In this document: in pieces, positions 1-64,000 of the stretch
Position numbering within the stretch: the first letter of the stretch is position 1
Layout: every line of letters begins with the position of its first letter
Assembly: GCF_014654205.1 (NCBI RefSeq)
Contig: NZ_BNAW01000003.1
Coordinates: forward strand, 124,001-188,000
Origin: Amycolatopsis bullii
GTDB lineage: Bacteria > Actinomycetota > Actinomycetes > Mycobacteriales > Pseudonocardiaceae
Length of the DNA stretch: 64,000 nt
Direction: 5' to 3'
Made by a program: the position numbers and the translations under genes
The notes under the pieces: generated by a model
The model's database searches: none
What the model was told of the DNA's origin: nothing
Seen by the model: only the letters and a program-made list of their open reading frames with translations

Positions 1-906
1 GTTCTCGTGCAGGCACGCCGCCAAGGCGAGCGCGTCCTCCATCGCCAGCTTCGTGCCGGAGCCGATCGAGAAGTGCGCGGTGTGCGCGGCGTCGCCGAGG
101 AGGACGACGTTCTCGTGCACCCACGTCTCGCAGCGGACGGTGCCGAACGAGACCCACTTCGAGTTGTTCGCCATCACCTGGTGGCCGTCGAGGACGTCGG
201 CGCACAGCTCGCGGATCAGGGCGATCGACTTCTCGTCGCTCTCGCCGGGCTTCAGCGAGGTCGCCGCGATCGGCCCGAACGTCCGCTGCCAGACGTCCTC
301 CTGCACCTCGAGGATGAACGTGCTGCCGTCGCGGCCGTACGGGTAGCCGTGGATCTGCATGATCCCGGCCGGCGTGTCGAGGACGTAGAACTTGAAGGCG
401 TCGAACACCAAGTCGGTGCCCAGCCAGATGTACCGGCACCGGCGGGTCTCGACACTCGGCCGGAACGTCTCGGCGTACCGCGCGCGCATCGCGGAGTTGA
501 CGCCGTCGGCCGCGACGACCAGGTCGTACCCCTCGAGATCGGCCGGTGCTTCCTCGCGGAAGTGCAGGCCGACGCCGAGCTCGCCGCAGCGGCTCTGCAG
601 GATGCCGAGCAGGCGCTTGCGGCTCATCGCGGCGAAGCCGTGGCCGCCCGAGGTGGTCACCGTGCCGCGGTAGTGGACGTCGATGTCGTCCCAGCGGGCG
701 AATTCGGCCTTCATCGCCTCGTGCACGGCCGCATCGGCGTGCTCGATGCCGCCGAGCGTCTCGTCGGAGAACACCACGCCGAAGCCGAAGGTGTCGTCGG
801 GCGCGTTGCGCTCCCAGACGGTGATTTCGTGGCCGGGACCGAGCTGTTTCGCGAGCGCGGCGAAGTACAGACCCGCCGGGCCGCCACCGATGACCGCGAT
901 TCGCAC
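1..906 (-). CDS. Salicylyl-CoA 5-hydroxylase-like FAD monooxygenase (3' part missing at window edge)
   Basis: Reading leftward from GTG at 906, an open frame of 302 codons runs off the left edge. It starts MRIAVIGGGPAGLYFAALAK, a GxGxxG FAD-binding Rossmann motif. Near the edge it has the second FAD motif, VVLLGDAAHTAHFSIGSG. The N-terminal segment with ERNAPDDTFGFGVVFSDE matches my recollection of the monooxygenase half of salicylyl-CoA 5-hydroxylase/anthraniloyl-CoA monooxygenase-like bifunctional enzymes, which hydroxylate an aryl-CoA thioester with FAD and NAD(P)H. In those proteins an old-yellow-enzyme-like domain follows; it would lie outside the window. The divergent RidA gene and the PaaX regulator fit an aromatic-CoA degradation locus. 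The start has only a weak ribosome site. The precise substrate is inferred. Confidence 0.8.
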   Translation of the reverse strand, partial: MRIAVIGGGPAGLYFAALAKQLGPGHEITVWERNAPDDTFGFGVVFSDETLGGIEHADAAVHEAMKAEFARWDDIDVHYRGTVTTSGGHGFAAMSRKRLLGILQSRCGELGVGLHFREEAPADLEGYDLVVAADGVNSAMRARYAETFRPSVETRRCRYIWLGTDLVFDAFKFYVLDTPAGIMQIHGYPYGRDGSTFILEVQEDVWQRTFGPIAATSLKPGESDEKSIALIRELCADVLDGHQVMANNSKWVSFGTVRCETWVHENVVLLGDAAHTAHFSIGSGTKLAMEDALALAACLHEN

Positions 907-964
907 GCCGTCCAGGGTATGTCGTGATGACTACGACCGTCAATAACGCGAAAGATGGCGTACC

Positions 965-1369
965 GTGTCCGGCATGGAACGCATCAACCCGCCGGAGCTG
1001 GGCAAGCCGTCCGGGTTCTCGCACGCGGTGGTGGCCGAGGGGCGGGTCGTCTTCCTCGCCGGGCAGACCGCGCTGGACGCGTCGAACAAGATCGTCGGCG
1101 ACGGTGTCGTCGAGCAGTTCGAACGCGCCCTCGGCAACCTGCTGGCGTCGCTGCGCGCGGCCGGCGGCTCGCCGGAGGACCTCTGCAGCGTGACGATCTA
1201 CATCGTCGACATGGCCGGCTACCGGGCCCACGCGCGCGAGATCGGCGCGGTCTGGAAGCGGCTCGCGGGCACGGAGTACCCGGCGATGGCGGGCATCGGC
1301 GTGTCCCGGCTGTGGGACGAGGAGGCCCTGGTCGAGCTCCAGGGCTTCGCGGTGCTCAGCCGAGGTTGA
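965..1369 (+). CDS. RidA/YjgF family enamine/imine deaminase
   Basis: This 134-residue protein has the single YjgF/RidA fold: an N-terminal strand with GRVVFLAGQTALDAS, the segment NLLASLRAAGGSPEDLCSVT typical of the trimer interface, and a C-terminal VELQGFAVL strand. RidA proteins hydrolyse reactive enamine or imine intermediates; members inside aromatic catabolic loci often act on pathway intermediates. It is divergent from the aryl-CoA monooxygenase, with 58 bp between the start codons, so the two probably share a control region. GTG at 965 is used here; ATG at 974 is an equally possible start. Its end overlaps the convergent PaaX gene by 14 bp. Confidence 0.88.
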   Translation: MSGMERINPPELGKPSGFSHAVVAEGRVVFLAGQTALDASNKIVGDGVVEQFERALGNLLASLRAAGGSPEDLCSVTIYIVDMAGYRAHAREIGAVWKRLAGTEYPAMAGIGVSRLWDEEALVELQGFAVLSRG

Positions 1370-2198
1370 TCGCCTTGGCGACGTACGCGCGGGCCGGCGT
1401 CTCCAGCTTCGCGTGCAGCTCGAAGAACAGCTCGGCCGCGCGGATCCCGGACCAGCCCGCCGGCAGGAACTCCGCGGGCAGGCCCGGGTCGAGGTAGGGC
1501 ATCCGCCGCCAGCCGGTCAGCACCCGGACGTAGTCGGCGAAGGCCTGCTCGCCGGTCACGGACTTGCGGCGCAGCGCCGGGCCGTGCTCGTCGAGGAACG
1601 TCGTGTACAGCTCGTCCAGCCGGTCGAGGTCCCACCAGTCACGGACCTTCGCCGCGACGTCGCCGAAGGCCAGGTGGTCGGCGCGGAACAGGTCGGCGTA
1701 CCCGGCCAGGCCGAGCCGGCTGAGCGCTTCCTCGGTCGCCGCGTGCAGGTGGGCCGGGGCGATCCAGACGCCGGAAGCCGCGGTGCCGAAGCCCATCCGG
1801 GCGAGCTGGGTGCGCAGGAGGTGGCGCTTGTGCCGTTCGGTCTCGGGCACCGAGAACACCGCGAGCAGCCAGCCGTCGGCCGGGGTCGCGCGCCCGCGCC
1901 GGAAGATCCGCTCGTCGCCCTCGCGCAGGATGTCCCGGGCGGCGTCGGACAGCTCGTAGCCCGCCGTCGCGTCGCGGCGCACCGCTTCGAGGATCCCGCG
2001 CCGCTTCAGCCGGGAGATCGACGAGCGCACCGCGGGCTCGTCGACGCCGACGACGGCCAGCAGGTCGATCAGCGAGGCGACCGAGAGCCAGCCGCCCTCC
2101 GTGCGCGAGTAGAGGCCGTACACCGTCACGATGAGCTGGCGAGGCTGGGCGGACCGGCCGGAGCCGTCCAGTTCGGTTGCCTCGGGTACGGCCGTCAT
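1356..2198 (-). CDS. PaaX-family transcriptional repressor
   Basis: At 280 residues it has the usual PaaX length. The N-terminal winged helix (about residues 20-95) contains LIVTVYGLYSRTEGGWLSVA and AVRSSISRLKRRGILE, the recognition-helix region. The central and C-terminal PaaX domains follow, with WWDLDRLDELYTTFL and the C-terminal GWRRMPYLDPGLPAEFLP segment. PaaX repressors bind aryl-CoA effectors such as phenylacetyl-CoA and derepress aromatic-CoA degradation genes. Its place beside RidA and an aryl-CoA hydroxylase suggests it controls that pathway; this is inferred from context, since the operator was not identified. Confidence 0.9.
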   Translation of the reverse strand: MTAVPEATELDGSGRSAQPRQLIVTVYGLYSRTEGGWLSVASLIDLLAVVGVDEPAVRSSISRLKRRGILEAVRRDATAGYELSDAARDILREGDERIFRRGRATPADGWLLAVFSVPETERHKRHLLRTQLARMGFGTAASGVWIAPAHLHAATEEALSRLGLAGYADLFRADHLAFGDVAAKVRDWWDLDRLDELYTTFLDEHGPALRRKSVTGEQAFADYVRVLTGWRRMPYLDPGLPAEFLPAGWSGIRAAELFFELHAKLETPARAYVAKAINLG

Positions 2199-2250
2199 CG
2201 CGCCACGATAGCAACTCCCGCCCGGATCGCTCCGCTACGATTTCGCCGCG

Positions 2251-2928
2251 ATGCTGCCAGCCACCAAGGGGATCTTCGACCGGCTCACCCGCCGCGGGCG
2301 CCTGATGACCAAGCGGACCTGCGACCGGCAGGGCCACGTCCTGCGCACCGGGCGCTACCTCTTCCGCACGCCGACCGCGTGGGAGTACGCCGCCGCCGCG
2401 GCAGGGGGCAGCGATCCGGCCGCACAACGGTGGCTCGGCTGGCAGCCCGACTCGATCGTCGCCGAGCCGATGCGGGCGGACGCGCTGCGGGTCGTGCCCG
2501 GCACCGGGCCGCACTGGGCGTCACCCGATCCGCAGTCCGTCGACCTGGTGATGATCGACGTCGAGGCCGGTCGCTGCGCCGGGCTGGTGAGCGTGCACAC
2601 CGGCGAGGACGGCGGCCCGGAGACCGGCGGCTACCTGGCCCCGGACTACCGCGGGCGCGGGTGCGGGCGGGTGCTCTTCGCGGCCGGGCTGGCGCTGGCC
2701 CACGAGCACCTGGGCCTGGCGCGGGTGCGCGCGGGTGTGGAGGTCGGCAACATCGCCAGCGCGCGGTCGCTGCAGGCGGCCGGGCTCGTCCGCGTGGCCG
2801 GCCCGCCGACGTACCGGCTGCCGGACGGCCGGATCATCGAGGCGTGGTGGTTCCAGCACGACGTCCCGCGCCCGGCGCAGTGTGGCGGCCCGCAGGCTAA
2901 CTGGTTCCCGGCGTCGTCGGTGCTCTGA
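2251..2928 (+). CDS. GNAT-family N-acetyltransferase
   Basis: The 225-residue protein has a GNAT core at about residues 100-200: strand beta-4 GGYLAPDYRGRGCGRVLFAAG with the acetyl-CoA-binding R/Q-x-x-G-x-G/A loop (RGRGCG), followed by GVEVGNIASARSLQAAGL, the classical asparagine/serine beta-5 to alpha-4 region. It transfers an acyl group from acyl-CoA to an amine, with unknown substrate. The N-terminal 60 residues are not obviously part of the fold. ATG at 2305 could be the true start, because no clear ribosome site precedes 2251. It stands alone and divergent from paaX. Confidence 0.8.
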   Translation: MLPATKGIFDRLTRRGRLMTKRTCDRQGHVLRTGRYLFRTPTAWEYAAAAAGGSDPAAQRWLGWQPDSIVAEPMRADALRVVPGTGPHWASPDPQSVDLVMIDVEAGRCAGLVSVHTGEDGGPETGGYLAPDYRGRGCGRVLFAAGLALAHEHLGLARVRAGVEVGNIASARSLQAAGLVRVAGPPTYRLPDGRIIEAWWFQHDVPRPAQCGGPQANWFPASSVL

Positions 2929-2971
2929 CACTTCGGCCGTCGCCGACGTTTTCCGCGGCTAACTTCGCGGC

Positions 2972-3709
2972 ATGACTTCGCTTTCCGCTCCGGTCCCGCC
3001 CGTGCCCCTCGACGTTCCGCCGGGCGGCATCGCCTGGCTGCGCGCGTCCGTGGCCCGCTTCAGCAACGGCCCCGACCACGTCCGGCGGCGGGGGCTCGCC
3101 GTGGATCTCCTGGCGCCGCTCGACGAGGATTCGTTGCGGCGCAACGCTTTCGAGCGGACCCGCCGGATCGTGGCCGAACTCGACGTCCTCGACGTGATGG
3201 CCGCGGTCGCGCGGCCGGTGCCGGTCGGGGTGCTCGCCGAGGCGCTCGGCCTGCCGGACGTCTCGGCCGACGTCGCCGGAGTCGCGGCGGCGTACCACCC
3301 GCACGTGTCGCCCGGTGCGGCCGAGGAAGCGGCGTTGACGCGGCTGGTCGCGGTCTGCGGCGGCCCGACCGAACTCGCGGCGGCCCGGATCGGCCTGCTC
3401 GTCCAGGCCTGCGACGCCACGGCGGGTCTCATCGGCAACGGGCTTCGGGCGGCGCTGACCGGAAAGCCCGCCGAGCAGCCGGTGCTCGCCACGCGCCGCC
3501 GGATCGGCGGCGAGGACGTGACGGTGTCCCTCGCCGGGACGCCGTTCGGGGCCGGCCCGCGCGCGTGCCCGGGGTCGCGGCCCGCGCTCGCCCTCGCGGC
3601 CGGCGTTCTCGAGGCGTTGCGCGGTTTCCGCCTGACAGAAGGGGAACCGGTTTGGGTTTCCTCGCCGAATCTTCGGATGCCCGCGGTGCTGCGGGTGACC
3701 CGCGGCTGA
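2972..3709 (+). CDS. Compact cytochrome P450-like protein
   Basis: The C-terminus carries a clear P450 haem-ligand loop, PFGAGPRACPG, with its cysteine at about residue 195. Near the N-terminus NGPDHVRRRGLAVDLL resembles the C-helix motif (DGPEHxRxR), and LLVQACDATAGLIGNGL resembles the I helix around the oxygen-binding threonine. The whole protein is only 245 residues, against about 400 for a bacterial P450, and no ExxR K-helix is visible between the I-helix-like segment and the haem loop. It could be a compact P450-derived haem protein or a shrunken gene. The frame is uninterrupted and no remnants of the missing segments are seen alongside. Catalytic activity is doubtful. Confidence 0.72.
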   Translation: MTSLSAPVPPVPLDVPPGGIAWLRASVARFSNGPDHVRRRGLAVDLLAPLDEDSLRRNAFERTRRIVAELDVLDVMAAVARPVPVGVLAEALGLPDVSADVAGVAAAYHPHVSPGAAEEAALTRLVAVCGGPTELAAARIGLLVQACDATAGLIGNGLRAALTGKPAEQPVLATRRRIGGEDVTVSLAGTPFGAGPRACPGSRPALALAAGVLEALRGFRLTEGEPVWVSSPNLRMPAVLRVTRG

Positions 3710-3767
3710 GCTGCTTCGGCCTTCTGCTAAGACTTACCGCGTTCATCCGGTGGGGGAAGGCGGGAAA

Positions 3768-4127
3768 TTGCTGTACTTCGACGGCCTGCTCGGCATCGTC
3801 ACGCTCGGGTTGTGGATCTTCTGCCTGGTCGACGTGATCACGACGGACGAATCGTCCTGCCGCAACCTGCCGAAGGGCCTCTGGCTGCTGCTCGTGCTCG
3901 TCGTGCCGCTGGTCGGCTCGATCATCTGGCTGGTCGCGGGCCGCCCGCAGCAGGTGACGCGGGCGCGCGGGCCGTATGAGCGCCACGCGCCGGCGTTCCC
4001 GGAGTACGACCGGCCGGGCCGGTTCGCGGCGACGAGCCCGGAGGACGACGAGGAATTCCTCCGGAAGTGCCGGGAACGCGCGGAAGCCCAGCGCAAACTG
4101 GCCCGGGAAAAGCGCGGCGACGCCTAG
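3768..4127 (+). CDS. Small PLDc_N-domain membrane protein
   Basis: A 119-residue protein starting MLYFDGLLGIVTLGLWIFCL from TTG 3768, chosen because GGGGGAAGG lies about eight bases upstream and because members of this family typically begin with this hydrophobic segment. There are two transmembrane helices (about residues 4-22 and 38-60) around DVITTDESSCRNLPKGLW, the PLDc_N signature also seen at the N-terminus of cardiolipin synthases. The cytoplasmic tail is charged (EDDEEFLRKCRERAEAQRKLAREK). No enzymatic domain is present. Function is unknown; such proteins are common in actinomycetes. A GTG at 3750 would add six residues. Confidence 0.8.
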   Translation: MLYFDGLLGIVTLGLWIFCLVDVITTDESSCRNLPKGLWLLLVLVVPLVGSIIWLVAGRPQQVTRARGPYERHAPAFPEYDRPGRFAATSPEDDEEFLRKCRERAEAQRKLAREKRGDA

Positions 4128-4591
4128 CAGGCCGGCCCGTCGCAGGTGCCGCGTTCGTAGGCTTCCAGCGTCGTGATCACCAGCTGCCGCTCGGCGGGGG
4201 TCAACGGCGTCAGTGCGTCGCTCCAGGCCTTCGCGCCGCGGGCGAGCCAGGCGTCGACCGCCGGGCGCTTGTCCTCGGCGATGCTGACGATCGTGCGGCG
4301 GCGGTCGGCCGGGTCCTCGTCGCGGTTCAGCACGCCCTGACGGCTGAGGTCGCCGACCATCAGACTCGCCGTCGTCGGCGCCACCTGGAGGCGGGTGGCG
4401 AGTTCGGTGACCGTCATCGGCCCGTCGAAGAGCAGGTACGACAGCAGCGAGAGGTGCCGGGGCGCCAGCGCGCAGCCGTCCAGCTCCGCCGGCACCGGGG
4501 TGCGCTTCGCGCGGCCGACCAGGCGGGGCATGAGCAGCAGCAGCTGCCGCACGCCGTCCTCGACACTCGGTCCGGCCTCCGTTGACACCAC
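4124..4591 (-). CDS. MarR-family transcriptional regulator
   Basis: 155 residues with the MarR winged helix at about residues 40-120: LSLLSYLLFDGPMTVTELATRL, recognition helix APTTASLMVGDLSRQG, and wing VLNRDEDPADRRRTIVSI (the conserved DxxDxRxxxV/I pattern). It starts at GTG 4591 (or 4588). It is divergent from the F420-type reductase gene, and a 17-bp palindrome lies between them, so it probably represses itself and that reductase and responds to a small phenolic or other ligand. The last codons overlap those of the convergent PLDc_N gene. Confidence 0.9.
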   Translation of the reverse strand: MVSTEAGPSVEDGVRQLLLLMPRLVGRAKRTPVPAELDGCALAPRHLSLLSYLLFDGPMTVTELATRLQVAPTTASLMVGDLSRQGVLNRDEDPADRRRTIVSIAEDKRPAVDAWLARGAKAWSDALTPLTPAERQLVITTLEAYERGTCDGPAC

Positions 4592-4609
4592 GCACTTCCC
4601 GTCGGTAGC

Positions 4610-4626
4610 TTTGCTTGCAAAGCAAA
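4610..4626. promoter_or_regulatory. Palindromic operator between MarR and reductase genes
   Basis: TTTGCTTGCAAAGCAAA has two perfect 7-base arms around GCA. It lies 18 bp upstream of the marR-type start and 65 bp upstream of the reductase start. Its size, symmetry and place between divergent genes are what is expected of a MarR dimer operator. That the adjacent MarR protein binds it is inferred. Confidence 0.7.
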
Positions 4627-4691
4627 CGCTTCAGCTCGTCCGAGCCTACCTCGCGTCCGGTCGAGCGTACCGGCCAGAAACAGGGGATCCC

Positions 4692-5114
4692 ATGACCACG
4701 CCAGCCGAGATGAACGACTTCAACCAGCAGGTCGTGGCGGAGTTCCGCGCCAACGACGGCAAGGTCGGCGGCATGTTCGCGGACAAGAACGTGCTCTTGC
4801 TCACCACCATCGGCGCGAAGAGCGGCGAAGAGCGCCTCTCACCGCTGGTCTACACCCGCGACGGCGACCGTTACGTCATCGCCGCGTCCATGGGTGGCGC
4901 ACCGAAGAACCCCGCCTGGTACCACAACCTCGTCGCCAACCCGAAGGTCACCGTCGAGGTCGGCACCGAGAAGTTCGAGGCCACGGCCACGGTGATCGCC
5001 GACCGTGCCGAGCGTGACCGCCTCTACGCGGGCATGGTCGCGCACGCCGAGGGCTTCGCCGACTACGAGAAGAAGACCGACCGGGTCATCCCGATCGTGG
5101 TCCTGGAGCGCTAG
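4692..5114 (+). CDS. F420H2-dependent nitroreductase-family (DUF385) oxidoreductase
   Basis: 140 residues of the deazaflavin-dependent nitroreductase family: NVLLLTTIGAKSGEERLSPL, then YVIAASMGGAPKNPAWYHNLVANPKVTVEVG, which is the family's signature block for binding F420 or heme/flavin in the split beta-barrel. Such enzymes reduce quinones, nitro compounds or lipophilic substrates. ATG 4692 is favoured as start because the family begins with a short N-terminus before FNQQVVAEFRAN. It is divergent from the MarR gene and likely its target. It overlaps the convergent acyltransferase gene by 4 bp. Confidence 0.9.
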   Translation: MTTPAEMNDFNQQVVAEFRANDGKVGGMFADKNVLLLTTIGAKSGEERLSPLVYTRDGDRYVIAASMGGAPKNPAWYHNLVANPKVTVEVGTEKFEATATVIADRAERDRLYAGMVAHAEGFADYEKKTDRVIPIVVLER

Positions 5115-6289
5115 GACCCGATCGGCGCGGGCTTGGGCTCGGCGCGTGGCGTCTCGGCGGGCGGGGGAACCGCCTGCCGGGACTCGCGCCGGGCTTCCTT
5201 GCGGGCGATGACCCGCTTGCCGAAGCCGATCAGCGGCTTCTCGACCCAGCGGTGGATCAGGTCCGCGATCGCCAGGCCGACCAGGAACACCGTCAGCGCC
5301 GAGACCGTCCGGTGCGGGGCGAGCCCGGGCACCGCCTGCACGACGACGAAGTGCACCGGCCCCTGCAGCAGGTACAGCGAGTACGACCGCTCGCCGACGA
5401 ACCGCATCGGGGCCGTGCTCAGCAGCCACCGCAGCGGGCCCGGGCTCACCAGCACGATCAGCAGCAGCATCGTCAGTGCCGCGTACGCGACCAGCAGCCA
5501 GAGGTTGTTGCGGGTCTCGTGCCACAGGTCGTCGAAGTTCGTGTGCAGCAGCGCGAACGCCACGACGATCGGGATCGCCGCCAGCGGGTGCGTCAACGGC
5601 TTCAGCAGCGCGTACCCACGGGGGTAGTGCAGCAGGATCGCCAGCAGGCAGCCGCCCGCCAGGATGAAGTAGTGGATCGTCGAGCGGTAGATCGCCGTCT
5701 GCGAGTACTCGAGGACCCAGCCGCCGGTGGTGAGCGGGACCAGCGCCAGCAGCGCGACCATCGCCACGCCGACCAGCAGGAACTTGCGCTTCGCCGCGCC
5801 GATCCCGATCGCCACCAGCAGGAACGGCCAGACCAGGTAGAACTTCTCCTCGATCCCGAGCGTCCACGAGCCGCTGAAGAAGTTGTCCGCGCCGTGGGTG
5901 GCCGCCGGCAGGAACTCGTTCAAGAACGTCAGGTAGTACTTCAGCGCCTGCGGGAAGTCGCGTGAGTGGAACTCGCCGCGCAGGATGACGAACGCGACGA
6001 TCCCGCCGAGGATCACCAGGTACGGCGGCAGGATCCGGAACACGCGCCGGATGTAGAAGTTCGACAGCGAAATCCGGCCCGTCCGGTCCTGCTCGCGCAG
6101 CAGCAGCGTCGTGATCAGGAACCCGGACAGCACGAAGAAGAGGTAGACGCCGACCCAGCCCGACAGCCACGTCCAGTTCGGCCCGCCGAAGTGGAAGAAG
6201 ATGACCATCGTCGCGGCGAGCGCGCGCAGGCCGTCGAGCCCGGGGAACCGCCGCATGCCGAGGTAGTCCTCGTGGCTCATCGTGCGCAA
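5111..6289 (-). CDS. Acyltransferase 3 family membrane protein (OafA/YrhL type)
   Basis: A 392-residue polytopic membrane protein with about ten hydrophobic helices. The N-terminus FPGLDGLRALAATMVIFFHFG carries the conserved His of the AT3 fold in its first helix, followed by GWVGVYLFFVLSGFLITTLLL and the conserved RxxR-type loop SLSNFYIRRVFRILPPYL. AT3 proteins move acyl groups from acyl-CoA across the membrane to cell-surface sugars or secondary metabolites. The start is TTG 6289 (GGGGAA five bases upstream); ATG 6280 is an alternative. The cytoplasmic tail is basic and proline-rich. The acceptor cannot be deduced from its neighbours. Confidence 0.9.
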   Translation of the reverse strand: MRTMSHEDYLGMRRFPGLDGLRALAATMVIFFHFGGPNWTWLSGWVGVYLFFVLSGFLITTLLLREQDRTGRISLSNFYIRRVFRILPPYLVILGGIVAFVILRGEFHSRDFPQALKYYLTFLNEFLPAATHGADNFFSGSWTLGIEEKFYLVWPFLLVAIGIGAAKRKFLLVGVAMVALLALVPLTTGGWVLEYSQTAIYRSTIHYFILAGGCLLAILLHYPRGYALLKPLTHPLAAIPIVVAFALLHTNFDDLWHETRNNLWLLVAYAALTMLLLIVLVSPGPLRWLLSTAPMRFVGERSYSLYLLQGPVHFVVVQAVPGLAPHRTVSALTVFLVGLAIADLIHRWVEKPLIGFGKRVIARKEARRESRQAVPPPAETPRAEPKPAPIGS

Positions 6290-6361
6290 AACGGTTCCCC
6301 TAACGGCGTGACCAGGCCGGCCGAGTATAGGGCGCCACCGTTTCCCGGCCGGGTCCCCTCC

Positions 6362-7654
6362 TCACCCGGCCCGGAAGACGTTCCCGGCGTCGTACCGTTG
6401 CTTCAGCTCCCGGAGCCGCCGCAGATCGGCGGCCGGGAAGACGCTTTCCGCGACCTCTTCCGGCGCGTGCTCCCCGTAGACGAACGGCAGCAGCCGGCCG
6501 GTCGTCCACGGCGCCAGCGCGTCGAACAGTTTCGCGTGCGCACGCCGGACGTCCGCGACGCCGTCGCCGTCCACCACCGACAGCGCCCGGACGACGAACT
6601 CGGCCGAGGAGTCCCAGCCCACGCCCGGCGTCTCCGGGGTGCGGGCGAGCGCGCCGCCCAGCCGGTCGATGATCAGCACCGGCGGCGCGGCCGCGCCCGG
6701 GCCGGCGTGCTCGAGGACGGCGTCGAGCATGGCGTCGTTCAGCTGGGAGACGGTCGCGTTGGTGCCGTGGTAGCCGTGCGGCTGCCGCGGCTCGGCCGCG
6801 ATCGAGCCGGACTCGGTGAACGGCATCGTCCGCAGCGTGTCGGCCAGCGCGGGGGCCGCGGCCCGCAGCGGCGCGACGACGTCGTCGCCGTTCTCGCCGA
6901 GGTAGGCGATCCGGACCTGGGCGACGTGCCGGCCGCGCACGGGCGCGGGCACCATCGGCAGGTCGGGGTACTGGATCAGGGCCAGTGACGTCGTCAGCGT
7001 GTCCGGCGCGGCCGCCGACCACGTCCGCCACGCCCGCAGCACCGCGGGCACGTCGGCGCTGTCGAACGTGAGGCTGCCGCCGTAGAGCTCGCGGACCGGC
7101 AGGAGGGCGAACTCGATCGCCGTCACGACACCGAAGCCATCGCGGCCGCCCCGCAGTGCCCAGAACAGGTCCGATCCCGGCTCGGCCCGCCGGAGCTCGC
7201 CGTCGGCGGTCACGACGTCGAGGGCGCGGACGTGGTCGGCGGCGCGGCCGTAGCGGCGGGCCATCAGCCCGAAGCCGCCGCTGAGCGTGTAGCCGACGAC
7301 ACCGACGTCGGGGGACGAGCCGCTGAGCGGCGCCAGGCCGTGCTCGCCGGCGGCTTCGATCACCGCTTCCCACCGGGCACCCGCTTCGACGCGGGCGGTG
7401 CGGGCGCCGGGGTCGATCTCGACGCCGGTCATCCGCCGGGTGCTGATCAGGACGCCGTCGGTGCCGGCGGTCAGGCCGTGCCCGGTGGCCTGGACCGCGA
7501 CGGACAGCCCGTGCCCGGCCGCGTACCGCACCGCGGCGACCACGTCCTCGGCGCTTTCGGCGGCGACGACCGCCGCGGGCGCGGTGGCCACCGCCGTCTG
7601 GAATCCGGTGATTTCGTCGGCGTACCCGGCCTGACCGGGGCGGAGGAGATTCAT
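6362..7654 (-). CDS. FAD-binding oxidoreductase (PCMH/BBE type)
   Basis: 430 residues: FAD-binding type 4 domain at about residues 30-200, with VQATGHGLTAGTDGVLIST (the His of GHG is the usual site of covalent FAD attachment), GYTLSGGFGLMARRYGRAAD and LFWALRGGRDGFGVVT. The C-terminus has the berberine-bridge-enzyme-like ending LRRLRELKQRYDAGNVFRAG. The second covalent-attachment Cys seen in bicovalent members is absent (SPDVGVVGYTLSGG). The likely role is oxidation of an alcohol or sugar, or an oxidative cyclisation. It is divergent from a LysR gene 90 bp away, its probable regulator. Confidence 0.9.
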   Translation of the reverse strand: MNLLRPGQAGYADEITGFQTAVATAPAAVVAAESAEDVVAAVRYAAGHGLSVAVQATGHGLTAGTDGVLISTRRMTGVEIDPGARTARVEAGARWEAVIEAAGEHGLAPLSGSSPDVGVVGYTLSGGFGLMARRYGRAADHVRALDVVTADGELRRAEPGSDLFWALRGGRDGFGVVTAIEFALLPVRELYGGSLTFDSADVPAVLRAWRTWSAAAPDTLTTSLALIQYPDLPMVPAPVRGRHVAQVRIAYLGENGDDVVAPLRAAAPALADTLRTMPFTESGSIAAEPRQPHGYHGTNATVSQLNDAMLDAVLEHAGPGAAAPPVLIIDRLGGALARTPETPGVGWDSSAEFVVRALSVVDGDGVADVRRAHAKLFDALAPWTTGRLLPFVYGEHAPEEVAESVFPAADLRRLRELKQRYDAGNVFRAG

Positions 7655-7744
7655 CTCGGGTCCTTTCGTTGGCTGTGTCCAGCTTCGAACGAACCCGATC
7701 AGAAGTCCAAGATCTGGTTTGTCTACTGACTAGAATCAACGCTT

Positions 7745-8629
7745 ATGGAACTGCACCAGCTCGCGTACTTCGTCGCCGTCGCCGAGGAGGGCAACTTCAC
7801 GCGCGCGGCCGAGCGGCTGCACGTCGCCCAGCCGGGGGTGAGTGCGCAGGTCAAACGCCTGGAGCGGGAGCTCGGGCAGGAGCTGCTGGACCGCTCCGGC
7901 CGGACGGTCCGGCTCACCGACGTCGGCGCCGCGGCCCTGCCGCACGCCCGAGCCGCGCTCGCGGCGGTGAAGGGGGTGCGCGAAGCCGTCGAGGAGCTCG
8001 CCGGGCTGGTCCGCGGGCAGGTGGCGATCGGCATGGTGACGTCGGTGGGGCCGGTCGGGCTGCCCGACCTGCTGGCCGGCTTCCACGAGCGGTACCCGGC
8101 CGTCGAGATCACGCTCTCGGAGGCCGACTCCGACACCATGCTCACGGCGCTGCGCGCAGGGCAGCTCGACCTCGCCGTCGTCGGCATCTCGACGGCCCCG
8201 CCGGCCGGCATCGCGACGCAGGTGCTGCTCGAGGAGCCGTTCCTGGCCGTCACCGCTCCCTCCGGTCCGCTGGCCGGGCGGGACGAGGTCGGGATCCCCG
8301 ACCTCGACGGCCTGCCGCTGATGGCCCTGCCGAAGGGCACGGGCCTGCGCACGGCGCTGGACGCGGCCTTCGCGGGGGCGGGGCTGACCCCGCGGATCGC
8401 CTTCGAGGCGGCCGACCCGAACTTCCTGGTGCAGCTGGCCACGCGCGGGCTCGGGGTGGCGATCGTGCCGGAATCCCTGGCCCGGTACCACCAGGCGGAG
8501 CTGCACGTCGTCGGGCTCCGCGGACCCGGGTTGCGGGGGATGCTGGCGCTGGCGTGGCGGACGGAGGGGCCGTTGAGCCCGGCGGCCCGGGCGCTCATCG
8601 CGTTCGCCCGGGCGGCCCACCGCTCTTGA
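7745..8629 (+). CDS. LysR-family transcriptional regulator
   Basis: 294 residues. The N-terminal winged helix is textbook LysR: MELHQLAYFVAVAEEGNFTR and RLHVAQPGVSAQVKRLEREL, residues 1-60. A periplasmic-binding-like effector domain follows (about 90-290; GQVAIGMVTSVG, LDLAVVGI, RGLGVAIVPESL). It probably activates the divergent FAD oxidoreductase gene. The 90-bp spacer contains AT-rich stretches that could hold a T-N11-A box, but I could not fix one unambiguously. The effector is unknown. Confidence 0.92.
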   Translation: MELHQLAYFVAVAEEGNFTRAAERLHVAQPGVSAQVKRLERELGQELLDRSGRTVRLTDVGAAALPHARAALAAVKGVREAVEELAGLVRGQVAIGMVTSVGPVGLPDLLAGFHERYPAVEITLSEADSDTMLTALRAGQLDLAVVGISTAPPAGIATQVLLEEPFLAVTAPSGPLAGRDEVGIPDLDGLPLMALPKGTGLRTALDAAFAGAGLTPRIAFEAADPNFLVQLATRGLGVAIVPESLARYHQAELHVVGLRGPGLRGMLALAWRTEGPLSPAARALIAFARAAHRS

Positions 8630-8676
8630 CAGATCGTCAACAGCGGCGTTCCCTCAAAGGTCCAGGAGGTGCGCCG

Positions 8677-9474
8677 ATGCCCGAGACCGCCCTTCGCGAC
8701 GCCGTCATCGGCGCCGGGCTGCTGGCCGGCAGCGCGAACGTGATCATGCAGCTCTCCCGCGCGCCGGTCGGGCACGGCGTCCTGGAGAGCCGGGTCGACA
8801 GCGGCAACCTCTTCCGCCACCCGGTGAAGCGGACCCGGACCACGCTGACCTACCTGGCGGTTGCGACGATGGGCACCGACGCCGAGCGCGCGGCCTACCG
8901 GAAGGCCGTCAACCGGGCCCACGCGCAGGTGCACTCGACCGCGTCGAGCCCGGTCGCCTACGACGCCTTCGACACCGGCCTCCAGCTGTGGGTCGCGGCC
9001 TGCCTGTACAAGGGCTTCGAGGACGTCTGCCTCGCCTTCTCCGGCGGCGAGCCGGAGCGGTTCTACGCCGAGGCCGCTGTCCTCGGCACCACGCTGCAGG
9101 TGCGTCCGGAGATGTGGCCCGGCGACCGCGCGGCCTTCGAGGCGTACTGGGCGGGCGGGCTGGCCGAGGTGAGGATCGACGACAGCGTCCGCCGCTACCT
9201 GACCCGGATCGTCGACCTGGAGTTCCTGCCGCCGGTCTTCGCGGTGCCCGGCCGCCGGTTCCACCGGTTCGTGACCACCGGGTTCCTCCCGCAGCGCTTC
9301 CGCGACGAGATGCGGCTGCCGTGGACGGCCGCCGACCAGCGCCGGTTCGCCGCGTTCCTCGCCGCGCTCGGCCGGGCCGTCCGGGTGCTGCCCGGCCCGC
9401 TGCGGCGGTTCCCGTTCAACGCCTGCCTGTGGGATCTGCGGTGGCGGCTGCGGACCGGACGTCCGCCTGTTTGA
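8677..9474 (+). CDS. Oxygenase MpaB-family (DUF2236) protein
   Basis: 265 residues from ATG 8677, preceded by AGGAGG at 8664. It has the DUF2236/MpaB pattern: LLAGSANVIMQLSRAPVGHGVLESRVDSG near the N-terminus, a histidine in KAVNRAHAQVHS, the tyrosine in AYDAFDTGLQLWVAACLYKGFEDV, and a long helical C-terminus. MpaB enzymes cleave a double bond in mycophenolic acid biosynthesis, and latex-clearing protein is a distant relative; they bind heme b through histidines. The substrate here is unknown. It follows the LysR gene by 47 bp, with the direction unchanged. Confidence 0.85.
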   Translation: MPETALRDAVIGAGLLAGSANVIMQLSRAPVGHGVLESRVDSGNLFRHPVKRTRTTLTYLAVATMGTDAERAAYRKAVNRAHAQVHSTASSPVAYDAFDTGLQLWVAACLYKGFEDVCLAFSGGEPERFYAEAAVLGTTLQVRPEMWPGDRAAFEAYWAGGLAEVRIDDSVRRYLTRIVDLEFLPPVFAVPGRRFHRFVTTGFLPQRFRDEMRLPWTAADQRRFAAFLAALGRAVRVLPGPLRRFPFNACLWDLRWRLRTGRPPV

Positions 9475-9512
9475 CAGTTGACCGCCTCGCGAGGGACCGC
9501 GAGGGTGGGCGG

Positions 9513-10472
9513 ATGAGCGGCGACGAAATCAGGCACGGCGTCAAGCTGAGCAGTCTCGACCAGGAGGTGTTCCCCGACGCGGGGGTCACCAAGCGCGAGC
9601 TGATCGGCTACCTCGAAGCGGTGTCGGACCGGATGCTGCCCGAGCTGCACGACCGGCTGCTGAGCGTGGTGCGGGTGCTGCGCGGCCAGGACGCGTTCAT
9701 GCAGAAGAACCTGCCGAAGTACACGCCGGAGTGGGTGGCGCGCCGGGCGCTGTGGGCCGATCGCTCGCGGCGTGAAGTCACCTACGGCCTCGGCAACGAC
9801 CTCCGCACGCTGATCTGGTTCGGCAACCAGCGCGCGATCGAGTACCACACGTCGCTCTTCCGCGGTGAGCCCGCGAGCGGGCCGACGCACCTGATCCTCG
9901 ACCTCGACCCGCCCGCGGACGCCCCCTTTTCGCTGGCCGTCGGGGCCGCGAAGCTGGTGCGGGAGGCGTTGCGCAACGACGGCCTCGACGGCGCGGTGAA
10001 GACCAGCGGTTCCAAGGGCGTCCACGTTTTCGTGCCGCTCGCACCGGGCCAGGCGATGGAGGACATCGCGGCGGCGACCCGCGCGGTCGCGGCCCGGGCC
10101 GAGCGGATCGACCCGGCACTGGGCACGACGGAGTTCGTGGTCGAACGCCGCGAAGGCAAGGTGTTCCTGGACTCGACGCGGGCCGGCGGCGCCACGGTCA
10201 TCTCGGTCTACAGCCCGCGCCACCGCCCGGGTGTTCCGGTGTCCTTCCCGGTCCGCTGGGCCGACGTCGACGGCGTCAAGCCGGCCGACTTCACCGTGCA
10301 CACGGTCCCCGATCTGCTGGACGGCGGTGACCCGTGGACCGACGAGATGCCGGAGCCCTTCGTGCTGCCCGCGGACCTCGTCGAGGAGGGACACACGATT
10401 CCGATCGCCCGCGTGGTCGCGATGCACGAGGGCAAACGCCGGGCCCGCGCGGCCCGCGACTCGAGTTCGTAA
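9513..10472 (+). CDS. LigD-type DNA polymerase domain protein (NHEJ)
   Basis: 319 residues comprising only the archaeo-eukaryotic primase-like polymerase domain of bacterial LigD. The segment LPKYTPEWV and the catalytic aspartates in HLILDLDPPADAP (about residue 130) are present. The loop KTSGSKGVHVFVPL follows, and then VFLDSTRAGGATVISVYSPRHRPGVPVSFPV. There is no ligase or phosphoesterase domain; actinomycetes often encode these as separate genes. It adds nucleotides, preferentially ribonucleotides, at broken ends during Ku-dependent end joining. No ku or ligase gene is nearby. Confidence 0.93.
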   Translation: MSGDEIRHGVKLSSLDQEVFPDAGVTKRELIGYLEAVSDRMLPELHDRLLSVVRVLRGQDAFMQKNLPKYTPEWVARRALWADRSRREVTYGLGNDLRTLIWFGNQRAIEYHTSLFRGEPASGPTHLILDLDPPADAPFSLAVGAAKLVREALRNDGLDGAVKTSGSKGVHVFVPLAPGQAMEDIAAATRAVAARAERIDPALGTTEFVVERREGKVFLDSTRAGGATVISVYSPRHRPGVPVSFPVRWADVDGVKPADFTVHTVPDLLDGGDPWTDEMPEPFVLPADLVEEGHTIPIARVVAMHEGKRRARAARDSSS

Positions 10473-10480
10473 CCGGCGCC

Positions 10481-11236
10481 TCAGGCGGCCTGGTTGTGGC
10501 CGTAGCCGAGCGGGCGGCGCAGGGACGCGCGGGTGAGCGCGACGATCCGGGCCGGGCGGTGCTCGACGCGGTGACGGGCCAGCCAGACCACGTCCCGGCC
10601 GAACGACCACGTCAGCGACGCCAAAGCCAGCGCGACCGCCGCGAACGTCAGGGCAAAAGGCAGCAGAGCCGAGACCGCGACCACCAGCACGACCCCCTGC
10701 ACGGCCGCCACCGTCTTGCGGGCCATGCTCGGGTACAGCGGCGCGGTCAGCCAGGGCATGGTCCACGAGGCGGCGACGAAGACGTACCGCATCAGGCCGA
10801 TCGCGAGCACCCACAGCCCGAGCGTGCGGGACACCTGGATGCACAGCAGCAGGATCAGGAACGCGTCGACCTCCATGTCGAAGCGCGCGCCGAACTCCGA
10901 CGCCGTCCCGGTGCGGCGGGCCACCTGGCCGTCGAGACCGTCCAGGAGCAGCGCCACGCCGACCAGCCCGACCAGCCAGCCGAGGGAAAAACCACCCTCG
11001 GCGATCAGCGCCGCGGCGCAGCCGACGAGGACCGCGCGGGCGAAGGTGATCCAGTCCGCCGGTCCGAAGGCGCCGCGGCCGCTGCGGCGCAGCCCCCACT
11101 CGGTGAGCAGCACCAGCGCGAGGCCGTAGACGACTCCGGTCGCCCAGGCGAGCGGCGAGAAGCCGCCCGCGAAGACCCCCGCGGCGAGCACCGGCGCCGG
11201 AACCACCGCACGCAGGAGAAGGTCCTGTTTGATCAT
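10481..11236 (-). CDS. CDP-alcohol phosphatidyltransferase family membrane protein
   Basis: 251 residues from ATG 11236, which is preceded by GGAG at a good distance; a longer reading from GTG 11272 exists without a ribosome site. The CAPT motif D-x2-D-G-x2-A-R-x8-G-x3-D-x3-D is complete in DGLDGQVARRTGTASEF and the following GARFDMEVD. About six transmembrane helices surround it. Such enzymes displace CMP from a CDP-linked donor with a hydroxyl acceptor, forming phospholipid head groups or other phosphodiesters. It is divergent from the alcohol dehydrogenase-like gene that opens the pterin-type cluster, and is probably part of that locus. Confidence 0.9.
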   Translation of the reverse strand: MIKQDLLLRAVVPAPVLAAGVFAGGFSPLAWATGVVYGLALVLLTEWGLRRSGRGAFGPADWITFARAVLVGCAAALIAEGGFSLGWLVGLVGVALLLDGLDGQVARRTGTASEFGARFDMEVDAFLILLLCIQVSRTLGLWVLAIGLMRYVFVAASWTMPWLTAPLYPSMARKTVAAVQGVVLVVAVSALLPFALTFAAVALALASLTWSFGRDVVWLARHRVEHRPARIVALTRASLRRPLGYGHNQAA

Positions 11237-11303
11237 CGTCGACTCCGCGAATTGCTCATAGGGTGGCGACACCAGCCTCCGGTCGCCCGCTGAGGAGAAA
11301 CAC

Positions 11304-12266
11304 GTGGAACAGGCTTTCTGGGTTCAAAGTCCCGGCTCGGGAGAGCTGCGCGAGGAGCGGCTGCCCGCGCCCGGACCGGACGACGTGCTCGTCCGCACGC
11401 TGTACTCCGGGGTGAGCCGCGGCACCGAAACCCTCGTCTTCCGCGGCGGGGTGCCGGCCAGCCAGCACGACGTCATGCGCGCCCCGTTCCAGGAGGGCGA
11501 ATTCCCCGGCCCGGTCAAGTACGGCTACCTCAACGTCGGCGTCGTCGAACAGGGCCCGGCGCACCTGGAGGGCAAGACCGTCTTCTGCCTCTACCCGCAC
11601 CAGACCGCGTACGTCGTCCCGGCGACCGCGGTGACGCCGGTGCCGGATTCCGTCCCGCCCGGCCGCGCGATCCTCGCCGGCACGGTCGAGACCGCCGTGA
11701 ACGCCGTGTGGGACGCGCGTCCGCGGCTCGGCGACCGGATCGCCGTCATCGGTGCCGGGATGGTCGGCTGCAGCGTGGCGAAGCTCCTCACCGGCTTCCC
11801 GGCCGCGCGGGTGCAGCTCATCGACGTCGATCCGGCCAAAGCGGACATCGCCGCCGCGCTCGGGGTGGAGTTCTCGAGCCCCGAGAAGGCGCTCGGTGAC
11901 TGCGACCTCGTCGTGCACGCGAGCGCGTCCGAGGCCGGGCTCACCCGCGCGTTGGAACTGCTCGCGCCGGAGGGGGAGGTCGTCGAGATGTCCTGGTACG
12001 GCGACCGCCCGGTCAGCGTCCCGCTCGGCGAGAACTTCCACTCGCGACGCCTGGTGATCCGCAGCAGCCAGGTCGGGACGGTCGCGCGGCCCGATCGCAG
12101 CTACGCCCAGCGCCTCGCCGTCGCCCTGGATCTGCTGGCCGATCCCGCGTTCGAAGCGCTGGTCAGCGCCGAATGCACGTTTAAGGATCTTCCTTCCGTG
12201 CTACCCCGGCTGGCGGCAAATGAACTTTCCGCCCTCTGCCTCCGTGTCATGTATCAGCCGCAGTGA
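11304..12266 (+). CDS. Zinc-less medium-chain alcohol dehydrogenase-like protein
   Basis: 320 residues from GTG 11304 with GAGGAG upstream. The N-terminal GroES-like part has [21 protein letters not shown], where Ser-Arg replaces the zinc-ligand Cys of normal alcohol dehydrogenases. The C-terminal Rossmann fold has [18 protein letters not shown] and an acidic beta-2 end ([12 protein letters not shown]) favouring NAD(H). It lacks the four-Cys structural zinc lobe. It is the first gene of a run of closely spaced co-directional genes ending in the GTP cyclohydrolase. It may oxidise or reduce an intermediate there; the substrate is unknown. Confidence 0.82.
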
Positions 12267-12297
12267 CCACGTCCACCCGAACGCATCGGAGGTCTTG

Positions 12298-12696
12298 GTG
12301 TTCAGCATCACCGTCCGTGACCACGTGATGGTCGCCCACAGCTTCCGCGGGGAAGTGTTCGGTCCCGCGCAACGCCTGCACGGCGCGACCTTCCTGGTGG
12401 ACGCGACTTTCCGCCGCCCCGAGCTCGACGAGGACAACATCGTCGTCGACATCGGCAAGGCCACGGAAGAGCTCAAGGCGGTGCTGGGCGACCTGAACTA
12501 CCGCAACCTCGACGACGAGCCGGAGTTCAAGGGCATCAACACCTCGACCGAGTTCCTCGCGAAGGTCATCGCGGACCGCCTGGCCGACGCCGTCCACGCC
12601 GGACGCCTCGGCGAAGGCGCGCGCGGCCTCGAAGGGATCGCCGTCTCGCTGCACGAATCGCACGTCGCCTGGGCGAGTTACGAGCGTGCACTGTGA
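12298..12696 (+). CDS. 6-pyruvoyl-tetrahydropterin synthase (QueD)-like protein with altered active site
   Basis: 132 residues from GTG 12298, with CGGAGG six bases upstream. The T-fold is recognisable: [20 protein letters not shown], the dimer strand [24 protein letters not shown], and the C-terminal ligand Glu in [13 protein letters not shown]. Two catalytic features differ from QueD/PTPS. The HGH zinc motif reads HGA, so one zinc ligand is lost, and the catalytic Cys before it is replaced (FGPAQRLHG). The enzyme may therefore do a different reaction on a dihydroneopterin- or pyrimidine-type substrate. Its last codons overlap the glycosyltransferase start. Confidence 0.85.
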
Positions 12697-13760
12697 ACAG
12701 CCTGTACGTGGTCCTCCCGGGGGACGTCGACGACTCGTCCGTCCCCAGTGGCGGCAACACCTACGACCGCCGCATGTGCGACCGGCTCGCCGAAGCCGGC
12801 TTCGACGTGCACGAGATCGCCGTCTCCGGCAACTGGCCGCGGCCGGACACCGAGGCCCGCGCGGTCCTCGGCCACCTCCTCTCCGCGCTGCCCACCGGCT
12901 CGGCCGTGCTGCTCGACGGCCTGGTCGCCTGCGGCGTGCCCGAGGTCGTCGTCCCGCAGGCGCGGCGGCTGTCGGTGTCGGTGCTGGTGCACCTGCCGCT
13001 GGCCGACGAGACCGGCCTGCCGCCCGCGCTCGCGGCCGAGCTCGACGCGCTGGAGCGCGAGACGCTGCGGGCCGCCGGCTCGGTCGTGGCGACCAGCGAA
13101 TGGGCCGCGCGCCGGCTGATCGACCACCACGGCCTCGCCCCGCACCGCGTGCACTCGGTGACGCCGGGCGTCGACCCGGCCCCGCTCGCCGTCGGCACCG
13201 ACGGCGTCTCCCGGCTGGTCTGCGTGGCCAACGTGACCCCGCGCAAGGGCCAGGGCGTGCTCGCCCAGGCCCTCGAAACCGTCGCCGACCTGCGCTGGAC
13301 GTGCGAATGCGTCGGCGGGATCCGCCGCGAGACCAAGTACGTCGAGCGGCTGCGCGAGCACCGGCTCGGCGCCCGCTTCACCCTCACCGGCCCGCGCACC
13401 GGCGCGGCGCTCGAGGCGACCTACCACACCGCCGACCTGCTCGTGCTGCCTTCGCGCGCCGAGACCTTCGGCATGGTCGTCACCGAGGCCCTCGCCCGCG
13501 GGGTGCCGGTGCTGACCACCGACGTCGACGCGCTGCCCAGCACGGTCGGCGTCGCGCCGGACGGCTCGGTGCCGGGCATGCTCGTGCCCGGTGACGACGT
13601 CGAAGCGCTCGGTGCCGCCCTGCGCCGCTGGCTCACCGAGCCGGCGCTGCGGGCCCGGCTGCGCGCGTCGGCGAAGCTGCGCCGCGAGACCCTGACCGGC
13701 TGGGACGACACCGCGCGGCGGATCGCCGACATCCTCCTGCGGCAGGAGGCGGCGGCATGA
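12693..13760 (+). CDS. Family 4-type glycosyltransferase
   Basis: 355 residues with the GT-B fold. The N-terminal acceptor domain includes [20 protein letters not shown], and the donor domain has [20 protein letters not shown] and the nucleotide-sugar motif [20 protein letters not shown] (E-x7-E). It transfers a sugar from an NDP-sugar, or possibly GDP-mannose, to an unknown acceptor. Position between a pterin-synthase-like protein and a methyltransferase, with 4-bp overlaps on both sides, suggests that the product of this pathway is glycosylated. A diverged copy lies at 19,486-20,562. Confidence 0.88.
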
Positions 13761-14584
13761 CCGCGTTCGCGCCGGACTGGCTCTACCTGCGCGAACCCGC
13801 GGACGCCGCGGCCCGCGCCACCGAGCTCCTCGATCCGTTGCGTTCGTACCTGCCCCAGGACTTCACAGTGCGGGACCTCGGCTGCGGCACCGGCTCGCTC
13901 GGCCGCTGGCTGGCCGCCCGCCTGCCCGGCACCCAGCACTGGATCCTGCACGACCACGACACCGACCTGCTCACCCACGCGCAGGCGAGCCTGCCGGGCA
14001 CCGCGCTCGACGGCAGCCCGGTGGACGTCGTCGCCGAGCAGCGGGACGTCACCGCGCTGCGGGCCGCCGACCTCGCCGGGACGTCGCTGGTCACCGCGTC
14101 CGCGCTGCTCGACCTGCTGACCAGGGACGAAGTCGCGGCGCTGGCCACGGCGGTCGTCGAAGCGGGCTGCGCGGCCCTGCTGATGCTGTCGGTCACCGGC
14201 AAGGTGGAGCTCTCGCCCGCCGACCCGCTCGACCCCGCGGTCGCGGCGGCGTTCAACGCCCATCAGCGCCGGATCACCGAAGACGGCCGTCGGCTGCTCG
14301 GCCCGGACGCCGTCGACGTCGCCGCGGCCGCGTTCGGCAGGCTGGGCGCCAAGGTCGTCCGCGCGGACAGCGCCTGGCGGCTCGGCCCGGACCAGGCCGA
14401 ACTGCAGCGGCAGTGGCTCGAGGGCTGGGTCGGCGCGGCCGTCGAACAGCTGCCGGAGCTGCGCCCGGTCGCCGACGTCTACCTGCAGCGACGGCTGGAG
14501 ATGGCGGCGGCGGGCGAGCTGCACGCGGTGATCCACCACGGCGACCTGCTGGTCCTGCCGCCGAGCCGGGAGGTGGCGGCGTGA
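13757..14584 (+). CDS. SAM-dependent methyltransferase
   Basis: 275 residues with a class I Rossmann fold. Motif I is VRDLGCGTGSLGRWLAARL at about residue 37, followed by the acidic end of beta-2 in HWILHDHDTDLLTHA and motif II/III region DLAGTSLVTASALLDLLT. It overlaps the preceding glycosyltransferase and the following membrane-protein gene by 4 bp each, so translation is probably coupled. The methyl acceptor is unknown. In context it may decorate the pterin-like or glycosylated product. Confidence 0.87.
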   Translation: MTAFAPDWLYLREPADAAARATELLDPLRSYLPQDFTVRDLGCGTGSLGRWLAARLPGTQHWILHDHDTDLLTHAQASLPGTALDGSPVDVVAEQRDVTALRAADLAGTSLVTASALLDLLTRDEVAALATAVVEAGCAALLMLSVTGKVELSPADPLDPAVAAAFNAHQRRITEDGRRLLGPDAVDVAAAAFGRLGAKVVRADSAWRLGPDQAELQRQWLEGWVGAAVEQLPELRPVADVYLQRRLEMAAAGELHAVIHHGDLLVLPPSREVAA

Positions 14585-15579
14585 AGCGCGCACTGGCCTG
14601 GCTGCGGATCCTCGGCGCGGTCGGCATCCTCGCCGTCCTCGTCTGGCAGCTCGGCAGCGCGGCCTTTCTCGACGGGCTCGGCCGGATCAGCGCGCCCGGC
14701 GTGCTGGCCGCCCTCGCCATCGGCTTCGCGACGACGGTGTTCAGCGCGGGCCGCTGGCAGATCGTCGCCACCCGCCTCGGCCTGCGGCTTTCGCTGCGCG
14801 GCGCGGTCGGCGACTACTACCGCGCGCTGTTCCTCAACGGCGTGCTGCCCGCGGGCGTCCTCGGCGACGTCCACCGCGCGGTCCAGCACGGCCGCGACAG
14901 CGGGGACGTGCCGCGCGGCGTGCGGGCCGTCGTCCTGGAACGCACCGCGGGCCAGGTCGTGCTGATCGCGTCCGCGGTCACCGTCGTGCTCGCGTCGCCG
15001 TCGGTGGTGCCCGGTGCGTTCCGCGAGGTCGTCGTGGTCGCCGGGGTGGTCGTCGTGCTCGCCGCCGTCGCCGCGCTGGTCGTGGGCCGCCTGCTGGGCG
15101 GGCGCTGGATCCACAGCCCGTCGAAGTGGCGCCGCGGCTTCGCCGTCACTCTCGCCGACGTCCGGCTCGGCCTGCTGACCCGCGAGACCTGGCCCAGCGT
15201 GGGCTTCCTGTCGGTCGCGACGCTGGCCGGGCACCTGGCGCTGTTCGTCGTCGCCGCCCGCGTCGCCGGAGTGGCCGCGCCGGTGGGGCAGCTGGTACCG
15301 CTGATGGTCCTCGCGCTGCTCGCGATGGGCCTCCCGCTCAACGTCGGCGGCTTCGGCCCGCGCGAGGGCGTCTGCGCCCTGCTCTTCGGCGCGGCCGGCC
15401 TGGGGGCCGCCCAAGGTGTCACCGTCGCCGTCGTCTACGGCGTGCTCACGCTGGTCGCGAGCCTGCCCGGCGCCGGTGTCCTGCTCGTCCGGAGTGTCGC
15501 TGGGGTGCGCCGGACGGCACTTTCACGGGAAAGTGCCGCACGAACGGCCCGGCACGTCCAGGTGGAAGTGCCGGGATAG
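14581..15579 (+). CDS. AglD/YbhN-like (lysylphosphatidylglycerol synthase TM region) membrane protein
   Basis: 332 residues from GTG 14581, with eight or so hydrophobic helices. The family patterns are present: [40 protein letters not shown], then [16 protein letters not shown], and the C-terminal [19 protein letters not shown] with the conserved G-P-R-E. This region is homologous to the flippase-like part of MprF and to archaeal AglD. It may move or export a lipid-linked product made by the neighbouring enzymes. The last 60 nucleotides form two strong hairpins that the coding frame reads through. Confidence 0.85.
15515..15575. repeat. Two adjacent hairpins before the GTP cyclohydrolase gene
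   Basis: Hairpin one has perfect 10-base arms CGGCACTTTC and GAAAGTGCCG with a 4-base loop (15515-15538). Hairpin two has 8-base arms CCCGGCAC and GTGCCGGG with a 12-base loop (15548-15575). Both share the core GGCAC/GTGCC. They lie in the last codons of the membrane-protein gene, ending 17 bases before the cyclohydrolase start. They may attenuate, stabilise or terminate part of the transcript, or be a dispersed small repeat. Confidence 0.6.
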
Positions 15580-15592
15580 AGAGGTGGAGGCC

Positions 15593-16246
15593 ATGACAGC
15601 AAGCGAGGTCGCCGGGGATTTGCCGCGCCGGGCCGTGGTCGAGCGGGTGGTCGAGACCCGGTTGCCGACCCGGCACGGGACGTTCCGCGCGTTCGGGTAC
15701 CTCGATCGCACCGGCACCGAGCAGGTCGCGCTGGTGTTCGGCGAGATTTCCCCGCTCGGCGCCCTGACCCGGGTGCACAGCGAGTGCCTGACCGGCGACG
15801 TCTTCGGCTCGACGCACTGCGAGTGCGGCGACCAGCTGGCGGCGGCGCTGGACCGGATCGTCGAGGAGGGCGCGGGCGTGCTCGTCTACGTCCAGGGCCA
15901 CGAGGGCCGCGGGATCGGCCTGCTCGCGAAACTCGAGGCGATGCGGCTGCAGCAGGACGAGGGCCTGGACACGGTCGACGCGAACGTGGCGCAGGGCCTG
16001 CCGGTCGACGCCCGCGACTACCACGCCGCGGCGGGCATCCTGACCGACCTCGGCATCCGCTCGGTGCGGCTGCTGTCCAACAACCCGAAGAAGGTCGAAC
16101 AGCTCACCCGCTACGGAATCCGGATCAGCGAGCAGGTCCCGCTGCTGGTTCCGCCGAACCCGGAGAACCTGCGCTACCTCCGCACGAAGGCCGAGCGGAT
16201 GGCCCACCTGCTCCCGCACCTGGACCAGGCCATCTCAGGCGCCTAA
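15593..16246 (+). CDS. GTP cyclohydrolase II paralogue with Met at the Tyr105 position
   Basis: 217 residues from ATG 15593 with AGGTGGAGG upstream. The zinc cysteines ([13 protein letters not shown]; about C65, C76, C78), the catalytic region [20 protein letters not shown] and the C-terminal [14 protein letters not shown] are all present. E. coli RibA Tyr105 corresponds to Met117 here. I recall the S. coelicolor paralogue SCO6655 having the same Tyr-to-Met change and stopping at the formylated pyrimidine (FAPy), unlike the riboflavin-pathway enzymes. This protein lacks the RibB domain usual in the riboflavin operon. It probably feeds the local pterin-like pathway rather than riboflavin. The product assignment rests on that analogy. 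Confidence 0.9.
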
Positions 16247-16933
16247 CACCTCCAGGACGCCGGCGAAGCGCTGGACCAGCGTGTCCAGCACGACGTGCCC
16301 CTTGGCCGCGGTCGCCAGCGAAGGACGGCCGACCACCCCCGACTCCGTGTACGCCCGCAGGCCCAGCGTCAGCAGGTGCTCCCGGTCGGTGACGTGGTCG
16401 GCCGTTTCGTGTCCCGGGCGGACCAGGTGCGGGTGGGCGTGCAGCAGGATCGACGTCTCCAGCTCGCCCGCGTGCATGTCGTCGTCCAGTGACGTCCGCA
16501 GGCCGGCCGCCGTGTGCGCCGCCTGCCAGTCGGCGACCCCCGGGAACAGCGCCATCGCGCCCGCCGCCTCCTGGACCACATTGGACAGTACGTAGTTGCC
16601 GCCGTGCCCGTTGACCAGCACCAGCCGGTCCACCCCGGACGCTTTCAGCGACGCGGCGACGTCGGTGACCACCGCGTGCAGCGTGCGCGCCGAGATGCTC
16701 ACCGTGCCCGCCCACCCCGCGTGCTCGTGCGAGCAGGAGATCGTGATCGGCGGCAGGTGCAGGACGGGGTGGGCGTCGGCCACCGCGCGGGCGAGGGTCG
16801 CCGCGATGATCGTGTCGGTGGCCAGGGGGAGGTGCGCGCCGTGCTGCTCGAAGCTGCCGACCGGCAGCACCGCGACCGACGCCCGCCGCTCCTGCTCGTC
16901 GGCGGTGGTGGCGAGCGGGAACAGATCGGTCAT
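16235..16933 (-). CDS. Creatininase-family amidohydrolase, candidate FAPy deformylase
   Basis: 232 residues with all hallmarks of the creatininase fold: [20 protein letters not shown], the metal-site motif [11 protein letters not shown], and [19 protein letters not shown]. The family includes creatinine amidohydrolase, MftE-like peptidases and archaeal ArfB, which removes the formyl group from FAPy made by GTP cyclohydrolase III. Since the convergent neighbour is a cyclohydrolase predicted to release FAPy, deformylation of that compound is the most economical role. This is inference. Its end overlaps the cyclohydrolase gene by 12 bp. Confidence 0.87.
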
Positions 16934-16961
16934 CGCTGCGGCCCTTCACTAGGTTGGAGTC

Positions 16962-17762
16962 ATGACCGAGCATGCCGCACTACTGGACATCGCGCGCGAG
17001 GCCGTCGCGAAGGCGACGGAGATCGTCAGGTCGCGCCCGAGTTTTTCCGTTTCCGCGAAAGGCGATCGCGACCTGGTGACCGACGTCGACACCGCGGTCG
17101 AGGACGCGCTGCGGGCGTTCCTCGCCGCCGAGACGCCGGAGATCGGGATCCTCGGCGAGGAGCGCGGCCGCAGCGGGGACGGCGGTGGCCGCTGGTGGGC
17201 GCTCGACCCCATCGACGGGACGGCGAACTTCGCCCGCGGAATTCCGCTCTGCGGGATTTCCCTGGCGCTGGTGGACGGCGAGCACAGCACGGTCGCCGCG
17301 ATCACGCTGCCGTACCTCGGCGTCACGTATACCGCCGCGCGCGGCGAAGGTGCCTTCGCGAACGGAAACCGTGTCGGCGCTTCGACCGCGACGGAAATGT
17401 CCGACGCGATGATCGCCGTCGGGGACTTCGCGATCGGCGAGCTCGCCGAGGAGAAGAACCGCGCGCGGCTGACGCTGCTGTCGGACCTCGGCGCGCGGGC
17501 GCAGAAGATCCGGATGCTCGGCACCGCGGCCATCGACCTCGCCTGGGTGGCGGACGGAAAGCTCGACGCCGCACTGATCCTGTCCAACAACCCGTGGGAC
17601 ACCATGGCCGGCGTGCTGCTCGTGCGCGAGGCCGGCGGCGCCGTCGTGGACCGGGACGGCAGCGAGCACACGGTCGGTTCCGCGGCGACGATCGCCGTCG
17701 GCGCCGGGCTGCGCAAGGAGATCGTGGACGCACTTGATCGCGCCTACGGGGTTGTTCGTTAG
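16962..17762 (+). CDS. Inositol-monophosphatase-family phosphatase
   Basis: 266 residues of the lithium-sensitive phosphatase family: metal site 1 in GILGEERG, the signature WALDPIDGTANFARGIPLCG (about residues 83-102), and the C-terminal site NNPWDTMAGVLLVREAGG. It hydrolyses a phosphate monoester such as inositol phosphate, histidinol phosphate or another small metabolite. It is divergent from the creatininase-type gene 28 bp away. In this setting it could remove phosphate from a ribosyl- or ribityl-amino-pyrimidine intermediate. A housekeeping role is equally possible. Confidence 0.9.
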   Translation: MTEHAALLDIAREAVAKATEIVRSRPSFSVSAKGDRDLVTDVDTAVEDALRAFLAAETPEIGILGEERGRSGDGGGRWWALDPIDGTANFARGIPLCGISLALVDGEHSTVAAITLPYLGVTYTAARGEGAFANGNRVGASTATEMSDAMIAVGDFAIGELAEEKNRARLTLLSDLGARAQKIRMLGTAAIDLAWVADGKLDAALILSNNPWDTMAGVLLVREAGGAVVDRDGSEHTVGSAATIAVGAGLRKEIVDALDRAYGVVR

Positions 17763-17900
17763 GATTCCCGGGTACACCGTGGGCGGCGCCACAGCGCTCG
17801 TTTGCGCTGTCCGCGCAAGGTTTTCGGTTACGTTGGTACCGGTCGGCCGCCCAGGCTGGCATGCTGACCGGATCTCGTCGGCCACTTCGGAGAATGGTGG

Positions 17901-19382
17901 ATGCTCGTGGAAAGTCGCCGGATCCGCGATCGGTACCGGCTGCTCGAGCCGATCGGCGGCGGCGCGATGGGCACGGTGTGGCGGGCCCAGGACGAAAAGC
18001 TCGACCGCACCGTGGCGATCAAGGAACTCCTGCTGCCGCACGACCACGACGAGCAACGCACCCAAGAGGCGAAGAACCGCGCGATGCGCGAGGCGCGGAT
18101 CGCCGCGCGGCTGCAGCATTCCCACGCGATCACCGTGTTCGCTGTCCTCGAAGAGGAGGACCGGCCGTGGCTGGTGATGGAGTACCTGCCGTCGAAGAGC
18201 TTGGCCCTCGTGCTCGGCGAGGAGCCGGCGACGGTCGACGACGCCATCCGCGTCGGCGTGCAGATCAGCTCGGCGCTGGCCGGCGCGCACCGCGCCGGGG
18301 TCGTGCACCGCGACGTGAAGCCGGCCAACATCCTGGTCTCCGAGGACGGCACAGCCAAGATCACCGACTTCGGCATCTCGCGCGCGATCGGTGACGTCAA
18401 GCTGACGGCCACCGGGGAGATCGCCGGCACGCCCGCGTACCTCGCGCCGGAAGTGGCCCGCGGCGAGGACGCGGACTTCGCCGCCGACGTCTTCTCGCTC
18501 GGCGCCACGCTGTACGCCGCCGTCGAAGGCCAGTCGCCGTACGGCACGGCCGACAACCCGATCGCCTTGCTCTACAAGGCCTCCAGCGGCGAGATCGTGC
18601 CGCCGGAGAAGGCGGGCCGGCTGACGCCGCTGCTGCTGCGGATGCTCGCCACCGAGCCGGCCGAGCGCCCGTCGATGGACGAGGTCGAGCAGGAGCTGCG
18701 GGCGCTGCTGCCGGACGCCGAGCCGGGCGACTCGGTGCTCGCCGCGACGGTGCCGGAGACCGAGCCGCCCGCCGTCCCGACCGTGCCGGCCGCCGTGTCC
18801 GTGCCCGCGGGCGAGGTCACCGCGGTGTCGCCGGGCGCGCGCAAGGGCCTGATCGCCGTCGGGGCGGGCGCGGCGCTGCTGTGCGTGGCGGTCGTCGTGG
18901 CGATCCTGCTGGTCGTGCGGCAGAAGCCGCCGGCGGACAACGTCGCCGCCCCGCCACCCTCGCCGACGCCGTCCACGTCGGCAACGGCCACCCAGCCGAC
19001 GCCGTCTCCGTCGCCGACGCCGTCGTCTTCTCCTTCGCCGACGCCGCCGACCTCGGCACCGGCGACTTCGCCGACGGTCTCGACGGTGTCCTCGACGAAG
19101 ACGGCGGCCCAGGCGCTGAGCGAGTACTACGCACTGCTCCCGAACAATCCGCAGGCGGCGTGGAACCTGCTCACGGACAAGTTCAAGGCGTCGCGCAACC
19201 AGACGTACGAGAAGTACAAGGCCTTCTGGGGCCAGTACCGGAAGGTGGAGGCGTCCAACGTCAAGGAGATCGGGACCAACCAGGTCACCGCGCACGTCAC
19301 CTACGACGGGGCCAAGCCCGAGAACGACACGTTCACGCTCGTCCAGGTGAACGGAATCTGGATGATTGACGCGCAGAGCTGA
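17901..19382 (+). CDS. Transmembrane Ser/Thr protein kinase
   Basis: 493 residues. The kinase domain at about 12-270 has YRLLEPIGGGAMGTVWRA (glycine loop), VAIKELLLP (Lys), GVVHRDVKPANILV (catalytic loop), ITDFGISR and GTPAYLAPEVARGEDADF. A single transmembrane helix (about 313-335, LIAVGAGAALLCVAVVVAILLVV) leads to a Pro/Ser/Thr linker and a roughly 95-residue extracellular domain (AAQALSEYYALLPNNPQAAW to the end) without PASTA repeats. It is a one-component sensor kinase of the PknB class with an unidentified ligand. The 138 bp upstream, after the phosphatase gene, holds its promoter. Confidence 0.94.
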   Translation: MLVESRRIRDRYRLLEPIGGGAMGTVWRAQDEKLDRTVAIKELLLPHDHDEQRTQEAKNRAMREARIAARLQHSHAITVFAVLEEEDRPWLVMEYLPSKSLALVLGEEPATVDDAIRVGVQISSALAGAHRAGVVHRDVKPANILVSEDGTAKITDFGISRAIGDVKLTATGEIAGTPAYLAPEVARGEDADFAADVFSLGATLYAAVEGQSPYGTADNPIALLYKASSGEIVPPEKAGRLTPLLLRMLATEPAERPSMDEVEQELRALLPDAEPGDSVLAATVPETEPPAVPTVPAAVSVPAGEVTAVSPGARKGLIAVGAGAALLCVAVVVAILLVVRQKPPADNVAAPPPSPTPSTSATATQPTPSPSPTPSSSPSPTPPTSAPATSPTVSTVSSTKTAAQALSEYYALLPNNPQAAWNLLTDKFKASRNQTYEKYKAFWGQYRKVEASNVKEIGTNQVTAHVTYDGAKPENDTFTLVQVNGIWMIDAQS

Positions 19383-19485
19383 ACCGACCCGGCTTGGGGT
19401 GCGTGTGACGTATGAGCCGTCACCGCCGTCGACCCACGCTGGAGGTAGCCGTGCCCGTATCCACCGCCCTGCCCCGGCGCGCGCG

Positions 19486-20562
19486 ATGAGGCCCGCCGAC
19501 CCGATGGTGTTCATCCTCCCGGCCGCGCCGCCGGGCAGCGACACCTACGACAAGCGGATGTGCCAGAACCTGCCCGCCGTCGGGCAGCCGGTGCTGGAGC
19601 TGCCGATCGCCGGCGACTGGCCGGAGCCGGACGCGACGTCGAGACGGAGACTGGCGCGGTCCCTCGCCGCGCTGCCGGACCGGACGGTCGTGCTGCTCGA
19701 CGGCATGATCGCCGCTGGCGTGCCCGAGATCGTCGTCCCGCACGCGCGGCGCCTGCGCCTGGCCGTGCTGGTGCACCAGGCCCTGGCCGACGAGCCGGGC
19801 CTCGCGCCCGCGCACGCCGCCGAGCTGGACGCGTGCGAGCGCGAGACGCTGCGGATGGCCGGCATGGTCGTCGCGACCAGCCCGTGGCTGGCCCGGCTGC
19901 TGATCGACCGCCACGACCTGGACCCGGGCCGCGTCTACGTGGCCAAGCCCGGCACCGACGCGGCCCCGCTCGCGGCGGGCGCGGACGGCGTGTCCCGGCT
20001 GCTCTGCGTGGGTGACGTGACCCGCCGCAACGGCCACGACGTGCTGGTCCAGGCCCTCGGCGAGGTCGACCACCTGGCCCTGTCGTGCGTCTTCGCCGGT
20101 TCCTTGGAGACGGACCCGGCGTACGTCGGCGAGCTCGGCTGGTCGATCGAGCGCCTCGGCCTCGGCAACCGCATCACGCTGGCGGGCGACGCGGTCGACC
20201 TCGCCGCGGCCTACAACGCGGCGGACCTCCTGGTCATCCCGGCCCGCGCGGCGACCTCCGGCATGTACGTGGCCCAGGCACTGGCCAGGGGCATCCCGGT
20301 CCTGGCCACCGAGGTCGGCGGCGTGCACGACGCCCTCGGCGTCGACGCGGACGGCGAGATGCCGGGCCTGCTGGTGGAGCCGGACGACCCGTACGCGCTG
20401 GCGGACGCCCTGCACCGCTGGTACGCGGACCCGGAGCTGCGCCGCTCCCTGCGCACGGCGGCGCTGGGGAGGGGCAGTGCGTTGGAGGAGTGGGACGTGG
20501 CGGCCCGCCGGCTGACGCACGTCCTGTCGCGGCTGGCGTCGGAACCGCGGATCGTCGCTTGA
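19486..20562 (+). CDS. Glycosyltransferase, paralogue of the one at 12,693
   Basis: 358 residues from ATG 19486; a longer frame back to 19,366 overlaps the kinase gene and is not family-like. It shares long stretches with the glycosyltransferase at 12,693: GDWPEPDA near the N-terminus, VVLLDGMIAAGVPEIVVPHA, ERETLRMAGMVVATS, SRLLCVGDVTRRNGHDVLVQAL. In the donor-site motif ARAATSGMYVAQALARG the first catalytic Glu of E-x7-E reads Thr (the segment aligned with [11 protein letters not shown]), and the second is Gln. It may therefore have weak or altered activity. No partner genes of the pterin cluster are duplicated with it. Confidence 0.85.
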   Translation: MRPADPMVFILPAAPPGSDTYDKRMCQNLPAVGQPVLELPIAGDWPEPDATSRRRLARSLAALPDRTVVLLDGMIAAGVPEIVVPHARRLRLAVLVHQALADEPGLAPAHAAELDACERETLRMAGMVVATSPWLARLLIDRHDLDPGRVYVAKPGTDAAPLAAGADGVSRLLCVGDVTRRNGHDVLVQALGEVDHLALSCVFAGSLETDPAYVGELGWSIERLGLGNRITLAGDAVDLAAAYNAADLLVIPARAATSGMYVAQALARGIPVLATEVGGVHDALGVDADGEMPGLLVEPDDPYALADALHRWYADPELRRSLRTAALGRGSALEEWDVAARRLTHVLSRLASEPRIVA

Positions 20563-20600
20563 CGCTTGCCGGGGTGCTGAGGTTCCACGACCCTGGCCCG

Positions 20601-21152
20601 ATGTGGCCTGGACGCCGAACCTCGTCGCCGACCGAACTCACCTCCGAGCGGGGCTATCTGGAACTGGTGGGGCGCCAGCCCGACCAACCGCTCCGGGAGG
20701 TCTTCCTCGGCTTCCGCGATCTCGTCTCCGCGGACATCGACTGGATCGATTCCCGGAAGAAGCGCTTCAAAAGACCGGCCTCCTGGGTGCGCGTCGCCAC
20801 CCTGGTGCTCACCGCGTTGTCCACGATCGTGCTCGGCATCCCGGAGATCCCCTTCCGGGCGTCGATCGCCTTGCCGCTGGTCGCCGCGGTCACGTTGCTG
20901 GCCGGGCTGGAGTCCTTCTTCACCTGGCGCTCGCGCTGGTTGCTCATGGAAGAGACGCAGTATCGGATGAACCGGCTGCGCGACGAGATGGACTACTACC
21001 TGGTCACCACTCCGGCGGCCGACCTGGAACGAAGCCGGCTCGACCGGTTCTATGCCGAGCAGCAGGACCTGTGGGCCGACGTGAGCCGCCGCTGGGTGGA
21101 GTTCCGCAAGCACGACCGGCCACCGCAGCCGGAGGTCCGGCCCTCGCCCTGA
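20601..21152 (+). CDS. DUF4231-like two-TM membrane protein
   Basis: 183 residues from ATG 20601; TTG 20558 or GTG 20573 could give a slightly longer N-terminus. It has a charged amphipathic N-terminal part, two adjacent hydrophobic helices (VRVATLVLTALSTIVLGI and FRASIALPLVAAVTLLAGLESFF), then a long helical tail containing EETQYRMNRLRDEMDYYL and FYAEQQDLWADVSRRWVEF. This is the DUF4231/SLATT-like layout. Related SLATT proteins are proposed membrane effectors in bacterial conflict systems, but no nucleotide-cyclase or sensor gene is next to it here. Function is unknown. Confidence 0.7.
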   Translation: MWPGRRTSSPTELTSERGYLELVGRQPDQPLREVFLGFRDLVSADIDWIDSRKKRFKRPASWVRVATLVLTALSTIVLGIPEIPFRASIALPLVAAVTLLAGLESFFTWRSRWLLMEETQYRMNRLRDEMDYYLVTTPAADLERSRLDRFYAEQQDLWADVSRRWVEFRKHDRPPQPEVRPSP

Positions 21153-21162
21153 CCTGGTGGAA

Positions 21163-21189
21163 CGGTTCGCCGGTGCCTCCGGCGAACCG
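21163..21189. terminator. Bidirectional hairpin terminator
   Basis: An 11-base perfect stem (arms CGGTTCGCCGG and CCGGCGAACCG) with a 5-base loop lies between the convergent stops of the two-TM protein gene (21,152) and the GH92 gene (21,195). There is no U tract, as is common in actinomycetes. Its location and symmetry support termination in both directions. Confidence 0.75.
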
Positions 21190-21194
21190 AACCG

Positions 21195-24100
21195 TCACGC
21201 CAGGGTGAGCGCGTAGATCTCCACCCGCGGATCATTCGGCAGGCTCACCGACTGCACGGTCTTCCCACCATCCAGCCCCGCCGAGATCCCGAACAACCGC
21301 ACCGGCGGCCCGTCGACCCCGCTGCCCGCCTTGATCCGGTGCGGCATCTCCAGCACCACCGGGCTCCCGGACCCGGCCCAGTCGCCGAACGTCAACGCCA
21401 GGTCGGCGCTCGTCCCGTCCGTGTAGTGCGCCGTCACCGTCGTCGACACCGGGCCGTTGTGCGACGCCCCCACCAGGCGGAGCGCCGTGTGCTGACCCGC
21501 CGGTACCAGCAGCGACTGCCCACGGGCCTCCACGAAGTTGGGCGAAGTCCCCGAGGCGTCCGGCGCCGCGTACGTGACGCCGTCCCAGACCACCGGGCCC
21601 GCCGCCGGGAGCAGTCCGGCGTCGTAGCTCCAGCCGCTGCCGTCGAAGTTGCCTTCCGTGGACGCGGCCACCGTCGCCGTGCCGTCGTGGTTCAAGTCGC
21701 GGCCCAGGTCCACCGCGCACTGGGGGCCCGGTGACACGCAGGCCGCGGGCGTGCGGACCTCGATCGTCGCCGAGCGCGTCACCTTGTTCGCGCCCAAGCC
21801 GGACACCGTCACCTGCACCGGGTACGTTCCGACGGCCGCGCCAGCTGGCACGCTCAGCGTGATCGGCACCGTCTGCTGCACCGGCAGCCGTCCGGACCAG
21901 GGCAGGAGCAGCGGCTGGAAGCGGGCCTTCCACGGCGACGTGACCGAAACCGTCACCGGCTGCAGGCCCGGGTTCTGCGCCACCACGTCCAGGTCGAGGT
22001 GCACCTGCTGGGCCGCCCCGGCCGGGATCACCACGGACGTCTGCCGCAGCGAAGCGTCGACGTGCCGCCGCTGGTCGCCCGGCGCGTTGTTCACCGACGG
22101 CGGCGCCGCGGACGGCGACGTCCCCCACGTCGACGGCCGCGAGCCGAGCTGGTGCGAGAGCTTCCCGCCGTGGGCCAGCGCGGACCAGTCCAGGGACGTC
22201 TGCCGGACGTCCCGGCCGTTGAGCGACACGCTCTGGATGTACCGGTTCGTGTCGCTCGCGCCCGGCGCCGACACCGTGAGCGTGCCGCCCTGCGACGAGC
22301 CGTACTGTCCGATGCGGACGGTCGCCGACTCGAACTGCGGGCTCGACAGCGCGAGGAAGTTCGCGCCGCTCATCGTCGGGTACAGGCCGAGCGAGGAGAA
22401 GACGTACCAGGCCGACATGGTGCCGAGGTCGTCGTTGCCGGTCATGCCGTCGGGGCCGGTGGTGAACAGCGTCATCGCCGCGCGGACGACGGTCGCGGTC
22501 TTCGCCGGAGCGCCGACCCAGTTGTACATGTAGGGCGCGAGCAGGTCGGGTTCGTTGTTCGGGTTGTAGGTCGCCTTGCCGTAGTAGTCGTACGGGCTGG
22601 CGATCCAGTCCTTCCGCGCGGTGCCCGCCGGGTCCTGCAAGAGGTTGCTGTAGGCGAAGAACGAGTCCAGGCGCTTCTCGGTCGCCGTCCGGCCGCCCAT
22701 CAGCGAGACGAGCCCGGCCGGGTCCTGCGGCACGAGCCACTGGTACTGGTAGGCGCCGCCTTCGTGGAACTGGTGGCCGGCGTCGACCGGGTTGTACGGC
22801 GTGACGAACGTGCCCTCGGTGGTGCGCGGGCGGAACTGCTGGATCGAGGAGTCCCACAGGTTGCGGTACCACTGGCCGCGGTCGGCGAACATCCGCGCGT
22901 CCGCCTGGTGGCCGAGCCCGCGGGCCATCAGCGCGAGCGAGGCGTCCGCCGCGGCGTACTCCATGGTCGCCGACGCCGGGTGCTCGCAGTCGTTGTCGCC
23001 GCCCTTGGCCGCGCAGTCCTTGCCGAGTTCCAGCCCGCTCGGGATGTACCCGCGCTCGTTGTAATAGTTGACGCCGGAGCGGCCGTTGTACGGCGAATCG
23101 GCGGGCGGCGTGCTGGTCGCGTTCTTCTTGAGCAGCGCGTACGCCTCTTCCTCGTGCCCGGCGAGCAGGCCCTTCGACCAGGCCTCGACGAGGAACGGCG
23201 TCACCGGGTCGCCGGTCATGATGTTCGTTTCGCTCTCGGCCAGCGCCCAGCGCGGCAGCCACCCGCCGTCGCGCCCGATGGCGACGACCGACAGGGCCAC
23301 GTCCCGTGCGACCTGCGGTTCCAGCATTTCGAGGAGCTGGTTCTGCGGCCGGTAGGTGTCCCACAGCGAGAAGTTCTGGTACGGCGTGTAGCCGCTCGCC
23401 GTGTGCACCTTGCCGTCGAAGCCGGTGTACGCGCCGTCGGTGTCGCCGGCCAGGTTCGGGTGCAGCTGCGCGTGGTAGAGCGCGGTGTAGAACGCCGTCT
23501 GCCGCTCGGTCGTGCCGCCGGCGATCTTGATCGCGCCGAGCCGGTCGGCCCACTGCTGGTGCAGCGCGGCCCGCGTCGCGTCGAAGTCGTAGTCCGACGT
23601 CTCCGCCGCGAGGTTCTTCCGGGCGCCGTCGAGACCGGTGTAGGACAGGCCGACCTTGAGCACGACGTCGTGGTCGGTGGTCGCGTCGAAGCTCGCCCAG
23701 GCGCCGTTGCTCCCGGTGCCCGCGGCGTCGCGGCTGCCGGCGGTGCGCGTCGAGCCGCGCCAGGTGCCGAACGAGCTGAACGGCCGGTCGAAGGTGGCGG
23801 TGAAGTAGACGGTGTGTTCGTCGTGCCCGGCGCAGAACCCGCCGGCCTTGACCCGCCCTTCGAGCGTCCGGTCGCCGACGACGTGGATCTCGGAGTCCTT
23901 GACCGACTGGTTGGCCTGGCCGGTGTTGAACAGGACGTTCGCCTGGCCGGTCGACGGGAAGGTGTAGCGCTGCCAGCCGGTGCGCGCGGTCGCCGTCAGT
24001 TCCGCGTTGACGCCGTACTTCTTGAGGCCGACGCGGTAGTAGCCCGGTTCGGCATGTTCGTCGTCGTGGCTGTACTCGGACCGGTAGGCGTTCTTGTCAA

Positions 24101-24431
24101 CGTTGTCCACGGCGCCGGTGGTCGGCATGATCGGCAGCTCGCCCATCACGCCGCAGCCGACGCCGGACAGGTGGGTCTGGCTGAAGCCGTAGATCGCGTT
24201 CTGCAGGTAGTCGTAGCCGCCCTGGCCGCCGGTGTCCGGGCTGACCTGCACCATCCCGAAGGGCGCACTGGCGCCCGGGAAGGTGTTCCCGAAGTTCTGC
24301 GTGCCGACGAACGGGTTGACCAGGCTCACCGGATCGGCGCTGGTCTCGGCGTGCGCGGTGGCCTGGGTCGTGGCGGCGACCACGAGCCCGATGGCCGCCG
24401 CGGCGATCAGTTGTCTGCTTGGCGACCGCAT
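21195..24431 (-). CDS. Secreted GH92 alpha-mannosidase with NEW3 domain
   Basis: 1,078 residues. A Sec signal peptide (LIAAAAIGLVVAATTQATAHAE) precedes GH92: the N-terminal beta-sandwich begins VNPFVGTQNFGNTFPGASAPFGMVQVSPD. The (alpha/alpha)6 catalytic part contains FSLWDTYRPQNQLL, GDPVTPFLVEAW and MTGNDDLGTMSAWYVFSSLGLYP with the general acid/base region. A NEW3-type Ig-like domain (about 780-880) and a C-terminal jelly-roll (about 895-1078) follow. GH92 enzymes are Ca-dependent exo-acting mannosidases that use an inverting mechanism on alpha-1,2/1,3/1,4/1,6 mannosides, such as yeast mannan or N-glycans. GGGAGGTG precedes the ATG. An operator lies 20 bp upstream. Confidence 0.95.
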   Translation of the reverse strand: MRSPSRQLIAAAAIGLVVAATTQATAHAETSADPVSLVNPFVGTQNFGNTFPGASAPFGMVQVSPDTGGQGGYDYLQNAIYGFSQTHLSGVGCGVMGELPIMPTTGAVDNVDKNAYRSEYSHDDEHAEPGYYRVGLKKYGVNAELTATARTGWQRYTFPSTGQANVLFNTGQANQSVKDSEIHVVGDRTLEGRVKAGGFCAGHDEHTVYFTATFDRPFSSFGTWRGSTRTAGSRDAAGTGSNGAWASFDATTDHDVVLKVGLSYTGLDGARKNLAAETSDYDFDATRAALHQQWADRLGAIKIAGGTTERQTAFYTALYHAQLHPNLAGDTDGAYTGFDGKVHTASGYTPYQNFSLWDTYRPQNQLLEMLEPQVARDVALSVVAIGRDGGWLPRWALAESETNIMTGDPVTPFLVEAWSKGLLAGHEEEAYALLKKNATSTPPADSPYNGRSGVNYYNERGYIPSGLELGKDCAAKGGDNDCEHPASATMEYAAADASLALMARGLGHQADARMFADRGQWYRNLWDSSIQQFRPRTTEGTFVTPYNPVDAGHQFHEGGAYQYQWLVPQDPAGLVSLMGGRTATEKRLDSFFAYSNLLQDPAGTARKDWIASPYDYYGKATYNPNNEPDLLAPYMYNWVGAPAKTATVVRAAMTLFTTGPDGMTGNDDLGTMSAWYVFSSLGLYPTMSGANFLALSSPQFESATVRIGQYGSSQGGTLTVSAPGASDTNRYIQSVSLNGRDVRQTSLDWSALAHGGKLSHQLGSRPSTWGTSPSAAPPSVNNAPGDQRRHVDASLRQTSVVIPAGAAQQVHLDLDVVAQNPGLQPVTVSVTSPWKARFQPLLLPWSGRLPVQQTVPITLSVPAGAAVGTYPVQVTVSGLGANKVTRSATIEVRTPAACVSPGPQCAVDLGRDLNHDGTATVAASTEGNFDGSGWSYDAGLLPAAGPVVWDGVTYAAPDASGTSPNFVEARGQSLLVPAGQHTALRLVGASHNGPVSTTVTAHYTDGTSADLALTFGDWAGSGSPVVLEMPHRIKAGSGVDGPPVRLFGISAGLDGGKTVQSVSLPNDPRVEIYALTLA

Positions 24432-24450
24432 GGGGCGCGCACCTCCCAGG

Positions 24451-24464
24451 TGACAACGTTGTCA
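24451..24464. promoter_or_regulatory. LacI-type palindromic operator of the mannosidase gene
   Basis: TGACAACGTTGTCA is a perfect 14-bp palindrome 19 bp upstream of the GH92 start codon. The sequence resembles operators of actinobacterial LacI-family sugar repressors that control secreted glycoside hydrolases. No lacI gene is nearby, so the repressor must be encoded elsewhere. Confidence 0.75.
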
Positions 24465-24523
24465 GAAGCGGACTGTCCAGCAGCCTTTCACATCCGCGAA
24501 CATTTGAGAAGGCGGCAACCAGG

Positions 24524-25846
24524 TCAAGCCGTTGTCATGGCTTGCCGGAGCAGCCCCGCGGCGGCTTCGACGCCGGTGTCGGCGAGGTTGCCGTAGCCGA
24601 GGACGAGCGCGGGTTCGCCCGGCGTCGTCCGGTAGCCGTCGAGGTCGGCCACCTTGACACCCGCCGCCCTTGCCTTCCGGACGACGGCCGCGGCGTCCCG
24701 GTCGAGGTGGAGCACGAGGTGCAGTCCGGCCGCGACCCCGGAGAGCCGCACCGGTCCGAGCGCCTCGACGAGCTTGTCGCGCCGGGCGCGGTAGCGCAGC
24801 CGCGCCGCCCGCAGGTACCGGTCGTAGCCGCCGCCGGTGATGAAGCCCGCCAGCGCGAGCTGGTCCAGCACGGGCGGCGGGTGCGCCCGCACTGTCCACT
24901 GTGGAGGCAGGACGGCCCAGCCGAGCCCGAGCGCGGGACTGAGCGTCTTGCTGACCGACCCGAAGAGCGCGACCCGACCCGGGTCGGTGCCCTGGACGGT
25001 GCCGACGGGCCGCCGGTCGTACCGGAACTCGGCGTCGTAGTCGTCCTCCAGGATCAGGCCGTCGACGTCCCGCGCCCAGGCCAGCAGCTCGGCGCGCCGC
25101 CGGGGCGACAGGACCGAGCCGGTGGGGAACTGGTGCGCGGGCGTGACGAGCACGGCGCGGACACCCGCCGGGATCCGGCCGACGTCGAGGCCTTCGTCGT
25201 CGACCGGCACCGGGTGGACGGTCATCCCGGCGTCTTCGGCCGCCCGCCGCAGCCGCGTCCACCCCGGGTCCTCGACGGCGAGCCCGGTGCTGCCGCGCTC
25301 GACCAGGGCGCGGCACACGCCGGTCACGCCGTCGGTGACGCCGCCGCAGACCAGCACGGTGCCGGGCGCGGCGCCGCGGACGCGCCGGAGGTACTCGCCC
25401 AGGACCTGCCGCAGCCGGGGGTGCCCACCCGGTTCGGGGAGCCCGAAGTCGGTGTGCGGCGTGTTCGCGAGCACCTCGCGGACCGCTTCCGCCCACGGCC
25501 GGCGGGGGAAGTTCCGCAGGTCGGGCAGGCCCGGAGCGAGGTCGTACCGCGGCGCCGCCGCGCGCGGCGGTTCCTTCGCCGCCACCGCGTCACCCACCGG
25601 CCGGACCCGGGTGGCCGACCCGGTGCGCCCGGCCAGGTACCCCTCGGCGACGAGCTGGGCGTAGGCCTGCGTGACGACCCACCGCGAGCACCCGAGGTCG
25701 GCGGCGAGCCGGCGGCTCGGCGGGACGGTGCCGGCCAGGACGCCGTCCCGGATCGCCTTGCGCAGGGCGCTGGCCAGCTGTTCGTGCTTCGGTCCGCGCC
25801 CGGACAGCTCCAGCAGCACGCCCCAATTGGTCTGTGATCCAGGCAC
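24524..25846 (-). CDS. MocR/PdxR-type regulator (GntR winged helix plus aminotransferase fold)
   Basis: 440 residues from GTG 25846. The GntR-type winged helix (about 15-80) has LASALRKAIRDGVLAGTVPP and GCSRWVVTQAYAQLVAEGYL. The fold-type I aminotransferase-like domain contains VLVCGGVTDGVTGVCRALVE, the aspartate in ILEDDYDAEFRY and the PLP lysine in FGSVSKTLSPALGLGW. MocR regulators sense PLP or amino-acid adducts and control vitamin B6, GABA, taurine or similar genes. It is divergent from an aldo/keto reductase gene 46 bp away, whose spacer carries inverted GGATCG and CGATCC. That reductase is the likely target, perhaps a pyridoxal reductase; this is inference. Confidence 0.92.
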   Translation of the reverse strand: MPGSQTNWGVLLELSGRGPKHEQLASALRKAIRDGVLAGTVPPSRRLAADLGCSRWVVTQAYAQLVAEGYLAGRTGSATRVRPVGDAVAAKEPPRAAAPRYDLAPGLPDLRNFPRRPWAEAVREVLANTPHTDFGLPEPGGHPRLRQVLGEYLRRVRGAAPGTVLVCGGVTDGVTGVCRALVERGSTGLAVEDPGWTRLRRAAEDAGMTVHPVPVDDEGLDVGRIPAGVRAVLVTPAHQFPTGSVLSPRRRAELLAWARDVDGLILEDDYDAEFRYDRRPVGTVQGTDPGRVALFGSVSKTLSPALGLGWAVLPPQWTVRAHPPPVLDQLALAGFITGGGYDRYLRAARLRYRARRDKLVEALGPVRLSGVAAGLHLVLHLDRDAAAVVRKARAAGVKVADLDGYRTTPGEPALVLGYGNLADTGVEAAAGLLRQAMTTA

Positions 25847-25892
25847 GGTATTGGATCGTAGTACCGGACCGATCCCTCTTAGGTTCGTAATC

Positions 25893-26888
25893 ATGAAGAA
25901 GGTGGAACTGGGCCGGACCGGCCAGGACGTGAGCCAGGTGTCGCTGGGCTGCATGCTGATGGGCACGTCGACGGACGAACCGACGTCGGCGCGCATCCTG
26001 GACGCGTACCTCGACGCCGGCGGCGACTTCCTGGACACGGCGAACTGCTACGCCTGGTGGACGGGGGATTCCGCGACCGGCGGCGAGAGCGAAGCGATGC
26101 TGAGCAAGCTGCTGCGCGGCCGGCGCGACCGGGTGTTCCTGGCCACGAAGGTGGCGGCGGGCATCACCGACCTCCCCGCGGCGCGCGCGGCTTCCCGGCC
26201 GGACGGCACGACGGACTGGGCGGCGCGGGAACGCACGTACGAGGGGGCGAGCGCCGCGGTGATCGAGCGCGAGGCCGAAGCGAGCCTGCGCCGGCTGGGC
26301 ACCGACCACATCGACCTCTACTACGTGCACGTGGACGACCGCTCGGCGCCGCTCGAGGAGACACTGTCCGCTTTGGACACGTTGGTGCGGTCGGGCAAGG
26401 TGCGGTACATCGGCTGGAGCAACGTGCGGACGTGGCGCCTGGAACGCATCCGGTCCCTGGCGCTGGCCAACGGGTGGGCGTCTCCGGTGGCGGTCCAGGT
26501 CCAGCACTCGTACCTGCGCCCGGCCGGCGCGGACGTCCCGTCCGTGGCCGGGGGCGAGCTGCTGGACTGGCTGGCCGTGCACCAGGACGTCTCCCTGGCG
26601 GCGTATTCCTCGCTGCTGCGCGGGATCTACGACGACGCGGCCTACCGGGAATCCACGCAGATCTGGCGGTCCTACGCGGGCCCGGACTCGGAAGCGCGGC
26701 TGGCGGCGGTCGCGAAGGTGGCGTCGGAGCTGGGGGCGTCCGGCAACCAGGTGGCGCTGGCGTGGTTGCTGCGCAAGGGGGTCATCCCGCTGATCGGCCC
26801 GCGCACGTGGGAGCACTACGAGTCGATCGCCCCGGCCTTCACCTTGGAGCTGCCGGACGAGCTGCTGTCGGTGCTGGACAACGCGTAG
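25893..26888 (+). CDS. Aldo/keto reductase
   Basis: 331 residues of the AKR TIM barrel: VSLGCMLMGTSTDEPTSARI, the catalytic tetrad in FLDTANCYAWW (Asp, Tyr), VFLATKVAAGI (Lys) and DHIDLYYVHVDD (His), and the C-terminal NADPH-binding VALAWLLRKGVIPLIGPRT. It reduces aldehydes or ketones with NADPH. Transcription diverges from the MocR regulator, which argues for a pyridoxal or amino-aldehyde substrate, though the AKR family is too broad for this to be certain. The last 73 bp overlap the convergent LysR gene. Confidence 0.9.
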   Translation: MKKVELGRTGQDVSQVSLGCMLMGTSTDEPTSARILDAYLDAGGDFLDTANCYAWWTGDSATGGESEAMLSKLLRGRRDRVFLATKVAAGITDLPAARAASRPDGTTDWAARERTYEGASAAVIEREAEASLRRLGTDHIDLYYVHVDDRSAPLEETLSALDTLVRSGKVRYIGWSNVRTWRLERIRSLALANGWASPVAVQVQHSYLRPAGADVPSVAGGELLDWLAVHQDVSLAAYSSLLRGIYDDAAYRESTQIWRSYAGPDSEARLAAVAKVASELGASGNQVALAWLLRKGVIPLIGPRTWEHYESIAPAFTLELPDELLSVLDNA

Positions 26889-27718
26889 GCGGTGGCGAGC
26901 AGCGCGGCGACGCTCGGCTTGCGTTCGTCGCGCCGCCGCCACGTCATGGTGACGTCGGTGGTGGCCCCGGCCAGCGGAACGGCAACGGCGCCGGCGTGCT
27001 CGACGAGGGCGGGAACGAGCCCGCACCCCTGACCGGCGGCCACGCACCGCGCGAGGGCGGCGAGGCTGCCGACTTCCGCCTCGATGACGGGTCCGTCGAT
27101 CCGGTCCAGCATCTCCCGGAAGCCGCAGCCCGGCGGCGTCGCGAGGAAGCCGACGCCGTCGAGGTCGCCGGGACGGAGTTCTTCCTTGCCGGACAACGGA
27201 TGTCCCGGCGGAACGATCACGACGAGCGGCTCGCTGCCCAGCTTCGCGCTCGAGAGAGCCGGATCGGCCGGCGCGTCACCGAAGGTGAAGCAAACATCCA
27301 TTTCGGACTGTTGCACGGCCTGGTAGAGCTCCCCGCGGCTGCCCTCCCGGAGCGTGACCCGCACGCGCGGCCACCGCGTCCGGTATTCGCCGAAGAGGGC
27401 AGGGATCCTCTGTGCACAAAGCGTTTCCAGGGCGCCGATGGTCAAGTCGCCTTCGGGTTCACCGCGTTCCTCGTCAACGGCGGCCCGGGCTTCCTCGACG
27501 AGTTCCAGCACCTGGTCCGCGTACCCGACGAGCCGTTCCCCGGCCCCGGTGAGCCGCAGCCGCCGCCCACGTTCGAACAGTTTCGACCCGAGTTCGGCTT
27601 CCAGGGCCTGAATCTGTTCGGTGACACTGGACTGAGCGTAGTGCAGTTCGGCGGCGGCATGGGTGAAGTTGAGCGTCCGCGCGACGGCGCGGAAGGTGCG
27701 CAGGTGGCGCAGTTCCAT
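26816..27718 (-). CDS. LysR-family transcriptional regulator
   Basis: 300 residues from ATG 27718 (MELRHLRTFRAVARTLNFTH). An upstream extension to 27,817 would overlap the divergent transporter and is rejected. The winged helix AELHYAQSSVTEQIQALEAELG is followed by a LysR substrate-binding domain (DLTIGALETLCAQRIPALF, MDVCFTFGD, LARCVAAGQGCGLVPALVE). It is divergent from the MFS exporter, with 82 bp between the start codons, so it likely controls that transporter. The gene runs 73 bp into the 3' end of the aldo/keto reductase gene, which is an unusually long convergent overlap. Confidence 0.9.
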   Translation of the reverse strand: MELRHLRTFRAVARTLNFTHAAAELHYAQSSVTEQIQALEAELGSKLFERGRRLRLTGAGERLVGYADQVLELVEEARAAVDEERGEPEGDLTIGALETLCAQRIPALFGEYRTRWPRVRVTLREGSRGELYQAVQQSEMDVCFTFGDAPADPALSSAKLGSEPLVVIVPPGHPLSGKEELRPGDLDGVGFLATPPGCGFREMLDRIDGPVIEAEVGSLAALARCVAAGQGCGLVPALVEHAGAVAVPLAGATTDVTMTWRRRDERKPSVAALLATAYALSSTDSSSSGSSKVKAGAIDS

Positions 27719-27800
27719 GGCATCCCCCATCGGCGTTCCCGATACCAGCCATCGTAACTGCCTGCTTCCGCCGGTGTCACGGAGCGTCGAGGATTTGAGC

Positions 27801-29069
27801 GTGGCAAGACTCCTCACCGGCCTATCGCTGGGTTACTTCCTGGTCATGCTGGACACGACGATCGTGACGGTCGCGCTCCCGGCCCTATCGCCGTCATTGT
27901 CGGCACAGCAGTGGATTTCGAACGGCTACACGCTGACGTTCGCGGCGTTCTTGTTGACGGCGGGAGCGTGGTCCGACCGCTTCGGCGCCCGCCGCGTGTT
28001 CTTCCTGGGCTTGATTTCGTTCGGCGTTCTGTCCGGTCTGTCGGCACTCTCCTTTTCGACGGCGTTGTTGATCGCCCTCCGAGCCCTGCTGGGAGTCGCG
28101 GGTGCCTTGCTGGTCCCGTCATCGCTGTCACTGATCGCGGCGGCCTACCCGGTGCCGGCCGCGCGAGCGAAGGCGATGGGCGTGTGGGCGGCGGTGAGCG
28201 GAACGGGCCTGGTGGCGGGCCCATTGTTAGGTGGCCTCCTGACGGAGGCATTCGGCTGGCGGGCGATCTTCGTGGTCAACATCCCGGTGGCGCTGGTCGC
28301 CCTGGCCCTGTCCCGCTCGGCTCCTGCAACCCCGGTCCGGCCCGGCCGCATCGACGTCGTCGGCCAGCTGTCGGCGGTGGTCGCTTTGTCGACACTGACG
28401 TATGCGCTGGTCGAGAAGGCTTTCTGGGCACTGCTGCCGTGCGCGGTCGCGGCCGCGGTATTCGCGGTCTCGCAACGCCGTCCCGGCGCGATGCTCCCAC
28501 CGCAGCTCCTGTCGCGGGGTCTGCTGGCGGGCGCGATCGTGAACTTCGGGCTGTCGGGTGTCCTGTTCGTGCTGTCGCTGTACTTCCAGGAAACCCGGGG
28601 CTACCCGCCGTCGTCGACGGGCCTGGCCTTCCTGCCGCTGATGATCCCGACGGCGTTCAACCCGATCTTCACGGGCCGCCTGGTGGCCCGGATCGGCCCG
28701 CGCATCCCGGCGGTGTCCGGCTTTCTGCTGATGGCACTAGGAGCCGCGATCCAGGCGTCTTCGCCTCCGGTAGCGGTGTCAGTGGTGGCCTTGGCCCTGC
28801 TGGGTTTCGGCGTTTCGCTGGCCATCCCGTCACTGCTGGCCGCGGTGATCGGCGCGGCACCCCCGGAGCTGGCGGGCATCGCGGGCGGCGCCCTGAACGC
28901 CTCCCGCCAAACGGGCGCCGCACTCGGCGTGGCGGCCCTCGGTGCCTTGTCGGCAACGTCGACGCCATTCGCCCTGGCCACCGCGGCAGCGGTGCTGCTG
29001 GCCGGCGCGGTGGTCGTCGCCGCCCAACCTCAGAAGGCGGCGGCGAACCGCGCGCCGATGCGGGAGTGA
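27801..29069 (+). CDS. MFS drug/metabolite exporter (DHA2-like)
   Basis: 422 residues from GTG 27801; TTG 27795 is the alternative. It is a major facilitator with about 12-14 helices. Motif A-like loop DRFGARRVFFLGLISFGVLS follows helix 2, with antiporter motif C-like GTGLVAGPLLGGLLTEAFGW in helix 5, and the DHA2 N-terminal signature MLDTTIVTVALPAL. Such proteins expel drugs, antibiotics or metabolites by proton antiport. Its divergent LysR neighbour is the probable regulator. This is the last gene before the drop in G+C at the TIR operon. Confidence 0.9.
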   Translation: MARLLTGLSLGYFLVMLDTTIVTVALPALSPSLSAQQWISNGYTLTFAAFLLTAGAWSDRFGARRVFFLGLISFGVLSGLSALSFSTALLIALRALLGVAGALLVPSSLSLIAAAYPVPAARAKAMGVWAAVSGTGLVAGPLLGGLLTEAFGWRAIFVVNIPVALVALALSRSAPATPVRPGRIDVVGQLSAVVALSTLTYALVEKAFWALLPCAVAAAVFAVSQRRPGAMLPPQLLSRGLLAGAIVNFGLSGVLFVLSLYFQETRGYPPSSTGLAFLPLMIPTAFNPIFTGRLVARIGPRIPAVSGFLLMALGAAIQASSPPVAVSVVALALLGFGVSLAIPSLLAAVIGAAPPELAGIAGGALNASRQTGAALGVAALGALSATSTPFALATAAAVLLAGAVVVAAQPQKAAANRAPMRE

Positions 29070-29165
29070 CGTGTCCAGTTTTTAGCCTCTTTTTGGACTG
29101 TTTCCCGGAACTGACCACTTTTTCGTCCTGTTGGTGAGCTGTCCGATCTGCTTATCATCGTCGGC

Positions 29166-29762
29166 GTGCCGGGATACAAGTACGATCTGTTCATCAGTTA
29201 CAGCCGCCACGGAACTGCACGGAATTGGCTGCTGAACCACTTCTATCCACGGCTCGCGGAGTGCCTGGTCGACGAGATCGCACCTGCGCCGAAGATCTTT
29301 CTCGACAAGGACATGCCGCGTGCCGTGCACTGGCCTGCGCAGCTCGAGAGCGCACTGCACCACACCAAGATCATGGTTGCCGTCCTGTCGGCGCCCTACT
29401 GGGAATCTCCGTGGTGCATGGCTGAATGGGGCAGCATGGAGGCGCGCGAGCAGCTGCTCGGGCTCGTCAGTCTCGAGCGTCCGCAGGGACTGATCTATCC
29501 TATTCGCTTCGCGGACTCGCACAGACTCGAGAACGAAGGCCGTCTTCGGTCGTGGTGGGACTTCAAAGGTCTTGACAACCCGGACAGAGGTTTTCAGGAA
29601 AGCCGGGACTGGCATTCTTTCCAGCAAAAAGTTAGACAATGTGCGCAGGATCTCGCCGAACTGCTGAGTCAGGTGCCACCCTGGCGGCCCGACTGGCCGG
29701 TCATCGAGCGACCTGATCCCGTCCTGTCGCCGCCTCCTCCGCTCCCGAGGTTCGACTCATGA
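29166..29762 (+). CDS. TIR-domain protein, first gene of a four-gene operon
   Basis: 198 residues, almost entirely one TIR domain. Beta-A reads YDLFISYSRHGTARNW, the BB-loop region KIFLDKDMPRAVHW follows, then VAVLSAPYWESPWCMAEWGSM, where the glutamate of WCMAEW is at the position of the catalytic Glu of NAD-cleaving TIRs. A proline-rich tail ends the protein. Bacterial TIR effectors hydrolyse or cyclise NAD when a partner senses infection. GTG 29166 is the start used; no strong ribosome site precedes it. The 96-bp upstream spacer has three T5 tracts (29079, 29090, 29119), unusual for this genome. Its stop overlaps the ATPase start (ATGA). Confidence 0.85.
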   Translation: MPGYKYDLFISYSRHGTARNWLLNHFYPRLAECLVDEIAPAPKIFLDKDMPRAVHWPAQLESALHHTKIMVAVLSAPYWESPWCMAEWGSMEAREQLLGLVSLERPQGLIYPIRFADSHRLENEGRLRSWWDFKGLDNPDRGFQESRDWHSFQQKVRQCAQDLAELLSQVPPWRPDWPVIERPDPVLSPPPPLPRFDS

Positions 29763-31384
29763 CGGGGACTGTCGTCACCTTCTACTCCTACAAGGGCGGT
29801 GTCGGGCGTAGCTTCACGCTGGCCAACGTCGCTGTGTTGCTGGCCCGGTGGGGTTACCGTGTGCTCACCATCGATTGGGATCTCGAAGCGCCTGGCCTTC
29901 ATCACTACTACGGACCGTTGATGAGTAAGGCGCCCAAGGGCGGGGTGATCGATCTCGCAGCCGACTTCCTCACCGGCGCGGCAGAACCGAGGCAGCATGC
30001 CATCCGACTCGCACTCCCGGAGCAAGGCACGGTGTCACTGCTGGCCGCCGGTAAGCAGGACGTGTCCTACACCGGTCGGGTGCAGGACATCGACTGGGAG
30101 GACCTGTATCGACGAGGGTTTGCGGCCTTTCTGGAGCGCTGCCGGGCGGAGTGGACGGAGAACTACGACTTCGTCCTGATCGACAGCCGAACGGGCATTT
30201 CCGACATCGGTGGCATCTGCACCGCGCATCTGCCTGACCGACTCGTGGTCCTGTTCACGGCCAACCAGCAGAGCGTCGAGGGAGTCGTGAACATCGCCCA
30301 GCGAGCCGATGCCGCCCGCGACCGGATGCCTTACGACCGTCCGCCACACCTCGTGCTCCCGGTCCTCTCGCGGTTGGACAACCGTGTGGAGTACGAGCGA
30401 GCCGAGGGGTGGCAGCACCGGTGCGCGGAGCTCACTGCACCCCTGTACCGGAACTGGCTCGCGAAAAGTGTGACGCAGGAGCAGATGCTGCGTCACACCA
30501 CGGTGCCCTACGTGTCGTACTGGAGTTTCGGTGAGCATCTCCCGGTGACGGAAGAGCTCACCCCGTCCGCGGACCAGATCTCGTATGCGTTGGAGTCCAT
30601 TGCCGCGGTCATCGCGCAGCAGTTTGACCGCACGGCCCTGTTCGCGGACAACCGAGACGCCTACGTGGCTGCTGCCCGTACCCAACGGCAGTCGTACCGC
30701 CTGGACCTGCTGGTGTCGATCTCCCGGCCGGAGCCACCGATCGCGACCGAACTCATCAACGAGCTGGTGGATCTCAAGTTGCAGGTCGAGCGGTCTGTGT
30801 CCACCGATCCGGAGTTCTTCGACCACGGTAGCGACCCGGCGAAACACCTCTGCCTGGTCATCGACGGCGAGGTGAGCCGCTGGCAGGCTACCGAGGCGGA
30901 ACGGTTCTTGCGGCACGCCCTGGACGCCGACAGCGACCGCCGGCTGTTTTGCGTGCTGACTCGTCGGACCGACCCGGAGAAGCTGCCTGCGTTCCTGCGC
31001 AACCTGCGGCTCTTCCGGCTGGACGCGAACACGCGGCCTCGCCAGGTAGCCCGTCAGCTGCACGAAGTCATCATCGACGCGCCAGCCGGCCGGACCGATT
31101 CCGGTCACGTCGCACTGCAGGACGCCGCTGCGGCGTTGCGCAAGGTTCCGGTGGAACTGTCCCGGGAAGGACGCTGGGCGATCGTCGAGCAGACCGTGAT
31201 CGACATGGCCACCGCGCTCGATGACAACGACATGGCGTTGCTCAAGGAGCTGACGGCGGACCTCGATCTGCTGAACGAAGTCCGCGTGACCGGGAGCCGG
31301 GTCACCACCCCAGACGGCCTGCGCGAGCATATCGACGCATTGCTGGCCCGGATCGATCGCCGTATCACCGTGTTCACCGACTGA
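29759..31384 (+). CDS. ParA/MinD-like ATPase with KGGVGR P-loop and TIR-like C-terminus
   Basis: 541 residues. The N-terminal SIMIBI ATPase starts VVTFYSYKGGVGRSFTLANV: the deviant Walker A lysine is present but the usual GKT/S reads GRS, a variant known in actinobacterial conflict-type ATPases. VLTIDWDLEAPGLHHYY and DFVLIDSRTGISDIGGI complete the nucleotide site. From about residue 315, LDLLVSISRPEPP, then HLCLVIDGEVSRWQATEAERFL and RRLFCVLTRRTDPEKLPAFLRNLRLFRLD, read like a degenerate TIR domain lacking the N-terminal YS motif. It is translationally coupled to the TIR gene. It could gate or localise the TIR effector; this is inference. Confidence 0.82.
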   Translation: MTGTVVTFYSYKGGVGRSFTLANVAVLLARWGYRVLTIDWDLEAPGLHHYYGPLMSKAPKGGVIDLAADFLTGAAEPRQHAIRLALPEQGTVSLLAAGKQDVSYTGRVQDIDWEDLYRRGFAAFLERCRAEWTENYDFVLIDSRTGISDIGGICTAHLPDRLVVLFTANQQSVEGVVNIAQRADAARDRMPYDRPPHLVLPVLSRLDNRVEYERAEGWQHRCAELTAPLYRNWLAKSVTQEQMLRHTTVPYVSYWSFGEHLPVTEELTPSADQISYALESIAAVIAQQFDRTALFADNRDAYVAAARTQRQSYRLDLLVSISRPEPPIATELINELVDLKLQVERSVSTDPEFFDHGSDPAKHLCLVIDGEVSRWQATEAERFLRHALDADSDRRLFCVLTRRTDPEKLPAFLRNLRLFRLDANTRPRQVARQLHEVIIDAPAGRTDSGHVALQDAAAALRKVPVELSREGRWAIVEQTVIDMATALDDNDMALLKELTADLDLLNEVRVTGSRVTTPDGLREHIDALLARIDRRITVFTD

Positions 31385-31394
31385 GGGAGTGGGA

Positions 31395-32006
31395 ATGGCG
31401 GAAAAGTACGGAAGCCACGAGCGGGCAGCACTGTTCGTGTTGCTGCTGGCCGACGACGAGATCAACAACAGAGATCTGAAGGACCGGCACGGCATCACGC
31501 TGAGCAAGGACGGCCGTGAGAAGCTCAACAAGGCCCGTCTGCTCGATACCGATACGGACAAGCGCCCGTACGTGCATCGGATCACCGAAGCGGGCCGTGC
31601 GTGGTGTGAGCAGGCACTGACGGAGATCGAACCCCCACCCAGGCCCAACCCGCTCGTGCGGGCGGGATTCGAGTTGCTGCGGTTCTTCGCCCGTTACGCG
31701 CAGGAGCACAAGATTCCGCTGGCCGCGGTGATCGGGACCGTTCCGGGCCTGGAGTCACTGATCCGGAAGGCTTACCGGGATCTGTCCGACCGGCCGGGTG
31801 AGCACGTACGGCTGGCTCAACTCCGCCCCAAACTCAACGGAGCAGACAAGGACGAGGTGGATCAGATGCTGGTGGAAATGCTCAAGACCGGCCTCGTCGA
31901 CCTCGCACCGGACTCCGACCGACGGGGACTCACCGATGCCGACCGTGCCGCGGCCATTCGCATCGGTATGGAGGACAAACACTTCGTGGCGATCGAGGAA
32001 TCATGA
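31395..32006 (+). CDS. Winged-helix-like protein of the TIR operon
   Basis: 203 residues from ATG 31395, preceded by GGGAG. I recognise no named family. The N-terminal 75 residues (HERAALFVLLLADDEINNRD, the Lys-rich GITLSKDGREKLNKARLL, and RPYVHRITEAGRAWCEQAL) look like a winged helix with a C-terminal wing strand. The remainder is helical, with HVRLAQLRPKLNGADKDEVDQMLVEMLKTGLVDL resembling a second winged-helix unit. It could be a DNA- or complex-binding adaptor between the ATPases. It lies 10 bp after the ParA-like gene and overlaps the HerA-like gene by 4 bp. Confidence 0.6.
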   Translation: MAEKYGSHERAALFVLLLADDEINNRDLKDRHGITLSKDGREKLNKARLLDTDTDKRPYVHRITEAGRAWCEQALTEIEPPPRPNPLVRAGFELLRFFARYAQEHKIPLAAVIGTVPGLESLIRKAYRDLSDRPGEHVRLAQLRPKLNGADKDEVDQMLVEMLKTGLVDLAPDSDRRGLTDADRAAAIRIGMEDKHFVAIEES

Positions 32007-35000
32007 CCGAGGAACAGCAACGGCAGGCACTCGCCGCCGTCCGGTTCAACTTCGCCGAAACTCCGGACGACGTCTGGGGCGCTTCGCCCTTCCACGTGGA
32101 TGGATTGCAGACAAGGGCCGAACACCGGATACGCGCCGGCATCCTCGACGCGAAGAACAGCAGTGGCCCGAACCCGGTTGGGCTCACACTGAAAGGGCAG
32201 AAGGGTGTGGGCAAGACCCATGTGCTGGGCCGGGTCAGGCGGATGGTGCAGGATGTGGGCGGCTACTTCTTCCTGATCGACCTCACCACGGGTCCCGCCT
32301 TCTGGGACGACGTCCTACGGGCCATGCGCGGCGAGCTGTGGCGCAAGGGTGATGACGGCGAACTCCAGCTGGCCAACCTGCTGCAGCGGTTGTGTGACAG
32401 GGCCGACGTGCCCGAGCCGGTGGCCAAGGTCGTCCTCGGCCGCGCTCCGCTCACCGTCGACAATCTCGACAGTTTCGTCGGTGCTCTGCGCCGAATCGAC
32501 CCTCTTGTCGCGGTGGAGTGCGCGGACACTGTTCGTGCACTGGTGCTCTACGCGGCCGATGACGAGAACCAGATCGTCGTCGGTAAGGACTATCTCGCGG
32601 GCATGCCGGAGGCCAAAAACGGTCAACGTCGTTCCTGGGGGCTGCACACGGAGGCGAAACCACAGCGCGAACTCGCCACGGAGATCTCGCGGGTGCTTGC
32701 GCTCACCGGGCCGAGTGTCGCTGCGATCGATCAGCTCGACTCGTTGATCGCCAGAGCGGGCAACGGGGCATCGACGGACCAGAGCGGGGAACTCGCGGCC
32801 ATCGCCGACGGTCTGATGCAGCTGCGTGAGACGACACGACGAACTTTGTCCATCGTTGCCACCTTGCCCAACACCTGGAGCCTTCTGCGAAAGGTAGCCA
32901 CCGATTCGTTCGATGACCGGTTCACCGAGACACCGGTCCTCAAGGCCATCGTCGACCCGCAGCTCGGCCGGGCACTTGTCCAGAAGTGGCTCGGCGTGCT
33001 GTACGCGAACATCGGCTTCGACCCACCGCACCCGACTTGGCCGATAGCGCCGGCGGCGTTCGAAGGCGCGTGGAGCGGCGCCTACAGCCCGCGGCAACTG
33101 CTCCGACGCGTCCACGAGCACGCGGAAGCCTGCCTTCTTGGGGAGATCCGCGAACTGTCGTCGTTCAGCGAACCCGTCGAACTACCGCACGAGCCGGTCT
33201 CGGAACCCAACTACCTCGCAGCGTTCGACCAACAGTTCAGCGAGTTGCGGCAGAACGCCGATGTCGATACCGCCATGAGCAAGAACCACGTGGATCAGGT
33301 CATGCCGGGGCTCGTCCAGGCTGCGTTGCGCTCGTGGATCACCGAGGTCGGCAACGACGACCGCTCCTGGGAAACCGAAGGCCTGGACGGCGGCGGCGAT
33401 CTGCACGCCGGTCTTCGCCGGACGGTGGACGAGGAACGTGATCTTTGGGAGCGTTGGGTGTTCCGTGCCATCCCGCCCCAGCACGGTAACCGCACGTTGC
33501 GGCAGATGCGTGCCGCCAGGTCGGCCGCAGGGGTCAGGAAAGGAATGGACAACCGGCACTTGGTATTGATCCACGACGGACCAAGGGGCTGGACCGGCGG
33601 CACGACCATATCGGAGTACACGGCACTCGAAGCGTTGGGCAGTCCACGCGTGGAGATCAGCAAGGACGACATCCGGACGTTCTGGGCGCTCAGCCAGATG
33701 CTCACCAAGCAGAGCTACGAACTCCTCAACTGGCTGGTCGCCCGCAAGCCGGCGAGCAAGACGGAGCTGCTGAAGAAGATCCTCCCCGATCCCGGCCAGA
33801 CCCGCAGCAACCAGCGGGAAACCCGCCCCCCACCGGAAAGGGCCCAGGCCAAGCCGGAAGCCGGTCCAGGCGAGTTCACCCTCGGCGTCGACGGCGAGAT
33901 CCGCATCGAGCTCGAGTCCCTCCGCAAGCACGCCGTGATCTTCGCCGGGTCGGGTACCGGAAAAACCGTCCTCCTCCGCCGCATCGTCGAAGAGTGCGCG
34001 CTGCGGGGCGTCTCCGCCATCGTCCTGGACCCCAACAACGACCTCGCCCGGCTCGGTGATCCCTGGCCGCAACCGCCCGAAGGGTGGCGGCCCGGTGACG
34101 CGGACGCCGCTACCGATTACCTGGGTGGGACCGAGGTTGTCGTCTGGACACCCGGGCGGGCTGCCGGGCGGCCGCTGAGTTTCCACCCGTTGCCCGACTT
34201 CGCCGGCGTTCGCGACGACGAAGACGAGTTCGCCGCGGCGGTCGAAGCCGCCGTGGCGCGGCTGATTCCGCACGCACGAGTGAGCGGCGGGGCCAAGGCC
34301 GCGGTGAGGGGCCAGGCCGTCCTGCGGGAGGCGCTCACCCACTACGCGCGGAAGGAGTCGCGCAGCCTCTCCGGGTTCGTCGACATGCTCGCCGAGCTGC
34401 CGATGGGCGTCAGCAAGCTCACCACCGGCACCAAGACCGCCGCCGATCTGGCCGAGACGCTGCGGGCCGCGATGGTCAACGATCCGCTGCTCGGGGGCTC
34501 CGGGGAACCCGCCGATCCTGCCGGACTGCTCACGCCGTCGCCCGGAAAGCGGGCGCGGATCTCGGTGATCAGCTTCGTCGGGCTGCCGTCCGACGAGCAG
34601 CGGCAGGGGTTCGTCAGCCAGCTCCAGCTGGAGGTGTTCGCCTGGATCAAGCGCAACCCGGCGGCCGATCGCCCGCTCGGCGGGCTGTTCGTCATGGACG
34701 AAGCCCAGACGATCGCTCCGTCGGGTGGCTGGACGGCCAGCACCCAGAGCACCATCATGCTAGCCTCGCAGGCCCGCAAGTACGGCCTCGGCCTGCTGCT
34801 GGCCACCCAGGCACCGAAGGGCCTGCACAACCAGATCACCGGAAACGCGACAACACAGTTCTTCGGCCGCCTGAACAGCCCGGCACAGATCGCCGCGGCG
34901 AACGACATGGCCAGGGCCAAGGGCAGCACCGTCGGGGACATTTCGCGGCTGGAACGCGGGCAGTTCTACGTCACCAGCGAGTCGTTCGGGTTCCGCGCCA

Positions 35001-35086
35001 TGCGCGCGCCGCTGTGCCTGAGCCACCACCCACCCAGCCCGTTGCGGCTCGAAGAAGTGCTCGACCGGGCCCGCAACGGCCGTTGA
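32003..35086 (+). CDS. Two-ATPase protein: N-terminal P-loop domain fused to HerA-like translocase
   Basis: 1,027 residues. The N-terminal ATPase has Walker A in LKGQKGVGKTHVLGRV (about 57-72) and a likely Walker B in SVAAIDQLDSL (about 235). A proline/charged linker lies near 593-625. The C-terminal part is HerA/FtsK-like: VIFAGSGTGKTVLLRRI (about 645-661), LDPNNDLARLG, GLFVMDEAQTIAPSGG (about 895), then SQARKYGLGLLLATQAPKGLHNQI and FFGRLNSPAQIAAANDM. HerA-type proteins form hexameric DNA pumps and occur in several defence systems with nuclease or NADase partners. The G+C content rises sharply within the gene near 33,850. It is the probable sensor or motor of the TIR operon. Confidence 0.85.
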   Translation: MTEEQQRQALAAVRFNFAETPDDVWGASPFHVDGLQTRAEHRIRAGILDAKNSSGPNPVGLTLKGQKGVGKTHVLGRVRRMVQDVGGYFFLIDLTTGPAFWDDVLRAMRGELWRKGDDGELQLANLLQRLCDRADVPEPVAKVVLGRAPLTVDNLDSFVGALRRIDPLVAVECADTVRALVLYAADDENQIVVGKDYLAGMPEAKNGQRRSWGLHTEAKPQRELATEISRVLALTGPSVAAIDQLDSLIARAGNGASTDQSGELAAIADGLMQLRETTRRTLSIVATLPNTWSLLRKVATDSFDDRFTETPVLKAIVDPQLGRALVQKWLGVLYANIGFDPPHPTWPIAPAAFEGAWSGAYSPRQLLRRVHEHAEACLLGEIRELSSFSEPVELPHEPVSEPNYLAAFDQQFSELRQNADVDTAMSKNHVDQVMPGLVQAALRSWITEVGNDDRSWETEGLDGGGDLHAGLRRTVDEERDLWERWVFRAIPPQHGNRTLRQMRAARSAAGVRKGMDNRHLVLIHDGPRGWTGGTTISEYTALEALGSPRVEISKDDIRTFWALSQMLTKQSYELLNWLVARKPASKTELLKKILPDPGQTRSNQRETRPPPERAQAKPEAGPGEFTLGVDGEIRIELESLRKHAVIFAGSGTGKTVLLRRIVEECALRGVSAIVLDPNNDLARLGDPWPQPPEGWRPGDADAATDYLGGTEVVVWTPGRAAGRPLSFHPLPDFAGVRDDEDEFAAAVEAAVARLIPHARVSGGAKAAVRGQAVLREALTHYARKESRSLSGFVDMLAELPMGVSKLTTGTKTAADLAETLRAAMVNDPLLGGSGEPADPAGLLTPSPGKRARISVISFVGLPSDEQRQGFVSQLQLEVFAWIKRNPAADRPLGGLFVMDEAQTIAPSGGWTASTQSTIMLASQARKYGLGLLLATQAPKGLHNQITGNATTQFFGRLNSPAQIAAANDMARAKGSTVGDISRLERGQFYVTSESFGFRAMRAPLCLSHHPPSPLRLEEVLDRARNGR

Positions 35087-35088
35087 AC

Positions 35089-35127
35089 CACGAAGGCCGC
35101 GTTCCGAGGGGGAACGCGGCCTTCGTG
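35089..35127 (+). terminator. Strong hairpin terminator of the TIR operon
   Basis: Two perfect 17-base arms, CACGAAGGCCGCGTTCC and its complement, flank the loop GAGGG, beginning three bases after the HerA-like stop codon. There is no U tract, as usual for actinobacterial terminators. It closes the four-gene operon and separates it from the secreted-peptide gene. Confidence 0.88.
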
Positions 35128-35262
35128 CGTGTGCACCGTTGACCGCTGCTTCGGGAAACGGTCAACTCCTTGTCGCCGGACCACGCATGACGAATCCTGA
35201 TTGCAGGGCGCCGAATCAAGTCGAATCGCCCGATCAATCACCTTTCGCAAGGAGGATTCGTC

Positions 35263-35439
35263 ATGTTCAAAAAGCTGGCCAAAATCGGTGGTCCGGTGCT
35301 CGCCCTCTGCATCGTTGCGGCGGCCCCGCTGATCGGCTCCTCGGCGGCGCTCGCGGACGGCGACGGCGGCAGCATGCCCGCGGCGACCAGCACGGCCCCG
35401 CCGCCGGCGACCACCGACGGCAACCCCTGGCACGGGTGA
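35263..35439 (+). CDS. Small secreted peptide
   Basis: 58 codons from ATG 35263, with a near-perfect AAGGAGG at 35249. The sequence MFKKLAKIGGPVLALCIVAA begins a classical Sec signal peptide, with likely cleavage after ALA at about residue 31. That leaves a mature peptide of roughly 27 residues rich in Gly, Ala, Thr and Pro (MPAATSTAPPPATTDGNPW). There are no cysteines or recognisable modification motif in the mature part. It lies 100 bp upstream of the XRE/TPR regulator in the same direction, an arrangement compatible with a peptide signal and its intracellular regulator. Function is unknown. Confidence 0.7.
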   Translation: MFKKLAKIGGPVLALCIVAAAPLIGSSAALADGDGGSMPAATSTAPPPATTDGNPWHG

Positions 35440-35539
35440 CGCGTGCCCGGACGGCCGTGGCCGCCGCCGCGGCCGTCCGGGCAATTGCGGCGGTCCGCCG
35501 TAAATGGTGTACTCGATACCAGCCGGAATGGAGGTCCGC

Positions 35540-36742
35540 ATGCCCGAATCATTTGGCGCGCTGTTGCGGGAATGCCGGGCGGCCGCCGGATTCTCCTTGG
35601 GTGAGCTGGCCAGACGCGTCAACTACAGCAAGAGCTACATCAGCAAGATCGAAAACGACCTCAAACCGCCGAACCCGATGCTGGCGCGGATCTGCGACAG
35701 CGTGCTGGACGCCGGTGGCGCACTGGTCGAAGCCGCGCACGAGGCGCGGGCGCGTTCCCAGGCCGCGAACACACTGGACCGCCGCCAGATGCTGACCGGC
35801 GCAGGGGCGGTGCTCGGCATCGCGCTGGCCGGCGGGCCGCGGCCCGTCCTGGACGAGCACGTCGTGACCGGCCTGCGCGCGTCGTTCGAGCAGCTGCGCA
35901 CGCTCGGCATGCAGACCAGTCCCGCGGTGGTCCTCGAACCACTCGCCACCCACACCCACACGGTGCACGCGCTGGCCAGGGAAAATCCGGAGCCGATCCG
36001 ATCACGGCTGATGCTGCTCGCCGCGCGGATGGCCGAGTACACCGGGTGGCTGAGCCAGGAAGCCGGCCAGGAGCACGACGCGCTGTCGTGGACGCGGCAC
36101 GCCTCGGAGCTGGCGCGCGCCGCCGGCGACCGGGAGATCGCGAGCTACGCGTTCGTCCGGGAAGCGGGGCTGGCCCTCTACCGGCAGGATCCGATCGCGA
36201 CGATCGACCTGGCCCGGCAGGCGCAGCGGCTCGGCAGAGCCGGTTCGCGGACGTTCGGCCTGGCCGCTCGGCGGGAGGCGCAGGGCCACGCGCTGGCCGG
36301 CGACCGGGACGCCTTCGAGCGGGCGATGGACCGAGCCGCCGGTCCGCTGTATGCGTCTACTGTGGACACGGGGGACTACCCGGTGCTCGGCTCGACCGCG
36401 CCGGACCCGCTGGCCCTCGCCCGCGGCTGGTCGCTGGCGGACCTCGGCCAGGCCGGCGAAGCGGCGACGCTCCTGGGCGACGAGCTGGCCCGGATCCCCG
36501 TCACCAACCGCCGCACCCGGGCGCGGTTCGGCGTCCGCCGGTCCCTGGCGCACGCACTGGACGGCGAGATCGACGAGAGCTGCCGGACACTGGCCGGGAC
36601 GATCGACGACGTGGCGCAGGTCGACTCCGCGACCGTGCGCACCGACCTGCGGGAACTGGCCCGGTGCCTCAGCCGGTGGCGCGGCAAGCACGCCGTCCGG
36701 GAGATCTACCCCGAACTGAACCGTGTGCTGCACCGGCACTGA
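35540..36742 (+). CDS. XRE-family regulator with TPR-like C-terminal domain
   Basis: 400 residues from ATG 35540 with GGAGGT upstream. The N-terminal HTH_XRE (about 5-62) reads FGALLRECRAAAGFSLGELA, SKSYISKIENDLKPPNP. A Tat-like or linker segment RRQMLTGAGAVLGIALAGG follows, and the rest is alpha-helical and TPR-like (AARMAEYTGWLSQEAGQEHDALSW, LGQAGEAATLLGDELARI). The architecture resembles actinobacterial regulators that bind small molecules or peptides in the superhelical domain. The divergently oriented SARP gene ends 2 bp after its stop, convergent. Its partner may be the small secreted peptide upstream. Confidence 0.85.
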   Translation: MPESFGALLRECRAAAGFSLGELARRVNYSKSYISKIENDLKPPNPMLARICDSVLDAGGALVEAAHEARARSQAANTLDRRQMLTGAGAVLGIALAGGPRPVLDEHVVTGLRASFEQLRTLGMQTSPAVVLEPLATHTHTVHALARENPEPIRSRLMLLAARMAEYTGWLSQEAGQEHDALSWTRHASELARAAGDREIASYAFVREAGLALYRQDPIATIDLARQAQRLGRAGSRTFGLAARREAQGHALAGDRDAFERAMDRAAGPLYASTVDTGDYPVLGSTAPDPLALARGWSLADLGQAGEAATLLGDELARIPVTNRRTRARFGVRRSLAHALDGEIDESCRTLAGTIDDVAQVDSATVRTDLRELARCLSRWRGKHAVREIYPELNRVLHRH

Positions 36743-36744
36743 CG

Positions 36745-39660
36745 TCACGGCGAGCAGGCACACTCCAGCGCCGACCGTGCCCGGCGCACCTCGCCGGCCT
36801 CCGGTAGTTCGAGCGCGGCGAACTCGGCCTCGGCCGCGGCCCAATGCGCGATGGCGCCTTCGTGCTCGCCCATGGCGTGCAACGTCTCGGCGACGCCGCG
36901 GTGCGCGCGGGCCCGGTAGGTGCGGTTACCGTGGCCATCGGCCAGGTCCAGGGCCGCTTTGCACGCGGTGAGCGCATCCCGGCGGGCGCCGCGGGCCAAC
37001 GCGGTGGCGCCGCGGTCGAGGTAGAGCTGGGTGCGGAGGTCGGCGTCCGGCACGTTCGCCGCCACATCCTTGGCCTTGTCGTGGTAGCGCTCGGCTTCGA
37101 CGTACCGCCCGCGCTGGCGGTGCACGTTGCCGATGTTGTTCAGCGCGTAAGCCTCGACGCAGTGGTCGCCGACTTCGGAGGCGTAGGCGTGGGCGTCCGT
37201 GTAGCTGGCCAGTGCTTCCGCGAGCAGACCCAGTTTTTCCTGCACCGAACCGAGATTGTTGAGGACGTGCGCAGTGCCCTGGACGTGCCCGATCTCGCGC
37301 AGGATCCGCGCGGCGGACTCGTGCCGGTGCATCGCCACGGCGAAGTTCCCGTGCTGTTCGTTGAGGTAGCCGAGCATGCTCAACGCGTGGGCCTCCCCAC
37401 GCGGGTCCTCGGTCTGCTCGTACTTCGCGAGCGCCGCCGTCAGGAGGGCCATGGCCTGGTCGTGCCTGCCCAGTTCCATGGTCGGGATGGCCAGCGCGCA
37501 CAACGTCGCCGCCTCGCCGCGCGGATCACCGAGGCGTTGCCACTTCGGCAGCGCTTGTGCCGCGAACTCCAGCGCTTCGGCGTGCTGCCCCCGGCGGTCG
37601 TGCGCGGTGGCCAGCCGCAGCAGGACGTGCGCCTCGCCGTAGTCGTCGCCCTCGCCCGCGGAGACGATCTCCCAGGCGAGTTCCAGGGTGGCGATCCAGT
37701 CCTCGAACTGGTTCGTCGTGTGGAAGTAGCGCCACAGCAGCACGGCCAGCCGCCACGTGTGCCCGGGGAGGCCGTGCGCGGCGGCGTGGTGGATCGCGGC
37801 CACGAGGTTGTCGCGTTCGGCGGCGATCCACCGCAGCCCGGCGCCGGCGTCGGCGAACACCGGCGTCACCGGGCAGGACCGGTCGGTCGCCGGCAGCTGG
37901 GCGCGGTCGAAGGGGTAGGCGGCGGCGACCGCGGCGGCCAGCGCCACCAGGTAGAAGTCGAGCAAGCGCACCAGCGCCTGCTCGGGCGGCGGATCGACGG
38001 CGGCGAACTCCTTCAGCGGGTCGAGCATGTGGTACCGCTCGGGTGCGGCCTCCTCCAGGAGGCTGACCTCATGCAAATCGTTCAGTAGCAGCCGCGCTTC
38101 GGCGGGAGTGCAGCCGGCGAGCGCGGCCCCGCCCGCGACGTCGATGTCCGGCCCGGGCAGGCTGCCGAGCAACCCGAACATGACGCGCTGCGGTTCGCCC
38201 AGCTGGCGGCAGGACACCCGGACCGCGGCGATGCCGTCGTCCGTGCCCCAGGGACCGCTTTCTTCGAGCAGCCGCAACAGGTGCGAGAGCGGCCACCGGT
38301 CGTGTCGCCGGAACAACGCGGCCGCGACGCGGATGGGCATCGGCAGGAAGCCGCAGCGCCTGACGATCGCGGCCACCTCGGCCGCTCTGCCCCGCACCCG
38401 CGGCGGGTCGGTCAGGGCGTGGAACAGCTCGGCCGCGTCTTCCGGCGGCAACGGCGAAAGCCGGACGGGCTCGCCGGTGTCCGCGTCGCCCATCCGCCGG
38501 CTGGTGACGACGGCCAGGCAGCTGTCCGGCTCGGGCAGCAACGGCCGGATCTGCTCCGGCGAGGCGGCGTTGTCCAGCACGACCAGCGTGCGCGTGCCCC
38601 ACAGCGTGTCCTGGTAGAGCCGGGCCTTCCGGCCGACGGTGGCGGGGATCTGCTCGGCGGGCACGCCGAGTTCGACGAGCAGCTCGGTGAGCGCGTCCCC
38701 GACGGTCGTTTCGGCTACGCCGGGGGTGAACCCGTTGAGCCGGACCAGGAGCTGGCCATCGGGGAAGCGCTCGCGCAGGCGGTGCGCCACCTCGATGGCC
38801 AGGCCGGACTTGCCGACACCCGGCGCGCCGCTCACCCAGACCGCGCGGCGCCCGGCCGCGGCGGCGGCTTCGAGCGCGGCGATTTCCGCGGCCCGGCCGG
38901 TGAACCCGCCCGGCCGGGACGGCAGTGAGCTGGGCGGATCGCCGCGTTCGGCCCGCGCGGCGAGCTTGCGCAGTACCGGGCCCGGCTCCATCCGCAGTCC
39001 GGCGAGTGCGTCGCGGGTGCTGGTGAACACCCGCAGCGCGCCGACCTGGTCGCCGCCGGCGAGCAGCGCACGCATGAGGAGCGCGGCGTGCTTCTGGCTG
39101 GCCGGATCGCTCCGCACGAGCGGACGCAGCCGGTCGCGCGCCGAGCGGTGATCACCGGACTCGAGCTCGAGCTCGGCCAAGTCACCGACGGCGTCGGGGT
39201 AGCTCTCGTCCGGCGAGATCACCTCGGCACCGCCGACCCGGTCGATGTCGATGTCCTCGAGGAACTTCCCGCGCCACAGACCGACGGCGGTACGCAGCAG
39301 CGTGATCGCCCGGCGCGGGTCTTCGGCGCGGACTTCGGTGGCTTCGGCGCGAAGCCGGTCGAAGCGCAGGGTGTCCAGCTGGTCCTCGCCGACCCGCAGC
39401 AGGTAGCCGGTGGGCGTCGTCTCGATGCGCACGTCGCCGGCGTCCTGCACGACGTCGCGCAGCCGCTTGATGTAGCTGCGCACCAGCGTCGGCTTGGCCT
39501 CGCCTTCGGGCCAGATGATCTCGGCGAGGCGCGTGGACGTCACCGGTTTGTTCGCGCGCAGCAGCAGCACGACGAGGACGAACCGCTGCTGCTGGTCACC
39601 CAGCTGCACCGGGGCGCCGTCGTGCCACGCCTCCAGCGGGCCGAGCATCCGAAACTCCAC
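36745..39660 (-). CDS. SARP/AfsR-type regulator with NB-ARC and TPR domains
   Basis: 971 residues from GTG 39660, with GGGGAGG five bases upstream; an apparent extension to 40,833 crosses the neighbouring genes. An OmpR-like winged helix (about 1-95; EFRMLGPLEAWHDGAPVQLG) and the bacterial transcriptional activation domain (about 100-245) come first. NB-ARC follows: VWVSGAPGVGKSGLAIEVAH (P-loop), TRTLVVLDNAASPEQIRPLLP. Eight or more TPR units fill the C-terminus (EAHVLLRLATAHDRRGQHAEAL and similar). AfsR-like proteins activate secondary-metabolism or stress genes. No biosynthetic cluster lies beside it; the divergent vWA gene is a possible target. Confidence 0.93.
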   Translation of the reverse strand: MEFRMLGPLEAWHDGAPVQLGDQQQRFVLVVLLLRANKPVTSTRLAEIIWPEGEAKPTLVRSYIKRLRDVVQDAGDVRIETTPTGYLLRVGEDQLDTLRFDRLRAEATEVRAEDPRRAITLLRTAVGLWRGKFLEDIDIDRVGGAEVISPDESYPDAVGDLAELELESGDHRSARDRLRPLVRSDPASQKHAALLMRALLAGGDQVGALRVFTSTRDALAGLRMEPGPVLRKLAARAERGDPPSSLPSRPGGFTGRAAEIAALEAAAAAGRRAVWVSGAPGVGKSGLAIEVAHRLRERFPDGQLLVRLNGFTPGVAETTVGDALTELLVELGVPAEQIPATVGRKARLYQDTLWGTRTLVVLDNAASPEQIRPLLPEPDSCLAVVTSRRMGDADTGEPVRLSPLPPEDAAELFHALTDPPRVRGRAAEVAAIVRRCGFLPMPIRVAAALFRRHDRWPLSHLLRLLEESGPWGTDDGIAAVRVSCRQLGEPQRVMFGLLGSLPGPDIDVAGGAALAGCTPAEARLLLNDLHEVSLLEEAAPERYHMLDPLKEFAAVDPPPEQALVRLLDFYLVALAAAVAAAYPFDRAQLPATDRSCPVTPVFADAGAGLRWIAAERDNLVAAIHHAAAHGLPGHTWRLAVLLWRYFHTTNQFEDWIATLELAWEIVSAGEGDDYGEAHVLLRLATAHDRRGQHAEALEFAAQALPKWQRLGDPRGEAATLCALAIPTMELGRHDQAMALLTAALAKYEQTEDPRGEAHALSMLGYLNEQHGNFAVAMHRHESAARILREIGHVQGTAHVLNNLGSVQEKLGLLAEALASYTDAHAYASEVGDHCVEAYALNNIGNVHRQRGRYVEAERYHDKAKDVAANVPDADLRTQLYLDRGATALARGARRDALTACKAALDLADGHGNRTYRARAHRGVAETLHAMGEHEGAIAHWAAAEAEFAALELPEAGEVRRARSALECACSP

Positions 39661-39807
39661 AAAAGCCTCCCCGGCCTCAGCCTGCTGTCTGCTTTTGACA
39701 TCGCGCAATCGGCCGTAAGGGTTTCGGGAATCCGCATTCCTTGCACGTTCGGTATACGCGCCGTCGGCACACTCCGCCGGTCGATCTGGGGTGAAGGAGA
39801 AACCGGT

Positions 39808-40401
39808 ATGGGGTCCGACGTGTTGCCGTGCTACGTGGCCTGCGACGTCTCGCTTTCGATGGCCGACCACATGGACGAGCTGAACACGGGCCTGCGGGAG
39901 TTCCGCGGCGCCGTCCACGCGGACGCATCGGTGGCCGGCCGCGTCCTGTGCAGCGTGGTCGGGTTCGGGGAGCGGCCGCACGTGGTCCAGCGGCTGCTTC
40001 CCATGGACGAGCTGGCCGAGCTGCCCGTACCGGGTCCGCGCACCGGGACGAACTTCGGGCCGGCGTTCACGTTCCTGCGCACGGTGATCGACGACGATGT
40101 CCTCGCATTGGAACGTCACCGCCTGCGCGTCCACCGCCCGCTGGTGTTCTTCCTGTCCGACGGCCAGCCGACGGACCCGTTGGCCTGGCCGCCGGCGTTC
40201 GCCGCGTTGACGGACCCGGACTGGGCGCGCCGGCCCCGAGTGGTGGCCTTCGGGGTGGGCGACGCGGACGCACTGGGCGCCATCGGCACGTTCCGCACCT
40301 ACCTGTCCCGCGACGGCGTCCGCCTGGGAACGGCGCTGTTCGCCTCGGTGATGCACGTTCTGTCCACTTCCCGTCCACCGACCGGCCGCACGCTGTCCTG
40401 A
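39808..40401 (+). CDS. von Willebrand factor A domain protein
   Basis: 197 residues from ATG 39808 with AAGGAG upstream, consisting of one vWA domain. The MIDAS motif is CYVACDVSLSMADHMDELN (D-x-S-x-S), with the threonine in PRTGTNFGPAF and the aspartate in VFFLSDGQPTDP. It resembles TerY-like vWA proteins, which bind a metal-bridged partner protein. It is the first of two co-directional genes divergent from the SARP regulator. The unknown protein that follows 39 bp later is its likely partner. Role is unknown; such pairs are seen near chaperone or conflict-type genes. Confidence 0.88.
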   Translation: MGSDVLPCYVACDVSLSMADHMDELNTGLREFRGAVHADASVAGRVLCSVVGFGERPHVVQRLLPMDELAELPVPGPRTGTNFGPAFTFLRTVIDDDVLALERHRLRVHRPLVFFLSDGQPTDPLAWPPAFAALTDPDWARRPRVVAFGVGDADALGAIGTFRTYLSRDGVRLGTALFASVMHVLSTSRPPTGRTLS

Positions 40402-40440
40402 AAGGGGGCCGGCCATGGAAACGCACTGAAGGAGAGCACC

Positions 40441-41355
40441 GTGGGGCGCGCTGAGCTGGTTCAGGAGCTGAAGGCCCTCCGCAAGGGGCGAGGCCTGCTG
40501 GGCAAGGTCGAGGACCGGGTGGGTCCGGGCCTGCGATCGGCCTGTTCGGTTTCGGAGGCGGACGGGACGGTGGCGATCCGCCAGAAGGTGGCCGGTCGTC
40601 TCGCCGAACTGGCCGCGCACCTTCCGGAGGACCTGAGGGTGACGGTGCTGGCGGCCTTCGCGATCTGTTCGGAGGCACGCCAGCCGCTGTACCAGGAGCG
40701 GATCCAATGGGCCGCCCGCCGCGTCGACCGCGACCCGCGTACGGTCCGCCGTCGCGTCGACGAGGCGATCGACCTCCTGGCGGAGCTGGCGACGGGGACG
40801 TCCCAGGACGTCTCTTCGCCGAGCCGGTGGCACACGGCTTCGCTGGCTGTCGCACTGGTGCTGGACCGGCCCGAGCCAGTGGTGCTGGAACAGCGCCGGG
40901 TGGTCGCGGACCAGGACGGACTACGTGCGCTGGACCTCGCGGTTTCGGGCCCGTCCCGGCAGGACCTGGAGGTGACGGTGCTCTACGGCGGAACGGTGGC
41001 CGACCGCGGCATGGAGGCGAGCGACCGTTGGGGATACGAGGTCGAGCTCCCCCGGCCGTTGGCCCGGGGCGAGACGTGGGAGGTGGCGGTCCTGTTCAGG
41101 CTGCCCTCGGCGTCGGCCCTCCGGCCGTACCTGGTTTGCGTGCCGCGGCAGCCGTGCGACGCCTTCGACCTCCGTGTCCGCTTCGGGGAAGCCCGGGAGG
41201 TCCGGACCTTGGACGGCGCGTTCCAGCGGGACGTGTCGGACCCGGGCTACCGCGGACGGCCGCAGGCGGTGGGGCCGTCGGGGGAACTGCACCTGCGGTT
41301 CCAGCACCTCGCACCGGGGTTGGCGTACGGGGCCCGGTGGGCGGATCGGCCGTGA
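40441..41355 (+). CDS. Conserved hypothetical protein paired with vWA protein
   Basis: 304 residues from GTG 40441, preceded by AAGGAG. No named family is recognised. The N-terminal 110 residues are helical, with ELVQELKALRKGRGLLGKVE and a DNA-binding-like RRVDRDPRTVRRRVDEAIDLLAEL, resembling the lead segment of some actinobacterial regulators. The C-terminal half is a beta-rich domain (LRALDLAVSGPSRQDLEVTVLYGG, RWGYEVELPRPLARGETWEVAVLF, GELHLRFQHLAPGLAYGARW). It probably acts with the vWA protein. High G+C content like the core chromosome. Confidence 0.7.
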   Translation: MGRAELVQELKALRKGRGLLGKVEDRVGPGLRSACSVSEADGTVAIRQKVAGRLAELAAHLPEDLRVTVLAAFAICSEARQPLYQERIQWAARRVDRDPRTVRRRVDEAIDLLAELATGTSQDVSSPSRWHTASLAVALVLDRPEPVVLEQRRVVADQDGLRALDLAVSGPSRQDLEVTVLYGGTVADRGMEASDRWGYEVELPRPLARGETWEVAVLFRLPSASALRPYLVCVPRQPCDAFDLRVRFGEAREVRTLDGAFQRDVSDPGYRGRPQAVGPSGELHLRFQHLAPGLAYGARWADRP

Positions 41356-41407
41356 GCGTGGCCGCCGCGGGCCGCGCGGCGGCCAGGTTCGTGGCTAGAC
41401 ACGACGT

Positions 41408-41746
41408 TTGCCGACGTTCCCGAAGCGGCTGATCGGTCGGTGGCGGATCGCGGCGATGAGCGGCTGGGACCGCGAAGCGATCGACCTCGTTGAGCCGGGA
41501 TTCATCGAGTTCGCCGAAGACGGCACCGGGCAGATCGGGTTCATCGCCGTCGCCGGGCAGCTGGACTGCCGCGCGAGCGAACGTGACGGCTCTCCCGGCG
41601 TCGAGTTCACCTGGGCGGGCGTCGACGAGGGCGACCAGGTCAGCGGACGCGGCTGGGCGGTCCTGGTCGCCGACGACACGATCGAGGGGCACTTGTTCTT
41701 CCATTTGGGGGACGACTCGAGTTTTCGAGCGAGGTCACTCCGGTGA
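41408..41746 (+). CDS. Small conserved hypothetical protein
   Basis: 112 residues from TTG 41408, chosen because related proteins in actinomycetes begin with RLIGRWRI followed by a tryptophan-rich segment; ATG 41456 is the alternative. The body WDREAIDLVEPGFIEFAEDGTGQIGFIAVAGQLDC and the end VLVADDTIEGHLFFHLGDDSSF form an all-beta, lipocalin-like pattern. Function is unknown. It is the last gene of core-like composition before the tRNA fragment and the genomic island. Confidence 0.75.
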   Translation: MPTFPKRLIGRWRIAAMSGWDREAIDLVEPGFIEFAEDGTGQIGFIAVAGQLDCRASERDGSPGVEFTWAGVDEGDQVSGRGWAVLVADDTIEGHLFFHLGDDSSFRARSLR

Positions 41747-41936
41747 CCGGCCCCGTTCGGCCGCCGAAAGAACAGGACCCGTCGCCTGGTATGGCTGCGG
41801 TGAAAATCGGAACGAGCGCGCCCTGACGGTCCGCGACTGAAGGCCGTTCTCCGGCCACGCTTTCGCGCTTACAACGCGGGTTGTTCGGTGGCCGCGAATA
41901 CGACCGCCGGCCGGACTTCATGATCGAGAAATCAGG

Positions 41937-41983
41937 TGCCCCCGGCAGGATTCGAACCTGCGACACCCGCTTTAGGAGAGTGG
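41937..41983 (-). other. 3' part of tRNA-Arg(CCU): attachment site of a genomic island
   Basis: Read on the minus strand, this stretch has an anticodon loop CTCCTAA (anticodon CCU), the 3' anticodon arm, a 5-base variable loop, and a perfect T arm GCAGG-TTCGAAT-CCTGC. It ends in the 3' acceptor strand CGGGGGC plus discriminator A. The 5' half needed for a tRNA (a GCCCCCG acceptor strand and a D arm) is absent: the bases beyond 41,984 do not pair. Integrative elements regenerate just such a 3' tRNA segment at one end on insertion. It coincides with the change to lower G+C and defence genes. Confidence 0.8.
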
Positions 41984-42037
41984 GTGACAGCGCCGTCCAA
42001 GGCCTCTACCAGCCACTATGTCCTCACGGTTCTCTCG

Positions 42038-42093
42038 CGTGACCCCAGAAGTCACACGATTGAACACGGTTTCGGGTCACGAAATGGGTCACG
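42038..42093. repeat. Three GGGTCACG octamers beside the tRNA fragment
   Basis: GGGTCACG occurs at 42074-42081 and 42086-42093, 12 bp apart, and inverted (CGTGACCC) at 42038-42045. Short repeats about one helical turn apart next to an attachment site are what arm-type binding sites of a tyrosine integrase look like. No integrase gene is beside them in this window. Confidence 0.45.
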
Positions 42094-42650
42094 CGCGGTC
42101 CCTCTAACTGTGTCGCACGCCACAAAGTGGACGGCGTGTCGGCGAAGGCACATGGCTGAGATGGCGTGCATAAGTTCCATCGTGACACGACGTCGGACGG
42201 CATGCTTCCGGGCTGGTTTCAAGAGAGGCGTCACTCGTTGTCGGTGACGGGCTCGCTCGTCACCGATGGGAGCTGCTCATCGAAGTCAGCTCCCAGAGTT
42301 GGACCTGAGCCGCCAGCCCGGGCAGGTGGGTGCCCCAATGCTCTCTGCGGACGTGCGACGACCTTCGACGATTATCGTCTGCGCGGGAAACTCGTCGCGC
42401 GAAGCGACCCGCCCTAGTCGCCCCCGCCTCTGCACGTTTAGGGTCGACCGCTCGCCGTCGACGACACTTCCGACCTGAAACCATCACTCGCAGTGGATCT
42501 GGTGACTTCGACGCCATCAAGCCCTCGAACGGCGATGGAACCACTGCGCGCGTCTGGCCAAACAAATCGGGCAAACAGGACAAGATCAAGGTGAGGCTGT
42601 CGTACCAGGATTTACGCACCACTATTCCATCAGGAATTGACGACAGTTGA
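42094..42650. other. Gene-free stretch at the island boundary
   Basis: No credible gene was found on either strand. Short frames here are broken or have atypical composition. The stretch contains one copy (42134-42161) of a near-repeat that recurs at 45,277. It may be decayed integrase or excisionase sequence, but I see no recognisable protein remnant. Confidence 0.5.
42134..42161 (+). repeat. Copy 1 of a 28-base near-identical direct repeat
   Basis: Begins GCGTGTCGGCGAAGGCACAT and ends GGCTGAGA. The copy at 45,277-45,305 differs by one substitution (G to T at base 9) and one inserted T near the end. The two copies lie on either side of the TPR/coiled-coil gene and the small membrane-protein gene. 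Confidence 0.75.
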
Positions 42651-44843
42651 TCAAACAAGCTGATCAGTCCAAGATCCCCAACTCGGCACAATGCGGCCTC
42701 GGGAAGCGGTCGCCCTCGTTATCGCAGCCTCAAGTGACTGCTTTAGATCCAGCGTGGCGTCGCGGGCCCGGTGGACGGCTTCGGCTGTTTCGCTGGCTTT
42801 CTGTTCCGCTAGCCGGCAGGCTTCTTCGGCTCCTTGTCGGGCACGATGATCGGCGTCGCGTGCGATCTGTTCGACTCGCTGATGGTCCTGCTCAACCTCG
42901 CGCTGGGCTGCCTCGCGTGCAAGTTCGACTAGTTGCCGGGCGCGTCGCTCGGCCTGCTCGGCCTCACCTGTGCGGAGTTCGCTGTCGATTCGGAGCTGGT
43001 TGACAACCTGATCTAGTCGGTCCACCTGCTCGGCAAGCCGTTGTTCGTCGCGATACAGCACCTGTTGGTGGGATTCGGGTAGTGCATCGAACGCGCCCTG
43101 CAGATCCGCTCGCAGACGTCTTTTCGGGAAGCCTGGGAGTCCCTTATAGTGCTTCGTCCACCATGTCCCCTTGCGGTATTTAGTAGCCGCCAATTGTGCC
43201 TCGGTGAGTTCTTCCAGGTACGCGTCAAGGTGCTCTTTCGCCCGCGCGGCTGAGTGGCGGGTTCGTTCCGCGTCCTGAACCGCTTGCAGCCAATCAGAGG
43301 CCGCTTGCGGCGGAGAGTTCTGCGCGTCATTCTCGGCCTTTTGGGCGGCTGCCAACTTCTCTGCAACTGCCTTCCGTTGCACGGCTAACGTTGTCCGGAG
43401 TGTATCGGCGTGGCCGAAGGTTCGGGCTTCCGTGAAGTCCACCCAAATGTTCCACCACAGGCCATCATTGTTTCTGAATGATCTTGACGATTGTGGGGCC
43501 ACAAGGTTCACGAAGTCCGCGGAATCGGAAATGCGTCTGAACTCTGCGTCTGCTTCCCAAGACGCCCGCCAGGCAGCTGTTACTACCTCCTGCGCCCGCG
43601 TGACCGCGTTCCTGGCCTGGAGTATCTCGTCGTCGAGCAACGCATCCTGAAGCGCCCGTCGAAACTCCTCTTCGCGACGGTCACGTTCGTTGCTGGCCTT
43701 TTCGATTGCCCGTCTCAGCTCCTGTTTTGCCTCGATGTCGGCGGCCTCGGCTTTCTGGGCCGTGTCCATGAGCTGTTGCAGGCTGGCATTGACTTCGTCC
43801 ATGAGCCGGTTGGCGTCCACCACGGCCGTCGGGATGTGGGTTTCCGCCCGCAGCAGGGCATCGACTCCAAGCTCGGGCAGGGTGAGCGGCGGTACGCGGG
43901 TGCTGATCCCAGTCAATCCGCCCGCCTCGGCCGCGGCAGCTAGCGCGCATATCTGTTTCTCAAGGTGCCGCAATCGGGCGACCGGTCCGTCTTCGTGCTG
44001 GCAGAGGGCAGCTGCGTCCAATTCCACAGACTCGACGCCGGCAATGCGCGCGTCCGCAGCAAGGATCGGCGCGAGCTCAAGCGCCTGTGGCAGCGCCTCG
44101 GGGTCGTCGTGGTGGACCGCCAGCGCGAGATGGATTTCAGCGCAACGGTTCAGCTGTTTGCGGTACTTCCCTAGCAGCTTGGCTGCCTGGGCTGGCTGGT
44201 CGAGGTCTTCCCGCAACGTTCCGGCGGCCATGAGTATCGCCCATGCTGCCAACTTCGGTGCCTTGGTGACCGCATAGAGCGCGCAGCGAGTGAAGGCCAC
44301 GGCTGCTGCTTCATCGTCGCCTTGCTGCTTCAAGGCTAGGGCGAGTAGGTGCCAGGACTCGGGGCGGTACTGGTACTTCTCTACTGCTCGCGTCAGGTCG
44401 GCGACCGCTTGTTCCAGCCAGTCATCAGCCAGCTCGCTGGAGCCGGTGGCGGACAGTTCGGCCGCGGATGCGAGGGCGTACGAACCGCTGCGCACTAGCT
44501 CTGAGGCGGCCGTCTCGTTGGGGCTGGCCAGCATCTGTTCGATTCCAGCGAGGCGCTTCGCGGACAGCGCGACGTGTTCGACGATGGCGGGTAGCGCCGA
44601 TCTTGCAACTGCGGTCAGTCGGGCGAGGTCGGCTTCCATGACCCCGACGCTCTCGTCGACACCAGCGAGGGACCGCGCCAATTCAGACATGGTCGAGACC
44701 TGCTGGTCCATCCGGTCGATGGCTTGGGCACGCTGGTACTCATCGAGCAGTCGCTGACGGTCGAGTCGGTCAATGATCTGTGCGCGTTGGTACTCGTCAA
44801 GCTGGCGTTCCCGCCAGTGCTCAAGCTCCCTGAGTGCATACAT
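42651..44843 (-). CDS. Large TPR/coiled-coil protein of unknown function
   Basis: 730 residues from ATG 44843 (MYALRELEHWRERQLDEYQR); a 41-residue longer reading to 44,966 begins in unlikely sequence. The N-terminus has a repeated DEYQRAQIIDRLDRQ / DEYQRAQAIDRMDQQ motif. A TPR-like helical region follows at about 120-260 (SWHLLALALKQQGDDEAAAV). From about 350 to the end are long charged coiled coils (EAKQELRRAIEKASNERDRREEEFRRALQ). A tryptophan-rich insert, GLWWNIWVDF, sits in the middle. There is no catalytic motif. As the first gene inside the island it may be a sensor or scaffold of a defence system. Not recognised further. Confidence 0.7.
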   Translation of the reverse strand: MYALRELEHWRERQLDEYQRAQIIDRLDRQRLLDEYQRAQAIDRMDQQVSTMSELARSLAGVDESVGVMEADLARLTAVARSALPAIVEHVALSAKRLAGIEQMLASPNETAASELVRSGSYALASAAELSATGSSELADDWLEQAVADLTRAVEKYQYRPESWHLLALALKQQGDDEAAAVAFTRCALYAVTKAPKLAAWAILMAAGTLREDLDQPAQAAKLLGKYRKQLNRCAEIHLALAVHHDDPEALPQALELAPILAADARIAGVESVELDAAALCQHEDGPVARLRHLEKQICALAAAAEAGGLTGISTRVPPLTLPELGVDALLRAETHIPTAVVDANRLMDEVNASLQQLMDTAQKAEAADIEAKQELRRAIEKASNERDRREEEFRRALQDALLDDEILQARNAVTRAQEVVTAAWRASWEADAEFRRISDSADFVNLVAPQSSRSFRNNDGLWWNIWVDFTEARTFGHADTLRTTLAVQRKAVAEKLAAAQKAENDAQNSPPQAASDWLQAVQDAERTRHSAARAKEHLDAYLEELTEAQLAATKYRKGTWWTKHYKGLPGFPKRRLRADLQGAFDALPESHQQVLYRDEQRLAEQVDRLDQVVNQLRIDSELRTGEAEQAERRARQLVELAREAAQREVEQDHQRVEQIARDADHRARQGAEEACRLAEQKASETAEAVHRARDATLDLKQSLEAAITRATASRGRIVPSWGSWTDQLV

Positions 44844-44982
44844 AGTCTTATTGTCACCCAGCGTGCTGAGAAAGAACAATGTTTCTGGTCTCGCCACAGC
44901 TGAGTCTCGTTTCGTTAGTCGGAAATTAACAAAAGTGAGACATATTACGCACGGTGGTAACTTCAATTGCGAGAAAGTTTAG

Positions 44983-45273
44983 ATGCTGGCCCTCGGCCTC
45001 GACCTGATCCTATTCGGTCTGGGCCTGATGTTCGCCAAGACCTGGCATGGCCCGATAGTCTGCAAGGATGAGCCGCGTTGCCGCCCTTTTCGTCTGCTGG
45101 GCTCGTCGGTCAACGGTGTCGGCCGCAATATCACCGCGATCATGAAGTCAGATCCGGAGGTGGCGCGAGTCTATCACCACCGCTACGAGGCGCTCTGGAG
45201 TGCCGCAAGCGTCGTCAAGCCTCAGGCGCCGGCCCGTGGCTCGTCGGCGGCACAGCCGGCATCGAATCCCTAG
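44983..45273 (+). CDS. Small hypothetical membrane protein
   Basis: 96 residues from ATG 44983, with GAGAAAG upstream. The first 18 residues (MLALGLDLILFGLGLMFA) form one hydrophobic helix, followed by a polar segment with SSVNGVGRNITAIMKSDPEVARVYHHRYEAL. No family is recognised. It is divergent from the coiled-coil gene, 139 bp away. The direct-repeat copy at 45,277 follows its stop immediately. It may not be a gene; codon usage is only moderately convincing. Confidence 0.4.
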   Translation: MLALGLDLILFGLGLMFAKTWHGPIVCKDEPRCRPFRLLGSSVNGVGRNITAIMKSDPEVARVYHHRYEALWSAASVVKPQAPARGSSAAQPASNP

Positions 45274-45276
45274 TCC

Positions 45277-45305
45277 GCGTGTCGTCGAAGGCACATGGCT
45301 TGAGA
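45277..45305 (+). repeat. Copy 2 of the near-identical direct repeat
   Basis: Begins GCGTGTCGTCGAAGGCACAT and ends GGCTTGAGA, matching 42134-42161 apart from one substitution and one inserted base. It starts three bases after the small hypothetical gene ends. Confidence 0.75.
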
Positions 45306-45687
45306 GTGGGCGCTTGGTCAGCATCGCACGCTGATGCGGTGCGCGGCTCTGCGCCCCCCTCGGCTGGGGGCGGAATCTGGGCGCTGACTCTCCGCAACTT
45401 TCATCCCGATCGTGATCGCCTTGAACTTGGCGAGCCGATCGACATCAACCTCCAGTTCCGACGTCGCGTCTCGCGCCGAGTCGGACATACGTACGCCCCG
45501 ACGCCCTGGTCGCTCCTAGGGGTCGAGCGGAGGTGGAACGACGATAACCGCAGATGCTGACGGAAGGTGTGTGTGTAGCAACCTGGACGCGCCCAGCGAC
45601 GTTGTTGTCTGAGACAACATCGGGGCTAATGGCAAGGGTGACGCAGTATCCAGCGTCGTGCACCCGATTCGCATTAGGAGGCAAGGT
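45306..45687. other. Intergenic stretch without recognised genes
   Basis: About 380 bp in which no frame has convincing coding character. It contains TTGTCTGAGACAA (45605-45617), an imperfect palindrome about 70 bp before the next gene that could serve as an operator. Nothing else was recognised. Confidence 0.4.
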
Positions 45688-46122
45688 ATGAACAACTGGC
45701 TCGTGTTGATCGGCACGCTGTTCGGGACGGTGATCGGCACAACGGGAACAATTGTGAGCCAACATCTTGCGAGCCGTGCAGCGGAGAGGCGGGAACGTTC
45801 TGCGCGGGCGGCTGAGTTTCGCGCCGAGCGACTCCACGTGAGCGAGGCAATGATCGAAGTCGGACAAGCGATTGAGCGTGCGGCTGTGAACCGACGAGAA
45901 CCCTCCAGTGAACTGCACGACCGCTTATGGGTACTTCAGGCTCGGCTTGCCATAGTCGCCTCTGACAGGCTCAAGCAGACGATGAACGAGTGGGTGATCG
46001 CGCTGAACCGCGTTCACTGGGAAGGTGCCCCTGCTGATCAACCGGTCTGGGTCTATCTGCAGGAACCGCGGGGCCGGTTCCTCGACGCGGTGAGTGCGGA
46101 GCTTGCGGGGCTTGAGAACTAA
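45688..46122 (+). CDS. Hypothetical protein with N-terminal membrane anchor
   Basis: 144 residues from ATG 45688, preceded by TAGGAGG. One transmembrane helix (MNNWLVLIGTLFGTVIGTTGTIVSQHL) leads into a charged helical region (ASRAAERRERSARAAEFRAERLH) and a helical cytoplasmic domain ending in LDAVSAELAGLEN. Proteins of this shape are common and uncharacterised in actinomycete accessory DNA. It lies between the coiled-coil module and the three-Cys-motif genes; no functional link is apparent. Confidence 0.68.
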   Translation: MNNWLVLIGTLFGTVIGTTGTIVSQHLASRAAERRERSARAAEFRAERLHVSEAMIEVGQAIERAAVNRREPSSELHDRLWVLQARLAIVASDRLKQTMNEWVIALNRVHWEGAPADQPVWVYLQEPRGRFLDAVSAELAGLEN

Positions 46123-46346
46123 GACCGCGGAGACTCGGCGCATAATCACCGGCGACCCCAGCTTCCTGTGAAAGGTTGAGCAGCCGGGTTCCGCTCGGGA
46201 CAGAGTTGACTGAGGTGGGCAGTTATCTGCTCGTTCAGGTGTTCGCAGGACGGTTCGGCCGCACGGGCGATATTCCGGAGCGTCACTTCGTTCTCACCGC
46301 TGGTCATGTGACGATCGGAAGATCGGCTGCGGGGGAGGGCCTCCCT

Positions 46347-47493
46347 ATGGCGAAAGGCACCAGCGCTGGCCTCCTGGACAACCAGCAGGCTCAATCGGTG
46401 TTCAAGCACGAGCTGCTTCGGGGCTACGCCCTCCCGTTCGTCGTGATGACCGCGTCGAAAATCCCAGGTCGGCGAGCGATGGTGGTGGACGGCTACGCCG
46501 GCCGCGGCCGTTACGACGATGGACGACCGGCATCTGCGGAGCTGTTGCTGCAGGCAGCGCTCCGTGCGCGTACATCCACCCAAGTTGAGGTGCTGCTGGT
46601 CGAACGCCGCAGACAGGACTATCGAAGGCTGTCGACGGTCGCGGCCGAGTACCGCGACCAAGGCTTACAGGTGGAGGCGTTTCACGGCCAAGTCCAGGAT
46701 CACTTGCCCGAGATCGTGTCCCGCGCTGGCGGAGTGCCGCTGTTCTTGTTCCTCGATCCCTGTGGCGCGATCCTGCCGTTCGTCGAGCTGCACTGTCTGC
46801 TTCGGCGGGCGCGCGGTAGCGCCTGGCCACGAACCGAGGCGCTCCTGAACTTCAGCGCCGACTTCACCCGAAGCGCCGCGGGCGTCCTGCACAAGAATTT
46901 GCTTGATCATGCCGCAATCCAGGCGATGGACGCCGTGTGTGGCGGCCCGTGGTGGCGGAAAGTCGCGCTTGAGGCGCACAAGAGCTCACGCCGCGGAGAC
47001 TGGGAGTCTGCGGCAGAAGCCGTCGTGACCGAATACGCGCGCCGGCTCGGCGCGGCCACGAACATGAAACATGTCGTGGTCCCAGTGCGGAGGCAAATGC
47101 ACCATCAACCGGTCTATCACCTGGTGTTCTTGACCAGGGGTGAGCACGGGATCTGGGTCTTCGGGCACAGCGCCGCCGCGGCGCGACGCGCGTGGCTCGA
47201 CGTAGTCGGTCCGGGCGCCGACCCCCCCAGAAGGGGTGCTGTTCAACCTCGCCGAGTTCCAGCAGGAAGATGAAGAGCAGCGCGCCATCGAGGAAATCAA
47301 GCGCAACCTGGTCAAGCTTGCCGGACGTGACGGCAGCTTCAAGCTGGCGCACCACCCGCAGGCGGTGTTCGGCGATGCCTACGGTATCGCTGGCGACGTG
47401 CTCGTGCGCAAAGCCGCCCGTGAGCTGCACAAGGCTGGCACGATCCGCATCGACTGCACTCCCAAGCAGGTGCGAGACTGGGTGGTCGGCTGA
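46347..47493 (+). pseudogene. tcmP: Three-Cys-motif partner protein TcmP, frameshifted at a C7 run
   Basis: Starts at ATG 46347 with GGGGGAGGG upstream. The frame has the TcmP methyltransferase-like pattern: VFKHELLRGYALPFV, MVVDGYAGRGRYDDG, VLLVERRRQDYRRL, LFLFLDPCGAILPF. It then hits a run of seven C at 47222-47228 and ends abnormally at 47,273. Dropping one C restores ADPPEGVLFNLAEFQQEDEE and continues to 47,493 through KRNLVKLAGRDGSFKLAHHP to QVRDWVVG, a normal TcmP C-terminus. So this is either a one-base insertion, a sequencing error, or slippage-dependent expression. Its convergent partner is the three-Cys Gp37/Gp68 gene. Confidence 0.8.
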
Positions 47494-47521
47494 TCACGAC
47501 AGTGGACGAATGGCTGGCGCC

Positions 47522-48268
47522 TCAGTGGGCGAGTAGCTGCGGCATCTCGTCCCAGAGTCGGCCGTCGAGTTCGCGGCCGCCTGCCTTCGGTGTGCGACCT
47601 CCCCACTGCTTGTGGAAGAAGGCGACCTCTGCCTGCTGGCAGCGGTCGCGGATGCCTCGTACCCACGCAGGGTCGACGGGACGTGCCCGGGGACCGGACT
47701 CGCCGCCGGTGATCACCCAATCGGTACCGTCCAGTTCGAGCCCGTCCAGTGGTCCCAGCAGCGGCTCGCAAGACAGGAACCGCACCGCCGCCGGTACGTC
47801 GCGCAGGTCATCGACCCGGCCAAGCTGTGAGGCGTTCTCCACGCTGACGCCGATCCACAGGTTCGCCGGCCACGAGAGCTGATCGGCCAGCCGCCGCAGG
47901 CGCGTCGAGCGTTTGGTCAAGACCTGGTAAGTGTGCTGCGGGGTGGTCGCGATGACCTCGAACACGTCCCGCACGAATGCTGTCGGCACCTTGGCGTGGA
48001 ACAGGTCGCTCATCGAGTTGACGAACACCACCCGCGGCGTGCGCCAACGCCGCGGCAGATCCAGCGCGTCCGGGTGGACCGTCACGCCGAAGCCCGGGCC
48101 GGAGGTCCGCGGGTCACCGTCGTTCTGGTACTTCGGCGTGCCCATGGCTTTCAGCCGCTTGGCCAGCGTGAGGGCGTAGCAGTTGTCGCAACCGGCCGAT
48201 ACCTGGTCGCAACCTGTCGTCGGGTTCCAGGTGACTTCCGTCCACTCGATCGCCGACTTGCCGCTCAT
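47522..48268 (-). CDS. Phage Gp37/Gp68-family (DUF5131) three-Cys-motif protein
   Basis: 248 residues from ATG 48268 with AGGAG six bases upstream; a longer reading to 48,349 has no support. The motif TTGCDQVSAGCDNCYALTLA (C-x6-C-x2-C) is the three-Cys motif after which TcmP is named, and it recalls a radical-SAM-like cluster site. SAIEWTEVTWNPTTGC at the N-terminus, VFVNSMSDLFHAKVP, WIGVSVENASQLGRVDDLR and WVITGGESGPRARPVDPAWV follow the family. It occurs in phages and mobile DNA with TcmP. The reaction is not established to my knowledge; a nucleic-acid modification is plausible. Confidence 0.9.
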   Translation of the reverse strand: MSGKSAIEWTEVTWNPTTGCDQVSAGCDNCYALTLAKRLKAMGTPKYQNDGDPRTSGPGFGVTVHPDALDLPRRWRTPRVVFVNSMSDLFHAKVPTAFVRDVFEVIATTPQHTYQVLTKRSTRLRRLADQLSWPANLWIGVSVENASQLGRVDDLRDVPAAVRFLSCEPLLGPLDGLELDGTDWVITGGESGPRARPVDPAWVRGIRDRCQQAEVAFFHKQWGGRTPKAGGRELDGRLWDEMPQLLAH

Positions 48269-48315
48269 CGTCACTCCTGCTCGCGCACCGCTCATCGCCC
48301 CTCGCCCAAGAAACT

Positions 48316-48332
48316 TTACGCGATATCCGTAA
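48316..48332. promoter_or_regulatory. Inverted repeat between the Gp37/Gp68 and HTH genes
   Basis: TTACGCGATATCCGTAA has 5-base arms TTACG/CGTAA around CGATATC. It lies in the 88-bp divergent spacer, 24 bp upstream of the HTH start and 47 bp upstream of the Gp37/Gp68 start. A probable operator for the adjacent HTH protein. Confidence 0.5.
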
Positions 48333-48356
48333 CGAGGAACCTGTAACATCTAGTTC

Positions 48357-48737
48357 GTGACCGAGATGGATGCGGAACGGCTGCGTCAGGTCTCCCAGCA
48401 CGCGTTCGGACAGCGGTACCGCCTCGAGCTGATGTTGGCGATCGCCAGCACCGACGACGGCATCGTCTGCCTCACCGACCTGGCAAAGACCCTCGAGATC
48501 ACGATCAGCAACCTGCAGAGCCCGCTGCGTGCCCTGGTCAACACTGGACTGATCAGCCCGCTACCCCGCGGCGACTCACGCCGGAAGTTCTACATCCGCA
48601 ACCCGAGCGCCGCATGGGCCTGGGCTCAGGAACTCAGCGAGCACGGGCAACGCGACGCCCTGACGACCCCATCGAGTCCTGCCGATGCAGGATCGGCGGG
48701 TAACGACGTCATGTCACCTGGAAGCGACGTCCCGTAA
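48357..48737 (+). CDS. ArsR-like winged-helix regulator
   Basis: 126 residues from GTG 48357. The winged helix at about 15-90 reads FGQRYRLELMLAIASTDDGIVCLTDLAKTL, recognition helix EITISNLQSPLRALVNTGLI and wing SPLPRGDSRRKFYIRNPSAAW. The tail is Ser/Pro-rich and disordered. It is divergent from the Gp37/Gp68 gene and co-directional with a broken TcmP copy, so it probably regulates the three-Cys-motif genes. No metal-binding cysteine pair of the ArsR sensor type is present. Confidence 0.78.
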   Translation: MTEMDAERLRQVSQHAFGQRYRLELMLAIASTDDGIVCLTDLAKTLEITISNLQSPLRALVNTGLISPLPRGDSRRKFYIRNPSAAWAWAQELSEHGQRDALTTPSSPADAGSAGNDVMSPGSDVP

Positions 48738-48768
48738 CACATGTGGCGGTGTCGGCGACTCTTGATCT

Positions 48769-48960
48769 ATGCCGACGTCCAGGTCCGCTGAACTCCAGCT
48801 GTGGGACCGTCCGCCGCACACAGCCGCGAAGCACAGTCTGCTTCGCGCCTACCTCGGCGCCTGGTTCCCCATCATCGCCAAGTACAACCGGCGCGTCATC
48901 TACTACGACGCCTTCGCCGGCCCAGGCGAATACAGCAACGGCAACCCCCGGTACTCAGGT
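48769..48960 (+). pseudogene. Truncated second TcmP gene (N-terminal 64 codons)
   Basis: ATG 48769 begins 64 codons of good TcmP N-terminus: QLWDRPPHTAAKHSLLRAYL, then YNRRVIYYDAFAGPGEYSNG, the SAM-site motif. After RYSG the frame runs on into unrelated, compositionally different sequence with no TcmP features. The remainder of the gene has been lost by deletion or insertion. It is a different sequence from the TcmP at 46,347, so this is a second homologue rather than a tandem copy. Confidence 0.8.
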
Positions 48961-49735
48961 TGGAGCTGTGTGGAAGGAGCTGGTCGCCGGGGCAGGTCCA
49001 GCAGGTCACGTCACGTTGCCGGTGCCACTGCCGCATGTCGGCGGGGCCGACCTCCGCCGCCTGCGGTCGGGTTGCGTGGCGGCGCAGCGTTCTCATCGGA
49101 CGAGTTTGTCGATATGGTAGTTGCCGGTGCGGCCGCGATGATCTGCGACGAGGTCGGTGAGCATGCTGCCGTAGTGGTCGCTGCGCAGGATGTCTTCCAC
49201 GATTACGTGGAGGCTGTGATCGAGGGCGTTGCGGGCCACGGGCTGGCCGGTGTTGGTGGAGGGCATCCTCAGCGCGGCTTCCTACCGTCCGGCCCTGCGT
49301 GAGCTGAGGTCCGCACCGCGGGCGGCCCTCGTCTACTTTTCTGCAGGTCGAGCTGGCTGCGACTTTCGCGCCCTATGCCACCAGACCCGAGGCCGAGGAG
49401 TTCACGATCACCGATATGGCTTCGTGATTCGAGCCGGACGACCGGCTGGACGTACCTGGGGAGATCGTGATTCCGCAGTCCTCCAGCCTGGTCGACACCG
49501 TCGACCGCACTTGCTGCGACGCGCGCCTCGCGCCCGTTGGCGACGAACCCGTGATTGCCGCGCTTGGATTCGCCTCCTAGCTGCGTATGCGAAGGCGATG
49601 CTCGCGAGCAAGCTTCAAACCTCAGTGGACTCTCCCGCACGCTCCTGTGGTACTGGGACCTGCACAAGTTGCGCGGACGTTGGGACCTTCGGGTGCGGAC
49701 TTCGCTAGGATCTCCTTGTCCGACGTTGACACAGT
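48961..49735. other. Scrambled stretch of gene remnants
   Basis: No intact larger gene is found. A plus-strand frame around 49,326-49,580 reads VELAATFAPYATRPEAEEF, then a TGA, then FEPDDRLDVPGEIVIPQSSS and VGDEPVIAALGFAS, which looks like protein sequence broken by a stop. On the minus strand there is one coherent 57-codon frame. The segment has the look of successive insertions and deletions in mobile DNA. I could not identify the source families. Confidence 0.5.
49093..49266 (-). CDS. Possible 57-residue protein or gene remnant
   Basis: ATG 49266 with GAGG just upstream opens a frame reading MPSTNTGQPVARNALDHSLH, VIVEDILRSDHYGSMLTDLV, ADHRGRTGNYHIDKLVR. The composition looks like a real helical protein and differs from the disordered shadows around it. 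It may be a small intact gene or the tail of a larger decayed one. No family was recognised. Confidence 0.35.
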   Translation of the reverse strand: MPSTNTGQPVARNALDHSLHVIVEDILRSDHYGSMLTDLVADHRGRTGNYHIDKLVR

Positions 49736-50506
49736 TTGGTAGACCTCGCTGCCTATGAACGGGACGACAGGCATCGAATTGGTCACCTTGCCCAGGACGT
49801 CCGAAATGCCCTCATTGACGACGGAGTTCGCGTGCCGCACGACGAGCTTAATCGGGTGGTGCGAGTTCTGGCACAGCTAGCTTGGCGTGACGTCCGCCAC
49901 AAAAGAGCTCGACGACGGGCGAGGTTAAGCACGGCGATTAGGCGGCAACTTTGGTATTTGGTTGAACCTATTCCGCGTTGCTATCTCTGCGGCTATAAAT
50001 TCGCGGACGGCGCACGAGATCGTTTCCTGGGTCGGCCTATCGGTTCCCGCGTTCCTCTGCCCGTGTTAGTAGACTTCGTGCGCCCGCGTGGACTAAAGCA
50101 GCGACATCTATCGATTGAGATCGATCACGTTACTCCGGTCGCTGGAGGTGGTTCAAACGACGTAGACAATCTCCGCCTTGCCTGCGGTTGGTGCAATCAA
50201 GTAAAGAGCCGTTATGCAAGCCTCTACGATGTTGCGACCTGGCCGGCGAGACACGTTGATCACCCAAGCCTTGGTTGGATGACCTTGCCGCAACCATTCT
50301 GGGTGCTGCGCATTGTCAGCATGCGAGGGCGGTGTGAACACCCGGACGGGTGTAGCGCCAGACTAGCGACAGATGAGTTGTTCGCGGCTCCAGCCCGAGC
50401 ACGTGGAACGCTCAACCCAGTTAATGTACGCGTGTATTGTCACGAACATGACCCGTGGTCAATCGATCGCTTGGTAAGTCCAGCGCTCCTGGAAGTGCGC
50501 GTCTGA
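49736..50506 (+). CDS. HNH endonuclease beside the dnd genes
   Basis: 256 residues from TTG 49736, the only start in this part of the frame. The C-terminal half has an HNH/zinc-ribbon unit: RCYLCGYKFADGARD (first CxxC), IEIDHVTPVAGGGSNDVDNL (D-H and N of the beta-beta-alpha metal site) and LACGWCNQVKSRY (second CxxC), with a further CxxHxDxC-like segment (GRCEHPDGCSARL). The N-terminal 90 residues are helical and unassigned; no sulfur-binding (SBD) or SRA domain is evident. HNH nucleases linked to DNA phosphorothioation cut modified or unmodified DNA. A link to dndA, which is convergent with it, is inferred from position. Confidence 0.8.
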   Translation: MVDLAAYERDDRHRIGHLAQDVRNALIDDGVRVPHDELNRVVRVLAQLAWRDVRHKRARRRARLSTAIRRQLWYLVEPIPRCYLCGYKFADGARDRFLGRPIGSRVPLPVLVDFVRPRGLKQRHLSIEIDHVTPVAGGGSNDVDNLRLACGWCNQVKSRYASLYDVATWPARHVDHPSLGWMTLPQPFWVLRIVSMRGRCEHPDGCSARLATDELFAAPARARGTLNPVNVRVYCHEHDPWSIDRLVSPALLEVRV

Positions 50507-50643
50507 ATAGGTCTCGGTCGAGTGGATTGAATCCGCCTCGTCTCGGTGAGCAAACTTCCCGATATGCAGGAACGGGTGGTCGATGCATGAAGATAAATCT
50601 AGTAGTGAATAGGGGATAGTTGAGTGTCACATCAGTTGATCAG

Positions 50644-51795
50644 CTAACGGATTGCGGCGATACGACCACGGATGTCGTCCCAGTCTGTGGCTTGTGTCAT
50701 GTGACTCCAGGAGATCCGCAGTGCTCCTTGGAGTCGGTCAGGGCTAAGCGCCATCGCGGCCAGGACATGACTCGGCTCGTAGCTGTGTGACGTGCAAGCT
50801 GAGCCGTTGGAGATAGCGGCGGCTCCCTTGAGCGACAGCATGACGGCTTCAGAGTCGAGACCTGGGATGGAGACGTTCACAGTGTGTGCCACTGTGCGGT
50901 CCAGGTCGCCGTTGAATTCGGCACCCAGGTCCTGGAACGTGGAGATCACGTCTCGCTGGTACCGAAGGCAGGCGTCCTGTCGCCGTCGGTGGTTGGCCGT
51001 GGCGAGCTGCGCTGCGGTGCCGAGGCCTGCGATGAGGGCGACGGGCAGGGTGCCGGGTCGGAGGCCGCGTTCTTGGCCGCCACCGTAGGTGAGAGGTGTC
51101 AGTGGTGGTCGTTTGTAGCCTCGTCGCCTGGTGATGAGCGTTCCGATGCCCTTGGGTGCGTAGATCTTGTGTCCTGAGACGCTGATGAGGTCGATGCGAG
51201 GGTCCTTGAGCTCGGGCTGTTCTTTCCCGAACCCTTGTGCGGCGTCGACATGTAGGTAGGCATCGTGGTCGCGGAGCTGGTCGACGATGTCGCTGAGCGG
51301 CTGCCGCACTCCGGTTTCGTTGTTGACGTGCATGATCGATACCACGAGCGTGTCGGGTGTGACGGCTGCTGCTACGGCGTCTGGATCGACCCAGCCACCT
51401 GAAGTTGGCGGTACGTAGACTACGTCGAAGCCTCTTTTCTGCAGCTCCTCGACCGGCTCGAGGACGGCTTTGTGCTCGATCTGTGTGGTGACGATGCGTC
51501 GTCGTCCGGTCTTGTCGCCGTGCTGTGCCAGGCCGAGCAGTGCGATGTTGTTGCCCTCAGTGGCACCGCTGGTGAAGATCACCTCATCAGGTTGCGCATC
51601 GACGACCGCGGCAACCTGTTCGCGGGCCCGCTGAACTCTACTCTTGGCCGTCTGGCCGTACTCGTGGGTTCGGCTGCCGGCGTTGCCATACTCAACGGAG
51701 AGGTAGTGCATGACCTCGTCTAGCACTGCCGGCTCCACTGGCGTTGTGGCGTTGGAGTCCAGGTAGACAGCTCGCTCTGCATCTTCGCTGGTCAC
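50644..51795 (-). CDS. dndA: Cysteine desulfurase DndA
   Basis: 383 residues from GTG 51795 with GAGGGA upstream; a 31-residue extension to 51,888 is Cys-rich noise. It is a NifS/IscS-type PLP enzyme: VYLDSNATTPVEPAVLDEVM, FTSGATEGNNIALLGLAQ, the PLP lysine in LISVSGHKIYAPKGIGTL, and the catalytic cysteine in AAISNGSACTSHSYEPSHVL. It removes sulfur from cysteine and passes it to DndC for insertion of phosphorothioate into DNA. As in Streptomyces lividans, dndA is divergent from dndBCDE across a 160-bp control region. Confidence 0.95.
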   Translation of the reverse strand: MTSEDAERAVYLDSNATTPVEPAVLDEVMHYLSVEYGNAGSRTHEYGQTAKSRVQRAREQVAAVVDAQPDEVIFTSGATEGNNIALLGLAQHGDKTGRRRIVTTQIEHKAVLEPVEELQKRGFDVVYVPPTSGGWVDPDAVAAAVTPDTLVVSIMHVNNETGVRQPLSDIVDQLRDHDAYLHVDAAQGFGKEQPELKDPRIDLISVSGHKIYAPKGIGTLITRRRGYKRPPLTPLTYGGGQERGLRPGTLPVALIAGLGTAAQLATANHRRRQDACLRYQRDVISTFQDLGAEFNGDLDRTVAHTVNVSIPGLDSEAVMLSLKGAAAISNGSACTSHSYEPSHVLAAMALSPDRLQGALRISWSHMTQATDWDDIRGRIAAIR

Positions 51796-51853
51796 GACAT
51801 CCCTCGGCTGTTGGTCCGGTGTGGCTACCGATCTTGTCGGTGGGCAACGGTAG

Positions 51854-51929
51854 TGTACGCAACCACAGGCTGCGGTGTTCGTAGCCACGCCGTTGCCTGT
51901 GCGGACCTTTGAATGTCAGCTTGCGTACA
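51854..51929. promoter_or_regulatory. Divergent dndA/dndB control region with 9-base inverted repeat
   Basis: TGTACGCAA at 51854-51862 and its exact complement TTGCGTACA at 51921-51929 face each other 58 bp apart between the dndA and dndB starts. Each copy lies 27-59 bp from one start codon, the distance expected of a repressor site over each promoter. This could be the binding site of a DndR/SBD-type regulator. No regulator gene is adjacent. Confidence 0.5.
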
Positions 51930-51955
51930 GATCGGAGGGGAGGTACAGATTGATC

Positions 51956-53110
51956 ATGTCGACCGTCGCGGACGAACGTCCCGTCAAGGAGTCGCGACAT
52001 CCCGTCGTGGCTCGCCCGGATGTCTTCGAGTACGTGTTCCCCGCCATTCGCGGCGTACAAGCGCAACGTCACTTCTACGTGACGATGTTCCCCCTCCGCC
52101 TTGTGCCACGTCTCTTTCTCTTCGATGAAGAGGAACTACAGGCGAATTTGCGGGCTCAGCGCAGCCTCAATAAGGCGCGCGTCCCCGAGATGGCTCGCTA
52201 TATTCTCGATAACCCTCATAACTATGTGTTCTCTGCGCTGACTGCCTCTGTCGACGCCGATATTCGATTCGACCCACTTGGTGCAGGCGGCGCGGAGGGT
52301 CGCATAGGACTTCTCGCGATACCGATGTCGGCGCGTTTTGTTATCAATGACGGGCAGCACCGTCGCGCGGCAATTGAACAAGCTTTGCGCGAGAATCCAG
52401 ATATGGGTGATGAAAGTATCCCAATCGTCCTGTTTCTGGATATCGGTCTGGAACGCTGCCAGCAGATGTTTACCGACCTCAACAGGTACGCTATCCGTCC
52501 GTCGCGCACTTTGACGATTCTGTACGATCATCGCGAAAATGGCGCCCGCATCGTCAAGAATATTGTCAAAAGCTCGGCTCTGTGGGCGGATCTCATCGAG
52601 ATGGAGCGCAACAATCTTTCGGCCCGATCCCGAAAGCTGTTCACGCTCTCGGCTCTCCACGGTGCTACCAAAGCACTCCTTGATTCAGTTGAGGAGTTGA
52701 CCGTTGATGATGCTGCGAAACTTGCGCGCAACTATTGGGATCTCGTCGCCGAGAAGGTGACTGAGTGGCAGCTAGTTCACGAGAAGAAGGTGACAGCTGG
52801 AGATGTCCGGCGTGACTTCATCCACAGTCACGGGATCGCTCTTCATGCACTAGGGAAAGTCGGCAACACGCTGCTGCGCGAGTCGCGCGATTCACGAAAA
52901 TGGCGTCGTTCCCTGGCGTCGCTGGCGACGATCGACTGGTCGCGCGCGAACTCACAACTCTGGGAAGGCCGGGCTCTTATCGGCGGCAAAGTGTCCAAGT
53001 CGAGCACAAACGTTACTCTCACGACAAACGTGATCAAGAAAACACTGGGCATTCAGCTCTCCCCTGAGGAGATGCGCATCGAGACGATGTACGAACGAGG
53101 GCGATCATGA
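51956..53110 (+). CDS. dndB: DNA phosphorothioation regulator DndB
   Basis: 384 residues from ATG 51956; TTG 51950 sits at a better distance from GGGGAGG and is possible. The DGQHR motif is intact in FVINDGQHRRAAIEQALREN (about residue 130), followed by PIVLFLDIGLERCQQMFTDLNRYAIRPSRTL, as in DndB and related DGQHR proteins. DndB is dispensable for modification; it modulates site choice and restrains transcription of the operon. The gene is low in G+C (a hand count of one 60-base line at 52,201 gives 50%). It overlaps dndC by four bases. Confidence 0.93.
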   Translation: MSTVADERPVKESRHPVVARPDVFEYVFPAIRGVQAQRHFYVTMFPLRLVPRLFLFDEEELQANLRAQRSLNKARVPEMARYILDNPHNYVFSALTASVDADIRFDPLGAGGAEGRIGLLAIPMSARFVINDGQHRRAAIEQALRENPDMGDESIPIVLFLDIGLERCQQMFTDLNRYAIRPSRTLTILYDHRENGARIVKNIVKSSALWADLIEMERNNLSARSRKLFTLSALHGATKALLDSVEELTVDDAAKLARNYWDLVAEKVTEWQLVHEKKVTAGDVRRDFIHSHGIALHALGKVGNTLLRESRDSRKWRRSLASLATIDWSRANSQLWEGRALIGGKVSKSSTNVTLTTNVIKKTLGIQLSPEEMRIETMYERGRS

Positions 53111-54654
53111 GCAAGCCGAAGACAACCAGGGACTCAGCCTTTGCCGACGGCGGCCTGTCGGCCACGCTCGACCGGCTGATCATCGAGGTGCAGGAGCTGT
53201 ACCTGGCTGATCGCATTCCGTGGGTTGTTGGCTACAGCGGTGGCAAGGATTCCACCGCGACACTGCAGCTGGTCTGGATGGCTCTGGAGAAGCTTCAGCC
53301 TGAGCAGCGGACCAAGCAGGTGCACGTGATCAGCACGGATACGCTGGTCGAGAACCCAGTGGTCGCCGCCTGGGTTGGTCACTCCCTGGACCTGATCGGC
53401 GATACTGCCACCAAGCACGGGCTACCGATCGAGCCGCATCGGCTGACGCCGCAGATCACCGATACGTTCTGGGTCAACCTGATCGGACGCGGCTACCCGG
53501 CCCCACGCCCCAAGTTCCGGTGGTGCACCGAGCGGCTCAAGATCAATCCGTCGAACGATTTCATCCGCCGCATGGTGCGTAAGCACGGTGAAGCGATCCT
53601 GGTATTGGGCACACGCAAGGCGGAAAGTTCGGGTCGCGCGTCACGAATGAACTCTCTGGAGCAACGACGCGTCCGGGACCGGCTGAGCCCGAACTCCAAT
53701 CTCCCGAACTCGCTGGTCTACAGCCCGGTCGAGAACTGGACCAACGATGACGTGTGGCTCTTCCTGATGCAACGCCCCAATCCATGGGGCTACAACAACA
53801 AAGACTTGCTGACGATGTACCAGGGCGCTTCGTCGGACGGCGAGTGCCCGCTGGTAGTCGACACGACGACTCCCAGCTGCGGAGACAGCCGGTTCGGATG
53901 CTGGACATGCACCCTCGTCGACAAGGACAAGTCGATGTCGGCCATGATCCAGAACGACGAGGAGAAGGAGTGGATGCGCCCGCTCCTGGACATCCGCGAC
54001 GATCTGGACAAGACCGATGATCGGGACCGGCGCGACTTCCGGCGGATGAACGGCACTGTCCAACTGTTCCATGACCAGCCGATCCACGGACCCTACCTGC
54101 AGCGGTGGCGAGAAGCGTGGCTGAAGAAGCTGCTCGAGGCTCAGACCTACATTCGGCGGGAGGGGCCCAGCAACGTCGCGAACATCGAGCTCATCACGCC
54201 GGCGGAGTTGGACGAGATCCGTCGCATCTGGGTGGTCGAAAAGCATGAGTTCGAAGACTCATTACCGCAGATTTACGAGGACGCGGTGGGTGAGCCGTAC
54301 CCGGGCAAGCCGATGGACGACCATCTCCCCCTTGGAGCTGAGGATGTTCGTCTTCTTCGGGAGATCGTTGGCGACGACACCGACTCGCCGCACTTCGAGC
54401 TGGTGCGAGAGCTGCTGGACATTGAGCAGCGGCACCGAGCGATGTCCCGGCGCGCGGGGCTGTTCGATGCGCTACAGGCGGCGTTGCGTAAAGGGTTCTA
54501 CGACGATCGAGAGGACGCGGTCGATCGTGCGCGGACCCATCGTCGGCGCAAGGAACAGGGGAAGGACGGGATCGACCAGGCTACAGAGGATCTCATTGAC
54601 CTCGAAACCGGCCTCATCCGCTTGATCCCCATTGAGAGCAGCCGCGTGTCATGA
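53107..54654 (+). CDS. dndC: DNA sulfur-insertion protein DndC (PAPS-reductase-like)
   Basis: 515 residues. The PP-loop is WVVGYSGGKDSTATLQLVWM (about 36-55), followed by VHVISTDTLVENPVVAAWV. KFRWCTERLKINP and GEAILVLGTRKAESSGRASRM are typical PAPS-reductase-like elements. Cysteines likely to hold the 4Fe-4S cluster lie in ECPLVV, PSCGDSRFGCWTCTLVDKDK. DndC uses ATP to activate the DNA backbone and accepts sulfur from DndA. The C-terminus from about 430 is charged and helical. It overlaps dndB and dndD by four bases each. Confidence 0.96.
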   Translation: MSKPKTTRDSAFADGGLSATLDRLIIEVQELYLADRIPWVVGYSGGKDSTATLQLVWMALEKLQPEQRTKQVHVISTDTLVENPVVAAWVGHSLDLIGDTATKHGLPIEPHRLTPQITDTFWVNLIGRGYPAPRPKFRWCTERLKINPSNDFIRRMVRKHGEAILVLGTRKAESSGRASRMNSLEQRRVRDRLSPNSNLPNSLVYSPVENWTNDDVWLFLMQRPNPWGYNNKDLLTMYQGASSDGECPLVVDTTTPSCGDSRFGCWTCTLVDKDKSMSAMIQNDEEKEWMRPLLDIRDDLDKTDDRDRRDFRRMNGTVQLFHDQPIHGPYLQRWREAWLKKLLEAQTYIRREGPSNVANIELITPAELDEIRRIWVVEKHEFEDSLPQIYEDAVGEPYPGKPMDDHLPLGAEDVRLLREIVGDDTDSPHFELVRELLDIEQRHRAMSRRAGLFDALQAALRKGFYDDREDAVDRARTHRRRKEQGKDGIDQATEDLIDLETGLIRLIPIESSRVS

Positions 54655-56627
54655 TCTTCGACGAACTCGTACTTCACAACGTCGGCGTGTTCGGCGGTCG
54701 CCACAGCTTCACACTCACCCCACCGACGCCGAGCAAGCCGGTCACCTTGATCGGTGCTCTCAACGGTGGCGGCAAAACCACCTTCCTGGACGCGATTCAG
54801 CTGGCACTGTTCGGACAGCTGGCACGGACGACGAGTCGCGGCAACGGTAGTTACCAGCAGTACTTGCGTCGGCTGATCCACAACGGAGTGCCACCGGAAG
54901 ACGGCGCCTCGATTGAACTTGCTTTTCACATCGTCGAGCAGGGCCAGGACCGCCACTATCGGGTATGCCGTTCCTGGGCCGGAACCAGCACCGGCGCGAA
55001 GGAACGTCTGGACGTCCTCGTGGACGACCGACCTGACATCACTCTGTCGCGACAGTGGGCTGAACGGGTCGACGCGTTCGTGCCACGCGGCGTCGCAGAA
55101 CTGTTCTTCTTCGACGGGGAGAAGATCGAGACGTTGGCGGAGCTGGACAACGCTCGCGAAGTGCTGCGCACCGCGATCGGTGCTCTGCTTGGGCTTGACC
55201 TGGTCGATCGCCTTGCAGCCGACCTAACTGTGGTCGAGCGCAATCACAAGGCCGACCATGCCACGCCGGCGATGCAGAAGCTCCTGGATGTCGAGCGTAA
55301 GAAGCTCGCGACCTACCGTCAGGACAGGGAACGTGCGAAAGACCGCGTCGCCGAGGCACAAGGCGCCCACGATCGAGCCGAGAAGGTGCTCCACGATCTC
55401 GAGGTGAAGATTCAGCTTGAAGGCGGCGAGCTCCTCGACCGAAGTCGGGAACTGGAAGCAGCCAAGCTGCACTTGACCGCGTCCAAGAAAGACCTCGACA
55501 CACGGCTGACCGACCTCGCTGCAGGGGCCCTCCCGCTTCAGCTGGTCCGGGACCAGTTGGAGACCCTCGCCGACCACGCGGATGTCGAACTCGAACGCAT
55601 CCACCTGCACGACATTGCCGATCTGCTCAAGTCCCGTGATCGGGCGACCATTCAGCAGCTACGACAGCACAACGTGCCTGACACTGTGGTTCAAGCCTTG
55701 CAACGTTCCCTCACTGAAGACCGCAGAACGCGGCGCGGGAGCCCCCAGCGAGCGCGCATCACTGATCTCGATCGTGATGGCCTCGCAGCGTTGCGGCAAC
55801 TACTCGAATCTGGGCTTGACCGGGAGATCCACGCAGCCCAGAGCCTGATCGAGCAACGTCAGGCGGTGGAGAACCAGGTTGAAAACATCCTTCGCGGGCT
55901 TGCGAACGTGCCGTCTGAGGAGGCCCTCGACGACCTGCACAAGCGTCGAAACGACGCTCACCGCGCAGTCGCCGCAGCTGCCCAGGCGCTCACGCATGCT
56001 GAAGCGGAAGTAGCTGCCGCGTCTGCCGCTGAGGAAGAGATGGAGCGCAAGCTAAGCCGGCTCCTCGACAAGGCTGCCGACGAGATGACCGCGGCCGACG
56101 ACTCCCGTCGCCTGATCGAACACAGCCAACGCGTGCGGGCGACACTCACGAAATTCCGCCACGAAGCAACTCGTCGCAACGTGGACCGGATTCAGAAACT
56201 CATCCTGGAGTCGCTGCAACGCTTGGCGCGGAAGAATCGGCTGATCACCGACATCAGCATCGACCCCGAGACCTTCAGCGTTGAGCTTCATGGCCAAGAC
56301 GGTACGGTCCTGCTGCCGCAGCAACTCTCCGCCGGTGAACGTCAGCTCCTCGCGGTGTCCATGCTCTGGGGCCTCGCGCAGGCATCAGGTCGCCCGCTAC
56401 CCGTAGTAATCGACACGCCGCTAGGCCGGTTGGACGGTATCCACCGCAGTCACCTGATCGAACGATACTTTCCCCAAGCCAGCCATCAAGTCATCCTGCT
56501 GTCCACCGACCAGGAAATCGACGAAGCAGCATGGAACAAGCTCCGTAAGCATGTCGGCCACACCTACCAGCTTGAACATGACACGAACAGCGGCGTGACG
56601 ACCGCCAAGACCGGATACCTCTGGTAG
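54651..56627 (+). CDS. dndD: DNA phosphorothioation ATPase DndD (SMC-like)
   Basis: 658 residues. Walker A is LIGALNGGGKTTFLDAIQLA (about 30-49). A long coiled coil occupies about 190-500, with the dimer hinge around 330. The signature motif LSAGERQLLAVSMLWGLAQ and Walker B PLPVVIDTPLGRLDGIHRSH follow, then a D-loop/H-loop ending ILLSTDQEID. No CxxC zinc hook is present. DndD provides the ATP-driven DNA handling step with DndC and DndE. A 15-bp gap separates it from dndE. Confidence 0.95.
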   Translation: MIFDELVLHNVGVFGGRHSFTLTPPTPSKPVTLIGALNGGGKTTFLDAIQLALFGQLARTTSRGNGSYQQYLRRLIHNGVPPEDGASIELAFHIVEQGQDRHYRVCRSWAGTSTGAKERLDVLVDDRPDITLSRQWAERVDAFVPRGVAELFFFDGEKIETLAELDNAREVLRTAIGALLGLDLVDRLAADLTVVERNHKADHATPAMQKLLDVERKKLATYRQDRERAKDRVAEAQGAHDRAEKVLHDLEVKIQLEGGELLDRSRELEAAKLHLTASKKDLDTRLTDLAAGALPLQLVRDQLETLADHADVELERIHLHDIADLLKSRDRATIQQLRQHNVPDTVVQALQRSLTEDRRTRRGSPQRARITDLDRDGLAALRQLLESGLDREIHAAQSLIEQRQAVENQVENILRGLANVPSEEALDDLHKRRNDAHRAVAAAAQALTHAEAEVAAASAAEEEMERKLSRLLDKAADEMTAADDSRRLIEHSQRVRATLTKFRHEATRRNVDRIQKLILESLQRLARKNRLITDISIDPETFSVELHGQDGTVLLPQQLSAGERQLLAVSMLWGLAQASGRPLPVVIDTPLGRLDGIHRSHLIERYFPQASHQVILLSTDQEIDEAAWNKLRKHVGHTYQLEHDTNSGVTTAKTGYLW

Positions 56628-56642
56628 AAGACGGAACCCACG

Positions 56643-57032
56643 ATGCCACTCGAGAACATCCGCGTCAGCCGACAAGCACGCGACCAGCTCATCACCCTCA
56701 AACGCCGCACCGGCATCACCCAATGGAACACGCTCTGCCGATGGGCATTCTGTCGCTCACTCGCCGAGCCAACCCCACCCCCCGCGGCCAAACACCCCGC
56801 CGACAGCAACGTCGAGATGACCTGGCGCACCTTCGCCGGCCAGCACGGAGACCTGTACTGGTCACTTCTCCGGCAACGCTGCCACGCTGACGGACTGGCC
56901 CTCGACGAGGAGACCCTCGCGCAGCAATTCCGTGTCCATCTCCACCGCGGGATCGGTTACCTCGTCGGCGACCGCAACATGCGCACGATCACCGACCTGA
57001 TCGATTACGCGGTCGACCCCACCGCCGCATGA
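56643..57032 (+). CDS. dndE: DNA sulfur modification protein DndE
   Basis: 129 residues. The N-terminal LENIRVSRQARDQLITLKRRTGITQWNTLCRWAFCRSL is the conserved ribbon-helix-helix-like part of DndE. The C-terminal WRTFAGQHGDLYWSLLRQRC, FRVHLHRGIGYLVGDRNM is also typical. DndE binds nicked double-stranded DNA and completes the DndCDE modification complex. The stop codon overlaps the start of the associated methyltransferase gene. Confidence 0.95.
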   Translation: MPLENIRVSRQARDQLITLKRRTGITQWNTLCRWAFCRSLAEPTPPPAAKHPADSNVEMTWRTFAGQHGDLYWSLLRQRCHADGLALDEETLAQQFRVHLHRGIGYLVGDRNMRTITDLIDYAVDPTAA

Positions 57033-58474
57033 CAAGAACGGTTCCCCGGCACCGCACCGCGATCGTCCGCGGTGCGCTGTCGCGGCCGCTCGCCACCGCC
57101 CTCGTTACCACTCACAGCACTGTCTTCGACTACGGCTGTGGCCGGGGAACTGATCTGCACCACCTCGCTGAACTCAGCATCACGGCCAACGGGTGGGACC
57201 CGGCTCACCGGTCCGGCAGCCCACACATACCCGCTCAGGTTGTGAACCTCGGCTTCGTACTGAATGTCATCGAAGACCCCGGCGAGCGCGTCGCGACGTT
57301 GCGAGACGCATGGAACCTGGCGCAAGAGCTCCTCATCGTCTCGGCACGCGTGACGTGGGACGCAGACGGTCTGCGAGGCCGCCCCGCGGGCGACGGAGTT
57401 CTCACCAACACCGGCACGTTCCAGAAGTTCTTCACCCAGCACGAGCTGCGGGACCTCATCCAAACCACCCTCGAAGCCCCCACACTGCCGGCAGCGCCAG
57501 GTATTCTCTATGTCTTCCGCAACCCCTCCAGAGCCCAAGGTCTGCTCGCCGAGCGTATGCAACGCCGCAGCGCCCCACCCGAGCCTTGGATCTGCGAACA
57601 GCTCTTCGACCAGCACCAGGAACTACTGGCGCCCCTGGTCGCGTTCCTCACTCAGTGAGCTCGCCTCCCCAGGGCAAGCGAACTCCCCGAAGCCACCAGC
57701 GTCATCCGGAATTTCGGCAGTCTCGCGCGTGCCTTCGCCATCATCAGCACCACCACCGGTACCCAGCACTGGGAGGACCTTCGCGAGCGCGCGACCGCCG
57801 ATCTACTCATCTATCTCGCACTCGCCCGGTTCGACGGACGCCCTCGCTACAAACACCTGCCCCAAGCCCTCCAATACGACGTGCGCGAATTCACACGCTC
57901 CTACAAGGTTGCCCGCGAACGCGCTGACCGCCTGCTCCTCGCCTCAGGCAACCGCGACATGATCGCGTTAGCGGTCTCAGCCAGTCCAGTCGGCAAACAG
58001 ACCCCATCCGCGCTGTACGTCCATACCGACGCTCTGCCGTACACCCCGCCGGTCTTGCGGGTTCTCGAGGGATGCGCGCGCACTCTCGTCGGGACTGTGC
58101 CGGGCGCCAACATCCTCAAACTCCATCGCGATCAACCGCTGGTTACGTATCTGAGCTATCCAGATTTTGGCCACGATCCTCATCCGAGCATGACAACTGC
58201 CACCGTCGTCGATCTCCGCTCAAGATCCGTGGACGTGCACGACTATCGCCGATCGAGCAATCCTCCACTACTGCACCGCACTGAGGAGTTCCTCGCCGCC
58301 GATGATCCGCGCCGCGAGCCACTGGCTAAAATTTCTAAGACCGAGGTGGAAGCAGGCTTGTACGAGCATCCCGACCGCATCGGCACACGCTTAGGCTGGC
58401 TAGGGGAACTTCAGCGCTGCCTGGGTCCTGAAAGTAACGCAGCCGGAGACCGGTGCGTTCTTCCAGAGGTCTAA
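57029..58474 (+). pseudogene. Dnd-associated methyltransferase gene interrupted by one in-frame TGA
   Basis: The first 209 codons (HRTAIVRGALSRPLATALVT, VFDYGCGRGTDLHHLAELSI, VVNLGFVLNVIEDPGERVAT) match the N-terminal Rossmann part of the DNA phosphorothioation-associated putative methyltransferase. A TGA at 57656-57658 ends it after PLVAFLTQ. The same frame continues without any shift as ARLPRASELPEATSVIRNFG, then LIYLALARFDGRPRYKHLPQ and ASPVGKQTPSALYVHTDALP, to TAA 58474: the normal C-terminal half. Family members have Arg or similar at this point, so CGA to TGA is the likely change. Either the gene is dead, or readthrough or two polypeptides occur (GTG 57881 is a possible internal start). 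Confidence 0.85.
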
Positions 58475-58592
58475 CGCCAAAGCGGGCATCCCTCGCTTCC
58501 GTATGGTCGCAGACGAAAATCGTCAGCAGCCCGGAGTCGGGCAGCGGCACGAACTCGTAAGCACCACTGCCCACTCGACGGCATCTTGTTGG

Positions 58593-59060
58593 CTACCAGG
58601 TCGTTCTGCCAAGTAGTTCTTCGACCGATGCGGCGGTTGCTCCGCCTGAGTCGCTCAGGGCTTCGGTGACCAGGTCGGCGACGACTAGGGCAGCTGACTG
58701 GTGCCGTATGTTGACCTGTTCTTGGATGCATTCTAGCCCGCCGTTGGCGTATTCCTCGAAGATTTTGACGCGCTCTTCGATGCGTTTGTCGTCCATGATC
58801 TCGGGATCGTCTTTGGCGCTGGCGGCGGCGATCATGTTGATCAAGGCCTCGCTGTACACGGGGACTGTGAGTACTTCGTAACGGATCGGATCGCCCGCAG
58901 CTGCGGTGAATGACGAGCGGCGCCCGGCTCGGAAACCAACTGCCGCGGCGAAGATCAGGATGTCGCGGAACGTACCGAAGCCAGCTTCTTCCTGAAGTTC
59001 GACCATGAGTGTTTGGTAGTGCTGGGGACGCCGGGCTCGAACATCTGTGGATGTGGTCAT
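58593..59060 (-). CDS. Dnd-system-associated protein 4
   Basis: 155 residues from ATG 59060. The pattern YQTLMVELQEEAGFGTFRDI, LIFAAAVGFRAGRR, DDPEIMDDKRIEERVKIFEEYANGGLECI fits what I recall of DNA phosphorothioation-associated protein 4. The biochemical role is unknown to me. It is the last gene of a minus-strand operon facing the dndBCDE operon; 118 bp without genes lie between the convergent ends. Its start overlaps the SMC-like gene's stop (ATGA). Confidence 0.78.
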   Translation of the reverse strand: MTTSTDVRARRPQHYQTLMVELQEEAGFGTFRDILIFAAAVGFRAGRRSSFTAAAGDPIRYEVLTVPVYSEALINMIAAASAKDDPEIMDDKRIEERVKIFEEYANGGLECIQEQVNIRHQSAALVVADLVTEALSDSGGATAASVEELLGRTTW

Positions 59061-61117
59061 GACGTGATCTCCTTGAGAGAAGAGAACTCGGACGCGGCGT
59101 GACGGATGTATGGGTGTGAGTAGCCGCGCAACTCGATGTCGTCTTCGGGCTTGCTCGTAAGGTTGGTATGGCTCTCGATCACACCAAGGTGGCTGACGTA
59201 GGGGTTTAGCTCGTCCGCCACCTTGCCCAAGCCTTGGCTTTTGCTGACTAGGACCACAAGTTGTGGCGCCATCTGGGCTAGGGCGCGCGACACCGCCTCC
59301 TGATAGTCATGGTCGAGCGAGCCGAACGCCGCATCCATCACGATGGGGTAGGTGCCGGCATCGGCTGCAGCTTGTCCCTCAGCTCTGCGCTCCTTTCGGA
59401 TTTCTCGGGCCAGCTTGGACACGGCGGCCACGAAGCTGAGGCTCAGGATCTGGTTCTCGCCGGTTGACTTCGGCACCGGGAGTTGCACCCCGTCGACGTT
59501 GGTGTGCAGAGTGAGTTCGAAACCCTCACTGAGGCTCGGAACATAGTTTTTGTGGGTGATGCTCCGGAAGACCGATTTCAACTCCTCGTCGAGCCGACGA
59601 CGCATGTCGTCCTTGCGGATCTCTAAGATCTCCTCAAGCGCTCGCCGAACGTTCTGAACGAGCTCGGAGCGTGCTCTAGCCTTGATTGCAAGTTCATCGG
59701 TTACTTCTGCGTTCTTGCGATCCTTGGTCTTCTGCTCGATGTCCTTCGTAATCTGTTCAAGGTCATGGTTCGCCGCACCGATTTGGCGCTCTTTATCGCT
59801 GCGCCTGTTGTCGAGATCGATACGTTTCGACTCAAGGGATTGCACGTTTTCCAGACGGATGTCGCGGAGTTTGCCATCCAGCTCGGACTTGATTTCTTCC
59901 AGCCTGCTGACGCGGTCACGTTGGTCGCCGATGCGCTTCATGGACTGACCAAGTTCATCTCGCAAGCTTCTTCTGTCCGAAGTCATGGGATCGATCTGAC
60001 CGCTGAGCCGCTGCCAAACGGTTTCGACAGCTTGAAGTCCAGCCCGCTGACGCCAGTTCGTGACCTTGTTCCACGGCCCCGTGTTCGCCGCCAGCGAGGT
60101 GCCGCAGATGCACTCGCCCTCGTCGAGGAGTTGGTCGACGAATTCTCGTTTTAGCGGCGCGGGCAGCGCCCCTTTCTGATACATCGCGTCTGCCATGGCT
60201 TTGGTGCTATCGGTGAGATCCTCGGTGAAGGCAAGGAAGCCACGTGTCGCGATGAGATTGGCGCGCTCACTCAGCGCCGTGGCCAAGGAACGACGTGCCT
60301 CGTCAAGTTCGTTCGTGACGTCGTCTCTCTGCTTCTGGATCGGCGCTGTCTCCGAGTGTTGACGCAGAAGGTTCATTACGCTCTCGCGTTCCTCGTCCAG
60401 GGTTGCGAGATTGCTCTCCAGGACCTTCAACTCCTCGCGGAGGGTCGTCTTACGATCGTTCAAGTCATCAATGCTCTTTTGGATGTCGCTCGCCTTGTCG
60501 CCACCGTGTTTGCGGATGTCGGCGGTGAGTTTGCGATCCACCTTGGGTAGGTGAACGAGCGCCCGTGCGACCTGCTCGAGGTCGAGCAGAACTTTGATGT
60601 CCTGTTGGACTTCGCTGTGGGCGCCCTTCTTGACGAGGTTTTCAATGCGCTCACCATTGAAGAAAAAGAAACGGCTCACGCCGTGGGGCAAGATGGTGTT
60701 GATCATTTCCTGTGGCGCGCCGACAAGCTCTGACGAGCCATCGGTCTTTGTGAGCCACATTTGCGGGTCCGGCGCTATAGGCGATTGCTGGTCAGACTCT
60801 TTGTGCATCCGTGCCCGGCGTTGCACGCGGTAGTTGTGGCCCTCGTGGTCAAAAACAATCTCCACGCCGACCTCGACCGCGTTACCAATGGCTGTCGCGC
60901 GCCAGATACTGTCGGTGACGAGCCGTTGCTGGTGCTCAACGTCATCGGACATCTTGCCGTACAGGGCCCAGCTGAATGCGTTCAACAAAGTTGTCTTGCC
61001 GGCACCATTTGCCCCGAAAATCAAGGTAACAGGCTTGACGGCGTCCGATCGCAGGTCGAACTGCTGCGTCCCTTTGAATTGGCGGAAATTTGTCAGCGTG
61101 ATCGACTGAAGTCTCAT
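59057..61117 (-). CDS. SMC/Rad50-like ATPase of the dnd-linked restriction module
   Basis: 686 residues. Walker A is LIFGANGAGKTTLLNAFSWA (about 32-51), preceded by MRLQSITLTNFRQFKGTQQF. The segment GVSRFFFFNGERIENLVKKG resembles DndD-family proteins. Coiled coils enclose a CxC pair in LLDEGECICGTSLAAN (about 330-345), which may act as a zinc hook. The signature STGENQILSLSFVAAVSKLA, Walker B YPIVMDAAFGSLDHDYQEAV and ELRGYSHPYIRHAASEF end the protein. It is distinct from DndD at 54,651. In this setting it probably drives exclusion or cleavage of DNA lacking phosphorothioate. Confidence 0.87.
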   Translation of the reverse strand: MRLQSITLTNFRQFKGTQQFDLRSDAVKPVTLIFGANGAGKTTLLNAFSWALYGKMSDDVEHQQRLVTDSIWRATAIGNAVEVGVEIVFDHEGHNYRVQRRARMHKESDQQSPIAPDPQMWLTKTDGSSELVGAPQEMINTILPHGVSRFFFFNGERIENLVKKGAHSEVQQDIKVLLDLEQVARALVHLPKVDRKLTADIRKHGGDKASDIQKSIDDLNDRKTTLREELKVLESNLATLDEERESVMNLLRQHSETAPIQKQRDDVTNELDEARRSLATALSERANLIATRGFLAFTEDLTDSTKAMADAMYQKGALPAPLKREFVDQLLDEGECICGTSLAANTGPWNKVTNWRQRAGLQAVETVWQRLSGQIDPMTSDRRSLRDELGQSMKRIGDQRDRVSRLEEIKSELDGKLRDIRLENVQSLESKRIDLDNRRSDKERQIGAANHDLEQITKDIEQKTKDRKNAEVTDELAIKARARSELVQNVRRALEEILEIRKDDMRRRLDEELKSVFRSITHKNYVPSLSEGFELTLHTNVDGVQLPVPKSTGENQILSLSFVAAVSKLAREIRKERRAEGQAAADAGTYPIVMDAAFGSLDHDYQEAVSRALAQMAPQLVVLVSKSQGLGKVADELNPYVSHLGVIESHTNLTSKPEDDIELRGYSHPYIRHAASEFSSLKEITS

Positions 61118-61278
61118 GGAATGATCTCCTTTACCACGGCGATAAGGTCATCGGTGGCGTCGTAGGCGCTGACATTCAGCTTCGCGCGTTCGATCTGGAG
61201 GACGCGTTTGAGGAGTGTCTGTTCTTCCTCGCTCAGCTCCTCAAGTACCTGCCTTTCGATCCGACCTGCACTACTCAC
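61114..61278 (-). CDS. 54-residue protein within the restriction operon
   Basis: GTG 61278 is preceded by AAAGGA at a good distance. The 54-codon frame reads VSSAGRIERQVLEELSEEEQ, TLLKRVLQIERAKLNVSAYD, ATDDLIAVVKEIIP and stops in an ATGA overlap with the SMC-like gene. It is strongly acidic-amphipathic and predicted all helical. The overlap, the ribosome site and the sense of the sequence argue that it is a real gene, too short for usual gene callers. It may be a small subunit of the SMC-like ATPase. Confidence 0.7.
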   Translation of the reverse strand: MSSAGRIERQVLEELSEEEQTLLKRVLQIERAKLNVSAYDATDDLIAVVKEIIP

Positions 61279-61321
61279 TCGCGGAGTCCTTTCATTACTT
61301 TCGTGTCATGGCTCGCATGTC

Positions 61322-63454
61322 TCATAGGTGCATCAACTGATACCGCTCTTTGAGGGGCCGAAGTGCGTCGAGTGTCGCCTCGTAGTTCTCGGACAACTTG
61401 CCAAACTCATTGGCTCGTTCGAGCTCCCGAGTCAACAGGTTGCGCTCGACGTCGAAATGGACCGGTGTCCCAGCGGGCGGGACCGCGAGGTAGTCGATAA
61501 TCTCGGCTCGATCCTTGTGATCGGCGAGGCGAAGCAGGCGGCCTCTGCGCTGGATGAACTGTCGGGGGTTACTGCTGCTGGCGAGCAGGTAGCCGGTCCG
61601 CGCATCGGGGATGTCAACTCCCTCGTCGAGGCAGCGCATCGCGACGAGCACGCGTAGATCATCGCCGGCGCCGAATCGGCGAAGGAGTACCTTGCGTTCG
61701 GCGCGGGGTGTCTCGGAGACGTACGAGTGGGCGGCGAGGTGCAACTCGTTCCCCACGACGTTCAAAACCTCGCGAAGTTGGTTCGGTCCGCGCGGCTCGC
61801 CCTGCGGCGCTGGGCGAGTTCCCTCGGCACAGTAGACAAGCTGAAACCATGAGTGGGCACGCGCGTTGAGGTCGTTGCGTAGCATCGCGAGCTTGCCTTC
61901 TGCGTGGCCAAGAACTCCGGCGCGCTGCCGAAGCAGGTAGCTGAGTGGGGAATTTGGGTCGGCATCGGTGACACTCTCGCCCGCAGCGACACACTTCGCG
62001 ATCTGCGCTGACAGGTCGACATACAGCTGCGTCTCGGCGTCGTTGAGTTCCACTAGGCTGGGCTGATAGGTGTACCGGCATAACGCGCCCATGCTGATGG
62101 CGTCGCCGAGCCCGAGCTCAAACACGATGGGGCCGAAGTAGTCGATGAGCGCGTCGGTGCCTTTGTCATCGAACCAACGTTCTGGGGTGGCGGACAGTGC
62201 CAACCGGTAGGTGGCGGTCGAAGGCAGGGATGAACGGTAAGCTGAAGAGCCCAGGTTGTGCGCTTCATCAGCAACCACCAGCAGTGGTTGCGAGATCCGT
62301 GACAGAACCGACTGAAACCTGTCTCCTGCGAACGACGCGTTGGTCGCCACCATCGCGACGATCTGGCGCTGCCCTAGCCGCAACTCGCTCAGTTGTTCCT
62401 CGACCAGCGGCAGCCATTTCTGGCTCGACTCGTAAACCGGGATAGGGCGCACACCGAAGCTTTCGACTTCGGTGATCCACTGGTCGACGAGGTGTTGCAG
62501 CGGAGCGATGATGAGCAGGACCAGTGGTTCTTCACGCTGTCGCAGCACGTCGGCGAGTTTGGTGGCAGCGATCATGGATGTCTTGGTCTTGCCAGTTCCA
62601 GTGGCCATCTTGAGGATGCCACGGCCTCGGTGACCGAGCCATGCCTCGACTGCCAGGCGCTGGTAGTCGCGGACGGACAGCCAGCTCGGCAGTACGAGGT
62701 GGGGCGCCTCGTTCGTTACTGCCGGTGGTGAAGCGAGCGCGTTATCGCGCGGCGACAGCTGAGTGTCGCGTTCCTGGCCGAGTTTGATGAGGCGATCTCG
62801 GGTGACGCCGGGGAAGTCCTCAATCTGAAGGTTCGGCGTCCGGTTGGCCCAGAGTGCCTTGAAGTCTTCTTCGAGGCGAAGAGCGCGGACGCCGTCGCCG
62901 TCCACCCAGCCGCGATATACCTCTACGGACTCGAAGTTCGCGACCAGCCCGCCCAGCGTCTCGTTGCTGCTGCCGGTGAAACCAACCACATCGCCGACGG
63001 CGTCTCGGAAGATGCCAAGCTTTTCGTGATAGATGCCGACTCGGCCTTCTTGTTCAACGAACGCTAACTTGATGTCGAGCCGTCCTTCGGCGATCAGGCG
63101 GCCAACACGGCCAAGCCCGTCGAGCACCGAGTCGCGTTCTTCTGCCTCGAGCTCACGTTCTGTCGCGCGTTCGATGACGGCACGGATGTCGTAGCCGCGC
63201 TCGATGTCGAGGACATCGTCCTCGGTGAGGTGTGGTGAGGCGATTAGGCGCATGGTGCCACCCCGGTCGGAGAGTGTTTCAATGCCCCTGGCGAACAGGG
63301 CGATGCTGGTCGAGGTGAAATACCCGACCGCGCGGCTGTAGCTGGTCGCGACCGAGAATGCGGGCAGGTAGAAGCCCTGGACAACATCCTGGCGGTCGCT
63401 GCGGTAGCGCCCCTCGAGAGACAGGCCGCGAAGCCCGTTGGGTCGTGGCTTCAT
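61322..63454 (-). CDS. PLD-nuclease/SF2-helicase fusion
   Basis: 710 residues. The N-terminal phospholipase-D-like nuclease (about 20-200) has VGIYHEKLGIFRDAVGDVVG followed by FTGSSNETLGG (H-x-K-x... with S/N). The helicase part has RGILKMATGTGKTKTSMIAA (motif I, about 280-300), LLVVADEAHNLGSSAYR (DEAH, motif II), LSATPERWF (III) and RQFIQRRGRLLRLADHKDRA (VI). This architecture is shared by several antiphage nucleases. It overlaps the upstream gene by four bases (ATGA). A 43-bp gap separates it from the 54-residue gene. It is the likely DNA-cleaving engine of the module. Confidence 0.9.
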   Translation of the reverse strand: MKPRPNGLRGLSLEGRYRSDRQDVVQGFYLPAFSVATSYSRAVGYFTSTSIALFARGIETLSDRGGTMRLIASPHLTEDDVLDIERGYDIRAVIERATERELEAEERDSVLDGLGRVGRLIAEGRLDIKLAFVEQEGRVGIYHEKLGIFRDAVGDVVGFTGSSNETLGGLVANFESVEVYRGWVDGDGVRALRLEEDFKALWANRTPNLQIEDFPGVTRDRLIKLGQERDTQLSPRDNALASPPAVTNEAPHLVLPSWLSVRDYQRLAVEAWLGHRGRGILKMATGTGKTKTSMIAATKLADVLRQREEPLVLLIIAPLQHLVDQWITEVESFGVRPIPVYESSQKWLPLVEEQLSELRLGQRQIVAMVATNASFAGDRFQSVLSRISQPLLVVADEAHNLGSSAYRSSLPSTATYRLALSATPERWFDDKGTDALIDYFGPIVFELGLGDAISMGALCRYTYQPSLVELNDAETQLYVDLSAQIAKCVAAGESVTDADPNSPLSYLLRQRAGVLGHAEGKLAMLRNDLNARAHSWFQLVYCAEGTRPAPQGEPRGPNQLREVLNVVGNELHLAAHSYVSETPRAERKVLLRRFGAGDDLRVLVAMRCLDEGVDIPDARTGYLLASSSNPRQFIQRRGRLLRLADHKDRAEIIDYLAVPPAGTPVHFDVERNLLTRELERANEFGKLSENYEATLDALRPLKERYQLMHL

Positions 63455-64000
63455 AGAAGGTCCAGGATGTCGTCGATGTTAGTGGTCTGAAGCGAGTGTT
63501 CCGTCGGCTCGCCGGTCTCCAAATAGTGCCGAACGCTGGTGAGGAGGTCTGCGACGTCGGTATCGCCGCGGTCTCGGTAGCCGCCAATGATGCTAACCAC
63601 GGGAGTGTCAATGGGTAGATTGATCGCAGCCGCGAGCGTCTGTCGCGCGGTCTCGGCATCCAGGTCGCTTTGCGCACCGATCAATGTGAGCGCATCTGGC
63701 AGCGGCTTACCGCTCAGCTCTGCCACCAGCTCCAACGCGAACGTGTTGTCGTCCTTGATCACCAGAAAGACGTCTGCGCCGGCAGACACGTCGTCCTCGA
63801 GCAGGAAGCGGCGGATCGTCCCGAAAGCTGGCTGGGTGCCGGTCCAATTGATCGCCTGTGGGCCAAGCGAGGACTCAAGCTGACGTTTGTCGCCGTGCTT
63901 GAGGTCCAAAATGCTTGCGACGGCCATAGGGGCGACAGACCCGCTGCCTCGAAGATGATCACGAGTGATCCGTACCCGATAAGCCCAGCCATGGTCCTGC
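63451..64000 (-). CDS. Unknown protein of the restriction module (5' end beyond the window)
   Basis: ATG 63927 gives a 158-residue protein, but the frame stays open upstream to the right edge and reads HGWAYRVRITRDHLRGSGSV, then APMAVASILDLKHGDKRQLES. This looks like continuing protein sequence, so the gene probably begins outside the window. The visible part has NWTGTQPAFGTIRRFLLEDD, ADVFLVIKDDNTFALELVAE and a helical tail ending NIDDILDLL. I do not recognise the family. It is translationally coupled to the helicase-nuclease gene. Confidence 0.65.
   Translation of the reverse strand, partial: QDHGWAYRVRITRDHLRGSGSVAPMAVASILDLKHGDKRQLESSLGPQAINWTGTQPAFGTIRRFLLEDDVSAGADVFLVIKDDNTFALELVAELSGKPLPDALTLIGAQSDLDAETARQTLAAAINLPIDTPVVSIIGGYRDRGDTDVADLLTSVRHYLETGEPTEHSLQTTNIDDILDLL

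Follow-up and report, generated by a model that had tools for sequence, protein, structure and literature searches.

A chromosomal TIR, KGGVGR-ATPase, winged-helix and AAA+-HerA operon of Amycolatopsis bullii that looks like an undescribed variant of immune system

The window, that is, the whole stretch of 64,000 nucleotides of contig NZ_BNAW01000003.1 that was analysed, carries four co-directional open reading frames on the + strand at positions 29166-35086 (Table 1). The layout given in the initial annotation was confirmed: the TIR and KGGVGR genes share an ATGA overlap (start at 29759, end at 29762), as do the winged-helix (WH) and AAA+-HerA genes (start at 32003, end at 32006), and a 10-bp gap separates the KGGVGR and WH genes. 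The predicted anatomy was also recovered, with a TIR protein bearing WCxxE, a ParA-like KGGVGR protein, a winged-helix-like protein and a HerA motor that carries an AAA+ domain on its N-terminal side. The hairpin announced at the end of the operon has the 17-bp arms described, around a 5-base loop, and both arms were found again as exact matches in a separate check. The 61-nt stretch 35080-35140 folded with -38.9 kcal/mol (z = -5.3), a value equalled by 0/200 shuffles; no T run follows the hairpin. The G+C content was, as claimed, lower in the operon (0.61-0.66 at 29-34 kb) than in its flanks (0.68-0.77 at 1-29 kb and 0.69-0.75 at 35-42 kb); it was 0.71 at 34-35 kb, and beyond 42 kb it fell again, to 0.57-0.67. 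Purifying selection acts on all four genes, with dN/dS of 0.07-0.32 in 16/16 gene-pair comparisons, and the catalytic residues were without variation in the aligned rows (alignment subsets: TIR 29/30, KGG 21/30, WH 25/40, HerA 24/41).

Table 1. Features of the operon and their positions in the window.
Feature	Position	Strand	Remarks
TIR-domain protein, 198 aa, GTG start	29166..29762	+	Pfam TIR_2 4.1e-11
TIR catalytic-type Glu E87 (WCMAE)	29424-29426	+	invariant in 29/29 aligned rows
KGGVGR ATPase, 541 aa: ParA/MinD fold, probable second TIR, CATASP	29759..31384	+	
Probable second TIR, residues 306-440	30674..31078	+	TIR_2 in 8/21 members; W375-Q376-x-x-E379
Second-TIR Glu E379 of KGGVGR protein	30893-30895	+	W, Q, E invariant in 21/21
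CATASP (CATRA-associated small protein) domain, residues 455-532	31121..31354	+	PF20271 30.9 bits, cut-off 29
Winged-helix-like protein, core partner of HerA	31395..32006	+	directly upstream of HerA in 86/86 loci
AAA+ ATPase fused to HerA/FtsK DNA translocase, 1027 aa	32003..35086	+	
N-terminal AAA+, Walker A GQKGVGKTH, Walker B-like DQLD	32003..33202	+	AAA_16, AAA_22 in 23/23 members
Linker domain	33206..33802	+	AlphaFold order helix, three strands, helix, strand over 430-524
HerA/FtsK motor domain	33860..35083	+	structural matches; PADLOC mad8 8.5e-20
Hairpin, operon end	35089..35127	+	arms 35089-35105 and 35111-35127, loop 5 bases

The stand-alone TIR protein is proposed as a candidate NADase effector. 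It has the catalytic Glu in the WCxxE helix of TIR NADases, and its profile matched in the PDB ADP-ribosyl cyclase/cADPR hydrolase chains (8.7e-8) and an NAD+ hydrolase (1.9e-6). The protein is FxsC-like, yet membership in FxsABC was rejected, as it scored 44.1 bits against an equivalog cut-off of 130. Membership in Thoeris was rejected too (15 bits against ThcB4, cut-off 220), and no Thoeris model was listed by PADLOC for this protein.

The KGGVGR protein belongs to the NF047398 ATPase family. Its ParA part matches PADLOC PDC-M28B (2.7e-27), the protein resembles a ParA-like PHROGs family (3.5e-13), and the structure search with the whole protein gave a list occupied by ParA folds. A second TIR domain is probable in its central part, because Pfam TIR_2 was detected there in 8/21 members (best 5.6e-8) together with the W-Q-x-x-E motif; the window's own copy gave no TIR_2 match. 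When residues 305-440 were compared with the TIR family of the operon by profile-profile alignment, the WC and WQ motifs did align, and the result did not reach significance (probability 0.6%, P = 0.1): 3/30 column shuffles scored above the real comparison and the WH family, used as control, beat the TIR family (1.8% vs 0.6%). A profile search of the PDB with the putative second TIR gave no matches. In the Walker motif of ParA proteins a Lys occupies the position where KGGVGR has an Arg, and ATP hydrolysis by this protein is therefore doubtful.

The ATG start of the WH gene is backed by homologues, with the GTG start of the ORF list lying 6 bp further upstream. Its product was below the cut-off for Pfam HTH_27 (E 0.022) and no PADLOC model matched it. 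The calmodulins (E 0.005 and weaker) and CRP/FNR regulators (0.037 and weaker) that its profile retrieved from the PDB were treated as noise.

In the AAA+-HerA protein, D243 and Q244 of the DQLD motif and the Walker residues of the motor domain are invariant in 24/24 aligned HerA proteins. Because a Gln replaces the customary Glu in the AAA+ Walker B, ATP hydrolysis by the N-terminal part is doubtful as well. An ORC-CDC6-like match was obtained in 4/23 members (best E 0.24) and a BrxC_BrxD match in 2/23 (best E 0.01). The linker is possibly an inactive restriction-endonuclease fold, judging by eye from the AlphaFold model; Pfam and PDB sequence searches with this domain gave no meaningful match. 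The top structural matches of the motor were HerA, VirB4, DndH-C and SIR2/HerA, with TrwB also among the matches; SIR2/HerA antiphage complexes are among its nearest folds. The HerA part also resembles a PHROGs terminase family (3.7e-12).

The linkage of the four genes was surveyed in 297 genomes of the window's own family, which gave 92 KGGVGR matches, 84 of them long. The WH gene lies directly after the KGG gene in 84/84 of the long matches, a count made with all 92 KGG rows and with WH rows down to 91.7 bits plus two G278 rows; the long match G170 spans 456/539 positions, and the remaining ones reach position 530 or further. Thus the synteny search suggested by the initial annotation, which had left room for genes that rarely co-occur, found a conserved arrangement with strict co-occurrence. 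The WH gene is also directly upstream of AAA+-HerA in every locus inspected, the window's own counted (Table 1). Among 40 regions chosen by hand from the survey matches, 29 contained all four genes in order and tblastn found WH in 39, with the 4-base WH/HerA overlap preserved in 36/39 and the TIR/KGG overlap in 13/29. L069, the sole region without WH by tblastn, was itself retrieved via a WH match. Presence in the family is patchy (KGG in 79/297 genomes, WH in 106/297).

The WH and AAA+-HerA pair is a core that has different partners in other clades. These are a DUF559 nuclease (identified by Pfam), PDC-M02A/B and AbiU/AIPR (PDC-M02A/B and AbiU by PADLOC), a WD40 protein called trypsin-like by eye with Trypco1 beside it, and a TPR protein, all identities being read from no more than two representatives of each cluster; most of these classes are defence-type, and PADLOC matched neither the DUF559 nuclease nor the TPR partner. 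The 124 rows of the HerA tree merged into 113 unique proteins, distributed as TIR+KGG (57), DUF559 (24), DUF4365/PDC-M02 (10), trypsin-like (8), TPR (4), AIPR (2), SEFIR alone (1) and unassigned (7). On this tree the partner class requires 7 changes, the 7 unassigned rows being omitted. The count prior to relabelling was 18, because our home-made gene caller had overlooked partners: tblastn relabelled 6/14 unlabelled rows (L110, L140, L141 and L147 as DUF559, L152 as trypsin-like/Trypco1, and L068 as DUF4365 by a match of 86 residues), and L103 was relabelled SEFIR by eye. With only 7 changes, partner exchange is therefore rare and old, and frequent swapping is unsupported. The tree was a quick one (LG+G4, SH-aLRT support only), and its shuffle control predates the relabelling. 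Excluded from it were the window itself (L151), the short loci L001-L030, L031 with its broken HerA and L064, which is truncated at a contig end. The 80 relative loci were the best 80 of 475 confirmed, some identical to loci in L031-L070, and are therefore skewed to close kin.

The TIR-type operon forms one clade in this tree (SH-aLRT 100). In 56 other unique loci the whole retrieved stretch was searched for flank genes with a threshold of 1e-20, and since some stretches were short the counts are lower bounds: an AfsR-like gene in at least 41, an XRE gene in at least 31 and an accessory TIR-superfamily gene of one of two kinds, never together, namely bSEFIR in at least 19 or a TIR-like gene, recognised by eye, in at least 32. 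The XRE and AfsR-like regulator genes stand beside the operon across genera. The TIR-like gene is absent in the window, where the operon is intact all the same. One clade with stable flanks looks like vertical inheritance, which is less usual in mobile defence genes. HerA gave no match among 50,697 phage records; of 72,556 plasmid records 3 had a match, and one of these 3 is 11.9 Mb long. One member, in Methylobacterium, lies on a plasmid. At 12-16 kb downstream of the operon starts a Dnd/Pbe phosphorothioate defence island.

HerA motors are coupled to an NAD-consuming effector in the SIR2-HerA and Nezha systems. The operon shares with them a HerA motor and, putatively, an NAD-consuming effector, and differs in the N-terminal AAA+ of its HerA protein and in the WH and KGGVGR proteins; membership was rejected since SIR2 was not matched in the four proteins by the model-library searches. 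The HerA part matches mad8, as in MADS, but this was the only mad model with a match in the four proteins, and MADS was rejected too. Within the operon PADLOC gave single-gene matches only, to mad8, HerA and PDC-M28B, the last by the ParA part of the KGG protein; PDC-M02A/B accompany WH-HerA in one group of relatives, and no literature was found under the names PDC-M02 and PDC-M28. An FxsC-like TIR together with an NF047398-family KGGVGR protein recalls Fxs. The literature matches listed held no TIR-HerA system.

The initial annotation could assign the set to no named system. This holds in that no library model covers the set, but systems whose core is almost identical have been published (PMC10853773). 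As described there, these 'capture' systems consist of Orc/CDC6, HerA/FtsK and wHTH and usually encode an active REase, and their AAA+ core is followed by an inserted, inactive REase (PMC10853773). The likeness to them lies in the HerA/FtsK motor, with an AAA+ on the same polypeptide, in the small gene for a putatively wHTH-like protein and in the nuclease partner that adjoins 24/113 HerA relatives; the difference is that the window effector is TIR plus ParA-TIR-CATASP and not a restriction endonuclease, and that the Orc/CDC6 and inactive-nuclease domains are putative in the window protein (PMC10853773). The HerA/FtsK translocase domain characteristic of the class is present in the window protein, and model-library searches matched no nuclease among the four operon proteins. 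A variant of the HerA/FtsK capture systems is the best reading of the operon (PMC10853773).

We infer a defence role, and consider it probable that this is a chromosomal antiphage or anti-invader operon that belongs to the HerA/FtsK 'capture' type and uses a TIR protein as its effector. The strict linkage, the mostly defence-type partners of the core, the invariant TIR Glu and motor Walker residues, the PDC-M28B match, the Dnd/Pbe island and the nearby SIR2/HerA folds speak for this reading. Against it speak the signs of vertical inheritance, the scarcity of HerA matches in phage and plasmid records, the doubtful ATP hydrolysis by the AAA+ and KGGVGR parts, the two partners that PADLOC did not match and the putative status of the Orc/CDC6 and inactive-nuclease domains. 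The scheme of sensor, switch and NAD depletion fits the predicted anatomy. The WH protein and the AAA+-HerA ring would engage invading DNA and translocate along it, and the DNA-engaged state of the motor would recruit or release the KGGVGR protein (ParA-TIR-CATASP), which would act as a nucleotide-gated adaptor. Its internal TIR would nucleate assembly of the stand-alone TIR, and the assembled TIR would cleave NAD+, halting the infected cell ahead of the spread of the invader.

It is unlikely that the TIR protein makes a nucleotide signal, in a Thoeris-like manner, instead of destroying NAD in bulk, with the signal received by the TIR inside the KGGVGR protein or by the product of the accessory TIR-superfamily gene that relatives carry. 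Two TIR domains per operon (one of them probable), the third TIR-superfamily gene that adjoins it in many relatives and the weak ThcB4 match would agree with such signalling, whereas the four proteins gave no match to a SLOG/Macro-type domain, and the operon of the window is intact without the relatives' TIR-like gene. We see an equally small chance that the operon is a resident module of the actinobacterial family for regulatory or developmental cell death, or for the policing of plasmid/ICE transfer, and not for phage defence. The patchy presence and the different partner classes carried by the same core speak against this, even if the chromosomal surroundings are stable, with XRE and AfsR-like regulators across genera, and FtsK/HerA motors serve conjugation too (TrwB and VirB4 were among the structural matches). 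That the four genes are only neighbours, not acting together, is very improbable given the preserved overlaps, and chance neighbourhood was rejected by the adjacency of KGG to WH (84/84) and of WH to HerA (86/86).

Beyond the capture-type defence operon that we favour, we tentatively propose that the locus may belong to an undescribed modular actinobacterial immune family, with the plasmid-borne member in Methylobacterium, in which the WH and AAA+-HerA core is combined with at least six partner cassettes. In the type found in the window, the DNA motor would gate the TIR NADase by heterotypic TIR-TIR contact with the ParA-TIR-CATASP adaptor, which would make it a bacterial equivalent of TIR signalling through adaptors. 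If this is true, a DNA-translocating motor would be tied directly to NAD-depleting TIR suicide, and there would be a bacterial case of a TIR protein governed by a second, adaptor-borne TIR. One shared core would also unite PDC-M02, a PDC-M28B relative, the DUF559 nuclease, the trypsin-like WD40 proteins and AbiU, and the fixed WH-HerA pair with its few partner changes would leave the idea of 'same sensor, different weapon' open to direct testing.

The operon consists of genes for a 198-aa TIR-domain protein (TIR), a 541-aa KGGVGR ATPase (KGG), a winged-helix-like protein (WH) and a 1027-aa AAA+-HerA/FtsK translocase (HerA), and its parts, their linkage and their conservation were all demonstrated. 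The initial annotation had described co-directional genes with ATGA overlaps or a 10-bp gap, lower in G+C than their surroundings and closed by a hairpin, and this description was borne out. The overlaps are located at TIR/KGG and WH/HerA, the gap ahead of WH holds given a start that is backed by homologues, and the hairpin has perfect 17-bp arms and folds far above shuffled sequences (z -5.3). The G+C content was below that of the near flanks, and dN/dS in the operon genes was 0.07-0.32 across 16 comparisons.

Conserved synteny, proposed there as a check, was confirmed by finding all four genes in order in 29 of 40 hand-picked regions. Among 297 genomes of the family of the window, WH was matched in 106 (at 0.001) and KGG in 79 (at 1e-60). 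The 92 KGG matches included 84 long ones (747 bits or more), every one followed by WH within 500 bases on the same strand; the remaining 8 spanned no more than roughly two thirds of the profile, with no neighbour among the WH rows compared. KGG, WH and HerA were adjacent in the 30 best WH loci, and WH was directly upstream of HerA in 86/86 loci (the best 80 from the genome-contig search of 475 relatives plus 6 from the phylum search), the locus of the window being counted in both sets. The phylum-wide draw gave matches at 1e-30 in 6 of 396 genomes, that of the window among them, so the WH-HerA core is uncommon outside the family at this threshold. Separately, six open frames of 783-952 aa in G051, G156, G182, G272, G277 and G294 (genomes of the family) encode proteins whose N-terminal part is of the KGG type (~400 bits); no WH row lies beside them, and they perhaps represent a separate KGGVGR lineage.

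The genes beside the core were classified by clustering the neighbours at 60 loci lacking KGG, by gene order and by family searches, the families being named from one or two representatives per cluster; 14 rows without a partner label were re-examined before the final counts. The 113 unique HerA proteins were distributed as TIR+KGG (57), DUF559 nuclease (24; the match of MTES_1575 was below the cut-off), DUF4365 with a 330-aa protein (10; matching PADLOC PDC-M02A and PDC-M02B), a divergent trypsin-like WD40 protein with Trypco1 (8), a 700-aa TPR protein (4), AIPR, equal to AbiU, downstream of the core (2), SEFIR alone (1) and no class (7). The trypsin part was assigned by eye; the 25 Pfam matches listed, of 43, were all WD40 or propeller. 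DUF559, WH and HerA also occur on two plasmid records, one from Tsukamurella and one from Methylobacterium. In the former (L157, T. tyrosinosolvens), although the record is labelled a plasmid, they lie with a VapBC pair in a cluster of ribosomal protein genes, between rpsQ and rplN, which is an unusual insertion place.

On the HerA tree there were 7 changes of partner class against the least possible 6, the 7 rows without class omitted; prior to relabelling, 18 changes were counted versus 52 in shuffles. Partners were therefore exchanged on the core a few times, long ago. The TIR+KGG rows fall together in a single set of 58 (SH-aLRT 100), whose only other member is L103, a locus where a SEFIR-like gene, called by eye, is the one remaining beside WH-HerA.

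Around the 56 other unique TIR-type loci, a gene which we take to be AfsR-like was present in 41, a downstream XRE gene in 31 and a convergent TIR-like gene in 32, with all three together in 30. The TIR-like gene had no Pfam match, and its TIR-like N-terminus was called by eye. A divergent bSEFIR gene replaces it in 19/56, and both were never found together. The window retains the XRE and AfsR-like genes, and no match to the TIR-like gene of relatives was found beside its operon.

Coordinates of the features in the window and in compared loci
Feature	Location	Remarks
WH start	window 31395	ATG
Peptide	window 35263-35439	58 aa, secreted-looking by eye; between hairpin and XRE gene
Phosphorothioate defence island	window 47525-63454	within lower-G+C part; DndA/SspA-like, DndB, DndC, DndD, PbeC, PbeA (PLD-helicase), PDC-M41B/M30B-like protein
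Second WH gene, own genome (L031)	C7:202219-202854 and onward	followed by 154-aa HerA ORF matching just the two ends of HerA: broken paralogue
TIR-like gene, example	L071:13116-13982	~290 aa; just downstream of HerA in clade-1 loci
bSEFIR gene (PADLOC), example	L108:5901-6869	SEFIR + NPCBM; clade-2 loci

The initial annotation could not match the gene set to a named system, and the set is not described by any of the models in PADLOC 2023, NCBIfam 2026, Pfam or PHROGs. It was not found in the passages searched or among the papers listed, and may be in print elsewhere (for example in subscription papers or preprints). The four-gene combination is apparently new; the operon is not new in kind. 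The core resembles the "HerA-FtsK capture systems", which bring together an Orc/CDC6 AAA+, both inactive and active REase, HerA/FtsK and wHTH; some related Orc/CDC6 proteins carry a TIR fusion (PMC10853773). It also has HerA, AAA+ and wHTH-like parts in common with BREX-related capture systems (PMC12839542). PMC7159879 reports Trypco families and, among effector domains, MinD/ParA-like domains predicted inactive.

The most likely mechanism is that WH and AAA+-HerA would capture DNA, the signal would pass through KGG acting as a ParA-TIR-CATASP adaptor, and TIR would then cleave NAD+, by which the operon may protect against phage. The operon is real and conserved, and it is probably immune in function.
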